From contig OX246743.1 of NCBI GenBank assembly GCA_945910005.1, positions 5,264,018 to 5,328,017 of the forward strand: DNA of 64,000 bases, given 5' to 3'. This DNA comes from Isoperla grammatica (lineage: Eukaryota; Arthropoda; Insecta; Plecoptera; Perlodidae). The notes under the pieces are model-generated. The model was not told where the DNA came from. It did no database searches and saw nothing but the letters and a program-made list of their open reading frames with translations. The position numbers and the translations under genes are program-made. Shown here in pieces: positions 1 to 64,000 of the stretch (the first letter of the stretch is position 1; every line of letters begins with the position of its first letter).

Positions 1-914
1 CGAGCTGGCGTCGTTTTTATCATAAATAACAACGTTAGGTTCAGATTATGTAAATACTTATCAAGAAGTCGTTTATTTTGTTTAATTGAAGAATGGTGAG
101 AAACACATAGTAGCCTACGTCATAAAAGTATATATATAAATATAGAATAGTATAAGTTTAAGTATATCCTATATATAGGGAACCTAATTGATTGAATGCT
201 ATTTATAGTACTATTCAAAGTGATAACAAGGTAAATCGGTTTGAGTATATATTTGTATTTGCTAAGCATAATGTACAACTTTGTATTGATTTATTGGGTT
301 TGAATGGGTTAAATCAGAGAAGGAAAGATGTTATTTCATGAATTTTAATGTAATTTTTATAGTCACGCTTCGATATGAACATTAGTTTCTTGTTTTATGA
401 CAGACGCTAAACACGGAATACGCACGTTTTGTAACACTCAACAGTGATCATTGGTGCGCGGCCACTGGGGAGGTGTGTGTACAGTGTACAGTCCCGCACA
501 CAAGTACTTCATCTCCCTCCTTGCTTTGTGCCCCTCCCTATATTATTCAACACCTTATGCTGGCGCTTAGAATCTAGTTCCCAATTCCCACGCGTTTCAA
601 TCAAAGCGCTCGTGCATCAAGTTCAACCAATCAAACGAGACCCAGAAGCAATTTTAAGTTAGTGTTCTTTTAACCATCGAAATCGATTCATCAAAATGTG
701 TCGGTGAAAAAAAATAAAAATGAAATTTTTTTTTACTTTCCCTTTTATTGAGTTTGAGAAAAGTAAAACGTTTTTCCTCATATACTTATTCACCTCGTTT
801 GCAGAAAGTTTTCATTCATTTAATTCTATGTTTCGTTGTGACCCGGTCGTTTTTTGTGTCGCCTTTTCACTGTTCTATTGCGTCTTAGGATTGGTTTTCA
901 TCGGTAATTGTTGA
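1..914. other. AT-rich non-coding DNA, no gene seen
   Basis: No open frame here shows recognisable protein sequence. The short open frames between about 444 and 914 have no domain, signal or codon structure that I can support. The stretch is AT-rich and ends where the 30-bp array begins. Confidence 0.6.
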
Positions 915-2205
915 ATGTCTTGATAAAGGCAACGGTTTACAATCATGTCTTGATGGAGGCAACGGTTTACAATCATGTCGTGATGGAGGCAACGGTTTAC
1001 AATCATGTCGTGATGGAGGCAACGGTTTACAATCATGTCGTGATGGAGGCAACGGTTTACAATCATGTCGTGATGGAGGCAACGGTTTACAATCATGTCG
1101 TGATGGAGGCAACGGTTTACAATCATGTCGTGATGGAGGCAACGGTTTACAATCATGTCGTGATGGAGGCAACGGTTTACAATCATGTCGTGATGCAGGC
1201 AACGGTTTACAATCATGTCGTGATGGAGGCAACGGTTTACAATCATGTCGTGATGGAGGCAACGGTTTACAATCATGTCGTGATGGAGGCAACGGTTTAC
1301 AATCATGTCGTGATGGAGGCAACGGTTTACAATCATGTCGTGATGGAGGCAACGGTTTACAATCATGTCGTGATGAAGGCAACGGTTTACAATCATGTCG
1401 TGATGGAGGCAACGGTTTACAATCATGTCGTGATGGAGGCAACGGTTTACAATCATGTCGTGATGGAGGCAACGGTTTACAATCATGTCGTGATGGAGGC
1501 AACGGTTTACAATCATGTCGTGATGGAGGCAACGGTTTACAATCATGTCGTGATGGAGGCAACGGTTTACAATCATGTCGTGATGGAGGCAACGGTTTAC
1601 AATCATGTCGTGATGCAGGCAACGGTTTACAATCATGTCGTGATGGAGGCAACGGTTTACAATCATGTCGTGATGGAGGCAACGGTTTACAATCATGTCG
1701 TGATGAAGGCAACGGTTTACAATCATGTCGTGATGGAGGCAACGGTTTACAATCATGTCGTGATTAAGGCAACGGTTTACAATCATGTCGTGATGGAGGC
1801 AACGGTTTACCATCATGTCGTGATGGAGGCAACGGTTTACAATCATGTCGTGATGGAGGCAACGGTTTACAATCATGTCGTGATGGAGGCAACGGTTTAC
1901 AATCATGTCGTGATGGAGGCAACGGTTTACAATCATGTCGTGATGGAGGCAACGGTTTACAATCATGTCGTGATGGAGGCAAGGGTTTACAATCATGTCG
2001 TGATGGAGGCAACGGTTTACAATCATGTCGTGATGGAGGCAACGGTTTACAATCATGTCGTGATCGAGGCAACGGTTTACAATCATGTCGTGATGGAGGC
2101 AAGGGTTTACAATCATGTCGTGATGGAGGCAAGGGTTTACAATCATGTCGTGATGGAGGCAACGGTTTACAATCATGTAGTGATGGAAGCAACGGTTTAC
2201 CATCA
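915..2205. repeat. 30-bp minisatellite, about 43 copies
   Basis: The unit is 30 bp, beginning AACGGTTTAC and ending TGATGGAGGC, repeated head to tail with very few substitutions. Most interior copies are identical. Changes are single bases such as GATGCAGGC, GATGAAGGC and AAGGG for AACGG. Because 30 is divisible by 3, several frames stay open on both strands (up to 458 codons on + and 443 on -), giving a decapeptide repeat (HVVMEATVYN on the plus strand). There is no start context, signal peptide or flanking exon, so I read it as a non-coding minisatellite. Confidence 0.95.
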
Positions 2206-2586
2206 CTCGACACGCCAGCTTCGAGTTGGAGTAACTTTGCCTAACTACCCGACATTCGCAACTCTCTCCATGGACATTAATTAATGAACCTAAATTATCT
2301 CAACAATTCTTGATAACTAACTAATTAATGACTAAATTATTGACCTTAAAAACAAGTTTAGTTAAAAGCAGGTATCTGGACATCCTGCTGCGGATACCGT
2401 TGATATCGTGGTAAGAGACCGTGGACTGTCTTTTCTGACAACTGTAAGGTTCATCGCGTGGCCAGTGTCAACCTTTAGTTTTGTCTGTTCTGACCAGGCA
2501 ATAAATAGTACAGTACCTAGATGAAAAGCACCGAATACAAATTTTCCAGGTTCGATGTGTTTCCGTGCGTGTTGCGCTTTACAACT
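2206..2586. other. Spacer between two minisatellites, nothing recognised
   Basis: AT-rich unique sequence without a supported gene, RNA or mobile element. Confidence 0.5.
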
Positions 2587-3150
2587 GTCAGTTGCTTCTC
2601 ACTGTGTCAGTGAAACTGTCAGTTATCAGGGTATGTGCTTTATAACTGTCAGTTACTTCTCAGTGTGTCAGTGAAGCTGTCAGTTACTTCTCAGTGTGTC
2701 AGTGAAGCTGTCAGTTACTTGTCAGTGTGTCAGTGAAGCTGTCAGTTACTTCTCAGTGTGTCAGTGAAGCTGTCAGTTACTTCTCAGTGTGTCAGTGAAG
2801 CTGTCAGTTACTTTTCAGTGTGTCAGTGAAGCTGTCAGTTACTTCTCAGTGTGTCAGTGAAGCAGTCAGTTACTTCTCAGTGTGTCAGTGAAGCTGTCAG
2901 TTACTTCTCAGTGCGTCAGTGAAGCTGTCGGTTACTTCTCAGTGTGCCAGTGAAGCTTTCAGTTACTTCTCAGTGTGTCAGTGAAGCTGTCAGTTACTTC
3001 TCAGTGTGTCAGTGAAGCTGTCAGTTACATCTCAGTGTGTCAGTGAAGCAGTCAATTACTTCTCAGTGTGTCAGTGAAGCTGTCAGTTACTTCTCAGTGT
3101 GTCAGTGAAGCTCTCAGTTACTTCTCAGTGTGTCAGTGAAGCTGTCAGCT
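2587..3150. repeat. 31-bp minisatellite, about 17-18 copies
   Basis: The unit contains CAGTGTGTCAGTGAAGCTG followed by TCAGTTACTTCT. The first copies (2,587-2,650) are more divergent than the interior. The unit holds three spaced copies of CAGT(G/T), suggesting it grew from a shorter ancestral motif. Confidence 0.92.
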
Positions 3151-3798
3151 ATGTCTATGATTGACTCAACGCGCGCTTTGTTCAGCACGGATGAATGTTC
3201 ACGGTCGTGGCTTTGCTGATCACACATTAATTAACATTTGTCCCAGCTTTCAATTTTGTATCTAAATTATGTTACGAATAATATTTGTCATGTTTACATG
3301 TCCGGACGGTGGTAATTTAGCGCCGTGCGGGGTAACAGTTGGTAATAGTGACGGGAGTTGTGGGTTGTTAGCCGTTTGGTTCGAAGTACTATTCTACATA
3401 ATATACTAATAATAATATACTATATCTTCACCGATCTTGCATTTTATGACCATTCCCACGTTCAAACCGTTCTTATCTTTTATATCAATTAATCTTGTAT
3501 TTTTCCCAATAGAAGTTATAACATAATGTAAAACTGAAACTGAAAATAAAGAGTTAAAGTTTTTTTTACAATTTATTTTTATTTTTAGGTACATTTCATC
3601 ATTGTTTATTGTTGCAAAGGAATGCAAACCGTCCCCTATGGCTCAGATAGATAAGTGATAAATCTTTGTTGTAAGGCCACTATATTCCGTCGTGAGCCCC
3701 TCGTTCTAATACCGCGAAATGTTGACAACCGCGACTGTCTTGGCCGCAGCACGACATCACGTGACTGTTCTGTTGTCGTGTGTGATGTCCAGTTGTTA
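3151..3798. other. Unique AT-rich sequence, no gene seen
   Basis: The open frames here are short and unremarkable. I see no domain, tRNA or transposon terminus. Confidence 0.5.
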
Positions 3799-3839
3799 CC
3801 CCCCCCCCCCCTTCGCGCGGGGGGGGGGGGGGGGGGGGG
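3799..3839. repeat. C13 / G21 homopolymer hairpin
   Basis: Thirteen C residues (3,799-3,811), the spacer TTCGCGC, then 21 G residues (3,819-3,839). The two runs are complementary and could fold into a very stable hairpin, and the G-run alone could form quadruplex DNA. Exact run lengths are prone to sequencing error. Confidence 0.85.
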
Positions 3840-4504
3840 TTGATTTCACTGGAGCGGATAACTGGGTCAATATGATGTATTTGATGCGCATAGGTGATGA
3901 ACGTACATCGGTCAGCGTACATTGTTCATTATAAAGGTGGCTTTGTACAGAGGTGAGCACGAGCCGCGCAACTAAAACATGCATTGGTCAATATGGTATC
4001 ATCGGCATGTTAGTAGATATTTTAGTAGTTAGTAGATACGTCTCCGCCACACCGTGAGCTGATGCTAATATAGCTGCTACTTGGTTGGAGCTGTGAGTGA
4101 CGTCATCAGAAGGCTGTCTACTTGGCCGTGTGTGTGACGTCACACCGTGAGGTGATGCTACGCCGAGCACCGCTGAGAAGAATCGCCTCCGTGTAAGATA
4201 TATTACTGTGACAGCGCCTAGATTAGACCAGTCATTGGCTTAACACTTCGTAATGATTTATTCCGCACACTAAGTTCCGCGGCTCCCTAAATGTACGGGT
4301 ATAAAGTTATGGACTAAATTTCACTCAAAACCCCACCAACTCACAATTGATATGGATGCGTTAAGCTAAGCCTATAGGTTTTACTAAAAACCCTGGCGGG
4401 CGGGCTCAATTCTCCCTGAGGTCCGATATATCAATTATCCTTACTCGGCTTTGGCGACTCTGTCACAGTAGCTCGTGCTCTGTATACGTCGCCATTCCTG
4501 CGAG
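3840..4504. other. Unique sequence, nothing recognised
   Basis: There is a partial direct duplication of a phrase containing ACACCGTGAG near 4,052 and 4,142, but no gene or transposon end I can define. Confidence 0.4.
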
Positions 4505-5304
4505 ACCGCTACAAGCTGGCTGGCTGTCACACTCAGTGGCGTAGAGCAGCGCGCTACAAGCTGGCTGGCCGTCACACTCAGTGGCGTAGAGCAGCACGCT
4601 ACAAGCTGTCACACTCAGTGGCGTAGAGTAGCGCGCTACAAGCTGGCTGTCACACTCAGTGGCGTAGAGCAGCGCGCTACAAGCTGGCTGTCACACTCAG
4701 TGGCGTAGAGCAGCGCGCTACAAGCTGGCTGGCTGTCACACTCAGTGGCGTAGAGCAGCGCGCTACAAGCTGTCACACTCAGTGGCGTAGAGCAGCGCGC
4801 TACAAGCTGGCTGGCTGTCACACTCAGTGGCGTAGAGCAGCGCGCTACAAGCTGTCTGGCTGTCACACTCAGTGGCGTAGAGCAGCGCGCTACAAGCTGG
4901 CTGGCTGTCACACTCAGTGGCGTAGAGCAGCGCGCTACAAGCTGTCACACTCAGTGGCGTAGAGTAGCGCACTACAAGCTGTCACACTCAGTGGCGTAGA
5001 GCAGCGCGCTAGAAGCTGTCACACTCAGTGGCGTAGAGCAGCGCACTACAAGCTGTCACACTCAGTGGCGTAGAGCATCACACTCAGTGGCGTAGAGCAG
5101 CGCGCTACAAGCTGTCACACTCAGTGGCGTAGAGCAGCGCACTACAAGCTGTCACACTCAGTGGCGTAGAGTAGCGTGCTACAAGCTGGCTGGCTGTCAC
5201 ATTCAGTGGCGTAGAGCAGCGCGCTACAAGCTGGCTGGCTGTCACACTCAGTGGCGTAGAGCAGCGCGCTACAAGCTGTCACACTCAGTGGCGTAGAGCA
5301 GCAC
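4505..5304. repeat. Minisatellite with 37/41/45-bp units, about 19 copies
   Basis: The common core is GTCACACTCAGTGGCGTAGA followed by GCAGCGCGCTACAAGCT. Units differ by zero, one or two extra GGCT tetramers before the core, so lengths fall at 37, 41 or 45 bp. One truncated unit sits near 5,070. Confidence 0.92.
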
Positions 5305-5862
5305 TATTACCACTGAATGTGTCGTCAACCTCCACCACACCAACTCGTGTGGTGTAAATGTCTATTACCACTGAATGTGTCGTCAACCCGGCACCTCCAC
5401 CATATGACCAACTCGTGTGGTGTAAATGTCTATTACCACTGAATGTGTCGTCAACCCGGCACCTCCACCATATGACCAACTCGTTTGGCGTAAATGTCTA
5501 TTACCACTGAATGTGTCGTCAACCCGGCACCTCCACCATATGACCAACTCGTGTGGTAAATGTCTATTACCACTGAATGTGTCGTCAACCCGGCACCTCC
5601 ACCATATGACCAACTCGTGTGGTGTAAATGTCTATTACCACTGAATGTGTCGTCAACCCGGCACCTCCACCATGTGACCAACTCGTGTGGGTAAATGTCT
5701 ATTGCCACTGAATGTGTCGTCAACCGTCACCATATGACCAACTCGTGTGGTGTAAATGTCTATTACCACTGAATGTGTCGTCAACCTCCACCATATGACC
5801 AACTCGTGTGGCGTAAATGTCTATTACCACTGAATGTGTCGTCAACCTCTACCATATGACCA
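5305..5862. repeat. About 68-bp minisatellite, 9 copies
   Basis: The unit includes CTATTACCACTGAATGTGTC, then CAACCCGGCACCTCCACCAT, then ATGACCAACTCGTGTGG. Some units lack the CGGCACC segment. The array begins directly at the end of the 37/41/45-bp array without unique spacer. Confidence 0.92.
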
Positions 5863-6567
5863 ATCGAAACGGACACTACCATTAATACGAATGTATTCGT
5901 CATTGTGATTACGATCTTCAATCGTATATAATAGAAATTAAACTCCACAACTCTCCAATTAATATCCACCTAGGGCAAAGTTTTTAAATTTATGACATTT
6001 ACTTAGCGTTGCTTCTGAGAAGTTTTTAATTTCCTTTTTTAATTGAAGTCAACCCAACTCTATGTAAATATTGACTTTTTGTTCTCCTACATCGGGCAGG
6101 CTTTGCGCTGTTGGCTATAGTCGTCGTACAACATCTTCGGTCATGCTTCCGTCACGGGTAGGTGAGCGGCAGCCAACCAGCGACCGTGGCTAATTCAAAT
6201 ACCTGCTCGGGTTGGCCGAGACCGTCAACACGTCATTGATTGATGATGAAAGCATTACCGAAGTTATTGTAAGACGACTTTACCATGTCAGTGCAAAGAA
6301 GTTATACACAAGGATACAGACAGTAACTTCCGTCACAAGTTTATGCGTTTGCATTATTTTCATCACTTGCTTGTCGGTGTTGGTACGACGGCTTTCTTTG
6401 AATGTTTATTTAAATTATCTGTTTATTATTTATTTATGTATTTATTTATTTATTTATTCATTCATTCATTCATTTATTTTTCAGTGTGCGTTCGTATATT
6501 TTATATTTACCAATCACACATGTTTTATCCTCAATAAATAAATATTTTAATTTAGGCCTGTATACAT
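5863..6567. other. AT-rich spacer with TTTA/TTCA microsatellite
   Basis: No gene is supported. A (TTTA)n tract passing into (TTCA)n lies at about 6,424-6,480. Confidence 0.5.
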
Positions 6568-6768
6568 ATGATTTTTTAGATTTTGTTGGTAGCAATATGT
6601 AAAGTGAGGATACATTTTTCGGTTAAACCAATCCAAATTTTATTTATAATGATAACAAGACGACGCTAGAGTCGTTGAAACGTTGAATTATCATTATAAA
6701 TAAAATTTGGATTGGTTTAACCGAAAAATATATCCTCACTTTATATGTATATATATATATATATATAT
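6568..6768. mobile_element. Palindromic pair of PLE tails plus (TA)n
   Basis: Positions about 6,598-6,655 read as a minus-oriented Penelope-like element tail and about 6,690-6,745 as the same tail in plus orientation. Both share the GGTTAAACCAATCC and TTTTATTTATAATGATA motifs in inverted order. The centre retains GACGACGCTAGAGTCGTTGAAACG, the stem-loop also found in the full copies (written here as one motif interrupted only by its loop, at 6,658-6,682). The right end runs into a TA dinucleotide tract (6,743-6,768). This subtype differs slightly from the nearby full copy. Confidence 0.8.
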
Positions 6769-9736
6769 AAAGAAAGGATACATTTTACGGTTAAACCAAT
6801 CTAAATTTTATTTTTAATGATAAGTCAACGTTTCGACGACTTTAGCGTCGTCTTTTTCAAGACATACAAATATACAAAAACAAATAAATAAAAAACCACA
6901 ACAACCAAAAAACACTTGCATATAAAAACGAAAACACTGCCACAGCGATACATCACTGGGTAGCTGCTCTAGCAAGCTCCTTGAATTTGCTTCTGGTTAT
7001 GGGACCCCCCTGAGACACTGCTGGAACTCTTTGACTCTGAGAATGGTCAGCAACAGGCTGAATGATGGCTGGGAACACCTGCTGGACTGTAAGGTTAGCC
7101 ACAATCGGTTTCCAAGCCGAAGGTAGTCTTTGAGCGTCATCTCGCTTGTTCAGGTTATGAGGCCGCTTCTCAATCTCAATTGCTTCCCGGATTAACCTCG
7201 CTCGAAGATTGTCCACTGAAGCAAGAAGCCGTACCCCGGCAAAGTTAATGTTATGTCCTTCCTTTATTGTATGTTGTGCTAGAGATGACGTTGACTGGCC
7301 TTGGTCCACAGCAAGTCGGTGTTCTTGAACTCGCTGCGATAATTTTCTACTTGTTTGACCAATGTAACTGTGATGACAGCCATTACAGGGTATCTCATAT
7401 ACTCCTTTGTTTTCTAAAGGAATCACATCCTTACAAGTTCCCACCATTTCGCCAATTTTCTTCTCGGTATTAAAGATCGTCCGTATGTTTTCTCGGCGAA
7501 GCCGTTGACTGATCAAGTCTGTTGTCCCTTTAATGTATGGCAAATAGGCAGTATACTTGGGTGGTTCTACTAGTTCTACTTGTGACGTCGAGGTGGAAAT
7601 AGGCTGTCGATGCCATGCCTTTGTTATTAAACTATTCGTAAACCCGTTAGATGAAAGGGCATGATGTAATATTTTATATTCTGCATCAATATTATCCACA
7701 TCTGCAATTTTGTGTGATCTATTAGCAAGTGTGTAAGCAACAGACCGGATTTGACTCGGGTGGTGGTGAGAGGTACCATTCAGATATCTGTTTGTATGAG
7801 TAGCTTTTCTAAACACAGTATGGCCAAGACTTCCATCAGGTTTTTTCTGAACAAGTACATCCAAAAAAGGTAATTTACCATCTTCCTCGATTTCCATCGT
7901 TAGTTTTATATTTGTGTGTTGGTTGTTTAAATGTTGATGAAATTCATTAAGCCTATCTATTCCATGCTGCCACACTACAAACGTATCATCTATGTATCGC
8001 AGCCAGCACAGGGGCTTTAGTAAAGATGACTCCAGGGCTGTTGTTTCAAAATGTTCCATGAACAAATTTGCTACCACTGGTGACAATGGCGACCCCATTG
8101 GAGCTCCTTCAATTTGTTTATAGAACTGACCTTTGTATGTAAAATATGTAGTGGCCATGCAATGACGAGACAACGTAATAATATGTGTCGGAACTACCTT
8201 CTTGGCTTCAATGATCTCCAATGCTTCTTTAATTGGTACTTTCGTAAAGAGAGAAACAACATCAAAACTAACTAGTAAGTCACCAGGGTTCAACTTAATA
8301 TCTTTTAGAATCTCTACAAAATGAGTCGAGTTTTTAACATACGACTTAGCTTCTTCTGCTGCAGGTTGCATTAATTTTGAAATGTGTTTAGCAAGGGCTT
8401 GTGTGGGTGAGCCAAAGGCACTAACTATAGGGCGAAGCGGAACACCTGTTTTATGTATTTTAGGTAAACCATACAGTTTGGGGACTCGTGATGATTTTTC
8501 ATGAGGAATAATGAATTTTTTCACTTGTTTGTCGATAGGTGTAGACATAATAAGTGACCTAGTTTTCTTTTCAAGATACACAGTTGGATCCTGATCAGTT
8601 TTAATGTAAGCAGTATCATCTAGAAGTGCCAGCATTTTTTCATGATATTCGCTACTGTCAAGAACGACCGTCGCATTACCTTTATCTGCTGCTAGAACTA
8701 AGATATCCTTATCTTCACGGAGCTCCCTAAGCGCTCTAATCTCTTCACTACTTATGTTTCTCATAGGGGGCTTAGCTTTTAGCAATATTTTAGCTATGTC
8801 TTGGCGAATTTGTTCAGCTTTATTATCTTGAAAACCCATTATGCAGGATTCCACTTCACTTATGATCTTCTCTACAGGCAAACGATGCGGCGCTACCGCA
8901 AAGTTTAAACCCTTAGTTAAAGCTAGACGAGCAGGTTCACTTATAGGTTTAGATGATAAGTTGAGCACTACTTTAGACGGATCCAAACATTTCTTTATGC
9001 CATCTGGTCCTTGTTGGGTATTCAACATTCTAGTAAATTTATCTTTTTGCTTCTGGGTACATTCATCGAAAATGTAGTCAGCTCTTTCTCTAGCTAGGCA
9101 TTCGATCTTATTGAAGAGAATAGGATGCAGGACGGTACTTAGCTCAATGTGCACTTCTAGCAATTCTTTAGAAATTCTGCTTAAATCACGGTACGTTCTG
9201 CTAATGCTGTCTCTGAGTAATGCAACGCTAGCACGTTTTAAAATGCTGTTTGTCCTCGCTGTCCTAGTGTGGTAGCTTAGTTTTACGTGTGTGGGTAATA
9301 AACCATTATCTCTGCACCTTTTTAAAAAAGCAAGATTGCATAAAAGCTTACCTTTCTTGGTCTGCAGTTTTTCAAATATTCTTGTCTTCATAAAAATATC
9401 CTCCCCGTAGAGGCAAACTATTTGATTTCTCAGATTTTGTTGGTTGCAATATGTAAAGAAAGGATACATTTTACGGTTAAACCAATCTAAATTTTATTTT
9501 TAATGATAAGTCAACGTTTCGACGACTTTAGCGTCGTCTTTTTCAAGACATACAAATATACAAAAACAAATAAATAAAAAACCACAACAACCAAAAAACA
9601 CTTGCATATAAAAACGAAAACACTGCCACAGCGATACATCACTGGGTAGCTGCTCTAGCAAGCTCCTTGAATTTGCTTCTGGTTATGGGACCCCCCTGAG
9701 ACACTGCTGGAACTCTTTGACTCTGAGAATGGTCAG
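6769..9736 (-). mobile_element. Penelope-like retroelement, full copy with pseudo-LTR
   Basis: On the minus strand the element reads from a partial upstream copy (9,736-9,455) into a full unit ending at 6,769. The 282-bp segment at 9,455-9,736 appears identical by eye to 6,769-7,050, both holding the 3' coding end, the stop and the tail. This tandem-partial arrangement is the usual pseudo-LTR structure of Penelope-like elements. The identity of the two ends and the intact open frame suggest recent insertion. Confidence 0.9.
6953..9469 (-). CDS. Penelope-like reverse transcriptase with GIY-YIG endonuclease
   Basis: An 838-codon intact open frame. The N-terminal third is the PLE-type basic/helical region. 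The reverse transcriptase core follows: motif A region with SFDVVSLFTKVP near residue 399, GAPMGSPLSP at about 455, and the catalytic YIDDTFV at about 492. A C-terminal GIY-YIG nuclease begins with GVYEIPC near 689, has SYIGQTSRK at about 701-709, and carries the arginine-rich QRVQEHR at about 712-718. Family knowledge: PLE proteins nick DNA with the GIY-YIG domain and copy their RNA into the target. The first ATG used here lies inside the pseudo-LTR, so the true start could be downstream. No frameshift or stop was seen. It sits head-to-head with a nearly identical truncated copy at 10,454. Confidence 0.93.
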   Translation of the reverse strand: MYPFFTYCNQQNLRNQIVCLYGEDIFMKTRIFEKLQTKKGKLLCNLAFLKRCRDNGLLPTHVKLSYHTRTARTNSILKRASVALLRDSISRTYRDLSRISKELLEVHIELSTVLHPILFNKIECLARERADYIFDECTQKQKDKFTRMLNTQQGPDGIKKCLDPSKVVLNLSSKPISEPARLALTKGLNFAVAPHRLPVEKIISEVESCIMGFQDNKAEQIRQDIAKILLKAKPPMRNISSEEIRALRELREDKDILVLAADKGNATVVLDSSEYHEKMLALLDDTAYIKTDQDPTVYLEKKTRSLIMSTPIDKQVKKFIIPHEKSSRVPKLYGLPKIHKTGVPLRPIVSAFGSPTQALAKHISKLMQPAAEEAKSYVKNSTHFVEILKDIKLNPGDLLVSFDVVSLFTKVPIKEALEIIEAKKVVPTHIITLSRHCMATTYFTYKGQFYKQIEGAPMGSPLSPVVANLFMEHFETTALESSLLKPLCWLRYIDDTFVVWQHGIDRLNEFHQHLNNQHTNIKLTMEIEEDGKLPFLDVLVQKKPDGSLGHTVFRKATHTNRYLNGTSHHHPSQIRSVAYTLANRSHKIADVDNIDAEYKILHHALSSNGFTNSLITKAWHRQPISTSTSQVELVEPPKYTAYLPYIKGTTDLISQRLRRENIRTIFNTEKKIGEMVGTCKDVIPLENKGVYEIPCNGCHHSYIGQTSRKLSQRVQEHRLAVDQGQSTSSLAQHTIKEGHNINFAGVRLLASVDNLRARLIREAIEIEKRPHNLNKRDDAQRLPSAWKPIVANLTVQQVFPAIIQPVADHSQSQRVPAVSQGGPITRSKFKELARAATQ

Positions 9737-10453
9737 TTTGACGCGTTGATAAGCGAGCGCGTCAATATCTACGAACTTTCTGACGAAGAGATTTCAATGC
9801 TAATACAAACAACAATTAACAACAATTCAAGAATGCGCATTGCAAAAATGTTTCTAATTTCCATAGCTATTATACTTCCCGACATTGTTGGATGCAGTGC
9901 AATGTGCGTTGCTAAGAATTTTCGTGGTCATGTTTTCAACACGGTCCGCCACCGTTACTAACACTTATTGACAGCAATAGAAATGTAATTTCTGCCTCTA
10001 ATACGTATTGGATCGCGTTTACATTAGTATATTCGTGACCGGACAAAAATTTACTATAAGATAGCCACCTCACATTTTGCCGTTACTGCGTTTTAGAAAA
10101 ATATTTTCGAGTAACTTTCGTGTAACTTTGCCAATATTTATCAGATCGCCATTACATTAACATATTCGTGACCAGAAAAAACTGTAGAAAAATCTGGCTA
10201 TCTCACATTTTGCCGCCATTTTGTTTCAGAAAAATATTTTGCAGTAACTATGGTGTAACTTTGTAACTTTTCGAACGATTTTGCCTCAAAACTATACACC
10301 TTCACTCCACATCTAGGCTTGTGGATGGTCCAAATTTCAAGTTGATCGGACTTTCCGTTCGACCGCTATCGACGGACATAAAAACAAAAAAAAAAAAAAA
10401 AAAAAAAAAAACAAACAAACAAACAAACAAACAAAAAAACAGAACGAAGTGCC
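9737..10453 (-). mobile_element. Helitron-like repeat, copy A (3' end lost)
   Basis: This matches 14,136-14,826 in inverted orientation along nearly all its length, including GACGCGTTGATAAGCGAGCG at the left and the A-rich CAAACAAACAAA tract at the right. Its terminal CTAG end is missing, cut where the PLE pseudo-LTR begins at 9,736. The other edge is cut at 10,453, where the truncated PLE begins. A 71-codon open frame at 9,746-9,961 has a diverged counterpart in the other copy, but I do not recognise it and do not call it a gene. Confidence 0.7.
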
Positions 10454-12420
10454 TAACTAAGGGTTTAAACTTTGCGGTAGCGCCGCATCGTTTGCCTGTA
10501 GAGAAGATCATAAGTGAAGTGGAATCCTGCATAATGGGTTTTCAAGATAATAAAGCTGAACAAATTCGCCAAGACATAGCTAAAATATTGCTAAAAGCTA
10601 AGCCCCCTATGAGAAACATAAGTAGTGAAGAGATTAGAGCGCTTAGGGAGCTCCGTGAAGATAAGGATATCTTAGTTCTAGCAGCAGATAAAGGTAATGC
10701 GACGGTCGTTCTTGACAGTAGCGAATATCATGAAAAAATGCTGGCACTTCTAGATGATACTGCTTACATTAAAACTGATCAGGATCCAACTGTGTATCTT
10801 GAAAAGAAAACTAGGTCACTTATTATGTCTACACCTATCGACAAACAAGTGAAAAAATTCATTATTCCTCATGAAAAATCATCACGAGTCCCCAAACTGT
10901 ATGGTTTACCTAAAATACATAAAACAGGTGTTCCGCTTCGCCCTATAGTTAGTGCCTTTGGCTCACCCACACAAGCCCTTGCTAAACACATTTCAAAATT
11001 AATGCAACCTGCAGCAGAAGAAGCTAAGTCGTATGTTAAAAACTCGACTCATTTTGTAGAGATTCTAAAAGATATTAAGTTGAACCCTGGTGACTTACTA
11101 GTTAGTTTTGATGTTGTTTCTCTCTTTACGAAAGTACCAATTAAAGAGGCATTGGAGATCATTGAAGCCAAGAAGGTAGTTCCGACACATATTATTACGT
11201 TGTCTCGTCATTGCATGGCCACTACATATTTTACATACAAAGGTCAGTTCTATAAACAAATTGAAGGAGCTCCAATGGGGTCGCCATTGTCACCAGTGGT
11301 AGCAAATTTGTTCATGGAACATTTTGAAACAACAGCCCTGGAGTCATCTTTACTAAAGCCCCTGTGCTGGCTGCGATACATAGATGATACGTTTGTAGTG
11401 TGGCAGCATGGAATAGATAGGCTTAATGAATTTCATCAACATTTAAACAACCAACACACAAATATAAAACTAACGATGGAAATCGAGGAAGATGGTAAAT
11501 TACCTTTTTTGGATGTACTTGTTCAGAAAAAACCTGATGGAAGTCTTGGCCATACTGTGTTTAGAAAAGCTACTCATACAAACAGATATCTGAATGCAAC
11601 CTCTCACCACCACCCGAGTCAAATCCGGTCTGTTGCTTACACACTTGCTAATAGATCACACAAAATTGCAGATGTGGATAATATTGATGCAGAATATAAA
11701 ATATTACATCATGCCCTTTCATCTAACGGGTTTACGAATAGTTTAATAACAAAGGCATGGCATCGACAGCCTATTTCCACCTCGACGTCACAAGTAGAAC
11801 TAGTAGAACCACCCAAGTATACTGCCTATTTGCCATACATTAAAGGGACAACAGACTTGATCAGTCAACGGCTTCGCCGAGAAAACATACGGACGATCTT
11901 TAATACCGAGAAGAAAATTGGCGAAATGGTGGGAACTTGTAAGGATGTGATTCCTTTAGAAAACAAAGGAGTATATGAGATACCCTGTAATGGCTGTCAT
12001 CACAGTTACATTGGTCAAACAAGTAGAAAATTATCGCAGCGAGTTCAAGAACACCGACTTGCTGTGGACCAAGGCCAGTCAACGTCATCTCTAGCACAAC
12101 ATACAATAAAGGAAGGACATAACATTAACTTTGCCGGGGTACGGCTTCTTGCTTCAGTGGACAATCTTCGAGCGAGGTTAATCCGGGAAGCAATTGAGAT
12201 TGAGAAGCGGCCTCATAACCTGAACAAGCGAGATGACGCTCAAAGACTACCTTCGGCTTGGAAACCGATTGTGGCTAACCTTACAGTCCAGCAGGTGTTC
12301 CCAGCCATCATTCAGCCTGTTGCTGACCATTCTCAGAGTCAAAGAGTTCCAGCAGTGTCTCAGGGGGGTCCCATAACCAGAAGCAAATTCAAGGAGCTTG
12401 CTAGAGCAGCTACCCAGTGA
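10454..12420 (+). pseudogene. Truncated PLE reverse transcriptase/GIY-YIG frame
   Basis: About 655 codons of the PLE protein, lacking the first 183 or so residues. The reverse transcriptase motifs (GAPMGSPLSP, YIDDTFV) and the C-terminal GIY-YIG nuclease (GVYEIPC, SYIGQTSRK) are all present and open. Comparing translations by eye, I find one difference from the full copy, alanine for glycine in the NxTSHHH segment near 11,595. The open frame extends upstream to an ATG at 10,321 through repeat-derived lysine/asparagine-rich codons, which I treat as chance. Without its own N-terminus it is probably non-functional, though the nuclease and polymerase domains are unbroken. Confidence 0.85.
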
Positions 12421-12511
12421 TGTATCGCTGTGGCAGTGTTTTCGTTTTTATATGCAAGTGTTTTTTGGTTGTTGTGGTTTTTTATTTATTTGTTTTTGTA
12501 TATTTGTATGT

Positions 12512-12548
12512 CTTGAAAAAGACGACGCTAAAGTCGTCGAAACGTTGA
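12512..12548 (+). ncRNA. Hammerhead-like stem-loop in PLE tail (degenerate)
   Basis: GACGAC (12,521-12,526), loop GCTAAA, GTCGTC (12,533-12,538), then GAAACG. This matches the stem II plus GAAA side of hammerhead ribozymes known from PLE pseudo-LTRs. The other core strand, expected as CTGANGA, reads CTTGAAAAA here, so catalytic activity is doubtful. The same element lies at about 6,826-6,862 on the minus strand, at about 9,515-9,550, and in the tail at 12,700-12,735. Confidence 0.4.
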
Positions 12549-12635
12549 CTTATCATTAAAAATAAAATTTAGATTGGTTTAACCGTAAAATGTATCCTTT
12601 CTTTACATATTGCAACCAACAAAATCTGAGAAATC

Positions 12636-12818
12636 ATATATATATATATATATATATACATACATTTTTATTTATTTGTTTTTGTATATTTGTATGTCTT
12701 GAAAAAGACGACGCTAAAGCCGTCGAAACGTTGACTTTTCATTAAAAATAAAATTTAGATTGGTTTAACCGTAAAATGTATCCTTTCTTTACATATTGCA
12801 ACCAACAAAGTCTGAGAA

Positions 12819-12878
<60 letters not shown>

Positions 12879-12930
12879 TATATATTTATACCCGAAAAAT
12901 GTATCCTTACTTTATATATATATACCCACA
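12636..12930 (+). mobile_element. Extra PLE tail fragments separated by TA tracts
   Basis: After the truncated PLE, a TA tract (12,636-12,658) is followed by a second copy of the tail (about 12,667-12,821), another long TA tract (12,822-12,872), and a short tail piece of the other subtype (about 12,889-12,926) ending in TA again. Confidence 0.8.
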
Positions 12931-13015
12931 TACTTAAATAATATTTTTCAAGAAAACCTCTTCTAGGTGGATTTATGAAGAATATCAGAAATTAAAAAAA
13001 CAAATTGCCAGTAAC

Positions 13016-13500
13016 GGTGGTCTAGGAGTCAAGGCGCCCTTGCGGCAAGTGGGAGACCTGGGGCCGGATTCACAAGATGGCCTAAGTCGTTTTTTGGTCA
13101 TATCTCTAAGACTGGCCTTACTTTGAACCTCTTGTAAAACCAGACTCAGGTCACATGAAGAAGTAACTAATTCCTGGTGAGAACAAGGACATATGAACAT
13201 TCCAATAATATATTTTAAAATCTGTTCTAAGATATTTCCTGGTTTTACAGAAGTACAAACTTAGGCCGGTCTTAGCGATAAGACTGAAAAAAGACTTAGG
13301 ACCTCTTGCGAATCCGGGCCCTGGGTTCGATTCCCAGTCGGGTTTGGTTTTTAATCCCTGGTTTTCTCCATAAAGCCAGTGCAATATTAGCCACGTGACC
13401 AGTGGATGCAGACTACGTAGGTTCCACCCCATGGTTGGTGTGTAGGCCTCCTAAGTGCACTTACATGTTATTTTCATTCCGATCTCAGCCCAGCTAGACG
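13016..13500 (+). mobile_element. tRNA-derived SINE interrupted by a MITE
   Basis: The head GGTGGTCTAGGAGTCAAGGC and, after the interruption, GGGTTCGATTCCCAG (13,323-13,337) resemble the A and B boxes of a tRNA gene. This is followed by a non-tRNA body to about 13,500. The two halves rejoin seamlessly if 13,063-13,325 is removed. Confidence 0.65.
13063..13319. mobile_element. 257-bp foldback MITE inserted in the SINE
   Basis: The left end GCCGGATTCACAAG and the reverse complement of the right end, GCCCGGATTCGCAAG, open an inverted repeat extending about 90 bp on each side. The element is flanked by CCTGGG at 13,057-13,062 and 13,320-13,325, a candidate 6-bp target duplication. No coding capacity. 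Confidence 0.8.
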
Positions 13501-14062
13501 AATCACCCTTGTCTTAAGGAACTTTCGAATCCAAGACGTATAAAAAATCCAAACACACTAATGCACTTCCTGCCCGTTGTTGTTGATATCTTGTTGGAAA
13601 TATGTTCCCCCCGCTACAAGACACACGTCAAATCCTTTTAAGGCGTTGATAAATTTAGCAAAAAGCGCACGGGGAGAATGGAAGTTTGGACGGCTTTGAC
13701 GTACATCACGAGATACTTGGTCTACTTCCCTCCACAGCTGCAATCCTCTCTTTGCTGCAGTATTGCGAGTTGAACTATTCCATCTACTACTTTCTAATCT
13801 CGGGTATGAGCTTTTGAAACTTTTGTCTTTCGTGACGATTTTAATGCGGGTTTGGTTATATCGATCATTTCATTCGACGCCGTTTTGGCATTTCCTCTTG
13901 TTTCACGGATTACTAATCAAGGGGAGGAGGACTCCTTTATTTACTGCGTTAAATAAATGATGGAAGCTGCCACCTCGTATAACTGGCATCTCATATCATG
14001 ATATTGTCACAGCGCGTTGTATAAATGATCGAAGCTGCCATCTGGTATTACTCGCAGCTAGT
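13501..14062. other. Unique sequence with a short local duplication
   Basis: A phrase beginning GAAGCTGCCA occurs near 13,964 and 14,031 with similar flanks. The open frames at 13,558-13,743 (-) and 13,763-13,960 (+) are unrecognised and not supported as genes. Confidence 0.4.
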
Positions 14063-14843
14063 TCTCCTGTACACCCGAAAGGTTAATTAAGCGAGCGAAG
14101 CGAGCGTTTCCACTTGACTCTTATGGCACTTCATTCTGTTTTTTTTTTTGTTTGTTTGTTTTTTTTTTTTTTTTTTTTGTTTTTATGTCCGTCGATAGCG
14201 GTCGAACGGAAAGTCCGATGAACTTGAAATTTGAACCATCCACAAGCCTCGATGTGGATTGAAGGTGTATAGTTTTGAGGCAAAATCGTTCGAAAAGTTA
14301 CAAAGTTACACCATAGTTACTGCAAAATATTTTTCTGAAACAAAATGGCGGCAAAATGTGAGATAGCCAAATTTTTTTACAGTTTTTTCCGGTCACGAAT
14401 ATGTTAATGTAATGGCGATCTGATAGATATTGGCAAAGTTACACGAAAGTTACTCGAAAATATATTTCTGAAACACAGTAACAGCAAAATGTGAGGTGGC
14501 TATCTTATAGTAAATTTTTGTCCGGTCACGAATATACTAATGTAAACGCGATTTGATACATATTAGAGGCAGAAATTACATTTCTATTGCTGTCAATAAC
14601 TGTTAGTAACGGTGGCGGACCGCGGCGAAAACATGACAGCGAAAATTCTTAGCAACGCACACTGCACGACGTCCAACAATGTCGGGAAGTATAATAGCTA
14701 TGGAAATTAGAAAAAATTTTGCAATGCGCATCCTTGAATTGTTGTTAATTGTTGTTTTTATTATCTTTGAGATCTTTTCGCCAGAACGTTCGTAGATATG
14801 GACGCGCTCGCTTATCAACGCGTCAAACAGAGCGTTTTCCTAG
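14063..14843 (+). mobile_element. Helitron-like repeat, copy B
   Basis: It starts near 14,063 with AAGCGAGCGAAGCGAGCG close by (14,090-14,107) and ends in CTAG (14,840-14,843) followed by T. A CGCTC...GAGCG stem lies a few bases before the end. These are features of Helitron 3' ends. The last bases GAGCGTTTTCCTAGTAT are shared with the element ending at 38,121. It has no replicase/helicase frame, so it is non-autonomous if the assignment is right. The 5' border is uncertain. Confidence 0.5.
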
Positions 14844-15654
14844 TATAATATAACATGTAATTTAATGATATGTTTAACTTATATTATACTAATATATATT
14901 ATAACAATGGAAATAACATAACCACAGACATAACATACATACATACATACATACATACATACATACATACGTACTAGGCACAAGGCGCTATGCACTAGGT
15001 ACTAGGCACTAGGCAGTAAGCACTAGGTACTGGGTACTAGGCATGAAGCACGAAGCACTAGGCACTAGGTACTGGGTACTAGGCACTAGGTGCTGGGCAC
15101 TAGGCACTGGGCACTAGGCAGTAACTGAGAACACGTTCGGAGTTACGTCCTGCGATTACAAGTCAAAATGATCATTATTTTAATATTTCAAGAGATTCTT
15201 ATTTAACAAACATACCCCTTTACCTACAAAATGAGGGTTTTGCTTATAGTAATCGATACCTAATGTATTACTAAGCCTGCTTCATCGAGCCCGATATTTG
15301 GAATCGATGGCATCCCTAGTCTGTAGGCTAAAATATCAGCTTGTAGAACCCGCTATATGGGTCACCGTATAATGTTCCCATCAAGTTAGCCATGTCGCTT
15401 TATTTCATTCTATAAGGTTATTCTTCTCTAACTTTACAGCAAGTTAACCTACTTACGAGAAACTCGTTTACTACTTAAACTATACAAAAACACATAATAT
15501 ATATTTAAAGTAAAGCTGTAACGTGTTACACTAATAATGATGCACAGTCCGAATACGGAATACAACTTCTACACAACACACAATATTAAAATAATTAAAA
15601 TAAAAAGGACGCCCATCTCGCATACCCAAGGCTGATAATTATCGAAATATAGAG
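14844..15654. repeat. AT-rich spacer with ACAT microsatellite and short CACTAGG repeats
   Basis: (CATA)n at about 14,934-14,969 is followed by a degenerate array of the GGCACTAGGTACTGGGTACTA type at 14,970-15,125. The remainder to 15,654 is unique AT-rich DNA with no gene seen. Confidence 0.7.
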
Positions 15655-16625
15655 TGGAGTTAGCTTAGCACACATAACATCAAATTTACGCACATTTCAT
15701 TAGCTTAGCACACAACATCAAATTTACGCACATTTCATTAGCTTAGCACACATAACATCAAATTTACGCACATTTCATTAGCTTAGCACACATAACATCA
15801 ACATTGCATATATTACATTAGCTTAGCACACATAACATCAACTGTTCATACATTACATAAGCTTAGCACACATAACATCAACTGTTCATACATTACATTA
15901 GCTTAGCACACATAACATCAACTTTACATAATTACATTACCTTAGCACACATAACATCAACTTTACATACATTACATTAGCTTGCCACACATAACATCAA
16001 CTTTACATAATTACATTAGCTTAGCACACATAACATCAACTTTACATACATTACATTAGCTTGCCACACATAACATCAACTTTACATAATTACATTACCT
16101 TAGCACACATAACATCAACTTTACATAATTACATTACCTTAGCACACATAACATCAACTTTACATACATTACATTAGCTTGCCACACATAACATCAACTT
16201 TACATTATTACATTACCTTAGCACACATAACATCAACTTTACATAATTACATTACCTTAGCACACATAACATCAACTTTACATACATTACATTAGCTTAG
16301 CACACATAACATCAACTTTACATACATTACATTAGCTTGCCACACATAACATCAACTTTACAAAATTACATTACCTTAGCACACATAACATCAACTTTAC
16401 ATAATTACATTACCTTAGCACACATAACATCAACTTTACATACATTACATTAGCTTGCCACACATAACATCAACTTTACAAAATTACATTACCTTAGCAC
16501 ACATAACATCAACTTTACATAATTACATTACCTTAGCACACATAACATCAACTTTACATACATTACATTAGCTTGCCACACATAGCATCAACTTTACATA
16601 ATTACATTACCTTAGCACACATAGA
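15655..16625. repeat. 39/40-bp minisatellite with three-unit higher order, about 24 copies
   Basis: The unit contains TTAGCACACATAACATCAAC and TTTACATACATTACA. Variants are GCTTGCCAC versus CCTTAGCAC at the front and CATACATTAC versus CATAATTAC at the back. From about 15,975 the variants recur in a fixed order of three, forming a roughly 118-bp higher-order unit. Confidence 0.9.
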
Positions 16626-17256
16626 ATCTGCTTATTATAAATACATTCACAAACTTAATATTTCTTCTATATTAATTTTGATTTTTGTAGAAGTGTTTTA
16701 TCATGTTAGTAGCAAAAAATAGACCTGAGAATTTACTACTGCAAGCCGTAACTATACTGTTAAATTTAATTGTTAACAAAGACAGCAATACAACGATATT
16801 TAATGTTATTCTAATTGAATATACTAAATTAAAGTTACCACTTGTTATTTCTCGTTATCCCTGTTATTTCAACGACAGCAGGTCGCGAAACATACAACAG
16901 TTACTATATATAATTTAATAATAATGGTGTTTCTAGAGTTTAAATGTAATTGTCCGTCCGTCCCTCGCATAGTCGGTCGCAACATTGACTCCGATGGGGC
17001 CCGGCAGGTGAGGTAGGCCCGATAAATCTAAACACGGCTGTGGATAATCCTCGCTCGTTTGTCTTGCACACGACCAGTGACGCCTGCTTTGCCCGCTAGG
17101 GGCGCCGCCCGCCAACTGTCACATGGCCACACACACAACCGTTCACTTTTCAAAATGGTGGCATTCTAATCACTTTAATCCCGTTGCGTATAACTTAATC
17201 GACCCCAATTGAAATAAAGTAATTATTCATTTTGAGGACGAGAGTTAAATGTTTAC
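16626..17256. other. Unique sequence, no gene seen
   Basis: Open frames at 16,703-16,918 (+) and 16,933-17,115 (-) show no recognisable domain. The 16,950-17,110 part is GC-richer than its surroundings, but I cannot assign it. Confidence 0.4.
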
Positions 17257-17526
<270 letters not shown>

Positions 17527-18009
17527 CGTGTACGGGTTTGTGTTTTATTGTGGTGCTTGTTTTGTCTTGTACTGTTTAGCGGGTAAATGGGAGAACCGGA
17601 CACAATAGTTGGAAGGGAAAAGCGTCATTCAAGAGGACTGGATTTGTAAATACCATCATCCAGTAGAATAGGAACAAGGCCGTATTGTGCGTGTATAGTT
17701 ATTATTAAAACGACATATTATTAAATTATATTTATTACCACGAACAAAACAATGTTTGCAAAATTTAGGCCGTGTCTATTAGTGCAGTCAATATATATGT
17801 GGACACACTAGCCAATTGGTATGTCTCGCTATACTTTTCAATGCTCATCGCTAGAGTTCTACATCGGATAAGGCGCGAAGAAAATCGTTATTTTTAGCAT
17901 ATGGAATATATAGGCGCGACTGAGATAACTGAAGAAGAAAATATTACTCCGAAAATTTTCTGATGAAATTCTCTGATATGCTGGAGTCCTTTGTTGCCAT
18001 CGAAGGTGT
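17527..18009. other. Unique AT-rich spacer, no gene seen
   Basis: No recognisable coding, RNA or transposon sequence. Confidence 0.5.
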
Positions 18010-18392
18010 CTGGGGACAAAACCTCTCCTGTTGCTTACACGCTCTTTCCTGTTGCTAACAACCTCTCTCCTGTTGCTTACACGCTCTCTACTGTTGCTAA
18101 CAACCTCTCTCCTGTTGCTAACAACCTCTCTCCTGTTGCTGACAACCTCTCTCCTGTTGCTAACAACCTCTCTTCTGTTGCTAACAACCTCTCTCCCTTT
18201 GCTTACACGCTCTCTCCTGTTGCTAACAACCTCTCCTGTTGCTAACAACCTCTCTCCTGTTGCTAACAATCTCTCTCCTGTTGCTAACAACCGCTCTCCT
18301 GTTGCTTCCAACCTCTCTCCTGTTGCTAACAACCTCTCTCCTGATGCTAGCAATCTCTCTCCTGCTGCTTCCAACCTCTCTCCTGTTTTAAT
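18010..18392. repeat. 21-bp minisatellite, about 18 copies
   Basis: The unit is CTCTCTCCTGTTGCTAACAA plus one base. Substitutions alternate TAACAAC with TTACACG and TTCCAAC. The array is diverged towards both ends. Confidence 0.9.
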
Positions 18393-20000
18393 TAAACCAT
18401 TAACCACTTTTTGGTCATCAAATTTGTTTTGTTTCTTTCTATTCTATCTAACAAGCTAGCTTATTATTTTATTTTATTTACCCAATGGGAAGTATTCCGA
18501 ATGTTGTGTTTATTTAGTAGTTTGCACCTCGACCGCACCGTCCAGTAATTCGCTGCTATCGACCTGTCCACCGGCATTTCTATCATCGCGGATTATATTA
18601 AAAGCTTTCAGTCGCGACACGATGGTTGTCAAACGTAAATATTTGTTTGCAGCTCGCTGGTCGGTGGGGAAGGCGCCTGTATTACCCGACAGCCATTCAT
18701 TTATTGCTGAACATGGCCACCGCGTCGTTCATTTGGTCTAATGACGATGTATAGAAATACGTGGGGGGGGGGGGGGGACATGTTTTCTTGTTCGGAATTT
18801 GTCAACACACACACATGTGACGTGCAAAGCTAGTCCACTCGCATGCGGTAATCGGAATGGATACCATATACAATACATAATTATATTGATTGTACCAAAT
18901 TCGAGAGCAAAGATACCAAATTATACCATTTTGTATTACCATATTGTCACAAAGTATACAAACAATGAATTATAGCCGTAATTTCTCATGCAAGTTGACT
19001 CGTAAATAAAATAAAATAAATAAATTCACATTTAGAGTCTACCCACTCAGTAACGAAACTGATTTGCAGTGGGGGACTTTAATTTAAAGCGACTAAACCA
19101 ACCCTGTAGGATCCGAACACCATCGAACCGAACAGCATAAGATCACAGCTATACTATAAGCGTATTCATAGGTTGCACGTACGTCACATCTTTGCGCGTG
19201 GCGGTCACATTTGTGAACAAACTTTGATGTTGCCATGGAGAAACAATTGAAGGCCGATATGACAGAACACATAAATTCTTCGTTCTTTATAATCCATTCT
19301 GTTTTTGAAATGAAATTGGTATGTGTGGTAATTTTTTATTTTTGTATTACTTTTGTTTACCTTTTAAATTCTAAATTAGGCTTATTTATTAAATTTGAAT
19401 AGTATTTGCTATACTTATCTACGATTGGTTCTCTTCAATTGTGTCGCAATCATGACCGCTGTGACGTCACGTGGGAACTATGAATATTATTCATTGAATA
19501 ATTCTATTTTCCTATATCGCTCACACATTTAATTATACGGTTTTGTAGTCTCACCGATCGGATATTTATTTAATGCACCTGGCATCGTTTCGTAATATTA
19601 TATATACACGCACTGACCACAAAAACTGATAGCTGTAGGCCATAAAAACAAATTCACAAAAACAATTTATGCCTTTTGTTTTTGTGTCCGCTGTGACCAT
19701 TAACATTCTCAGCAATTGTTAGATGCAGCATTACGACCAAGCATTATTTTTGTTTGCTACGGTGCCATTTTTCTGTTTTCTTTTCTAAAGAGATTCCTTA
19801 TCCAGTCTCTGTGTGCATTTATTTATATCGAAGACTCCGATCTTTGAAAAATGAGCCGTATCAAATAGCCTGGCATCTCAAAGACATACACTCGTCCATC
19901 TCTCCATCCTATGTCGGTAATTTGATTTTACGAATTTGTGCGTCTTTTCAAATGTCGAACGCGCGTCTGTCAGCTGTGACGGTTGTATGGTTGTATTGAC
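18393..20000. other. Unique sequence with a possible MITE at 19,164-19,485
   Basis: No gene is seen. A poly-G run lies at about 18,764-18,777. The segment from ATTCATAGGTTGCACGTACG (19,164) to the inverted-like CACGTGGGAACTATGAAT (ending 19,485) could be a small inverted-repeat element, but the arms are short and imperfect. Confidence 0.35.
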
Positions 20001-20444
20001 CTGCTGCCTAGTGTAGCTAGTGTAGCTCTAGTGTAGCTCTAGTGTAGCTCTAGTGTAGCTGTCTCAGCGGGGTGATTGATTCGGTCCTCCAAAGACAGCG
20101 GCCACACAAACTTTACTTTACTCGACTTTATTTCTAAACTAGAGAGGAAAACGAGAGCTACGGCTTCTTGCTGCATCGTTGTCTCGACATGGCTGCCAAC
20201 TGACACGCGTACCCGAAACAGTAATCTGCAGGATTGCCAACGTACTGGGAAGATCAAGAATTGAACGGCAGGGGCCCTATATATATTTTGTAACTTTTTG
20301 TTGTGTATCATATCATGCAACGATTTGTGCCTGAATTCGAACTTGTTATGAGGAATGTAATGTTATTATTATTGAGTACACAGGTCCAATATAACGTTAC
20401 AGAATAGGGGCGGGTCCCAATCGTGATGATAGGGTAGGATTATC
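20001..20444. other. Short CTAGTGTAGCT repeat, then unique sequence
   Basis: Four to five copies of an 11-12-bp GTGTAGCTCTA motif lie at 20,009-20,060. The rest to 20,444 is unique, with no supported gene. Confidence 0.5.
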
Positions 20445-21540
20445 AGCATGGCTACACTGAGCTACAGCTACACAGAGCTACAGCTACACTGAGCTACAGT
20501 TACACTGAGCTACAGTACGCTAAGCTACAGCTGCAGCTACGCTAAACTACAGCTACAGCTACGCTAAGTTAAAGCTACACTGAGCTACAGTTACGCTGAG
20601 CTACAGCTACACTGAGCTACAGCTACACTGAGCTACAGCTACACTGAGCTACAGCTACACTGAGCTACAGCTACACTGAGCTATAGCTACACTGAGCTAC
20701 AGCTACACTGAGCTACAGCTACACTGAGCTACAAACACTGAGCTACAGCTACACTGAGCTACAGCTACACTGAGCTACAGCTACACTGAGCTACAGCTAC
20801 ACTGAGCTACAGCTACACTGAGCTACAGCTACACTGAGCTACAGCTACACTGAGCTACAGCTACACTGAGCTACAGCTACACTGAGCTACAGCTACACTG
20901 AGCTACAGCTACACTGAGCTACAGCTACACTGAGCTACTGCTACACTGAGCTACAGTTACACTGAGCTACAGCTACACTGAGCTACAGCTACACTGAGCT
21001 ACAGCTACACTGATCTACAGCTACACTGAGCTACAGCTACACTGAGCAACAAATACACTGAGCTACAGTTACACTGAGCTACAGCTACACTGAGCTACAG
21101 CTACACTGAGCTAGTGCTACACTGAGCTACAGCTACACTGAGCTAGTGCTACACTGAGCATTGCTACACTGAGCTACAGCTACACTGAGCTATAGCTACA
21201 CTGAGCATTGCTACACTGAGCTATAGCTACACTGAGCTACAGCTACACTGAGCTACTGCTACACTGAGCTACTGCTACGCTGAGCTACTGCTACACTGAG
21301 CTACAGCTACACTGAGCTACAGCTACACTGAGCTACAGCTACACTGAGATATAGCTACACTGAGATACAGCTACACTGAGATACAGCTACACTGAGCTAC
21401 AGCTACGATAAGCTACAGCTACACTGAGCTACAGCTACGCTTAGCTACAGCTACACTGAGCTACAGCTACACTGCGCTACAGCTACGCTAAGCTACAGCT
21501 ACACTGAGTTACAGCTACACTGAGCTACAGCTACACTGAA
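20445..21540. repeat. 16-bp minisatellite, about 68 copies
   Basis: The unit is ACTGAGCTACAGCTAC. Variants include ACAGTTAC, ACTGCTAC, ATAGCTAC and GCTAAGC at the edges. The AGCTACAGCT core is close to self-complementary. Confidence 0.95.
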
Positions 21541-23734
21541 GATGTTTATTTCAATCAAGCAACATCAACTTTTCCGTTACCCAGCGGATTTTTCACAACA
21601 GCTTATTGAAGCATCAACAGTTTCCACGAACTATAAATAATTATAACAGCTTATTGTTAGTACATTAATTTGTTTTAAAGAGTTTTGGCGCAGTAGTTTG
21701 TATATTACAAGGAACGCAACATAATGCATGGCATGTATATAGCTGTGTATCTACCCGTCCCGTCTTATTGGTGTTCCCTTGCATATCTCGGGGCAGCTAC
21801 AGTGTACATTGTAATGTATGAAAGTCTTGTATTTTCAACAATGCGGTTATGCATTGAAGCGTGCGTGCACTCTGCCCAAGGCCTAAACAGCTGGGCAACA
21901 AAACAGATGCTTTACAGGACAATCGTCCCATGATTTTGTTTTAGTCGTGTTTCGAAGCCCCTAGGATGTCACAACTTGAAAACTCAACTGCGGCCCAGTT
22001 CTGTGTTATTACCTCACACGTATAGCGTAGAGTATGTGATACAACACAGACAATCCATACATATTTGCTGATTTGTTACCGTTCTAGGGAGTGTTGTTTA
22101 GTTAGTTTAGTTTTAATGAAAACCATGTCCGTAAGCACTATCGACAAAATGTGAGTCAACAGAAATATACTTATTTCACTGCGTTGCACTTTGATGGATA
22201 TATAAGCGTATTTGGTGTGGTACTCATTTTGTTCGTATATTTTATGATCGCGTTGAGGGAAAACGTTAAGTTTATATCTGCGTTACTATAGGTACCGCAG
22301 TATTACAAAATACAATCTATAGGTAGTTACGATCGTATTATAATTGACGCGTGTACAAACAAATACAATACAGATATCAATCAAGTTGTGAGCAGAAGCC
22401 AACAGACTTCTCGGCTGATGCTATATGTTGTGATGTTATTATTAATTACAGATGTAATTGTGTAGACGCGTTTAAATAAATACCAATATACGTTATTTTT
22501 TGTCGTTAAAATCTTAAATAACAAAAACATAATTAATTCAAATGGATATTTATTGGTGATACACAAAACGTGGGTAGATTTGTTGTGAAATGCAGGAATC
22601 AATAAAACCGACCCCGACTGGGATTTGCAAGTGGCGCGAGTATACGCCAAGGAAATGAGCCGGCCAATGGCGTCCCTGAGTGGCGCGTGTATCGAGATAG
22701 CCAGTGAGATGTCACGGGATGTCTTGGAGGCGGTGACGTCGCATCGTCCAATTCCCGTCACTGTCAGTCCTGACTTATGAGGAAATAGGTCAGTTTCCCA
22801 CCGGACTACGTTTGTCAGACACCTACTCGGGAATCACGGCGTTGGTATTCACCGCAATTTAAGTCAACTCTTGTATCTAACGGTTTCCTCAGTCATAAAA
22901 CTAATACAAGGCTGAGTGCAAGATACATAAAAGTAAATAAATTACTCTCCAAGTAACCTTAATGTAGAAGATATATTGTAGAATGAAGTGCGAAGGGTGC
23001 AGCAGTATACACATAGGTCTACCATTGCCAGACCCGAGAGTAATTGGTAAATAAATAGCAGTGATTGACTGTTACAAACATTTCCTTACACATTTTGTGC
23101 TATTGTTTATCGTGTGTTGTTGTAATATTCTGAAATACTTAGATTTGTTTGTATACATTGCCTAAACAACTACGATAATTCATTTTTAATCGGGGACCTC
23201 TTACTTTGCGTGTATCGAAGAGGAAGTTTGCTGCTTTATGTAATATAGATACACAATCGTGTGAGTTTTCCTGTGCGGCGAGGGGGTTAACGCATCCACC
23301 TACGTATGTACGCACAAGTAGACAATGTTACGTTTCATTGTTTCATTTTCTAGTAACAGATCGTTGTGCAGCAAATGTTAAAAGTCGATCGATTGAATTT
23401 CATTTGACGTATTATGTGATAGTCTCCCGCCATGCCCCATGCCCCTCATGCCCCAAGGGGCACAGCCGCACAGAGGTACCTCGATCGTCTGTGTTCGAGT
23501 AGTTAGGACGAAGTCTATCGCAGATTACAACGTTGGTTTCTTTAACTACGTTAAAATTCCTAATAGGGACTCTTTGTTTCTCTCTTGTTTGCCCCCCACC
23601 CCCTCCCCCTCCCCCTCCCTCTCTCACACACCACGAGACTTCGACTCACTTCCTTTGTAGGTTACGGATGGAATAATTGAAGCATAGAAAAAAGAATCAA
23701 GTCACATTTTTCCGATATCTGTGTCCAATGCCTG
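21541..23734. other. Unique AT-rich DNA, no gene seen
   Basis: Short open frames (21,724-21,933 +, 22,381-22,761 -, 23,206-23,502 +) lack any recognisable domain, splice context or start signal. A pyrimidine-rich CCCCCTCCCCCT tract lies near 23,590-23,625. Confidence 0.45.
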
Positions 23735-24545
23735 GAAATCATTCTGCCCCGCGCGTTACTGCCTGGAGTATCATTCTGCCCCGCGCATTACTGCCTGGAA
23801 TATCATTCTGCCCCGCGCGTTACTGCCTGGAATATCATTCTGCCCCGCGCGTTACTGCCTGGAATATCATTCTGCCCCGCGCGTTACTGCCTGGAATATC
23901 ATTCTGCCCCGCGCGTTACTGCCTGGAATATCATTCTGCCCCGCGCGTTACTGCCTGGAGTATCATTCTGCCCCGCGCATTACTGCCTGGAATATCATTC
24001 TGCCCCGCGCGTTACTGCCTGGAATATCATTCTGCCCCGCGCGTTACTGCCTGGAATATCATTCTGCCCCGCGCGTTACTGCCTGGAATATCATTCTGCC
24101 CCGCGCATTACTGCCTGGAATATCATTCTGCCCCGCGCGTTACTGCCTGGAATATCATTCTGCCCCGCGCATTACTGCCTGGAATATCATTCTGCCCCGC
24201 GCGTTACTGCCTGGAATATCATTCTGCCCCGCGCGTTACTGCCTGGGATATCATTCTTCCCCGCGCGTTACTGCCTGGGATATCATTCTGCCCCGCGCGT
24301 TACTGCCTGGAATGTCATTCTGCCCCGCGCGTTACTGCCTGGAATATGATTCTGCCCCGTGCATTACTGCCTGGAATATCATTCTGCCCCGCGCATTACT
24401 GCCTGGAAATCATTCTGCCCCGCGCATTACTGCCTGGAATATCATTCTGCCCCGCGCGTTACTGCCTGGAATATCATTCTGCCCCGCGCGTTACTGCCTG
24501 GAATATCATTCTGCCCCGCGCGTTACTGCCTGGAATATCATTTTG
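23735..24545. repeat. 32-bp minisatellite, about 25 copies
   Basis: The unit is ATTCTGCCCCGCGCGTTACT followed by GCCTGGAATATC. Variants are GCGCATTAC and one unit shortened to GGAAATC. The unit is GC-rich compared with the AT-rich flanks. The long plus-strand open frames across it are products of the repeat. Confidence 0.95.
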
Positions 24546-27212
24546 CCGGCTGTCGGAGGTCCCGTAGGGCGCAAACCTTGGAGCCTAATTGGTAGATTGC
24601 TTGGTTGTTGGCGGGGCGCCCTGGATGGTAACAATAGCGCCCCCCCCCTCCCCCTCCCCCCCCCACCCCAACCCCCACCCCCACCCCCACCCCCCGTGTA
24701 ATTAGTGGCGTCGTCCTAGGAAGCTTCCGGAAGATTCACTTTTACCGAGAGAATGATAAGCGATTAGGTAAGTGGAGGGGGGGGGGGGGGGGGGGGGGTA
24801 GATTAAGACGAATTTAGAAAGTCGTCGAAATATCGCTTACACAGTTTGTCGATAATGGATGATGAAGACCAATGGTTGAGTGGCTTCGTTTAGCTTCGAG
24901 TGGAAGGGCCGCGGTCTAGTGCCAGACAAGTGCTATGTTGATTGCACTACCTCGCTGCTAAACAGTACACACATAATACCGGGTGCCACAATGCCATGTG
25001 ATTGTTTCTTCGTTGTTTCAAAACATCAACTGTAACTTTGGTTTGCTGTTATTACTGGATAGCAACTCAAATGGGCCTAAACTTGTTTGTCCCGATTAGT
25101 TTTTTAATCGTTTACAATGGCATATAATAATAATGGTGGCCGTTGGTATCTGAGTATAGATGACTCAGTACATGTTCTTTGTCTTAAACCACAGTCTTAC
25201 TTAATTAACTTTTAAGATGTTAAAAATAGGCTCCGTCTCGAACGTGATAAAGTGTATAAAATAAACAAGATTAGCTAAAACAAGAACCGTATAATTTGAT
25301 TATTTTAGATTGCTCAATTTTCATCTCTGTACCGACGGTGAACGAGGAAGGGAGAAGTTGCACAATGCTAAGTAGATCTCTAGTTTGAATTTTGACTCGT
25401 TATTAATCTTATAATCCGTTCGCGGAGTCCTGTTAAATGCGCGTCCCTATCCAATTTCGCCGTTTTAATCGCGAACCGTCGCATATAGCGGATACCTAAT
25501 TTAAACTTTGAGCTATTAAAGCTATTATAAACCAGGCCAGGTTGCGAATCTTTGTTTTGGTAACGTAACTGAACTGTGTGCCGTTGTTGGTCGGTAAGAG
25601 AGTGCACTTTAAGACTGGCTTATTTTCACCGGTTTCTTCATTACCACTCGCTGCCATCATTTCTGCAGTATACCGTATCTTAATATTTGAAGACAAAAAT
25701 ATATTTTCTTTAATTTATCCTTTTACATTCAGTCCTTATAATAATAACAACCTTTATTGGTTTCTGCAGCCATAGCTGTTGCCGTAAGACACAGAATAAC
25801 AAACAGTTTATATCAAAACGAAAATAGAAACAAATGACACTTATACACAACACTTATTACAAAATACAATTTATATATGAACTAAACAAAATTAAGAATA
25901 CAAATGGTGCCTAAAGATGAAAATAGACCATCGCAATACGGCCAGAACAATTTCTTCGGTGATACTTGATGGCAATTTGAACGTCTTCCGGAATTCCTCG
26001 AAAAAGCCGGGGATTGTACCCCTACAATACTTGCTTGTATATTTCCTGTGTGCAATCGTGGACATTGCTTCTAAATAATATCACACCCCAAGAGTTATGG
26101 GTACAAAAGTTTGAAGCTATAAACATTCAACTAGAAAATGAAAACAAAATGATAAAGCACACGACACAACTGATGCGAAACTGGAGTCACAATCAGCTAT
26201 CATGAAACATGACATACAAGAACACATAACTAACACAAACATAAAAATTACACAGAGAAAACATAAGCGAAGAGACAGGAAACTCAAGATCGGGAATAAA
26301 CGTAAAAAGTAAAATCGAAAAACAAAATGATGTCCAAACAAAACCATTCATTTCAACAACGTCCCCTTTGTACGAACTATCGTACTCGAAGATTGCGGCG
26401 ACACTTGGCCAGGCAATATGTGTTTGTGACGTCACTCGTAATGAGATTTAAACTGCGCTTTTCGTGGCAGATCGATGTAGCTAAAGAAATAATACTGAGG
26501 GCATCCTAAAGCTATAAGTGCCACCATGACATCCACGACACCGTCATCAGTTCAAGCTAAAAGATAACCACCAAATAACTATACGCCGTTGTGTGTACTT
26601 TTGTATGGTGGTAATGATCGTCTCCGTGTTAAGAAATGTCATCAAATGTGTTTTTATTCGCGAATCGTCGCTCTTCAACCCTCAAATGATGACATATGAA
26701 CATTTACCACCGTAGCCATATTTTATTCATGATTGTTAAAGTTCGTCTTCACATTCGCATCCTTTGACTTTCAAAATACCAACAAACTGCAATAAAAGAT
26801 TTATTAAAGACAAAGTATGGGTGTTTCATTCCATCCCAATCCACCCGTCACCAATACTTGAAAGTCCCTCGATCGATTCGAGTATAATATAAATATTTAT
26901 CATGCGCCATCGCCCTCGCTCACAATCGTCGCTGTGTGTTGGTTTTCATCGCGGTTTTATTTTATCTTTGGTTATCAAGAGCTTTTCTTCGTACGGGCGC
27001 GGGTGTATTCCAATAGGCTGCGGCTTTATTACCCTTAGCAGCGGCCGCCCTCTGCATAAACCTTCTATATCACTCTACCTGGGGTCCCCTGGGCGCACGA
27101 AAAAAGAGTTAGATGAAAAATAGATCATTCCTAAGTCCAAACCAATCTTTCAAATTGCATTCGATAAATTGGAAGCTTTTCCGGTGGAAATATAATAAAG
27201 GTATATCGGATT
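24546..27212. other. Unique sequence with C- and G-rich tracts, no gene seen
   Basis: A C-rich tract with CCCCCACCCCCACC lies at 24,640-24,695 and a run of about 22 G at 24,777-24,798. The remainder, to the start of the 94/98-bp array, has only short unrecognised open frames. Confidence 0.5.
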
Positions 27213-30200
27213 CATGAGGCTTAGCCTTGTAGCGTTGCGATGTAACACAATGCGTGAGATGGTTCTGGTATCTGACACAGTCACAGTTTCAAAGTGGCGC
27301 GGTCTGTGTTGATGAGGCTTAGCCTTGTAGCGTTGCGATGTAACACAATGCGTGTGATGGTTCTGGTATCGGACACAGTCACAGTTTCAAAGTGGCGCTG
27401 TCTGTGTTGATGAGGCTTAGCCTTGTAGCGTTGCGATGTAACACAATGCGTGTGATGGTTCTGGTATCGGACACAGTCACAGTTTCAAAGTGGCGCTGTC
27501 TGTGTTGATGAGGCTTAGCCTTGTAGCGTTGCGATGTAACACAATGCGTGTGATGGTTCTGGTATCTGACACAGTCACAGTTACAAAGTGGCGCTGTGTT
27601 GATGAGGCTTAGCCTTGTAGCGTTGCGATGTAACACAATGCTGTGATGGTTCTGGTATCTGACAGTCACAGTTACAAAGTGGAGCTGTGTTGATGAGGCT
27701 TAGCCTTGTAGCGTTGCGATGTAACACAATGCGGGTGATGGTTCTGGTATCTGACAGTCACAGTTACAAAGTGCCGCTGTGTTGATGAGGCTTAGCCTTG
27801 TAGCGTTGCGATGTAACACAATGCGTGTGATGGTTCTGGTATCTGACACAGTCACAGTTACAAAGTGCCGCTGTGTTGATGAGGCTTAGCCTTGTAGCGT
27901 TGCGATGTAACACAATGCGTTCTGGTATCTGACACAGTCACAGTTTCAAAGTGGAGCTGTGTTGATGGGGCTTAGCCTTGTAGCGTTGCGATGTAACACA
28001 ATGCTGTGATGGTTCTGCTATCTGACACAGTCACAGTTTCAAAGTGGCACTGTCTGTGTTGATGGGGCTTAGCCTTGTAGCGTTGCGATGTAACACAATG
28101 CTGGTGATGGTTCTGGTATCTGACACAGTCACAGTTTCAAAGTGGCGCTGTGTTGATGGGGCTTAGCCTTGTAGCGTTGCGATGTAACACAATGCGGGTG
28201 ATGGTTCTGGTATCTGACACAGTCACAGTTTCAAAGTGGCGCTGTGTTGATGAGGCTCAGCCTTGTAGCGTTGCGATGTATCACAATGCTGTGATGGTTC
28301 TGGTATCTGACAGTCACAGTTACAAAGTGGCGCTGTGTTGATGAGGCTTAGCCTTGTAGCGTTGCGATGTAACACAATGCGGGTGATGGTTCTGGTATCT
28401 GACACAGTCACAGTTTCAAAGTGGCGCTGTCTGTGTTGATGAGGCTTAGCCTTGTAGCGTTGCGATGTAACACAATGCGTGAGATGGTTCTGCTATCTGA
28501 CACAGTCACAGTTTCAAAGTGGCGCTGTGTTGATGAGGCTTAGCCTTGTAGCGTTGCGATGTAACACAATGCGGGTGATGGTTCTGGTATCTGACAGTCA
28601 CAGTTACAAAGTGCCGCTGTGTTGATGAGGCTTAGCCTTGTAGCGTTGCGATGTAACACAATGCGTTCTGGTATCTGACACAGTCACAGTTTCAAAGTGG
28701 CGCTGTGTTGATGGGGCTTAGCCTTGTAGCGTTGCGATGTAACACAATGCTGTGATGGTTCTGGTATCTGACAGTCACAGTTACAAAGTGGCGCTGTGTT
28801 GATGAGGCTTAGCCTTGTAGCGTTGCGATGTAACACAATGCTGTGATGGTTCTGGTATCTGACAGTCACAGTTACAAAGTGGAGCTGTGTTGATGAGGCT
28901 TAGCCTTGTAGCGTTGCGATGTAACACAATGCGTGTGATGGTTCTGGTATCTGACACAGTCACAGTTTCAAAGTGCCGCTGTGTTGATGAGGCTTAGCCT
29001 TGTAGCGTTGCGATCTAACACAATGCGTGTGATGGTTCTGGTATCTGACACAGTCACAGTTTCAAAGTGCCGCTGTGTTGATGAGGCTTAGCCTTGTAGC
29101 GTTGCGATGTAACACAATGCTGTGATGGTTCTGGTATCTGACAGTCACAGTTACAAAGTGGAGCTGTGTTGATGAGGCTTAGCCTTGTAGCGTTGCGATG
29201 TAACACAATGCGGGTGATGGTTCTGGTATCTGACAGTCACAGTTACAAAGTGCCGCTGTGTTGATGAGGCTTAGCCTTGTAGCGTTGCGATGTAACACAA
29301 TGCGTTCTGGTATCTGACACAGTCACAGTTTCAAAGTGGCGCTGAGTTGATGGGGCTTAGCCTTGTAGCGTTGCGATGTAACACAATGCTGTGATGGTTC
29401 TGCTATCTGACACAGTCACAGTTTCAAAGTGGCACTGTCTGTGTTGATGGGGCTTAGCCTTGTAGCGTTGCGATGTAACACAATGCTGGTGATGGTTCTG
29501 GTATCTGACACAGTCACAGTTTCAAAGTGGCGCTGTGTTGATGGGGCTTAGCCTTGTAGCGTTGCGATGTAACACAATGCGGGTGATGGTTCTGGTATCT
29601 GACACAGTCACAGTTTCAAAGTGGCGCTGTGTTGATGAGGCTCAGCCTTGTAGCGTTGCGATGTATCACAATGCTGTGATGGTTCTGGTATCTGACAGTC
29701 ACAGTTACAAAGTGGCGCTGTGTTGATGAGGCCTAGCCTTGTAGCGTTGCGATGTAACACAATGCGGGTGATGGTTCTGGTATCTGACACAGTCACAGTT
29801 ACAAAGTGGCGCTGTGTTGATGAGGCTTAGCCTTGTAGCGTTGCGATCTAACACAATGCGGGAGATGGTTCTGGTATCTGACACAGTCACAGTTACAAAG
29901 TGGCGCTGTGTTGATGAGGCTTAGCCTTGTAGCGTTGCGATCTAACACAATGCGGGAGATGGTTCTGGTATCTGACACAGTCACAGTTTCAAAGTGGCGC
30001 TGTGTTGATGAGGCTCTGCCTTGTAGCGTTGCGATGTAACACAATGCGTGTGATGGTTCTGGTATCTGACACAGTCACAGTTTCAAAGTGGCGCTGTCTG
30101 TGTTGATGAGGCTTAGCCTTGTAGCGTTGCGATGTAACACAATGCGTGTGATGGTTCTGGTATCTGACACAGTCACAGTTTCAAAGTGGCGCTGTGTTGA

Positions 30201-33200
30201 TGAGGCTTAGCCTTGTAGCGTTGCGATGTAACACAATGCGTGTGATGGTTCTGGTATCTGACACAGTCACAGTTTCAAAGTGGCGCTGTGTTGATGAGGC
30301 TTAGCCTTGTAGCGTTGCGATCTAACACAATGCGTGTGATGGTTCTGGTATCTGACACAGTCACAGTTTCAAAGTGGCGCTGTGTTGATGAGGCTTAGCC
30401 TTGTAGCGTTGCGATGTAACACAATGCGTGTGATGGTTCTGGTATCTGACACAGTCACAGTTTCAAAGTGGCGCTGTCTGTGTTGATGAGGCTTAGCCTT
30501 GTAGCGTTGCGATGTAACACAATGCGTGTGATGGTTCTGGTATCTGACACAGTCACAGTTTCAAAGTGGCGCTGTCTGTGTTGATGAGGCTTAGCCTTGT
30601 AGCGTGGCGATCTAACACAATGCGTGTGATGGTTCTGGTATCTGACACAGTCACAGTTTCAAAGTGGCGCTGTGTTGATGAGGCTTAGCCTTGTAGCGTT
30701 GCGATGTAACACAATGCGGGTGATGGTTCTGGTATCTGATACAGTCACAGTTTCAAAGTGGCGCTGTGTTGATGAGGCTCAGCCTTGTATAGCGTTGCGA
30801 TGTAACACAATGCGTGTAATGGTTCTGGTATCTGATACAGTCACAGTTTCAAAGTGGCGCTGTGTTTATGAGGCTTAGCCTTGTAGCGTTGCGATGTAAC
30901 ACAATGCGGTGATGGTTCTGGTATCTGACACAGTCACAGTTACAAAGTGGCGCTGTGTTGATGAGGCTTAGCCTTGTAGCGTTGCGATGTAACACAATGC
31001 GGGTGATGGTTCTGGTATCTGACACAGTCACAGTTTCAAAGTGGCGCTGTGTTGATGAGGCTTAGCCTCGTAGCGTTGCGATGTAACACAATGCGTGCGA
31101 TGGTTCTGGTATCTGACACAGTCACAGTTTCAAAGTGGCGCTGTGTTGATGAGGCTTAGCCTTGTAGCGTTGCGATGTAACACAATGCGGGTGATGGTTC
31201 TGGTATCTGACACAGTCACAGTTACAAAGTGGCGCTGTGTTGATGAGGCTTAGCCTTGTAGCGTTGCGATGTAACACAATGCGGGTGATGGTTCTGGTAT
31301 CTGACACAGTCACAGTTTCAAAGTGGCGCTGTGTTGATGAGGCTTAGCCTTGTAGCGTTGCGATGTAACACAATGCGGGTGATGGTTCTGGTATCTGACA
31401 CAGTCACAGTTTCAAAGTGGCGCTGTGTTGATGAGGCTTAGCCTTGTAGCGTTGCGATGTAACACAATGCGTGAGATGGTTCTGGTATCTGACACAGTCA
31501 CAGTTTCAAAGTGGCGCTGTGTTGATGAGGCTTAGCCTTGTAGCGTTGCGATGTAACACAATGCGTGCGATGGTTCTGGTATCTGACACAGTCACAGTTT
31601 CAAAGTGGCGCTGTGTTGATGAGGCTTAGCCTTGTAGCGTTGCGATGTAACACAATGCGTGCGATGGTTCTGGTATCTGACACAGTCACAGTATCAAAGT
31701 GGCGCTGTGTTTATGAGGCTTAGCCTTGTAGCGTTGCGATGTAACACAATGCGTGTGATGGTTCTGGTATCTGACACAGTCACAGTTTCAAAGTGGCGCT
31801 GTGTGATGAGGCTTAGCCTTGTAGCGTTGCGATGTAACACAATGCGGGTGATGGTTCTGGTATCTGACACAGTCACAGTTTCAAAGTGGCGCTGTGTTGA
31901 TGAGGCTTAGCCTTGTAGCGTTGCGATGTAACACAATGCGTTTTATGGTTCTGGTATCTGACACAGTCACAGTTACAAAGTGGCGCTGTGTTCATGAGGC
32001 TTAGCCTTGTAGCGTTGCGATGTAACACAATGCGGGTGATGGTTCTGGTATCTGACACAGTCACAGTTTCAAAGTGGCGCTGTCTGTGTTGATGAGGCTT
32101 AGCCTTGTAGCGTTGCGATGTAACACAATGCGGGTGATGGTTCTGGTATCTGACACAGTCACAGTTTCAAAGTGGCGCTGTGTTGATGAGGCTTAGCCTT
32201 GTAGCGTTGCGATGTAACACAATGCGGGTGATGGTTCTGGTATCTGACACAGTCACAGTTTCAAAGTGGCGCTGTGTTGATGAGGCTTAGCCTTGTAGCG
32301 TTGCGATGTAACACAATGCGGGTGATGGTTCTGGTATCTGACACAGTCACAGTTTCAAAGTGGCGCTGTGTTGATGAGGCTTAGCCTTGTAGCGTTGCGA
32401 TGTAACACAATGCGGGTGATGGTTCTGGTATCTGACACAGTCACAGTTTCAAAGTGGCGCTGTGTTGATGAGGCTTAGCCTTGTAGCGTTGCGATGTAAC
32501 ACAATGCGGGTGATGGTTCTGGTATCTGACACAGTCACAGTTTCAAAGTGGCGCTGTCTGTGTTGATGAGGCTTAGCCTTGTAGCGTTGCGATGTAACAC
32601 AATGCGGGTGATGGTTCTGGTATCTGACACAGTCACAGTTTCAAAGTGGCGCTGTCTGTGTTGATGAGGCTTAGCCTTGTAGCGTTGCGATGTAACACAA
32701 TGCGGGTGATGGTTCTGGTATCCGACACAGTCACAGTTTCAAAGTGGCGCTGTGTTGATGAGGCTTAGCCTTGTAGCGTTGCGATGTAACACAATGCGGG
32801 TGATGGTTCTGGTATCTGACACAGTCACAGTTTCAAAGTGGCGCTGTGTTGATGAGGCTTAGCCTTGTAGCGTTGCGATGTAACACAATGCGGGTGATGG
32901 TTCTGGTATCTGACACAGTCACAGTTTCAAAGTGGCGATGTCTGTGTTGATGAGGCTTAGCCTTGTAGCGTTGCGATGTAACACAATGCGGGTGATGGTT
33001 CTGGTATCTGACACAGTCACAGTTTCAAAGTGGCGCTGTCTGTGTTGATGAGGCTTAGCCTTGTAGCGTTGCGATGTAACACAATGCGTGTGATGGTTCT
33101 GGTATCTGACAGTCACAGTATCAAAGTGGCGCTGTGTTGATGGGGCTTAGCCTTGTAGCGTTGCGATGTAACACAATGCGTGCGATGGTTCTGGTATCTG

Positions 33201-34746
33201 ACGCAGTCACAGTTTCAAAGTGGCGCTGTCTGTGTTGATGAGGCTTAGCCTTGTAGCGTTGCGATGTAACACAATGCGTGTGATGGTTCTAGTATCTGAC
33301 ACAGTCACAGTTTCAAAGTGGCGCTGTGTTGATGAGGCTTAGCCTTGTAGCGTTGCGATGTAACACAATGCGGGTGATGGTTCTGGTATCTGACACAGTC
33401 ACAGTTTCAAAGTGGCGCTGTCTGTGTTGATGAGGCTTAGCCTTGTAGCGTTGCGATGTAACACAATGCGTGTGATGGTTCTGGTATCTGACACAGTCCC
33501 AGTTTCAAAGTGGCGCTGTGTTGATGAGGCTTAGCCTTGTAGCGTTGCGATGTAACACAATGCGTGTGATGGTTCTGGTATCTGACACAGTCACAGTTTC
33601 AAAGTGGCGCTGTGTTGATGAGGCTTAGCCTTGTAGCGTTGCGATGTAACACAATGCGTGTGATGGTTCTGGTATCTGACAGTCACAGTATCAAAGTGGC
33701 GCTGTGTTGATGGGGCTTAGCCTTGTAGCGTTGCGATGTAACACAATGCGTGCGATGGTTCTGGTATCTGACGCAGTCACAGTTACAAAGTGGCGCTGTG
33801 TTGATGAGGCTTAGCCTTGTAGCGTTGCGATGTAACACAATGCGGGTGATGGTTCTGGTATCTGACACAGTCACAGTTTCAAAGTGGCGCTGTCTGTGTT
33901 GATGAGGCTTAGCCTTGTAGCGTTGCGATGTAACACAATGCGGGTGATGGTTCTGGTATCTGACACAGTCACAGTTACAAAGTGCCGCTGTGTTAATGAG
34001 GCTTAGCCTTGTAGCGTTGCGATGTAACACAATGCGGGTGATGGTTCTGGTATCTGACGCAGTCACAGTTACAAAGTGGCGCTGTGTTGATGGGGCTTAG
34101 CCTTGTAGCGTTGCGATGTAACACAATGCGTGTGATGGTTCTGGTATCTGACAGTCACAGTTTCAAAGTGGCGCTGTGTTGATGAGGCTTAGCCTTGTAG
34201 CGTTGCGATGTATCACAATGCTGTGATGGTTCTGGTATCTGACAGTCACAGTTACAAAGTGGCGCTGTGTTGATGAGGCCTAGCCTTGTAGCGTTGCGAT
34301 GTAACACAATGCGGGTGATGGTTCTGGTATCTGACACAGTCACAGTTTCAAAGTGGCGCTGTCTGTGTTGATGAGGCTTAGCCTTGTAGCGTTGCGATGT
34401 AGCACAATGCGTGTGATGGTTCTGGTATCTGACACAGTCACAGTTACAAAGTGGCGCTGTGTTGATGAGGCTTAGCCTTGTAGCGTTGCGATGTAACACA
34501 ATGCGGGTGATGGTTCTGGTATCTGACACAGTCACAGTTTCAAAGTGGCGCTGTCTGTGTTGATGAGGCTTAGCCTTGTAGCGTTGCGATGTAGCACAAT
34601 GCGTGTGATGGTTCTGGTATCTGACACAGTCACAGTTACAAAGTGGCGCTGTGTTGATGGGGTTTAGCCTTGTAGCGTTGCGATGTAACACAATGCGGGT
34701 GATGGTTCTGGTATCTGACACAGTCACAGTTTCAAAGTGGCACTGT
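27213..34746. repeat. 94/98-bp satellite array, about 80 copies
   Basis: The unit contains GATGAGGCTTAGCCTTGTAG, GCGATGTAACACAATGCG, TGATGGTTCTGGTATCTGAC and CACAGTTTCAAAGTGGCGCT. Lengths are 98 bp when GCTGTCTGTGTT is present and 94 when it is GCTGTGTT, with smaller deletions (CACA before GTCACAG, or GTGTGATG after TGC). Block duplications are visible, for example 27,960-28,340 against 29,345-29,725, offset 1,385 bp. The array carries no supported gene. Confidence 0.97.
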
Positions 34747-35822
34747 CTTCGCTTTGTTTGGTTTTCCCAATTTGTTAATGTTACCCGTTGTTTCCATATT
34801 TCTTGCTGTGGAAAACTCTGCTTTGTGTTTTGTGTAATGCGGTTTTTATGGTGAGGTACCCCATAAAGTATAAACTATTAGAATTGTCCATTTCAAAATT
34901 TGGAAAAACGTTAAGAAATTAAATCAAAATACGTTGCTTTCGTAGGGTTCATTGGTGCAACTGTAAGGACAACTGGTGTCAGTGTAACTGTAATGTATAG
35001 GATTGCAACTGTGTCATTAGTCCAAATACATTACGTTCATAAAAATTGTCATGTCATGTGTTTTGTTTCGGACAAACATTTAGTACGTGGCAGTGAGAAA
35101 GATGCAACGACATTCGGTCCCTTACAAACCCTGACTTATGTTTTACCTTAATTAATTATGATAGTTCAGTTCGCGGCCAGCTCGATGTAAGCTTACGTTT
35201 TAGCATTCCGACATTCTTTATTTCCAAGACCAAAGACTTAACATTTCTAAGATATAATAGCCCGTTTCTATATGATGTTTTTCTTTTCGTACCTGCTAAA
35301 ATCTTTGCCCGTCTTCTCTAAAAACAGCAAAGAGCAACATCAAAGATATAAAAATACCGTCTAATGGAAAGTGAGAGGCAGCCGTGTAGGCTATCGATCA
35401 GTGCGCAGGTGTATTGCAGGGGTGCCGGCCCTTTGACAGCCAGGGGTAGTCTAGGCTTCTGGACAAACTTATTGGACTCTTACCCCGAAATTTCTCAACC
35501 GCCCAGAAGAGTATTTACAAATTGGAAGTTGAGTGAAATCGACTAACAAATAACGGTAATAAATCTCGACACGCCCTGCATAGAGGGTCCTGGAATGGAG
35601 CCAAGAGTATCTTGTAACGTACTCTGCAATATTATGAAGGAGTCAAATTAGGGAGGATTTAACGGGACAAAGAAGCGGATAACTGCCCTGCTTTGCAATT
35701 GAAATTAGGCGGCCTGTCAGTCAGTTCTAGTCAAAAACGAAACGAAACGCAACAAAAAATGTAAATATGATTTATTCGCCTGCTTGTCTATCATTCACTG
35801 TGTGGAAGTATTGAGACCCCTA
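34747..35822. other. Unique sequence, no gene seen
   Basis: AT-rich with short unrecognised open frames (for example 35,364-35,546 +). Confidence 0.5.
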
Positions 35823-36545
35823 CGCATTGCCGTGGAACAGTTGGAATAGGGGCGTATTTACTGCGCACTGAATATCTGGGCACAGAATGGAGTGCGCATT
35901 GCCGTTGAACAGTTGGAATAGAGGCGTATTTACTGCGCACTGAATATCTGGGCACAGAATGGAGTGCGCATTGCCGTGTAACAGTTGGAATAGAGGCGTA
36001 TTTACTGCGCACTGAATATCTGGGCACAGAATGGAGTGCGCATTGCCGTGGAACAGTTGGAATAGAGGCGTATTTACTGCGCACTGAATATCTGGGCACA
36101 GAATGGAGTGCGCATTGCCGTGGAACAGTTGGAATAGAGGCGTATTTACTGCGCACAGAATATCTGGGCACAGAATGGAGTGCGCATTGCCGTGGAACAG
36201 TTGGAATAGAGGCGTATTTACTGCGCACAGAATATCTGGGCACAGAATGGAGTGCGCATTGCCGTGGAACAGTTGGAATAGAGGCGTATTTACTGCGCAC
36301 AGAATATCTGGGCACAGAATGGAGTGCGCATTGCCGTGGAACAGTTGGAATAGAGGCGTATTTACTGCGCACAGAATATCTGGGCACAGAATGGAGTGCG
36401 CATTGCCGTGGAACAGTTGGAATAGAGGCGTATTTACTGCGCACAGAATATCTGGGCACAGAATGGGGTGCGCATTGCCGTGGAACAGTTGGAATAGAGG
36501 CGTATTTACTGCGCACAGAATATCTGGGCACAGAATGGCGTGCAC
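35823..36545. repeat. 72-bp minisatellite, 10 copies
   Basis: The unit contains GCATTGCCGTGGAACAGTTG, GAATAGAGGCGTATTTACTG and AATATCTGGGCACAGAATGG. The first four copies read CGCACTGAAT and the last six CGCACAGAAT, so the array is ordered. Since 72 is a multiple of 3 it stays open in both minus frames and one plus frame. I treat those frames as non-coding. Confidence 0.95.
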
Positions 36546-36679
36546 AGTGTCGCTAAGAACATGTTTCCTGGTAGTGCAGTAGTGCATACGAACATGGGCT
36601 CCTATTCCTCCTAGTGATATCTACGTTTACGCTTGTAGAACAACAATAGATTTAGTTTCGGAGATATCACTTGAGTGAG

Positions 36680-38121
36680 TTTTCTCACAGACAAGTTCAG
36701 GTGTAGCGGCCCGGGTGTAATTAGATGAGCGTAGCGAAGCGGAGTGAATCTCTCCATACAACTCGATCGGCGCTTTGTCTGTGTGTGTGTGTGTATGTGC
36801 GCTAAATTTTGTTCGTCGCGCACAGGTCAAACGGATTGACGTATTTTGCTGAAATTTTCGGGCAACGTTCGGGACCACTAAACTCGATGCTGTTAACATA
36901 ACCAGCAAAATTCGTCAAGATACCAACCTACAAAAAATTAATTACTGAAAAATAAAATTTGTTTATTTATTTAATTAAATGAAAACTTACATACGGATTT
37001 AAATAATGTTTCACATGTAGATTTACATTAACGGTACCAACACTTGACAAAAGTTTCAAAATTGTAAGTTTATCCGCCATGTTATAAAAAAATATTGTTT
37101 ATTTACTACTATAATTTCTTCATTTTTACAGTGTCCAACCGATATGATTCGCATTTGCGGACTATTGCAGTTAGATGCACATAGTATACACCAAACATAG
37201 CGTACGTAACACTACCTATGCAATATTATTTGAAATTTCAATAGCTGTCATAGAATGGCTGCAATGACGTAAGATGCCAACCTACAAAAAATTAACAACT
37301 GAAACACATGTTTTGTTATTTATTAAATTAAATTAAAACTTACACACCGATATAAATAATTTTTTATTTATAAGTCCACATCAATAGTACTAACACACGA
37401 CAACAGTTTCAAAATTGTAGCTTTAACCACCATGTTATAAACAAATATTGTTTATTTACGGCAGTAATTTTCTTCGTTTTTACAGTGTTCCACCGATATG
37501 ATTCGCATTTGCGGACCATTGAAGTTAGATGCACATAGTATGCTACCGAAATGGCTTACGCAGTCAGACCTTTCTCACTATGTATTTGGAATTTTGATAG
37601 CTATCATACAATAGCTACAATGACGTGTACTATTTAATGACCTTCACGGCAAACATGCAAATGTTAACAACGAACTTAGACGACAGATTAAAAAGCTTTT
37701 ATTATGATTTAAAAGCGGGTAATTGTATGATTAATTAATATTACATTTTAGATATAGTCTGTATCTACATTATGAAATTTTCCATACACTGATAGGTTTA
37801 ATAGTTTATGAATTAGAGCCTATTGAGTAGACCACGGTCGAATGAAATTATGCGGAAATTCATCAACTTGAAGGTTTTAATTTCTTTAAAGAAAACTTCT
37901 TAAAGGATTTGAATAATATTTCGTGCATCTATTAGCAACATATCAAGAAATAATATACTTAAGTTATAAGGATGTAACTTGATCCGCCATCTTGTAAAAA
38001 AATCATATGTTTATTATAAAGGTATTTTTTTTTTTAAAGAGTAATATGATATGCAAACGATTTATTTGATTTGATACATTGAAAAAAATCGCTCATCTGG
38101 CAACGCGGAGCGTTTTCCTAG
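36680..38121 (+). mobile_element. Helitron-like element with internal triplicated segment
   Basis: Near the left, GAGCGTAGCGAAGCGGAG (36,726-36,743) parallels the GCGAGCGAAGCGAGCG of the 14,063 element. The right end GAGCGTTTTCCTAG (38,108-38,121) is identical to that element's end and is followed by T, with a CGCTC...GAGCG stem just before it. Inside are two clear direct copies of about 360 bp (36,905-37,255 and 37,268-37,620) sharing CCAACCTACAAAAAATTAA and GATATGATTCGCATTTGCGG. A third diverged copy (about 37,690-38,065) keeps GATCCGCCATCTTGTAAAA. The left border is approximate. Confidence 0.5.
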
Positions 38122-41100
38122 TATTCAAACTATATGTGTGTATAGGCTATTTGTATTTGTGTGTGTGTATTTTTGTAGTAATGTTTACAAAGGAAACAAT
38201 ACTAATTCCTATTCACTATTTAACCTCCCTGTTATTTCCTCGCCTCTTGTTTCTGCTGCTGAATTGCGCCGTTCCCTCCCTAGTACGGGTTGAGCCGCTT
38301 TCATTCATTATTGTTTAGTAATTTCACTTCATTCTACCGTGGCTTGGTGTAATGGGACTAATTACAGATAATAAAGCATAATTATCGTTAATCGTTTATC
38401 AAGTGGGAAACTTGTTAAAACAGAAAACCACTAAAAGTTAATTCATTAATGGAAACTATTTGATAGTTGGGTGTGAAGGGGAGAGAGAGAGAGGAAATAG
38501 TCACATTTGTACAAGAACAAGTTTGTTTAAAAACTTAATCGTTTAAAGTACGTGCTGCAAACATCAACTGTCAGTGTATAGTGGATCTGTCTTTGCAGTG
38601 CATTGCGCTACAGTAAACTGTCGGTGTGTATTGTGTACTGTGTACTGTCTACTGTGTACTGTGTAGTACACGATAGTTGGGATCTGCATGCTGGTTGTTG
38701 TTGACATTTTGTATTGATGGAACCACGACAAACATGACACTCACAGTGAACCATCTAGATGGGGTTTTGTACGAACTTAATTTGTATGAAAAGCACTTTC
38801 AATAATTGTATAATAGGTATTGTTGTTACTTTCTAATTATTTCGGAATGAAGTCAAGACAAAAAGTAATTACAATCCGTTTGATCATACAGTGTGCAGCT
38901 CGTACGAAACCGAAACCGTATATAATAATTTCCTCCTCAATTTTACCAATTTCTGTGACTAAAATAGTCACACACGTTATTCGAGTGGTTGTGATATTGA
39001 AAGTTCTCCGTTGCCCTCAGGAGAAGCGGTGTTGAATGGATGAATGCGTGTGTGTGTGTGGTAGCTGAAATCATTGACAACTCCAACGCACGCCGCCGAA
39101 TTAGAGTATAACAAGTTAATAAAATAATTATTCTTCCCATAATCTCCACGAAGATGGCTTCTAAAAACTAATTATAAAAGCTCTGTAGCTGTTTTTGTGA
39201 ACGCCCTGTTTAAAACCGAAAGAAGCGTTGTGGAGGGAATCAGCTCCTTAGAGAGCTGGTATTGGCAGCTAATTACAAGCCTGGTGCTATACGTTTCACT
39301 AACACGGGCCAAAAGTTTGTTCTGTTCACCAGGTTAACTATAGACATTACAACTCATGCTCGGTCGTCTTTTGTCTATTAGGCGGTAACTTCTCGGTCTT
39401 CCCGTTCATACAGTACCTTACACGTAAGTTTGGTTTTCGGGGGTTGGCCGGGTGAGCCTTGGCGTTACTGTTATGTTGCAGGTTTGATGCAGAGTAATGC
39501 ACACGGTACGACGAGATATCACGAATATTGTTATTTAGAAGGAATTTAAAATCATTGGCATATTTTTAATTCAGCTCCATTTATTAAAATGCATTGTCTT
39601 TTCTGTGCGTATAATCTGGAAAAATGTCGTTTTACAAAATTAGAACGAACAGTAATGTATAAACTTATTTTCCGTAACTGAATATGGATTTCATTTTATT
39701 TCAGTACTACTAGTTCATTATAATGCGGAGGAAGATTTTTCAAAATTTCAGTGACCTATTTATTATAAATTGCGTTTTTCCTATCGCCAAAAAAGGCAAC
39801 AGGAATCAAAATGATAACCATTTAGAAAACACAGCCTTATTTTCATATTTAAAAAGTAATGTAGGTGTGGGTATTTAGGGCTACATAAATAATATATCCA
39901 CCTCATGTGCGAGCTCCGTTGACCGGACCGAACTCATCCCTTGCCCAAGGCGGTCAGCGGTCTTGTGTTGGTACAGACTTCCTCGCACAAACGACCTAGC
40001 AAGTTATCGCTTCCTGTATGATACAAAGCAATGAATGTACTCGTCGAATCAACACAACTACATTAATTCTTGGTAGTAAAAATGTATTAACATTTTGTCT
40101 TTTTCCAACTGTTGTAATCAGTGGCCGATATTGTATTTTAATTCCTTCTAAAACGGTTTCTGTTTCTCATTATTTCTATGTTTGAGATGCGTGGGGAATT
40201 GAGTACGGTTCGCTCCGTCTCTGATTGGCTTATGATTGGCTTATCCCCATGGAGGCACCAATAATATCTGGTGCAATGTCTCTGAGATCTTGTCTGTCTT
40301 ACATAACCGTGTGCATTTACTTTTAATCAAAACGAAACGGAAAACAATCAGTTTAAAGATGTGTTGAGAATTAGACAAATAAGATAAATATTGAGCGCGT
40401 ATAAGCTCAAAATAACCGTAACTTATGTATCGTGTGTAATTACATCCCTTTCTATGGGGATTCATTTTAATTATGCACACAACTGTACATAGAAAACCGT
40501 ATTATTCTAAAATAACGTAAAACCAATGGCTTGCCTGGTTGGTATACCTCAATCATATACTCTTAAATTGTTTTGTTATTATTTTTTAGCTTGATAGGTT
40601 TTATATTTCTAGTTTTATTTGCATTGCAACGTTGTTCTTTTGCAACGGTGCGCGTTATCAATGAATCGTAAACATGGTCAGGCAGCAATTTAACGGGTGA
40701 CGGAATTCAAACCGACGGAATATCGCGCTGGAATATTGAAATCGGTCCAGTAAATCATGAGGTATCGCGCCGGCTGAATCAAACACTCGACTGCCATGTT
40801 TTTATGCAGTAGATACGCGTAATTGGATGCTGTTATTTATTACTAAATTGTTGGTATTCTTTTTGTTGCTGTCTGTACCGTCAAACTTCGTAATTTTCCG
40901 ATGTTGCCCGACACGTTCTTCGCTTCTTTTGATCCTAGTTTGTTTTCACTTGCATAATTAATTAAAGTTAGTGATCGTTTTGCGCGGGTTCGTCTTCTTA
41001 ACTGTTTACAGTTTTCATTTTGCTGCGTTCGATTCACTGATCGACGAGCGGGTGTTCCGACTCGGGACCAGTTTATCGAGAAATCGCTTAAAATGTTAAA

Positions 41101-43608
41101 AACCAAATGAGAATCATTTTCTTCCTGCTACGCTAAGTCTTTATTTGATTTTAATCGTGTTGAGAATTATTGGAGTGTGCAAGCTTCGGTTGCTCCGAGC
41201 ATTTAAACTAATGAAAAAGAAAATCAATAAAAGTAATTCATTATATTTATCAGATAAGCTGTTGGGCTATATAGGCCTATATACAAATGCTATTTTCCTT
41301 GTGAAGGCGAGGCGTAACATCACTAATCACTCGCTTCTTTGCGTACTGGACGGAGCTCTTTGACAATGAAACACGTGTATTATTTACCCTCTTTGACGTC
41401 ACAACTCGCTGGCCGGCAGCGTTTCTTGCCCCGACGTATTTCTCTTCTACTGTTTTACACTCATCAAGAACTTTCTTGGTGGGCTTTTTCTACACACGAC
41501 CTTGGAATTTAGCCTCGCTGACTTTTGTTTTAATGACCGTATCCAACTGTTTGTTTTCTCATATCCTACCCTCACGACAGGTACATGTTTTTAGGTGGCA
41601 TTCAACAATGGCCGCTTCACTTTCCACGTACTTCCTGCTTGGTGCTCACTCTCAAGGGCGTCGACATGCATTTGACCCCCCCCCCCCCCCCCAACCTCAT
41701 TGTATTTTTAATTTAGAAATAAAATAATATTTTAAAAGAATTCCCAAAAAAGACAGATTTTTTTTTTTAAATGTTCGTTTGAAAGAACTGAACTTTTTCG
41801 TGGTTGCCATGTTTTCTTAAAACAGTTATTTCAATTGTTTTGACTATGTAATACATTTCTCTCGTTTTTCTTTTCACCGCAAAGACTATGCAGACATTCA
41901 TATCATGTGTTTTACTATCTTATTCTTCACGTAGGCCCTACGGGTTCAAAAAAAAAAAAAAAACTTTGAACACTTTTGTATTCGTTCAGCCCTCAATTCG
42001 GAAGTTTATGTAATTATTTTGCTACTTACATGATTAAAAACGAAATGGCGTATAAAGTTTCTTTGCTGATAAAAAAAAAGTTCTTTTTTAGAGAGTTAAC
42101 CCTTGGATAATGATGATTAAGCAGGGACCCTTTAAAAAGAAGTCGCAGATAACGCTCATTTAAGTTTGCTTTAAACGTCCCCCCCAGATTTATATGAGCA
42201 CCGTAAGGAATGCTCTGTTTCGTCCGGCCCCCCAATACGCAAAGAACGTACCAACCGTAGTAAAAGAAATCAAATACAACTTAGACGTCGACGAGTGTTA
42301 AAAGCAGGAAGCTTACGTCGAACAGTTTTGAATGTTTTCGCTTGTCATTTCGTTTCAGTAATTCAGTTGGAAATTCTGAGAAATTACGGGATGGACGTTA
42401 CTAGTGCGTTAGAAAATGCCACGTCATTTTTATTCATCGCATTTTATTTTGGATCCAATCAGATAATTAAGTTATAAAATATTGAAATTTTCTTATTCCA
42501 TAATGCGTGTTTTATTGGTGACCATCGACAGACCTTGATATTATGAAGCCCCATATGATTCCAAAAAAATGTTGATTTTATAATTGGCGTTTAAAAGTTA
42601 TGGCACCAGAAAACGTTAAAACCACATCATTTGTAAACCGGAGAGTGCTCGTATAGGACGGCAGCAGTGTTGCCGGGTCGGCGCGTCATAGATGAACCAT
42701 GTAAGCCCATCAGCGTTAACGACATCCCATCTGGCAACATCGGCGGCGCGGTCGTCTGCATAGCGGGAGAAAATTAAAAGAGAAAAATCACTGTTGATAG
42801 TTGGTCTACACACGCGTCGCAAATTGCGCCAACCAACTACCAGACGGGCTGACGGGAAATATGGCACAAAAATATATGGGTCGTCATTATTTTAATAGCC
42901 TCGTTGTATGGTGGAATCTACCATCAGTAGATGCGGGCCGACGTTATTGATAGCAAACCGCCAACCCAGATATGACATGCCAAATAAATCACAACTTTGG
43001 GGGGCGTGAAATTCTAGTTTATCATTTGAGAATTATTACAGTTTCAGTTTCAGCATAGGTTTTGAATAATTTATTTCGGGCCCGAGCCCGGGTTAGTTGT
43101 AAGAAAGACTTGGTCTACAATGGTCGAGGAAATACTCATCGTCACAATTACGGGTGCCATTTTGTGCGGGGTAATGTTCAATAGGTTGTTTGAAACCGAC
43201 GCAAAACGTCTGCTATGATCGTACATTGTTGCAACATATCTTTGCTTCAAAGGTAACATAAACATGGATTCGTAGCGATTGGATGGAAGCCGAAGCTCAA
43301 CGTAAGCCTAAACTCTTTTGATGTGATATGCTTTGATATGCTTCGAATCATAAGCGGCTTATCTACATGTTGAATCCTGGCTATTGGAAACGATTTCCTA
43401 CTTTGGGTACTTTTTTTTAAAGGAATTGCATTTCCATCGGGTTTGTATGTTCTACCGAGAAAATAAAATTGAGAATCGCTTTTCCCTTCTGTTGTAGACC
43501 AGTCTTTTTCGAGAAAATCCAAGGAGCGTTTCTCGGTCCTTTGCTTTTCTCTTTGTCTGTTGGTGGAAGACCCGTCACCTAAATGTTTGTATTTGTTTCT
43601 TCCAACAG
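38122..43608. other. 5.5 kb of AT-rich DNA upstream of LAR exon, no gene seen
   Basis: This is probably LAR intron or upstream sequence, but I see no earlier LAR exon. Short features: GTGTACTGTGTACTG repeats near 38,625-38,665, a CAGCTC/GAGCTG hairpin at about 39,241-39,258, and a C17 run at about 41,677-41,693. The minus open frame at 42,616-42,867 is GC-richer than its surroundings and unassigned. Confidence 0.5.
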
Positions 43609-43748
43609 ATCCGCCCGAAATAACACTGCGGCCTCGGGATCAGCAGGTGAAAGCGGGGGGGATCGCTGCCTTCTACTGCGCCGCTAGGGGGGACCCCTCC
43701 CCCGCCATCCAGTGGCGGAAGAACGGGAAGCGGGTATCTGGGACTCAG
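43609..43748 (+). CDS. Lar: LAR-type receptor tyrosine phosphatase, Ig1 exon, first half
   Basis: A 140-nt internal exon. The acceptor is TTTGTTTCTTCCAACAG (43,592-43,608) and the donor CAG|GTAACT at 43,748/43,749. It enters in phase 1 (a G from the previous exon completes Asp) and leaves in phase 0. It encodes 47 residues starting DPPEITLRP, with the Ig cysteine in FYCAARGDP (residue 24) and the core tryptophan in QWRKNGKRV (residue 36). In LAR-family phosphatases this basic WRKNGKRV stretch is the heparan/chondroitin sulfate-binding site of Ig1, important in axon guidance and synapse formation. The partner half lies 12.5 kb downstream. Assignment to LAR (orthologue of vertebrate PTPRF/PTPRD/PTPRS) rests on recognised family sequence. 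Other exons were not found in the window. Confidence 0.9.
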
Positions 43749-43864
43749 GTAACTACCCTTTCTATTTACTTTAATTTCATTAAATTTAATTCAAAATTAC
43801 TTGAAAGTAACCTTTTTAAAGTAACCACCTCATGCATGAATATTACATGAGATGGCAATGATGT

Positions 43865-45930
43865 ACAATATAGTAGAGACGATCACAGCTTTAGATAATA
43901 TGATTATGAAATGTTTTCACGTCCTTGTGTCCTGGTGTATACTTGTCTAGCAACTATTGATTACAACCTCATGATACTGATGATAGTTGACAGTCTCAAT
44001 GCTTTGTATAGCGATGATCACAGCTTTAGATAATATGATTATGAAATGTTTTCACGTCCTTGTGTCCTGGTATATACTTGTCTAGCAACTATTGATTACA
44101 ACCTCATGATACTGATGATAGTTGACAGTCTCAATGCTTTGTATGGAGACGATCCCAGCTTTAGATAATATGATTATGAAATGTTTTCACGTCCTTGTGT
44201 CCCCGTGTATACTTGTCTAGCAACTATTGATTACAGCCTCATGATACTGATGATAGTTGACAGTCACAATGCTTTGAAGAGACGATCCCAGCTTTAGATA
44301 ATATGATTATGAAATCTTTTCACGTCCTTGTGTCCTCGTGTGTACTTGTCTAGCAACTATTGATTACAACCTCATGATACTGATGATAGTTGACAGTCTC
44401 AATGCTTTGTATAGCGACGATCCCAGCTTTAGATAATATGATTATGAAATGTTTTCACGTCCTTGAGTCCTGGCGTATACTTGTCTAGCAACTATTGATT
44501 ACAACCTCATGATACTGATACGTTGACAGTCCCAATGCTTTGTATAGCGATGATCCCAGCTTTAGATAATATGATTATGAAATGTTTTCACGTCCTTGTG
44601 TCCTGGTATATACTTGTCTAGCAACTATTGATTACAACCTCATGATACTGATGATAGTTGACAGTCTCAATGCTTTGTATAGCGACGATCCCAGCTTTAG
44701 ATAATATGATTATGAAATGTTTTCACGTCCTTGTGTCCTGGTATATACTTGTCTAGCAACTATTGATTACAACCTCATGATACTGATGATAGTTGACAGT
44801 CTCAATGCTTTGTATGGAGACGATCCCAGCTTTAGATAATATGATTATGAAATGTTTTCACGTCCTTGTGTCCCCGTGTATACTTGTCTAGCAACTATTG
44901 ATTACAGCCTCATGATACTGATGATAGTTGACAGTCACAATGCTTTGAAGAGACGATCCCAGCTTTAGATAATATGATTATGAAATCTTTTCACGTCCTT
45001 GTGTCCTCGTGTGTACTTGTCTAGCAACTATTGATTACAACCTCATGATACTGATGATAGTTGACAGTCTCAATGCTGTGTATAGCGACGATCCCAGCTT
45101 TAGATAATATGATTATGAAATGTTTTCACGTCCTTGTGTCCTGGTATATACTTGTCTAGCAACTATTGATTACAACCTCATGATACTGATGATAGTTGAC
45201 AGTCTCAATGCTTTGTATGGAGACGATCCCAGCTTTAGATAATATGATTATGAAATGTTTTCACGTCCTTGTGTCCCCGTGTATACTTGTCTAGCAACTA
45301 TTGATTACAGCCTCATGATACTGATGATAGTTGACAGTCACAATGCTTTGAAGAGACGATCCCAGCTTTAGATAATATGATTATGAAATCTTTTCACGTC
45401 CTTGTGTCCTCGTGTGTACTTGTCTAGCAACTATTGATTACAACCTCATGATACTGATGATAGTTGACAGTCTCAATGCTTTGTATAGCGACGATCCCAG
45501 CTTTAGATAATATGATTATGAAATGTTTTCACGTCCTTGTGTCCTGGTGTATACTTGTCTAGCAACTATTGATTACAACCTGATGATACTGATGATAGTT
45601 GACAGTCCCAATGCTTTGTATAGCGACGATCCCAGCTTTAGATAATATGATTATGAAATGTTTTCACGTCCTTGTGTCCTGGTGTATACTTGTCTAGCAA
45701 CTATTGGTTGCAACCCTGGTTGGCCGGCTTAGATTTATGTTTATGATTTATATTTATGATAACTTTATATGTATATTGTACTTTGTTGAATCTTAGCTGT
45801 TGCTTCCATACGATAAATAAATAAATAACTATTGATTACAACCTCATGATACTGATGATGCGTTGACAGTCCCAATGCTTTGTATAGCGACGATCCCAGC
45901 TTTAGATAATACGATTATGAAATGTTTTCG
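43865..45930. repeat. About 134-bp tandem repeat in the LAR intron, about 14 copies
   Basis: The unit contains CCAGCTTTAGATAATATGAT, TATGAAATGTTTTCACGTCC, TTGTCTAGCAACTATTGATT and TACTGATGATAGTTGACAGT. A pair of variant units, one with CCCCGTGTATAC and GATTACAGCC, the next with GAAATCTTTTC and CCTCGTGTGTAC, recurs at about 44,145, 44,815 and 45,215. This shows higher-order block copying. It is interrupted at 45,707-45,826 by a retroelement fragment. Confidence 0.95.
45707..45826 (+). mobile_element. 5'-truncated non-LTR (LINE or SINE) fragment with target duplication
   Basis: 120 bp starting GTTGCAACCCTGGTTGG and ending in an ATAAATAAATAA tail. It is inserted in a satellite unit and flanked by AACTATTG at 45,699-45,706 and 45,827-45,834. 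A short 5'-truncated body, A-rich simple-repeat tail and 8-bp duplication fit target-primed retrotransposition. The family is not identified. Confidence 0.8.
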
Positions 45931-46374
45931 TCCTGCTTGGAACACGAGTTTTAATATATTCCATCGTATTCGTCGAAAATACATTTGTTCTGATGTTTTA
46001 CCGATACCTCGAACAGATAAACACGCCTGTTTGGATTGATACAGTTTGCCGTGATTTTATTTCCAGCTACATTTTTAGATAATTAAATGAACATTTAGTG
46101 GGTTCATGGAATTTCTCCGATTTTCCGAAATGTTTGTTTTTACTGACGACACGAATAAAACTTTTTAAATGTCTAGATCATATTTTATTTAAATTGTGTA
46201 ATGTATTGTTGGTTGGAAAACCGGTATTTATGAGAAAAGTTTGTTCATTGTTGAGTTGACGAGCAATGTAAGGTAGGTTGTTTGCCCTCCTAACTATATC
46301 CGGGTGGAGCAGCGCCCCCCCCCCCCCCTCCCCCCGTCTCTTCTCCCGCTTCTATGATCCAACATCAATGACCA
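45931..46374. other. LAR intron spacer, C-rich tract
   Basis: AT-rich intron with a C-rich run at about 46,314-46,335. No coding sequence seen. Confidence 0.5.
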
Positions 46375-47402
46375 CCTATATCACAGAACTCAGAAACGAT
46401 TTAGCAAACCGGTTTTGGTCTATAACGGTTTTATGTTTTCCCGTATATCACACAAAACTCGTAAAAATGGTTTGGAACCGTATCCAACATGGCCGTCAAA
46501 CAATATCATCAAAGCTTTGTTATATTATAAATGTGTGTAAAACCTTTTCAACCTTATGAACATTCACGTACAAATAATTTTGAGGTTGGGATGCCCATCA
46601 AACAAGAAAATAGTCGGACAGCTGACTGCAATAATAACCATACAACGGCTGCGTTCCGTTACTTGTTGAAAATGCTTTGCCCCTGGCATTCCCCAGCACG
46701 ATATAATTACGGAACACTTCAAGTAGGCATGGCTGTTTAGGCCAGTTAGGCGCAAGGTCGTTTTGCCACGCCCACTACATTAGTTGTCAAACAGTGTAGT
46801 AAAATTGAAAAGGTTGATAGTGGCGTTAGTCAAATTAATTAAATATAGTAGGCTCTAATACATGTGCAAACATATTTTTTTGGCGCAATTTTCCACTTAA
46901 GTTAAGCCCAAGGTTATGTCCGTCTATAGAGAATTTTAAAAATGCCGCCCAAAACCACCACCGCTTGAAAATACTCAACTGAAAACCTCGGGCATATTCA
47001 ACATGTTGAATATGCTCAGGAATCACGTTACGGAACGCTGGATAAAGCACATTTAATAGGTTTCGGTACGGGCCAAGCATGCTCAACAGCTTTCGGAACG
47101 TATACCCAACAACAGCATCACTCTGATATTGATAGTCGAACATCGTGCCACCGCCTGCCTACCTCATAGTTCAGTTGTCAAGCCAGTGGAATGCGCGTGA
47201 GCACCCTAAAACGCATGCTAAAACGGTTTGTGGTGTATATCAACCACAGATCATGACTTATCCAAACCAATTTCCAAACTGATTTGGAACTAAAGTGTTT
47301 TACAGCAAAACCGATAAGTATGTCCGGTGTATATCAACATATCTAAAACGTTTTAGACCTAAACCGGTTTGCTAAACCATTTCATAGCTCTGTGATATAC
47401 GG
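46375..47402. mobile_element. About 1.03-kb DNA transposon with long terminal inverted repeats
   Basis: The left end (46,375-46,430) reads CTATATCACAGAACTCAG then GATTTAGCAAACCGGTTT. The right end (47,350-47,402), reverse-complemented, reads CGTATATCACAGAGCT then GGTTTAGCAAACCGGTTT. Inner sub-repeats with GTATATCA occur on both sides. The longest internal frame (46,835-47,143, minus) shows no transposase motif I recognise, so it is probably non-autonomous. Superfamily not assigned. Confidence 0.7.
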
Positions 47403-48009
47403 AGTCATTGTATGGTTGCTGTATTTCTCGTTATCTGGGGAAATTTTACAAGTTCATACTTCTATTGATGACTTTCTACTTAACTCCTGTAAAATACATT
47501 AGGTTCTCACTTCTTTATATTTTTTTAAATCTGGCCTGCCTCACATTCGCCGCACTCGCACCAATCACTCCGCATTGCTCTTCATACAAGATCCCCGTTT
47601 ATCTTCTTTTCCTTTCGGGGCTGTTCCTTCCTTTCAGATTTGCGAGAGTCATGTTGATACGGAAGAAAGCTTGCCATTTCAAAACACAACTGCTCAACGC
47701 ACGCTGCTGTGAGCTGTAATCAAGCCGTCCGGCATAGGGATTGCGGAGCGGTTGGGTACCGATGACGTTTTTACCCCCACCACCGCTCACTTGCAAGCGG
47801 CGCAGCTCCGGCCAGACGCGTGCTAGAGGCGCCTAGTTTTCGACTTTTCATTTATACGACCTCATTAAATTTAAAGATAAGATAATCCGAAAAGCACCTT
47901 TATTCGCCGGAGCCTACCTTTAAGGAATATAATATTGGTTTAAATAGATTTTTAGGAAATGTCATGGAAACGTAAAAAGACGTAATCGTCGGGATGTTTC
48001 CTGTGCACG
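47403..48009. other. LAR intron spacer, no exon seen
   Basis: Mixed AT-rich sequence with a GC-richer patch at about 47,735-47,835. No supported gene or element. Confidence 0.45.
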
Positions 48010-48200
48010 TTTAGATGCCTTCATCTGTCCTGATAGGAAGCATTGCGGTGAGACGCGATAACCACGACCAGTTCGATACCGGCCACCGGCAATCCTGACT
48101 GAAGGTTTATCCTAGGTTTTCCTCAGTCGTTAAGGCGAATGCTGAGATTGAGTTTTACAAACAGCCCTCGGACACTGGTTTCTATCTACACACCTTGTCA
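48010..48200 (+). mobile_element. Probable tRNA-derived SINE
   Basis: AGTTCGATACC (48,070-48,080) resembles a polymerase III B box. The body that follows, with GGTTTTCCTCAGTCGTTAAG and GGCGAATGCTGAGATTG, has the look of arthropod SINE bodies. Borders are approximate, and it is immediately followed by a MITE. Confidence 0.45.
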
Positions 48201-48362
48201 TAGTGGACCCAAGATTACTTTACACCTGCTTTCGTCACATCCAGGTCAGTCGTAGCCAACCAGCGAACCGCCCGAGACACATCCGGGCCAATACCGATCG
48301 CTGATTGGCTACGAACCAGTCGCCTGTGACGAGAGCATGTGTAAGGTAGTCTTGGGACAACT
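48201..48362. mobile_element. 162-bp foldback MITE
   Basis: Left arm AAGATTACTTTACACCTGCT then CGTCACATCC and GTAGCCAACCAGCGA (48,211-48,268) pairs with the right arm TCGCTGATTGGCTACGAACC through GTAGTCTTGGGAC (48,298-48,358). The arms are about 65 bp with a short centre, and there is no coding capacity. A 9-bp palindrome, TTTACCTGA...TCAGGTAAA, follows at 48,362-48,389. Confidence 0.8.
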
Positions 48363-48462
48363 TTACCTGATAAAGGGCACATCAGGTAAAGATGGTGTGC
48401 CCTTGGTAGCCCTACAGCAAGTATTTCTTACGAGAAACTAGTAATAAACGAAAATTTGAGAA

Positions 48463-51400
48463 GCCATGTTCTGTGCCATGTCCTCACAGTCCCGGTACCT
48501 GGTCCAGTAGTTCCCAGGCGGCGGGGCTCTACTGCGCATTGTGTCATGTTCTGTGCTATGTCCCCACAGTCCCGGTACCTGGTCCAGGAGTTCCCAGGCG
48601 GCGGGGCTCTACTGCGCATTGTGTCATGTTCTGTGCTATGTCCCCACAGTCCCGGTACCTGGTCCAGGAGTTCCCAGGCGGCGGGGCTCTACTGCGCATT
48701 GTGTCATGTTCTGTGCTATGTCCTCACAGTCCCGGTACCTGGTCCAGGAGTTCCCAGGCGGCGGGGCTCTACTGCGCATTGTGTCATGTTCTGTGCTATG
48801 TCCCCACAGTCCCGGTACCTGGTCCAGGAGTTCCCAGGCGGCGAGGCTCTACTGCGCATTGTGCCATGTTCTGTGCTATGTCCTCACAGTCCCGGTACCT
48901 GGTCCAGGAGTTCCCAGGCGGCGGGGCTCTACTGCGCATTGTGTCATGTTCTGTGCTATGTCCTCACAGTCCCGGTACCTGGTCCAGGAGTTCCCAGGCG
49001 GCGAGGCTCTACTGCGCATTGTGCCATGTTCTGTGCTATGTCCTCACAGTCCCGGTACCTGGTCCAGTAGTTCCCAGGCGGCGGGGCTCTACTGCGCATT
49101 GTGTCATGTTCTGTGCTATGTCCCCACAGTCCCGGTACCTGGTCCAGGAGTTCCCAGGCGGCGGGGCTCTACTGCGCATTGTGTCATGTTCTGTGCTATG
49201 TCCCCACAGTCCCGGTACCTGGTCCAGGAGTTCCCAGGCGGCGGGGCTCTACTGCGCATTGTGTCATGTTCTGTGCTATGTCCCCACAGTCCCGGTACCT
49301 GGTCCAGGAGTTCCCAGGCGGCGGGGCTCTACTGCGCATTGTGTCATGTTCTGTGCTATGTCCTCACAGTCCCGGTACCTGGTCCAGGAGTTCCCAGGCG
49401 GCGGGGCTCTACTGCGCATTGAGCGGTCTGTGTCATGTTCTGTGCTATGTCCTCACAGTCCCGGTACCTGGTCCAGTAGTTCCCAGGCGGCGGGGCTCTA
49501 CTGCGCATTGTGTCATGTTCTGTGCTATGTCCTCACAGTCCCGGTACCTGGTCCAGGAGTTCCCAGGCGGCGGGGCTCTACTGCGCATTGTGTCATGTTC
49601 TGTGCTATGTCCTCACAGTCCCGGTACCTGGTCCAGTAGTTCCCAGGCGGCGGGGCTCTACCGCGCATTGTGTCATGTTCTGTGCTATGTCCTCACAGTC
49701 CCGGTACCTGGTCCAGTAGTTCCCAGGCGGCGAGGCTCTACTGCGCATTGTGTCATGTTCTGTGCTATGTCCTCACAGTCCCGGTACCTGGTCCAGTAGT
49801 TCCCAGGCGGCGGGGCTCTACTGCGCATTGTGACATGTTCTGTGCTATGTCCTCACAGTCCCGGTACCTGGTCCAGGAGTTCCCAGGCGGCGGGGCTCTA
49901 CTGCGCATTGTGTCATGTTCTGTGCTATGTCCTCACAGTCCCGGTACCTGGTCCAGGAGTTCCCAGGCGGCGGGGCTCTACTGCGCATTGTGTCATGTTC
50001 TGTGCTATGTCCCCACAGTCCCGGTACCTGGTCCAGGAGTTCCCAGGCGGCGGGGCTCTACCGCGCATTGTGTCATGTTCTGTGCTATGTCCCCACAGTC
50101 CCGGTACCTGGTCCAGGAGTTCCCAGGCGGCGGGGCTCTACTGCGCATTGTGTCATGTTCTGTGCTATGTCCACACAGTCCCGGTACCTGGTCCAGGAGT
50201 TCCCAGGCGGCGGGGCTCTACTGCGCATTGTGTCATGTTCTGTGCTATGTCCCCACAGTCCCGGTACCTGGTCCAGTAGTTCCCAGGCGGCGGGGCTCTA
50301 CTGCGCATTGTGTCATGTTCTGTGCTATGTCCTCACAGTCCCGGTACCTGGTCCAGGAGTTCCCAGGCGGCGGGGCTCTACTGCGCATTGTGTCATGTTC
50401 TGTGCTATGTCCCCACAGTCCCGGTACCTGGTCCAGGAGTTCCCAGGCGGCGGGGCTCTACTGCGCATTGTGTCATGTTCTGTGCTATGTCCTCACAGTC
50501 CCGGTACCTGGTCCAGGAGTTCCCAGGCGGCGGGGCTCTACTGCGCATTGTGTCATGTTCTGTGCTATGTCCTCACAGTCCCGGTACCTGGTCCAGGAGT
50601 TCCCAGGCGGCGGGGCTCTACTGCGCATTGTGTCATGTTCTGTGCTATGTCCCCACAGTCCCGGTACCTGGTCCAGGAGTTCCCAGGCGGCGGGGCTCTT
50701 CTGCGCATTGTGTCATGTTCTGTGCTATGTCCCCACAGTCCCGGTACCTGGTCCAGGAGTTCCCAGGCGGCGGGGCTCTTCTGCGCATTGTGTCATGTTC
50801 TGTGCTATGTCCCCACAGTCCCGGTACCTGGTCCAGGAGTTCCCAGGCGGCGGGGCTCTACTGCGCATTGTGTCATGTTCTGTGCTATGTCCTCACAGTC
50901 CCGGTACCTGGTCCAGGAGTTCCCAGGCGGCGGGGCTCTACTGCGCATTGTGTCATGTTCTGTGCTATGTCCACACAGTCCCGGTACCTGGTCCAGGAGT
51001 TGCCAGGCGGCGGGGCTCTACTGCGCATTGTGTCATGTTCTGTGCTATGTCCTCACAGTCCCGGTACCTGGTCCAGGAGTTCCCAGGCGGCGGGGCTCTA
51101 CCGCGCATTGTGTCATGTTCTGTGCTATGTCCTCACAGTCCCGGTACCTGGTCCAGGAGTTCCCAGGCGGCGGGGCTCTACCGCGCATTGTGTCATGTTC
51201 TGTGCTATGTCCCCACAGTCCCGGTACCTGGTCCAGGAGTTCCCAGGCGGCGGGGCTCTACTGCGCATTGTGTCATGTTCTGTGCTATGTCCCCACAGTC
51301 CCGGTACCTGGTCCAGGAGTTCCCAGGCGGCGGGGCTCTACTGCGCATTGTGTCATGTTCTGTGCTATGTCCTCACAGTCCCGGTACCTGGTCCAGGAGT

Positions 51401-54400
51401 TCCCAGGCGGCGGGGCTCTACTGCGCATTGAGCGGTCTGTGTCATGTTCTGTGCTATGTCCTCACAGTCCCGGTACCTGGTCCAGGAGTTCCCAGGCGGC
51501 GGGGCTCTACTGCGCATTGTGTCATGTTCTGTGCTATGTCCTCACAGTCCCGGTACCTGGTCCAGGAGTTCCCAGGCGGCGAGGCTCTACTGCGCATTGT
51601 GTCATGTTCTGTGCTATGTCCTCACAGTCCCGGTACCTGGTCCAGGAGTTCCCAGGCGGCGAGGCTCTACTGCGCATTGTGTCATGTTCTGTGCTATGTC
51701 CTCACAGTCCCGGTACCTGGTCCAGGAGTTCCCAGGCGTCGGGGCTCTACTGCGCATTGTGTCATGTTCTGTGCTATGTCCTTACAGTCCCGGTACCTGG
51801 TCCAGGAGTTCCCAGGCGGCGGGGCTCTACTGCGCATTGTGTCATGTTCTGTGCTATGTCCCCACAGTCCCGGTATCTGGTCCAGGAGTTCCCAGGCGGC
51901 GGGGCTCTACTGCGCATTGAGCGGTCTGTGTCATGTTCTGTGCTATGTCCCCACAGTCCCGGTACCTGGTCCAGGAGTTCCCAGGCGGCGAGGCTCTACT
52001 GCGCATTGTGTCATGTTCTGTGCTATGTCCCCACAGTCCCGGTACCTGGTCCAGGAGTTCCCAGGCGGCGAGGCTCTACTGCGCATTGTGACATGTTCTG
52101 TGCTATGTCCTCACAGTCCCGGTACCTGGTCCAGGAGTTCCCAGGCGGCGGGGCTCTACTGCGCATTGTGTCATGTTCTGTGCTGTGTCCCCACAGTCCC
52201 GGTACCTGGTCCAGGAGTTCCCAGGCGGCGGGGCTCTACTGCGCATTGTGTCATGTTCTGTGCTATGTCCTCACAGTCCCGGTACCTGGTCCAGGAGTTC
52301 CCAGGCGGCGGGGCTCTACTGCGCATTGTGTCATGTTCTGTGCTATGTCCCCACAGTCCCGGTACCTGGTCCAGGAGTTCCCAGGCGGCGAGGCTCTACT
52401 GCGCATTGTGTCATGTTCTGTGCTATGTCCTCACAGTCCCGGTACCTGGTCCAGGAGTTCCCAGGCGGCGAGGCTCTACTGCGCATTGTGTCATGTTCTG
52501 TGCTATGTCCTCACAGTCCCGGTACCTGGTCCAGGAGTTCCCAGGCGGCGAGGCTCTACTGCGCATTGTGTCATGTTCTGTGCTATGTCCTCACAGTCCC
52601 GGTACCTGGTCCAGGAGTTCCCAGGCGGCGGGGCTCTACTGCGCATTGTGTCATGTTCTGTGCTATGTCCTCACAGTCCCGGTACCTGGTCCAGGAGTTC
52701 CCAGGCGGCGGGGCTCTACTGCGCATTGTGTCATGTTCTGTGCTATGTCTCCACAGTCCCGGTACCTGGTCCAGGAGTTCCCAGGCGGCGGGGCTCTACT
52801 GCGCATTGTGTCATGTTCTGTGCTATGTCCTCACAGTCCCGGTACCTGGTCCAGGAGTTCCCAGGCGGCGGGGCTCTACTGCGCATTGTGTCATGTTCTG
52901 TGTTATGTCCTCACAGTCCCGGTACCTGGTCCAGGAGTTCCCAGGCGGCGGGGCTCTACTGCGCATTGTGTCATGTTCTGTGCTGTGTCCCCACAGTCCC
53001 GGTACCTGGTCCAGGAGTTCCCAGGCGGCGGGGCTCTACTGCGCATTGTGTCATGTTCTGTGCTATGTCCTCACAGTCCCGGTACCTGGTCCAGGAGTTC
53101 CCAGGCGGCGGGGCTCTACTGCGCATTGTGTCATGTTCTGTGCTATGTCCTCACAGTCCCGGTACCTGGTCCAAGAGTTCCCAGGCGGCGGGGCTCTACT
53201 GCGCATTGTGTCATGTTCTGTGCTATGTCCCCACAGTCCCGGTACCTGGTCCAGGAGTTCCCAGGCGGCGGGGCTCTACTGCGCATTGTGTCATGTTCTG
53301 TGCTATGTCCTCACAGTCCCGGTACCAGGTCCAGGAGTTCCCAGGCGGCGGGGCTCTACTGCGCATTGTGTCATGTTCTGTGCTATGTCCTCACAGTCCC
53401 GGTACCTGGTCCAGGAGTTCCCAGGCGGCGGGGCTCTACTGCGCATTGTGTCATGTTCTGTGCTATGTCCTCACAGTCCCGGTACCTGGTCCAGGAGTTC
53501 CCAGGCGGCGGGGCTCTACCGCGCATTGTGTCATGTTCTGTGCTATGTCCTCACAGTCCCGGTACCTGGTCCAGGAGTTCCCAGGCGGCGGGGCTCTACT
53601 GCGCATTGTGTCATGTTCTGTGCTGTGTCCCCACAGTCCCGGTACCTGGTCCAGGAGTTCCCAGGCGGCGGGGCTCTACTGCGCATTGTGTCATGTTCTG
53701 TGTTATGTCCTCACAGTCCCGGTACCTGGTCCAGGAGTTCCCAGGCGGCGGGGCTCTACTGCGCATTGTGTCATGTTCTGTGCTGTGTCCCCACAGTCCC
53801 GGTACCTGGTCCAGGAGTTCCCAGGCGGCGGGGCTCTACTGCGCATTGTGTCATGTTCTGTGTTATGTCCTCACAGTCCCGGTACCTGGTCCAGGAGTTC
53901 CCAGGCGGCGGGGCTCTACTGCGCATTGAGCGGTCTGTGTCATGTTCTGTGCTATGTCCTCACAGTCCCGGTACCTGGTCCAGGAGTTCCCAGGCGGCGG
54001 GGCTCTACTGCGCATTGTGTCATGTTCTGTGCTATGTCCTCACAGTCCCGGTACCTGGTCCAGGAGTTCCCAGGCGGCGGGGCTCTACTGCGCATTGTGT
54101 CATGTTCTGTGCTATGTCCTCACAGTCCCGGTACCTGGTCCAGGAGTTCCCAGGCGGCGGGGCTCTACTGCGCATTGTGTCATGTTCTGTGCTATGTCCC
54201 CACAGTCCCGGTACCTGGTCCAGGAGTTCCCAGGCGGCGGGGCTCTACTGCGCATTGTGTCATGTTCTGTGCTATGTCCTCACAGTCCCGGTACCTGGTC
54301 CAGGAGTTCCGGCTCTACTGCGCATTGTGTCATGTTCTGTGCTGTGTCCTCACAGTCCCGGTACCTGGTCCAGGAGTTCCCAGGCGGCGGGGCTCTACTG

Positions 54401-56334
54401 CGCATTGTGTCATGTTCTGTGCTATGTCCTCACAGTCCCGGTACCTGGTCCAGGAGTTCCCAGGCGGCGGGGCTCTACTGCGCATTGTGTCATGTTCTTT
54501 GCTATGTCCTCACAGTCCCGGTACCTGGTCCAAGAGTTCCCAGGCGGCGGGGCTCTACTGCGCATTGTGTCATGTTCTGTGCTATGTCCTCACAGTCCCG
54601 GTACCTGGTCCAGGAGTTCCCAGGCGGCGGGGCTCTACTGCGCATTGTGTCATGTTCTGTGCTATGTCCTCACAGTCCCGGTACCTGGTCCAGGAGTTCC
54701 CAGGCGGCGGGGCTCTACTGCGCATTGTGTCATGTTCTGTGCTATGTCCTCACAGTCCCGGTACCTGGTCCAAGAGTTCCCAGGCGGCGGGGCTCTACTG
54801 CGCATTGTGTCATGTTCTGTGCTATGTCCCCACAGTCCCGGTACCTGGTCCAGGAGTTCCCAGGCGGCGGGGCTCTACTGCGCATTGTGTCATGTTCTGT
54901 GCTATGTCCTCACAGTCCCGGTACCTGGTCCAGGAGTTCCCAGGCGGCGGGGCTCTACTGCGCATTGTGTCATGTTCTGTGCTATGTCCTCACAGTCCCG
55001 GTACCTGGTCCAGGAGTTCCCAGGCGGCGGGGCTCTACTGCGCATTGTGTCATGTTCTGTGCTATGTCCTCACAGTCCCGGTATCTGGTCCAGGAGTCTC
55101 CCAGGCGGCGGGGCTCTACTGCGCATTGTGTCATGTTCTGTGCTATGTCCTCACAGTCCCGGTACCTGGTCCAGTAGTTCCCAGGCGACGGGGCTCTACT
55201 GCGCATTGTGTCATGTTCTGTGCTATGTCCTCACAGTCCCGGTACCTGGTCCAGGAGTTCCCAGGCGGCGGGGCTCTACTGCGCATTGTGTCATGTTCTG
55301 TGCTATGTCCTCACAGTCCCGGTACCTGGTCCAGTAGTTCCCAGGCGGCGGGGCTCTACTGCGCATTGTGTCATGTTCTGTGCTATGTCCTCACAGTCCC
55401 GGTACCTGGTCCAGGAGTCTCCCAGGCGGCGGGGCTCTACTGCGCATTGTGTCATGTTCTGTGCTATGTCCTCACAGTCCCGGTACCTGGTCCAGGAGTT
55501 CCCAGGCGGCGGGGCTCTACTGCGCATTGTGTCATGTTCTGTGCTATGTCCTCACAGTCCCGGTACCTGGTCCAGTAGTTCCCAGGCGACGGGGCTCTAC
55601 CGCGCATTGTGTCATGTTCTGTGCTATGTCCTCACAGTCCCGGTACCTGGTCCAGGAGTTCCCAGGCGGCGGGGCTCTACTGCGCATTGTGTCATGTTCT
55701 GTGCTATGTCCTCACAGTCCCGGTACCTGGTGCAGGAGTTCCCAGGCGGCGGGGCTCTACTGCGCATTGTGTCATGTTCTGTGCTATGTCCCCACAGTCC
55801 CGGTACCTGGTCCAGGAGTTCCCAGGCGGCGGGGCTCTACTGCGCATTGTGTCATGTTCTGTGCTATGTCCTCACAGTCCCGGTACCTGGTCCAGTAGTT
55901 CCCAGGCGACGGGGCTCTACTGCGCATTGTGTCATGTTCTGTGCTATGTCCTCACAGTCCCGATACCTGGTCCAGGAGTTCCCAGGCGGCGGGGCTCTAC
56001 TGCGCATTGTGTCATGTTCTGTGCTATGTCCCCACAGTCCCGGTACCTGGTCCAGTAGTTCCCAGGCGGCGGGGCTCTACTGCGCATTGTGTCATGTTCT
56101 GTACTCTATGTCCCCACAGTCCCGGTACCTGGTCCAGTAGTTCCCAGGCGGCGGGGCTCTACTGCGCATTGTGTCATGTTCTGTACTCTATGTCCTCACA
56201 GTCCCGATACCTGGTCCAGGAGTTCCCAGGCGGCGGGGCTCTATTGCGCATTGTGTCATGTTCTGTGCTATGTCCTCACAGTCCCGGTACCTGGTCCAGG
56301 AGTTCCCAGGCGGCGGGGCTCTACTGCGCATTGA
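48463..56334 (+). repeat. 80-bp array of duplicated LAR splice acceptor plus exon start, 97 truncated copies
   Basis: Each unit is 28 nt of intron end (TGTCATGTTCTGTGCTATG then TCCTCACAG) joined to 52 nt matching the start of the authentic LAR exon at 56,282, encoding SRYLVQEFPGGGALLRI. The first exon-like start is 48,490 and the authentic one 56,282. The distance of 7,792 bp equals 97 x 80 plus the indels I can see: four +9 units at 49,421, 51,430, 51,920 and 53,930, one -10 near 54,311, two +1 near 55,097 and 55,417, and two +2 near 56,103 and 56,192. The AG of the acceptor is present in every copy I read, with pyrimidine variants TCCTCACAG, TCCCCACAG, TCCACACAG and TCCTTACAG. Some units carry CAGTAG, a stop in the exon frame. 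Long open frames through the array (up to 1,887 codons) arise because no frame of the consensus unit contains a stop. Confidence 0.97.
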
Positions 56335-56435
56335 GCCTGTTCGGTCCGGCCGGGACGACGCCCAGTATGAGTGCGTGGCTGAGAACGGCGTCGGCGACGC
56401 TGTCAACGCGGAGGCGACGCTCACAGTCTACGAGA
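56282..56435 (+). CDS. Lar: LAR-type receptor tyrosine phosphatase, Ig1 exon, second half
   Basis: A 154-nt internal exon. The acceptor TATGTCCTCACAG ends at 56,281 and the donor is GAGA|GTGAGT at 56,435/56,436. It enters in phase 0, so it joins the 43,609-43,748 exon in frame (GTQ then SRYLV), and leaves in phase 1. It encodes 51 residues: SRYLVQEFPGGGALLRIEP, then RDDAQYECVAENGVGDAV with the second Ig cysteine (residue 31) in the DxAxYxC motif, ending LTVYE. Joined with the first half it gives a complete Ig domain of about 98 residues. The first 52 nt are identical to the array consensus, so coding sequence is part of the homogenised repeat. The remaining 102 nt are unique and GC-rich. The Ig2 exon was not found downstream within the window. 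Confidence 0.92.
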
Positions 56436-57212
56436 GTGAGTACCCCACATTCTGTACGCATGCGCAGTCGTACTCGAAACTTATATTGAAATCGCGCGAA
56501 ATTATCTTTTGTTTAAAAATCATTCTCAATGCTTTTCAACATCGAAATAAAAAACATGAAAATTTACCACATTTGTTTGAGTATACATTTTATTTTCAGA
56601 AACACGATCAGCTTAGAGAAATTTATGTTCCTGGAAATCAAAATTATTTTAACGTGTGCGTTTTTTGGGCTGTTGTTATAAACTTGAATCCCCTGATTCC
56701 TGCTAAACCGAATTAGTCGTGTGGGTGTTATGTGGAGCCTTGCCGTGTGATGGGCCGATGTAGTCTGTAATATTGATGCCAGTGTGAATCATGTACCAGC
56801 AAGTAACTTACGGCAAATCAAAGATGGAGCTCAGTCGCCTGGAAGTCCCATGTCTTTTTGCGCTAGATCCGTTTTGAGATACCTCATACATGTTTGGTAC
56901 TTCGTGGGATGTCTAAATAAAGGGAACTAAGCAGTATGTTAAAATTTCTACAAATCAGCCATGAAAAATTACGACTAGATTACAATGCATTGGACTAGAT
57001 TAGTAGTTAATATATTAAAATAAGTGTTTTAGTAAAGTAGAACACATATAAATATCCAAATATCTATGACGGTATCTCGTATCAAAATCATTGTTTAAGC
57101 AATCCAAGTTTACCTAATGAACCAATGATAACTGCTAAAAACTCGATATTAAAATTTAAATAAAAATGTGCTTTTGAATGATTTCTTATAAGAATGTGCA
57201 TCTATATTCTAT
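56436..57212. other. LAR intron, no further exon seen
   Basis: AT-rich sequence starting with a consensus donor. Frames open past the donor to 56,716 only as intron read-through. Confidence 0.55.
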
Positions 57213-57336
57213 ACAGTGGTTCTACATCAACCTTGTGGATGTGACGTCACGGATAAGTGAGTTGGACCAATCAGCGCGGAGCTCCAATGCCTCACTCATC
57301 TATGACGTCAGCATCCCCAAGGTTGTGTGCCAGTGT
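57213..57336. mobile_element. About 120-bp foldback MITE
   Basis: Left arm ACATCAACCTTGTGGATG then TGACGTCACGGATAAGTGAG (57,223-57,261) pairs with the reverse complement of CTCACTCATCTATGACGTCA through CCCCAAGGTTGTGT (57,291-57,328). Arms are about 40 bp. There is no coding capacity, and the target duplication is not clear. Confidence 0.65.
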
Positions 57337-57588
57337 TGACGGAGCAGCGAGTGTCAGATGAGAGTGGATAGGATAGGATGGGTGATATTGGTCCGCCGGC
57401 TCAGCTTGAACGGGCTCCTTAAACTCAATGGGAAAAGTTGGCCTACCTCACGCGAAACAACAAGGCGAGTTTCTTAGGGTAATTCGACCCCCCAGCAACG
57501 CGCCCGGGGATGTGTGCTTATCGCAGAAACCTTTTAGAAACACCCCTGGAAGATGATTCGGGAAAAACTTGTTTCTTTCGGTGGTGTG
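57337..57588. other. Unique sequence, no gene seen
   Basis: No supported coding or RNA feature before the GTGTGC microsatellite. Confidence 0.5.
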
Positions 57589-57662
57589 CGTGTGCGTGTG
57601 CGTGTTCGTGTGCGTGTGCGTGTGCGTGTGCGTGTGCGTGTGCGTGTGCGTGTGCGTGTGTG
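57589..57662. repeat. (GTGTGC)n microsatellite
   Basis: About 12 copies of the hexamer with one GTGTTC interruption. It gives Cys/Val and His/Thr frames that are not genes. Confidence 0.95.
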
Positions 57663-58174
57663 CATTTTCGAGAAAAGTAATTTTTTTGCATAATTCAAAC
57701 GTGAGTATATTATTTTTGAGCAGGCTTGTCACAAATGCACTTAATACCATGCGTAGATATGACATCCTTCTGCAAGTAGGTAAATTTTTCTTAATAATCC
57801 TCCTATTTGTTTAAGAGAAATTAGTTGACTAAAAACGTCAAAACTGCTTCCGAACGCTCAAAACAAGATGCATGCAGAGCCCACGCTATGTAACGTCGCA
57901 CGTACAACAGAGAGCTAATCTCCTCAGTCCTCACACGTGGTGCTAAAACATGAATAACTACTTTGACCCACAAGTCGGGCTCGGGGGAGAGCACAGGTAA
58001 TTGAAAAATAGCGCACGGCTTTCGTGCCGGCAAGTCTAGTGTTGTCGGGGAGCTTTCTTCAAAGTATTACTTATGCGACCGGCGGGATTATCGCCTTCAC
58101 GCTGCCTGCATTGGTTGTGCTAGCCGATTGGGGTAGGAACATCACATATTTTCAGAGCCATCATTATAACAATC

Positions 58175-58218
<44 letters not shown>

Positions 58219-59174
58219 TGTCTATCCTATTCAGTTATAAAAACTATAATCAGTTATAAATAATAATTTGTTATTTTTATTTGTTTGCCTATTTAAAATT
58301 TGAACAGTATTGTAAATAAATATTTCCTTCAAATCCGCTATTTTACGTGGCTTAAACAAATTCATAATAAGCATATTATAGTTAATTTCTGTAGCCGCGT
58401 AGAATTTGAATCTCGGTAATGTAGGTTGAATGAAAGAATGAATGAATGAATGAATGAATGAAAATTGAATGAAAGTAAAATACATTTCTGTAGCCGCGTA
58501 CAATTTGAATCTCGGTAATGTAAGTTGAATGAAAGTAAAATGAATATTAATCTTAAGAAAGATAATAATTATACATAAATACTTGTCAATGTCGTTTTAT
58601 GAAAATGGATTTGACTGAAAATTAATTAAAAATTCTCTTTACTAAATCACATCTTCTTACACCCATATTAGGTAGATATACATATAGGTAACAAAATGAA
58701 GTTGCTTCAATGAATCCGACTCAACAATAAGAATGAATATAATACTTTATAATCAATGTTTTATAATCTAATCCAATACAAAATTATTATCTATAACTTC
58801 GCAATTAATAGCCATGATAATAATTTCTTCGGGGCTTTTTGGAACATGCCATTTGTAAAATCTTTTGAGTAGATATATCTTGGTGGGTTCTGAGGTTCTG
58901 ACGTCATCAATCGCCCTGTAACAACTCGTCTTTATAAGCATTGAAATTAACAAAATCGTAAATCCTAATTGAAATTTTTACTGCGTCACTTAAAGGCTCG
59001 ACGCTAATCTCTCGCTGCAATGAGAGTGAGAATAGGAATGAGAATGAGAATGAGAGTGAGAATGCGGATTGATGTCGGCTGGCATGAGATAATGCCGACG
59101 CTAATTGTTGCATTAGAACGCCGAGCACACATTTGGCAACGTCGCATATTAAATAAATGATTCGATCAAGTGCT
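57663..59174. other. AT-rich DNA with TTTA and GAAT microsatellites
   Basis: (TTTA)n lies at 58,177-58,217. A segment with TGTAGCCGCGTA and AATTTGAATCTCGGTAATGTA occurs twice, at about 58,389 and 58,486, around a (GAAT)n tract. Short GAGAATGAGAATGAGA repeats occur near 59,025-59,065. No gene is seen. Confidence 0.6.
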
Positions 59175-60435
59175 TTCGTTGGTAGATATGTCTCTAGGCT
59201 GGTTTGTGTGCTCAGTTGGTAGATATGTCTCTAGGCTGGTTTGTGTGCTCAGTTGATAGATATGTCTCTAGGCTGGTTTGTGTGCTCAGTTGATAGATAT
59301 GTCTCTAGGCTGGTTTGTGTGCTCAGTTGATTGATGTCTCTAGGCTGGTTTGTGTGCTCAGGTGATAGATATGTCTCTAGGCTGGTTTGTGTGCTCAGTT
59401 GATAGATATGTCTCTAGGCTGGTTTGTGTGCTCAGTTGATAGATATGTCTCTAGGCTGGTTTGTGTGCTCAGTTGATAGATATGTCTCTAGGCTGGTTTG
59501 TGTGCTCAGTTGATTGATGTCTCTAGGCTGGTTTGTGTGCTCAGGTGATAGATATGTCTCTAGGCTGGTTTGTGTGCTCAGTTGGTAGATATGTCTCTAG
59601 GCTGGTTTGTGTGCTCAGGTGATAGATATGTCTCTAGGCTGGTTTGTGTGCTCAGGTGATAGATATGTCTCTAGGCTGGTTCGTGTGCTCAGTTGATAGA
59701 TATGTCTCTAGGCTGGTTTGTGTGCTCAGTTGATAGATATGTCTCTAGGCTGGTTTGTGTGCTCAGTTGATAGATATGTCTCTAGGCTGGTTTGTGTGCT
59801 CAGTTGATAGATATGTCTCTAGGCTGGTTTGTGTGCTCAGTTGATTGATGTCTCTAGGCTGGTTTGTGTGCTCAGGTGATAGATATGTCTCTAGGCTGGT
59901 TTGTGTTCTCAGGTGATAGATATGTCTCTAGGCTGGTTTGTGTGCTCAGGTGATAGATATGTCTCTAGGCTGGTTTGTGTGCTCAGGTGATAGATATGTC
60001 TCTAGGCTGGTTTGTGTGCTCAGGTGATAGATATGTCTCTAGGCTGGTTTGTGTGCTCAGTTGGTAGATATGTCTCTAGGCTGGTTTGTGTTCTCAGGTG
60101 ATAGATATGTCTCTAGGCTGGTTTGTGTGCTCAGGTGATAGATATGTCTCTAGGCTGGTTTGTGTGCTCAGTTGGTAGATATGTCTCTAGGCTGGTTTGT
60201 GTTCTCAGGTGATAGATATGTCTCTAGGCTGGTTTGTGTGCTCAGGTGATAGATATGTCTCTAGGCTGGTTTGTGTGCTCAGTTGGTAGATATGTCTCTA
60301 GGCTGGTTTGTGTTCTCAGGTGATAGATATGTCTCTAGGCTGGTTTGTGTGCTCAGTGATAGATATGTCTCTAGGCTGGTTTGTGTGCTCAGTTGATAGA
60401 TATGTCTCTAGGCTGGTTTGTGTGCTCAGTTGATG
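59175..60435. repeat. 37-bp minisatellite, about 34 copies
   Basis: The unit contains AGATATGTCTCTAGGCTGG and TTTGTGTGCTCAG plus TTGAT, TTGGT or GTGAT. Occasional 33-bp units lack AGATA (TTGATTGATGTCTC). Runs of the three variants are clustered: TTGAT early, GTGAT and TTGGT later with a repeating TTGGT/GTGAT/GTGAT order at 60,060-60,340. Confidence 0.95.
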
Positions 60436-62837
60436 GACGATCCCCGCTGATCACGACACCACGACCCAATGATAACAATTATTATTGCTGATCTTAGTTG
60501 GGGGGGTCAGAGGACAATGGACCGGTCCGTCTGCTGTTGACGTGTCTGTCTCGTCCCAGATTGCCTTGTTTGCCTCCCTTGAGTCGTGACGTCATCTCCC
60601 CTGAACAACATCTGTCGTCACCTGAGATAGATAGATAGATAGACCATCTCTTGGGCATCGGTCTGCATTACAACCCTCGCTTTACTTGTCATTCCAGTAT
60701 TATAGCGGATATTTATTTTATTTTAATGTCGAAATTGTGAATTACCATGAGATCTCTCATGTGATTGAAATAACTTTAAACCACGCTGCTAATCAAGTGT
60801 TCTTGTTTTCTGAGTATGTCGAAACGATGCCACTAAAAGTGTTGCGTTTTGTTATAAATACAAACAAAATTATATGGGTATTTTGAGTCAACCAACATAC
60901 TATGTTCATGATTTTGTTTATAATTCGTCTTTCTTTAAAATGTACACAGATAAAATATAACTTTAACCCTTCAATGATACTTAGGTAAGCTACATTTTGA
61001 ATATGTTGAATTCTTCTAGTATTCGAACAATGTTTCTGTACTCTAACCCCGAACTGCGGTTTTTTGTTGTTTTGTTTTTATAAGTAACTTAATATGCCTT
61101 TGTATTTCCAATTACTTTCAAATATCTGTAGATATAATATGTAGGCCTAGTTATATATCAGACATAAAATACTATAAATCGAATGCACACTTGTTTCAAG
61201 TAAAGAAAATATCCCGCTCCAAGTTCTCTACAGTTTTTAGAACTGAAGTTGGAATTCTCCGTGAGTAGCTTTTGTTCACGTGTAACAGCTAAAAGCTAAA
61301 AGCAAACACCTCCTTGCTCCGCTTGTCCCGTCTCGGCGCCATTCGCCATTCTTGCGGCGGTGTTCATTGTTGGGGCTCAACAGGTGCGAACAGAATGTCT
61401 TCTCTTTCTTGACGGAATAGAAGCGAACTGAACAGGTAATGCGTAAACAGTGATTGCCGGAGGGTAAATAAACTAACAGCAAAGCGAACTCATCCCTCGC
61501 CAAAGTTTAGCTGAGTGGGGGGAGTCAAAATATCGATATCGGATTCATATCCGCGGGCTTCAACCCATGACTATGCCCGGTACAAGTTGGGGCACAATAA
61601 TTGTTGTGTATCTCATGCGTAGGCCTACGCATGTACGCACGTGTTATTTGTAGCGTTGACGACATACTGTGCATTTGTTGTAGCGTGTAAGAACCATTCG
61701 TGTTATCAATCCATTTATTGTGGTCGTCATTCCTTATTTTCCCATTTTGTTCTTGGTATTATAATATATATAAAATATATATAAGTGCGCGGCAGTCAAC
61801 CCGAAAAATCTCAACCATCACATCCATCGGTCCGCGAAAACCTACGAGTTAACATATAAATATATATATATAATTTTAATAATAATAATAATTATTATTA
61901 TTATTATTATTATTATTTTTATTAATTATTATTTTTCAATTCAATTATTTTTCTATCGATTATTATTATTTTTGTATGGGTTCTGATAAATCCGCGGCCT
62001 TTCATATTTTTACTTGGCTGACTTCATTTTCACATTTTTTTCGGTTTTGTGTTATAAATTATTATTACGTAGCACTACTACAACTTGAGATATTTGTTTC
62101 ATATTGTAAATAATGTATGTTCACGATGTCACCGCTAGGCCGCGCTAGTGTCGTAACCCGGCACCTCCACCAACGATAGCCCGGTCATGTCTGATGTAGG
62201 CTGTGTTACTGCTCTAGGACTATCGTACGCTTTAATGACCACCTGCCTGACACCGTTTATACTATAGGCTTATGTATTTTTTTTTTTGTGTAGGCTCAAT
62301 TTTTGTCATTAACATTTATTACTTGTTCTATATCAAGTCGCGTAAGGAAATATTATTTCTCTACAGTATCAGTAAACGTAATAAATATGCTGACTTGCCA
62401 TATATAGGTTATGCCAAATAACAATTGTCACGGCTTGAAAATAGTTCTTCACCCCAATAATTAACCTCTGCTTCAATTTGAAATGCTCCTAATAGTTAAT
62501 TGACATAGCCTACCAATCGGTCCCTTTGATGAACTCGTTATCGTTATGCCGTCTCTTTCAAATAAACACAACAATATGATTCAGTTATTGTTATGTTTAC
62601 ATGCGCAGCAGAAATAATACACATTGGAAATTATACGAATATATTATTGCATATTTGTGTGTTCATATAAATCATTGCCATTATATCATTATATCACCAA
62701 CATCATTATAATGCATTATAAACATTGTAAGGAAATCTGCCATAAATTAATAAATACATAAATTTGTATTTGTAGTGTACCCACTTTGACTCAAGTACCC
62801 ATTTGGTTAGTTAGTCATGAATGTCCACCCTGCAAAC
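60436..62837. other. AT-rich DNA with GATA and AAT microsatellites, no gene seen
   Basis: (ATAG)n lies near 60,626-60,643. An AAT/ATT palindromic tract lies at about 61,877-61,920. A 20-bp phrase, TAACCCGGCACCTCCACCA, at 62,155-62,173 matches part of the 68-bp unit at 5,305-5,862. No coding sequence is supported. Confidence 0.5.
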
Positions 62838-62947
62838 ACACACGCACACGCACACGCACATACACACGCACACGCACACGCACACGCACACACACACACA
62901 CGCACACGCACACGCACACGCACACGCACACGCACACGCACACGCAC
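62838..62947. repeat. (CACACG)n microsatellite
   Basis: About 18 copies of the hexamer with a pure CA stretch inside. The open frames across it are shadows. Confidence 0.95.
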
Positions 62948-63219
62948 TGTTGCCAGTACTTGTGTCCATGGTTGTACAGTACTAGAATGGAAATGTTATG
63001 AAAGTATAACATAGGCCGAGTGACCCAGCGCGCTCAAGTTTTTACCCTATACGCTCCAATTGGATTAGCTGTGATGTTTCAACTTTCATCATTGAATGCG
63101 AGTAAAGCCATTTAGCAGCTTACACAACCCTCTATGCGCATTGTTCCCTCTGATGGGTCTCGTTCCTTTCTCTTCGTATGGAAATATTGTCCACGCGGGC
63201 TTCGTGTTGCTCTTCATTT
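62948..63219. other. Unique spacer, no gene seen
   Basis: No recognisable feature before the terminal array. Confidence 0.5.
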
Positions 63220-64000
63220 TACTGCTCGGCGTTTCGACGCGGGCACCCTGGAAACGTCGGTGTCTGTATTGCGTATGCTGTGACGCGTTAACGCTCGCTG
63301 CGACATCTTGCTGCGTGTCGGGGTACTGGAGGACTGCTCGGCGTTTCGACGCGGACACCCTTGAAACGTCGGTGTCTGTGTTGCGTATGCTGTGACGCGT
63401 TGAACGGTCGCTGTGACATCTTGCTGCGTGTCGGGGTACTTGAGCACTGCTCGGCGTTTCGACGCGGCCACCCTTGAAACGTCGGCGTCTGTATTGCGTA
63501 TGCTGTGACATCTCGCTGCGTGTCGGGGTACTTGAGGACTGCTCGACGTTTCGACGCGGGCACCCTTGAAACGTCGGCGTCTGTATTGCGTATGCTGTGA
63601 CGCGTTGAACGGTCGCTGCCACATCTTGCTGCGTGTCGGGGTACTTGAGGACTGCTCGGCGTTTCGACGCGGCCACCCTTGAAACATCGGCGTCTGTATT
63701 GCGTATGCTGTGACGCGTTCAACGGTCGCTGCGTGTCGGGGTACTTGAGGACTGCTCGGCGTTTCGACGCGGGCACCCTTGAAACGTCGGTGTCTGTATT
63801 GCGTATGCTGTGACGCGTTGAACGGTCGCTGCCACATCTTGCTGCGTGTCGGGGTACTTGAGGACTGCTCGGCGTTTCGACGCGGCCACCCTTGAAACAT
63901 CGGCGTCTGTATTGCGTATGCTGTGACGCGTTGAACGGTCGCTGCCACATCTTGCTGCGTGTCGGGGTACTTGAGCACTGCTCGGCGTTTCGACGCGGGC
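63220..64000. repeat. About 113-bp tandem repeat, 7 copies, continues past the window
   Basis: The unit contains CTGCTCGGCGTTTCGACGCG, CACCCTTGAAACGTCGG, GTCTGTATTGCGTATGCTGT and CTTGCTGCGTGTCGGGGTAC. Two units are shortened, near 63,505 and 63,728. It is CG-rich in contrast to the flanks. Minus-strand open frames of up to 254 codons cross it and are not supported as a gene. Confidence 0.92.

Follow-up and report, generated by a model that had tools for sequence, protein, structure and literature searches.

The 3' splice site in front of the second half of the first immunoglobulin domain (Ig1) of a LAR-type gene is repeated 98 times in tandem, and the last copy alone leads into the full-length exon. 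We consider it probable (about 0.8) that the array is a neutral minisatellite of the "mirage" type lying over the LAR Ig1 acceptor, and that it is tolerated since exon definition selects the intact exon. Two exons of one Ig domain lie within the window (the whole stretch of 64,000 nucleotides analysed, C13:5264018-5328017, from a genome of 874 Mb in 603 contigs), arranged with the array as follows.

43609..43748, + strand: first-half exon of LAR Ig1, 140 nt, phase 1 to 0 (translation, match to Drosophila Lar, one genome match)
43749..43754, + strand: upstream 5' splice site, gtaact (sequence)
43874..45715, + strand: separate intronic minisatellite, 135 bp x 13.7, beginning 125 bp past the donor (TRF)
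48462..56253, + strand: 97 truncated units, with about 28 nt of the intron 3' end, a CAG acceptor and the first 52 exon nt (TRF, sequence)
56254..56281, + strand: authentic acceptor region, which is copy 98 and has the same letters as the array consensus (sequence)
56282..56435, + strand: authentic second-half exon of LAR Ig1, 154 nt, with the second Ig cysteine (genome match, translation, PDB match)
56436..56441, + strand: downstream 5' splice site, gtgagt (sequence)

When exons 43609-43748 and 56282-56435 were joined, they encoded a single Ig domain of 98 residues, with phase 0 at the junction and phase 1 at both outer ends. The top PDB matches of this domain were Drosophila Lar (3pxj, 2yd1), with 72 of 97 residues identical; the Ig1 domain is of the LAR type and the gene is classed with the LAR-type receptor phosphatases (type IIa RPTP), in agreement with the identity proposed in the preliminary description. 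Seven phosphatase-domain matches, putatively of the same gene, were found on the same strand about 160 kb downstream (C13:5479932-5490709), and the match at C13 5488794 is a D2 domain of LAR/PTPRS type, its best matches being PTPRS and LAR. A tblastn search with Drosophila Ig2 recognised no Ig2 exon in the window's final 7.5 kb, returning the Ig1 exons, weak matches and nothing else. The first exon with its flanks had a single match across the genome; for the authentic second exon, all 98 genome matches listed fell in the array, one of them at full length. No exon sequence was noticed in the intronic minisatellite at 43874-45715.

The array was delimited by TRF at 48465-56333 (period 80, 98.0 copies, 96% matches). 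Counting of acceptor cores gave 98, with the first exon base at 48490 in copy 1 and at 56282 in copy 98; the earlier count of 97 truncated copies plus the authentic one was thereby confirmed, and the array and exon borders given earlier agreed with the positions and splice junctions found here. The 97 spacings between cores were 80 bp (88 cases), 89 bp (4), 81 bp (2), 82 bp (2) and 70 bp (1), so that the 80-bp unit of 28 + 52 nt held for 88 spacings and the statement that every unit has this form did not, the four 89-bp units retaining 9 extra nt. A candidate branch-point A was seen by eye at -24 in the array units, and no GTRAG-type donor was found inside the array upstream of the authentic exon. 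What is called a splice site within the array is defined by sequence identity to the authentic acceptor, and this identity is close. The authentic 80-nt acceptor region is identical to the array consensus; 28 of the 97 decoys equal the authentic unit over -28 to +52, and 51 over -28 to +10. Since 28 decoys match the authentic acceptor letter for letter from -28 to +52, the choice among them would have to come from position or from sequence beyond these limits. The 98 units comprise 39 distinct types, which are interspersed; exact self-matches within the array run to 335 bp at most, and exact-prefix TAG variants are confined to units 1-23 and 84-96. The mean difference to the authentic unit, taken by decile along the array, was 1.4, 1.0, 1.0, 0.8, 1.4, 0.8, 0.8, 0.67, 0.75 and 1.17. 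The copy number excludes a chance resemblance of the units to the exon border. The tandem units cross the intron-exon border and adjoin an authentic, intact gene exon, two of the features of a mirage minisatellite. All three plus-strand frames are open over long stretches of 48390-56716 (up to 1914 codons), where a gene finder may make false protein calls.

According to the preliminary description, an Ig domain complete with its second cysteine results from the last acceptor alone, and this is right and can be put more sharply: when exon 1 was continued into each decoy in turn and translated as far as the 56436 donor, 0 of 97 gave an in-frame, stop-free exon. A stop was met within the exon in 96 readouts, and decoy 97 was out of frame. 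In an array of pure consensus units 32 of the 97 decoys would be productive. An in-frame TAG is present in 13 of the 98 units, and when the TAG units of the real array were read as GAG, 12 decoys became productive; closure of the decoys owes much to the TAG units, yet the effect is not significant. After unit order was shuffled 400 times (mean of 4.4 productive decoys), zero productive decoys were obtained in 65 shuffles (16%), and for this reason the absence of productive decoys is no sign of selection. Selection for non-productive decoys was considered and set aside as unsupported. The distinct exonic substitutions comprised 5 synonymous, 6 nonsynonymous and 1 stop change, against 46, 103 and 4 possible (93 of 98 units counted, 5 being left out where indels shift the register); any constraint is therefore no more than weak.

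Beyond the LAR array, we found six more arrays or two-copy duplications in the genome that span an exon border. On C14, 17 acceptors with a 135-bp period lie at a PTPRN-like exon seen via the phosphatase search; PTPRN2 (2qep) is the best match over the exon length, and the two-domain PTPRS and LAR chains outscore it through matching twice. All 16 decoys of this array are in frame, but each reading stops at codon 45, which is the TAG of the next acceptor. C17 has a donor-side array of 77-bp period with at least 20 donors that match, or 21 if one differing by a single letter is counted. C5 has 9 acceptors in view with a 74-bp period, 9 donors in view with a 72-75-bp period, and a 142-bp duplication that gives two copies of an acceptor; C20 has a two-copy donor-side duplication of 162 bp at a kinase exon (PKG-like by eye). 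Taking the site at the intact exon as authentic, the decoys in view over the seven arrays, LAR included, number 97, 16, 20, 8, 8, 1 and 1, and 0 of these 151 are both in frame and open. The intron part of the units is about 28-31 nt in the LAR and PTPRN-like arrays and about 17 nt at L040, and an A stands at -24 in the LAR and at -23 in the PTPRN-like array (by eye). A shared origin of the arrays that was branch-point-anchored or RNA-templated was considered and set aside, the intron part at L040 being just about 17 nt. Edge units are diverged, which hides any microhomology at the duplication junction.

The phosphatase search gave 81 matches, or 65 distinct exon matches, of which 30 with enough flank were assessed and two were dropped for short flank. 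An array or duplication overlapped 5 of the 30 exons, and all five span a splice site, although three of them fall inside one 30-kb stretch of C5 and are not independent, and the C5 cases were drawn from the last six stretches of the phosphatase locus list. Locus L036 (four exons) had been chosen for its already visible array; without it, 4 of 26 exons have a splice-site-spanning array. At the kinase loci 1 of 6 (C20) had a border-spanning duplication, in a sample that was not blind, every fourth row being taken from a chosen start and the doubled match on C20 having been noticed beforehand. L043 and the second exon of L032 were left out of the count, their arrays abutting the exon without spanning its border.

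Some further arrangements were seen at these loci. On the donor side of the second exon of L032 (C17), an intronic 120-bp array directly follows the phosphatase exon, with repeated gtgagt donor-like motifs and without exon sequence. On the donor side of L039 (C5), the units of an intronic array span the greater part of the region around the authentic 5' splice site, without the GT (by eye). In the kinase case on C20, CGTAG stands just before the second copy of the duplicated exon part, at L047:822-920 (by eye); judged from the letters, CGTAG might serve as an acceptor and the second copy as an alternative half-exon.

Minisatellites (period of at least 9, length of at least 200) made up 25% of a 140-kb sample (14 arbitrary loci of 10 kb each) and 43% of the window, and in a genome this rich in minisatellites some arrays are expected to fall across exon borders. 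Three of the 14 arbitrary loci (L010, L016, L018) were 62-100% minisatellite. The window has a further very large minisatellite at 27214-34746 (94 bp x 80, TRF). It also holds two long, near-identical frames in opposite orientation (6953-9493 on the minus strand and 10267-12420 on the plus strand), which by eye have the look of a Penelope-like retroelement with a reverse transcriptase and a GIY-YIG-like end.

We propose that a segment straddling the acceptor of the LAR Ig1 exon was tandemly duplicated and then grew to 98 units, probably by ordinary minisatellite turnover (tandem duplication, slippage and unequal exchange). The expanded array sits entirely to the intron side, and the exon itself is intact. 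Splicing by exon definition would use the sole acceptor that has the full 154-nt exon and a downstream donor, so that the last acceptor is presumably the one used in LAR, and the 97 decoys would mostly be ignored; rare use of a decoy would give a frameshifted or stopped mRNA, probably cleared by NMD. We assume no function of the array. When a tandem duplication crosses an acceptor, the only full exon stands at the downstream end; when it crosses a donor, at the upstream end. In either case the authentic site has the shortest distance across the exon, and the decoys are closer across the intron, so that exon definition would protect such genes, whereas intron definition would break them. The authentic site is exon-nearest in every array because of this geometry, and its position is hence no independent support for an exon-side rule. 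In the parts of PMC9225289 drawn on here, the upstream, intron-proximal acceptor (in the LAR array, a decoy) wins in classical constructs; section 9 adds that human 3' splice site events show an overall preference for upstream acceptors, one that is significantly reduced under exon definition. According to the portion of PMC5389562 used, two acceptors on one pre-mRNA may be occupied jointly, inhibiting splicing; as duplicated acceptors inhibited splicing in vitro, the LAR array may not be harmless. Together with the related arrays at other acceptors and at donors, the LAR array forms a natural series of 2 to 98 copies in which exon definition could be tested against the intron-proximity rule.

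The array could instead be a regulatory rheostat, where some transcripts use decoys and are destroyed and where the length of the array would determine how much functional LAR is made. The suggestion in the preliminary description that array length could tune the level of correct mRNA found no support here. This would fit the non-productive outcome for 97 of 97 decoys and the inhibition of splicing by paired acceptor occupation on one pre-mRNA (PMC5389562, in the portion cited), but all-unproductive decoys arise by chance in the 16% of shuffles given above, similar arrays lie at unrelated exons, and the amphioxus cases are suggested to splice normally in the parts of PMC3087553 and PMC3902484 relied on; we hold a rheostat to be decidedly unlikely. 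A more general proposal, that about one exon in six has a multiplied splice site (up to 98-fold), that the exon-side rule is near-absolute and that a leak scaling with length would tie the dosage of LAR or other genes to repeat number, appears unlikely.

Inflation of a few copies during assembly is a concern, in that repeats of such length are hard to assemble and a mirage in the amphioxus draft was misassembled (PMC3087553, as cited in part); it is nevertheless very unlikely for an array with 39 interspersed unit types and no exact self-match longer than 335 bp, in chromosome-scale contigs, and with several comparable arrays elsewhere in the genome. That the exon pair is a pseudogene or dead exon outside any expressed LAR gene seems highly improbable to us: frames and splice sites are intact in both exons, each exon has a single full match in the genome, the identity to Drosophila Lar reaches 72/97, and exons of a LAR-type phosphatase lie downstream in the same orientation. 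The long open plus-strand frames, at up to 1914 codons, would allow the array itself to be a coding or alternative exon giving a long repetitive insert from an inner acceptor; this is extremely unlikely, as no readout from exon 1 through any of the 97 decoys arrives at the 56436 donor in frame and free of stops, and TAG units lie near both array ends. A neutral, mirage-type minisatellite remains our preferred reading. If the small-sample frequency holds, this would be a second genome, probably of an arthropod, with widespread mirages after amphioxus, and models in which introns are gained through tandem duplication could draw on it.

The preliminary description knew of no described case of this kind, and here it has to be corrected: the amphioxus globin gene BflGb6 has a matching architecture, and PGBD5 is an amphioxus mirage as well. 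Adh3 and TnC are reportedly further amphioxus cases, as cited in the amphioxus papers. Turri 1995 is said to have described the human IFI6 (6-16) minisatellite with multiple splice donors, and Reed and Maniatis 1986 reportedly used constructs with a duplicated beta-globin acceptor. The repeat unit of human IFI6 is far shorter than that of the LAR array. In the parts of PMC4526556 used, IFI6 repeat units are reported to act as donors, yielding three mRNAs; like the LAR array, this minisatellite supplies several splice sites of one kind, but donors and not acceptors. In the beta-globin constructs, as in LAR, identical acceptors compete and the exon behind the upstream one is cut short (14, 55 or 205 nt in the constructs of PMC5389562, as far as cited, versus 52 nt in the LAR array), with two engineered copies versus 98 natural ones.

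In amphioxus, minisatellites that cross intron-exon borders go by the name of mirages, and they are suggested to leave regular splicing undisturbed (PMC3087553, PMC3902484, both cited in part). In a limited search of the literature on mirages and minisatellites, the relevant reports met concern amphioxus and none an arthropod. Like the mirages of BflGb6/BflGb9 and PGBD5 (the last a triplication, PMC3902484), the LAR array consists of border-spanning tandem units that run into the authentic exon; many copies retain splice signals and several genes per genome are hit, and the amphioxus cases, in the portions cited, include the mirror arrangement at a donor. The BflGb6 mirage joins the 3' intron end to the 5' part of the exon, in 6 and 3 units of 150-160 bp in two haplotypes (PMC3087553, which also describes an aberrantly assembled draft copy), whereas the LAR array has 98 units of about 80 bp, or about 16 times the unit number of the longer BflGb6 haplotype. 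Splicing of amphioxus mirages was examined by RT-PCR, and the LAR array is known from genomic sequence. The host LAR is insect-like, closest to Drosophila among solved structures; amphioxus, at first considered as the host because of its mirages, was set aside on this ground, and the host is probably no cephalochordate. A search for the GFP family, run without a positive control, returned no match and has no bearing on this. What is new here, set beside these cases, is the size of the array, its insect-like LAR host and the frequency of border-spanning arrays.
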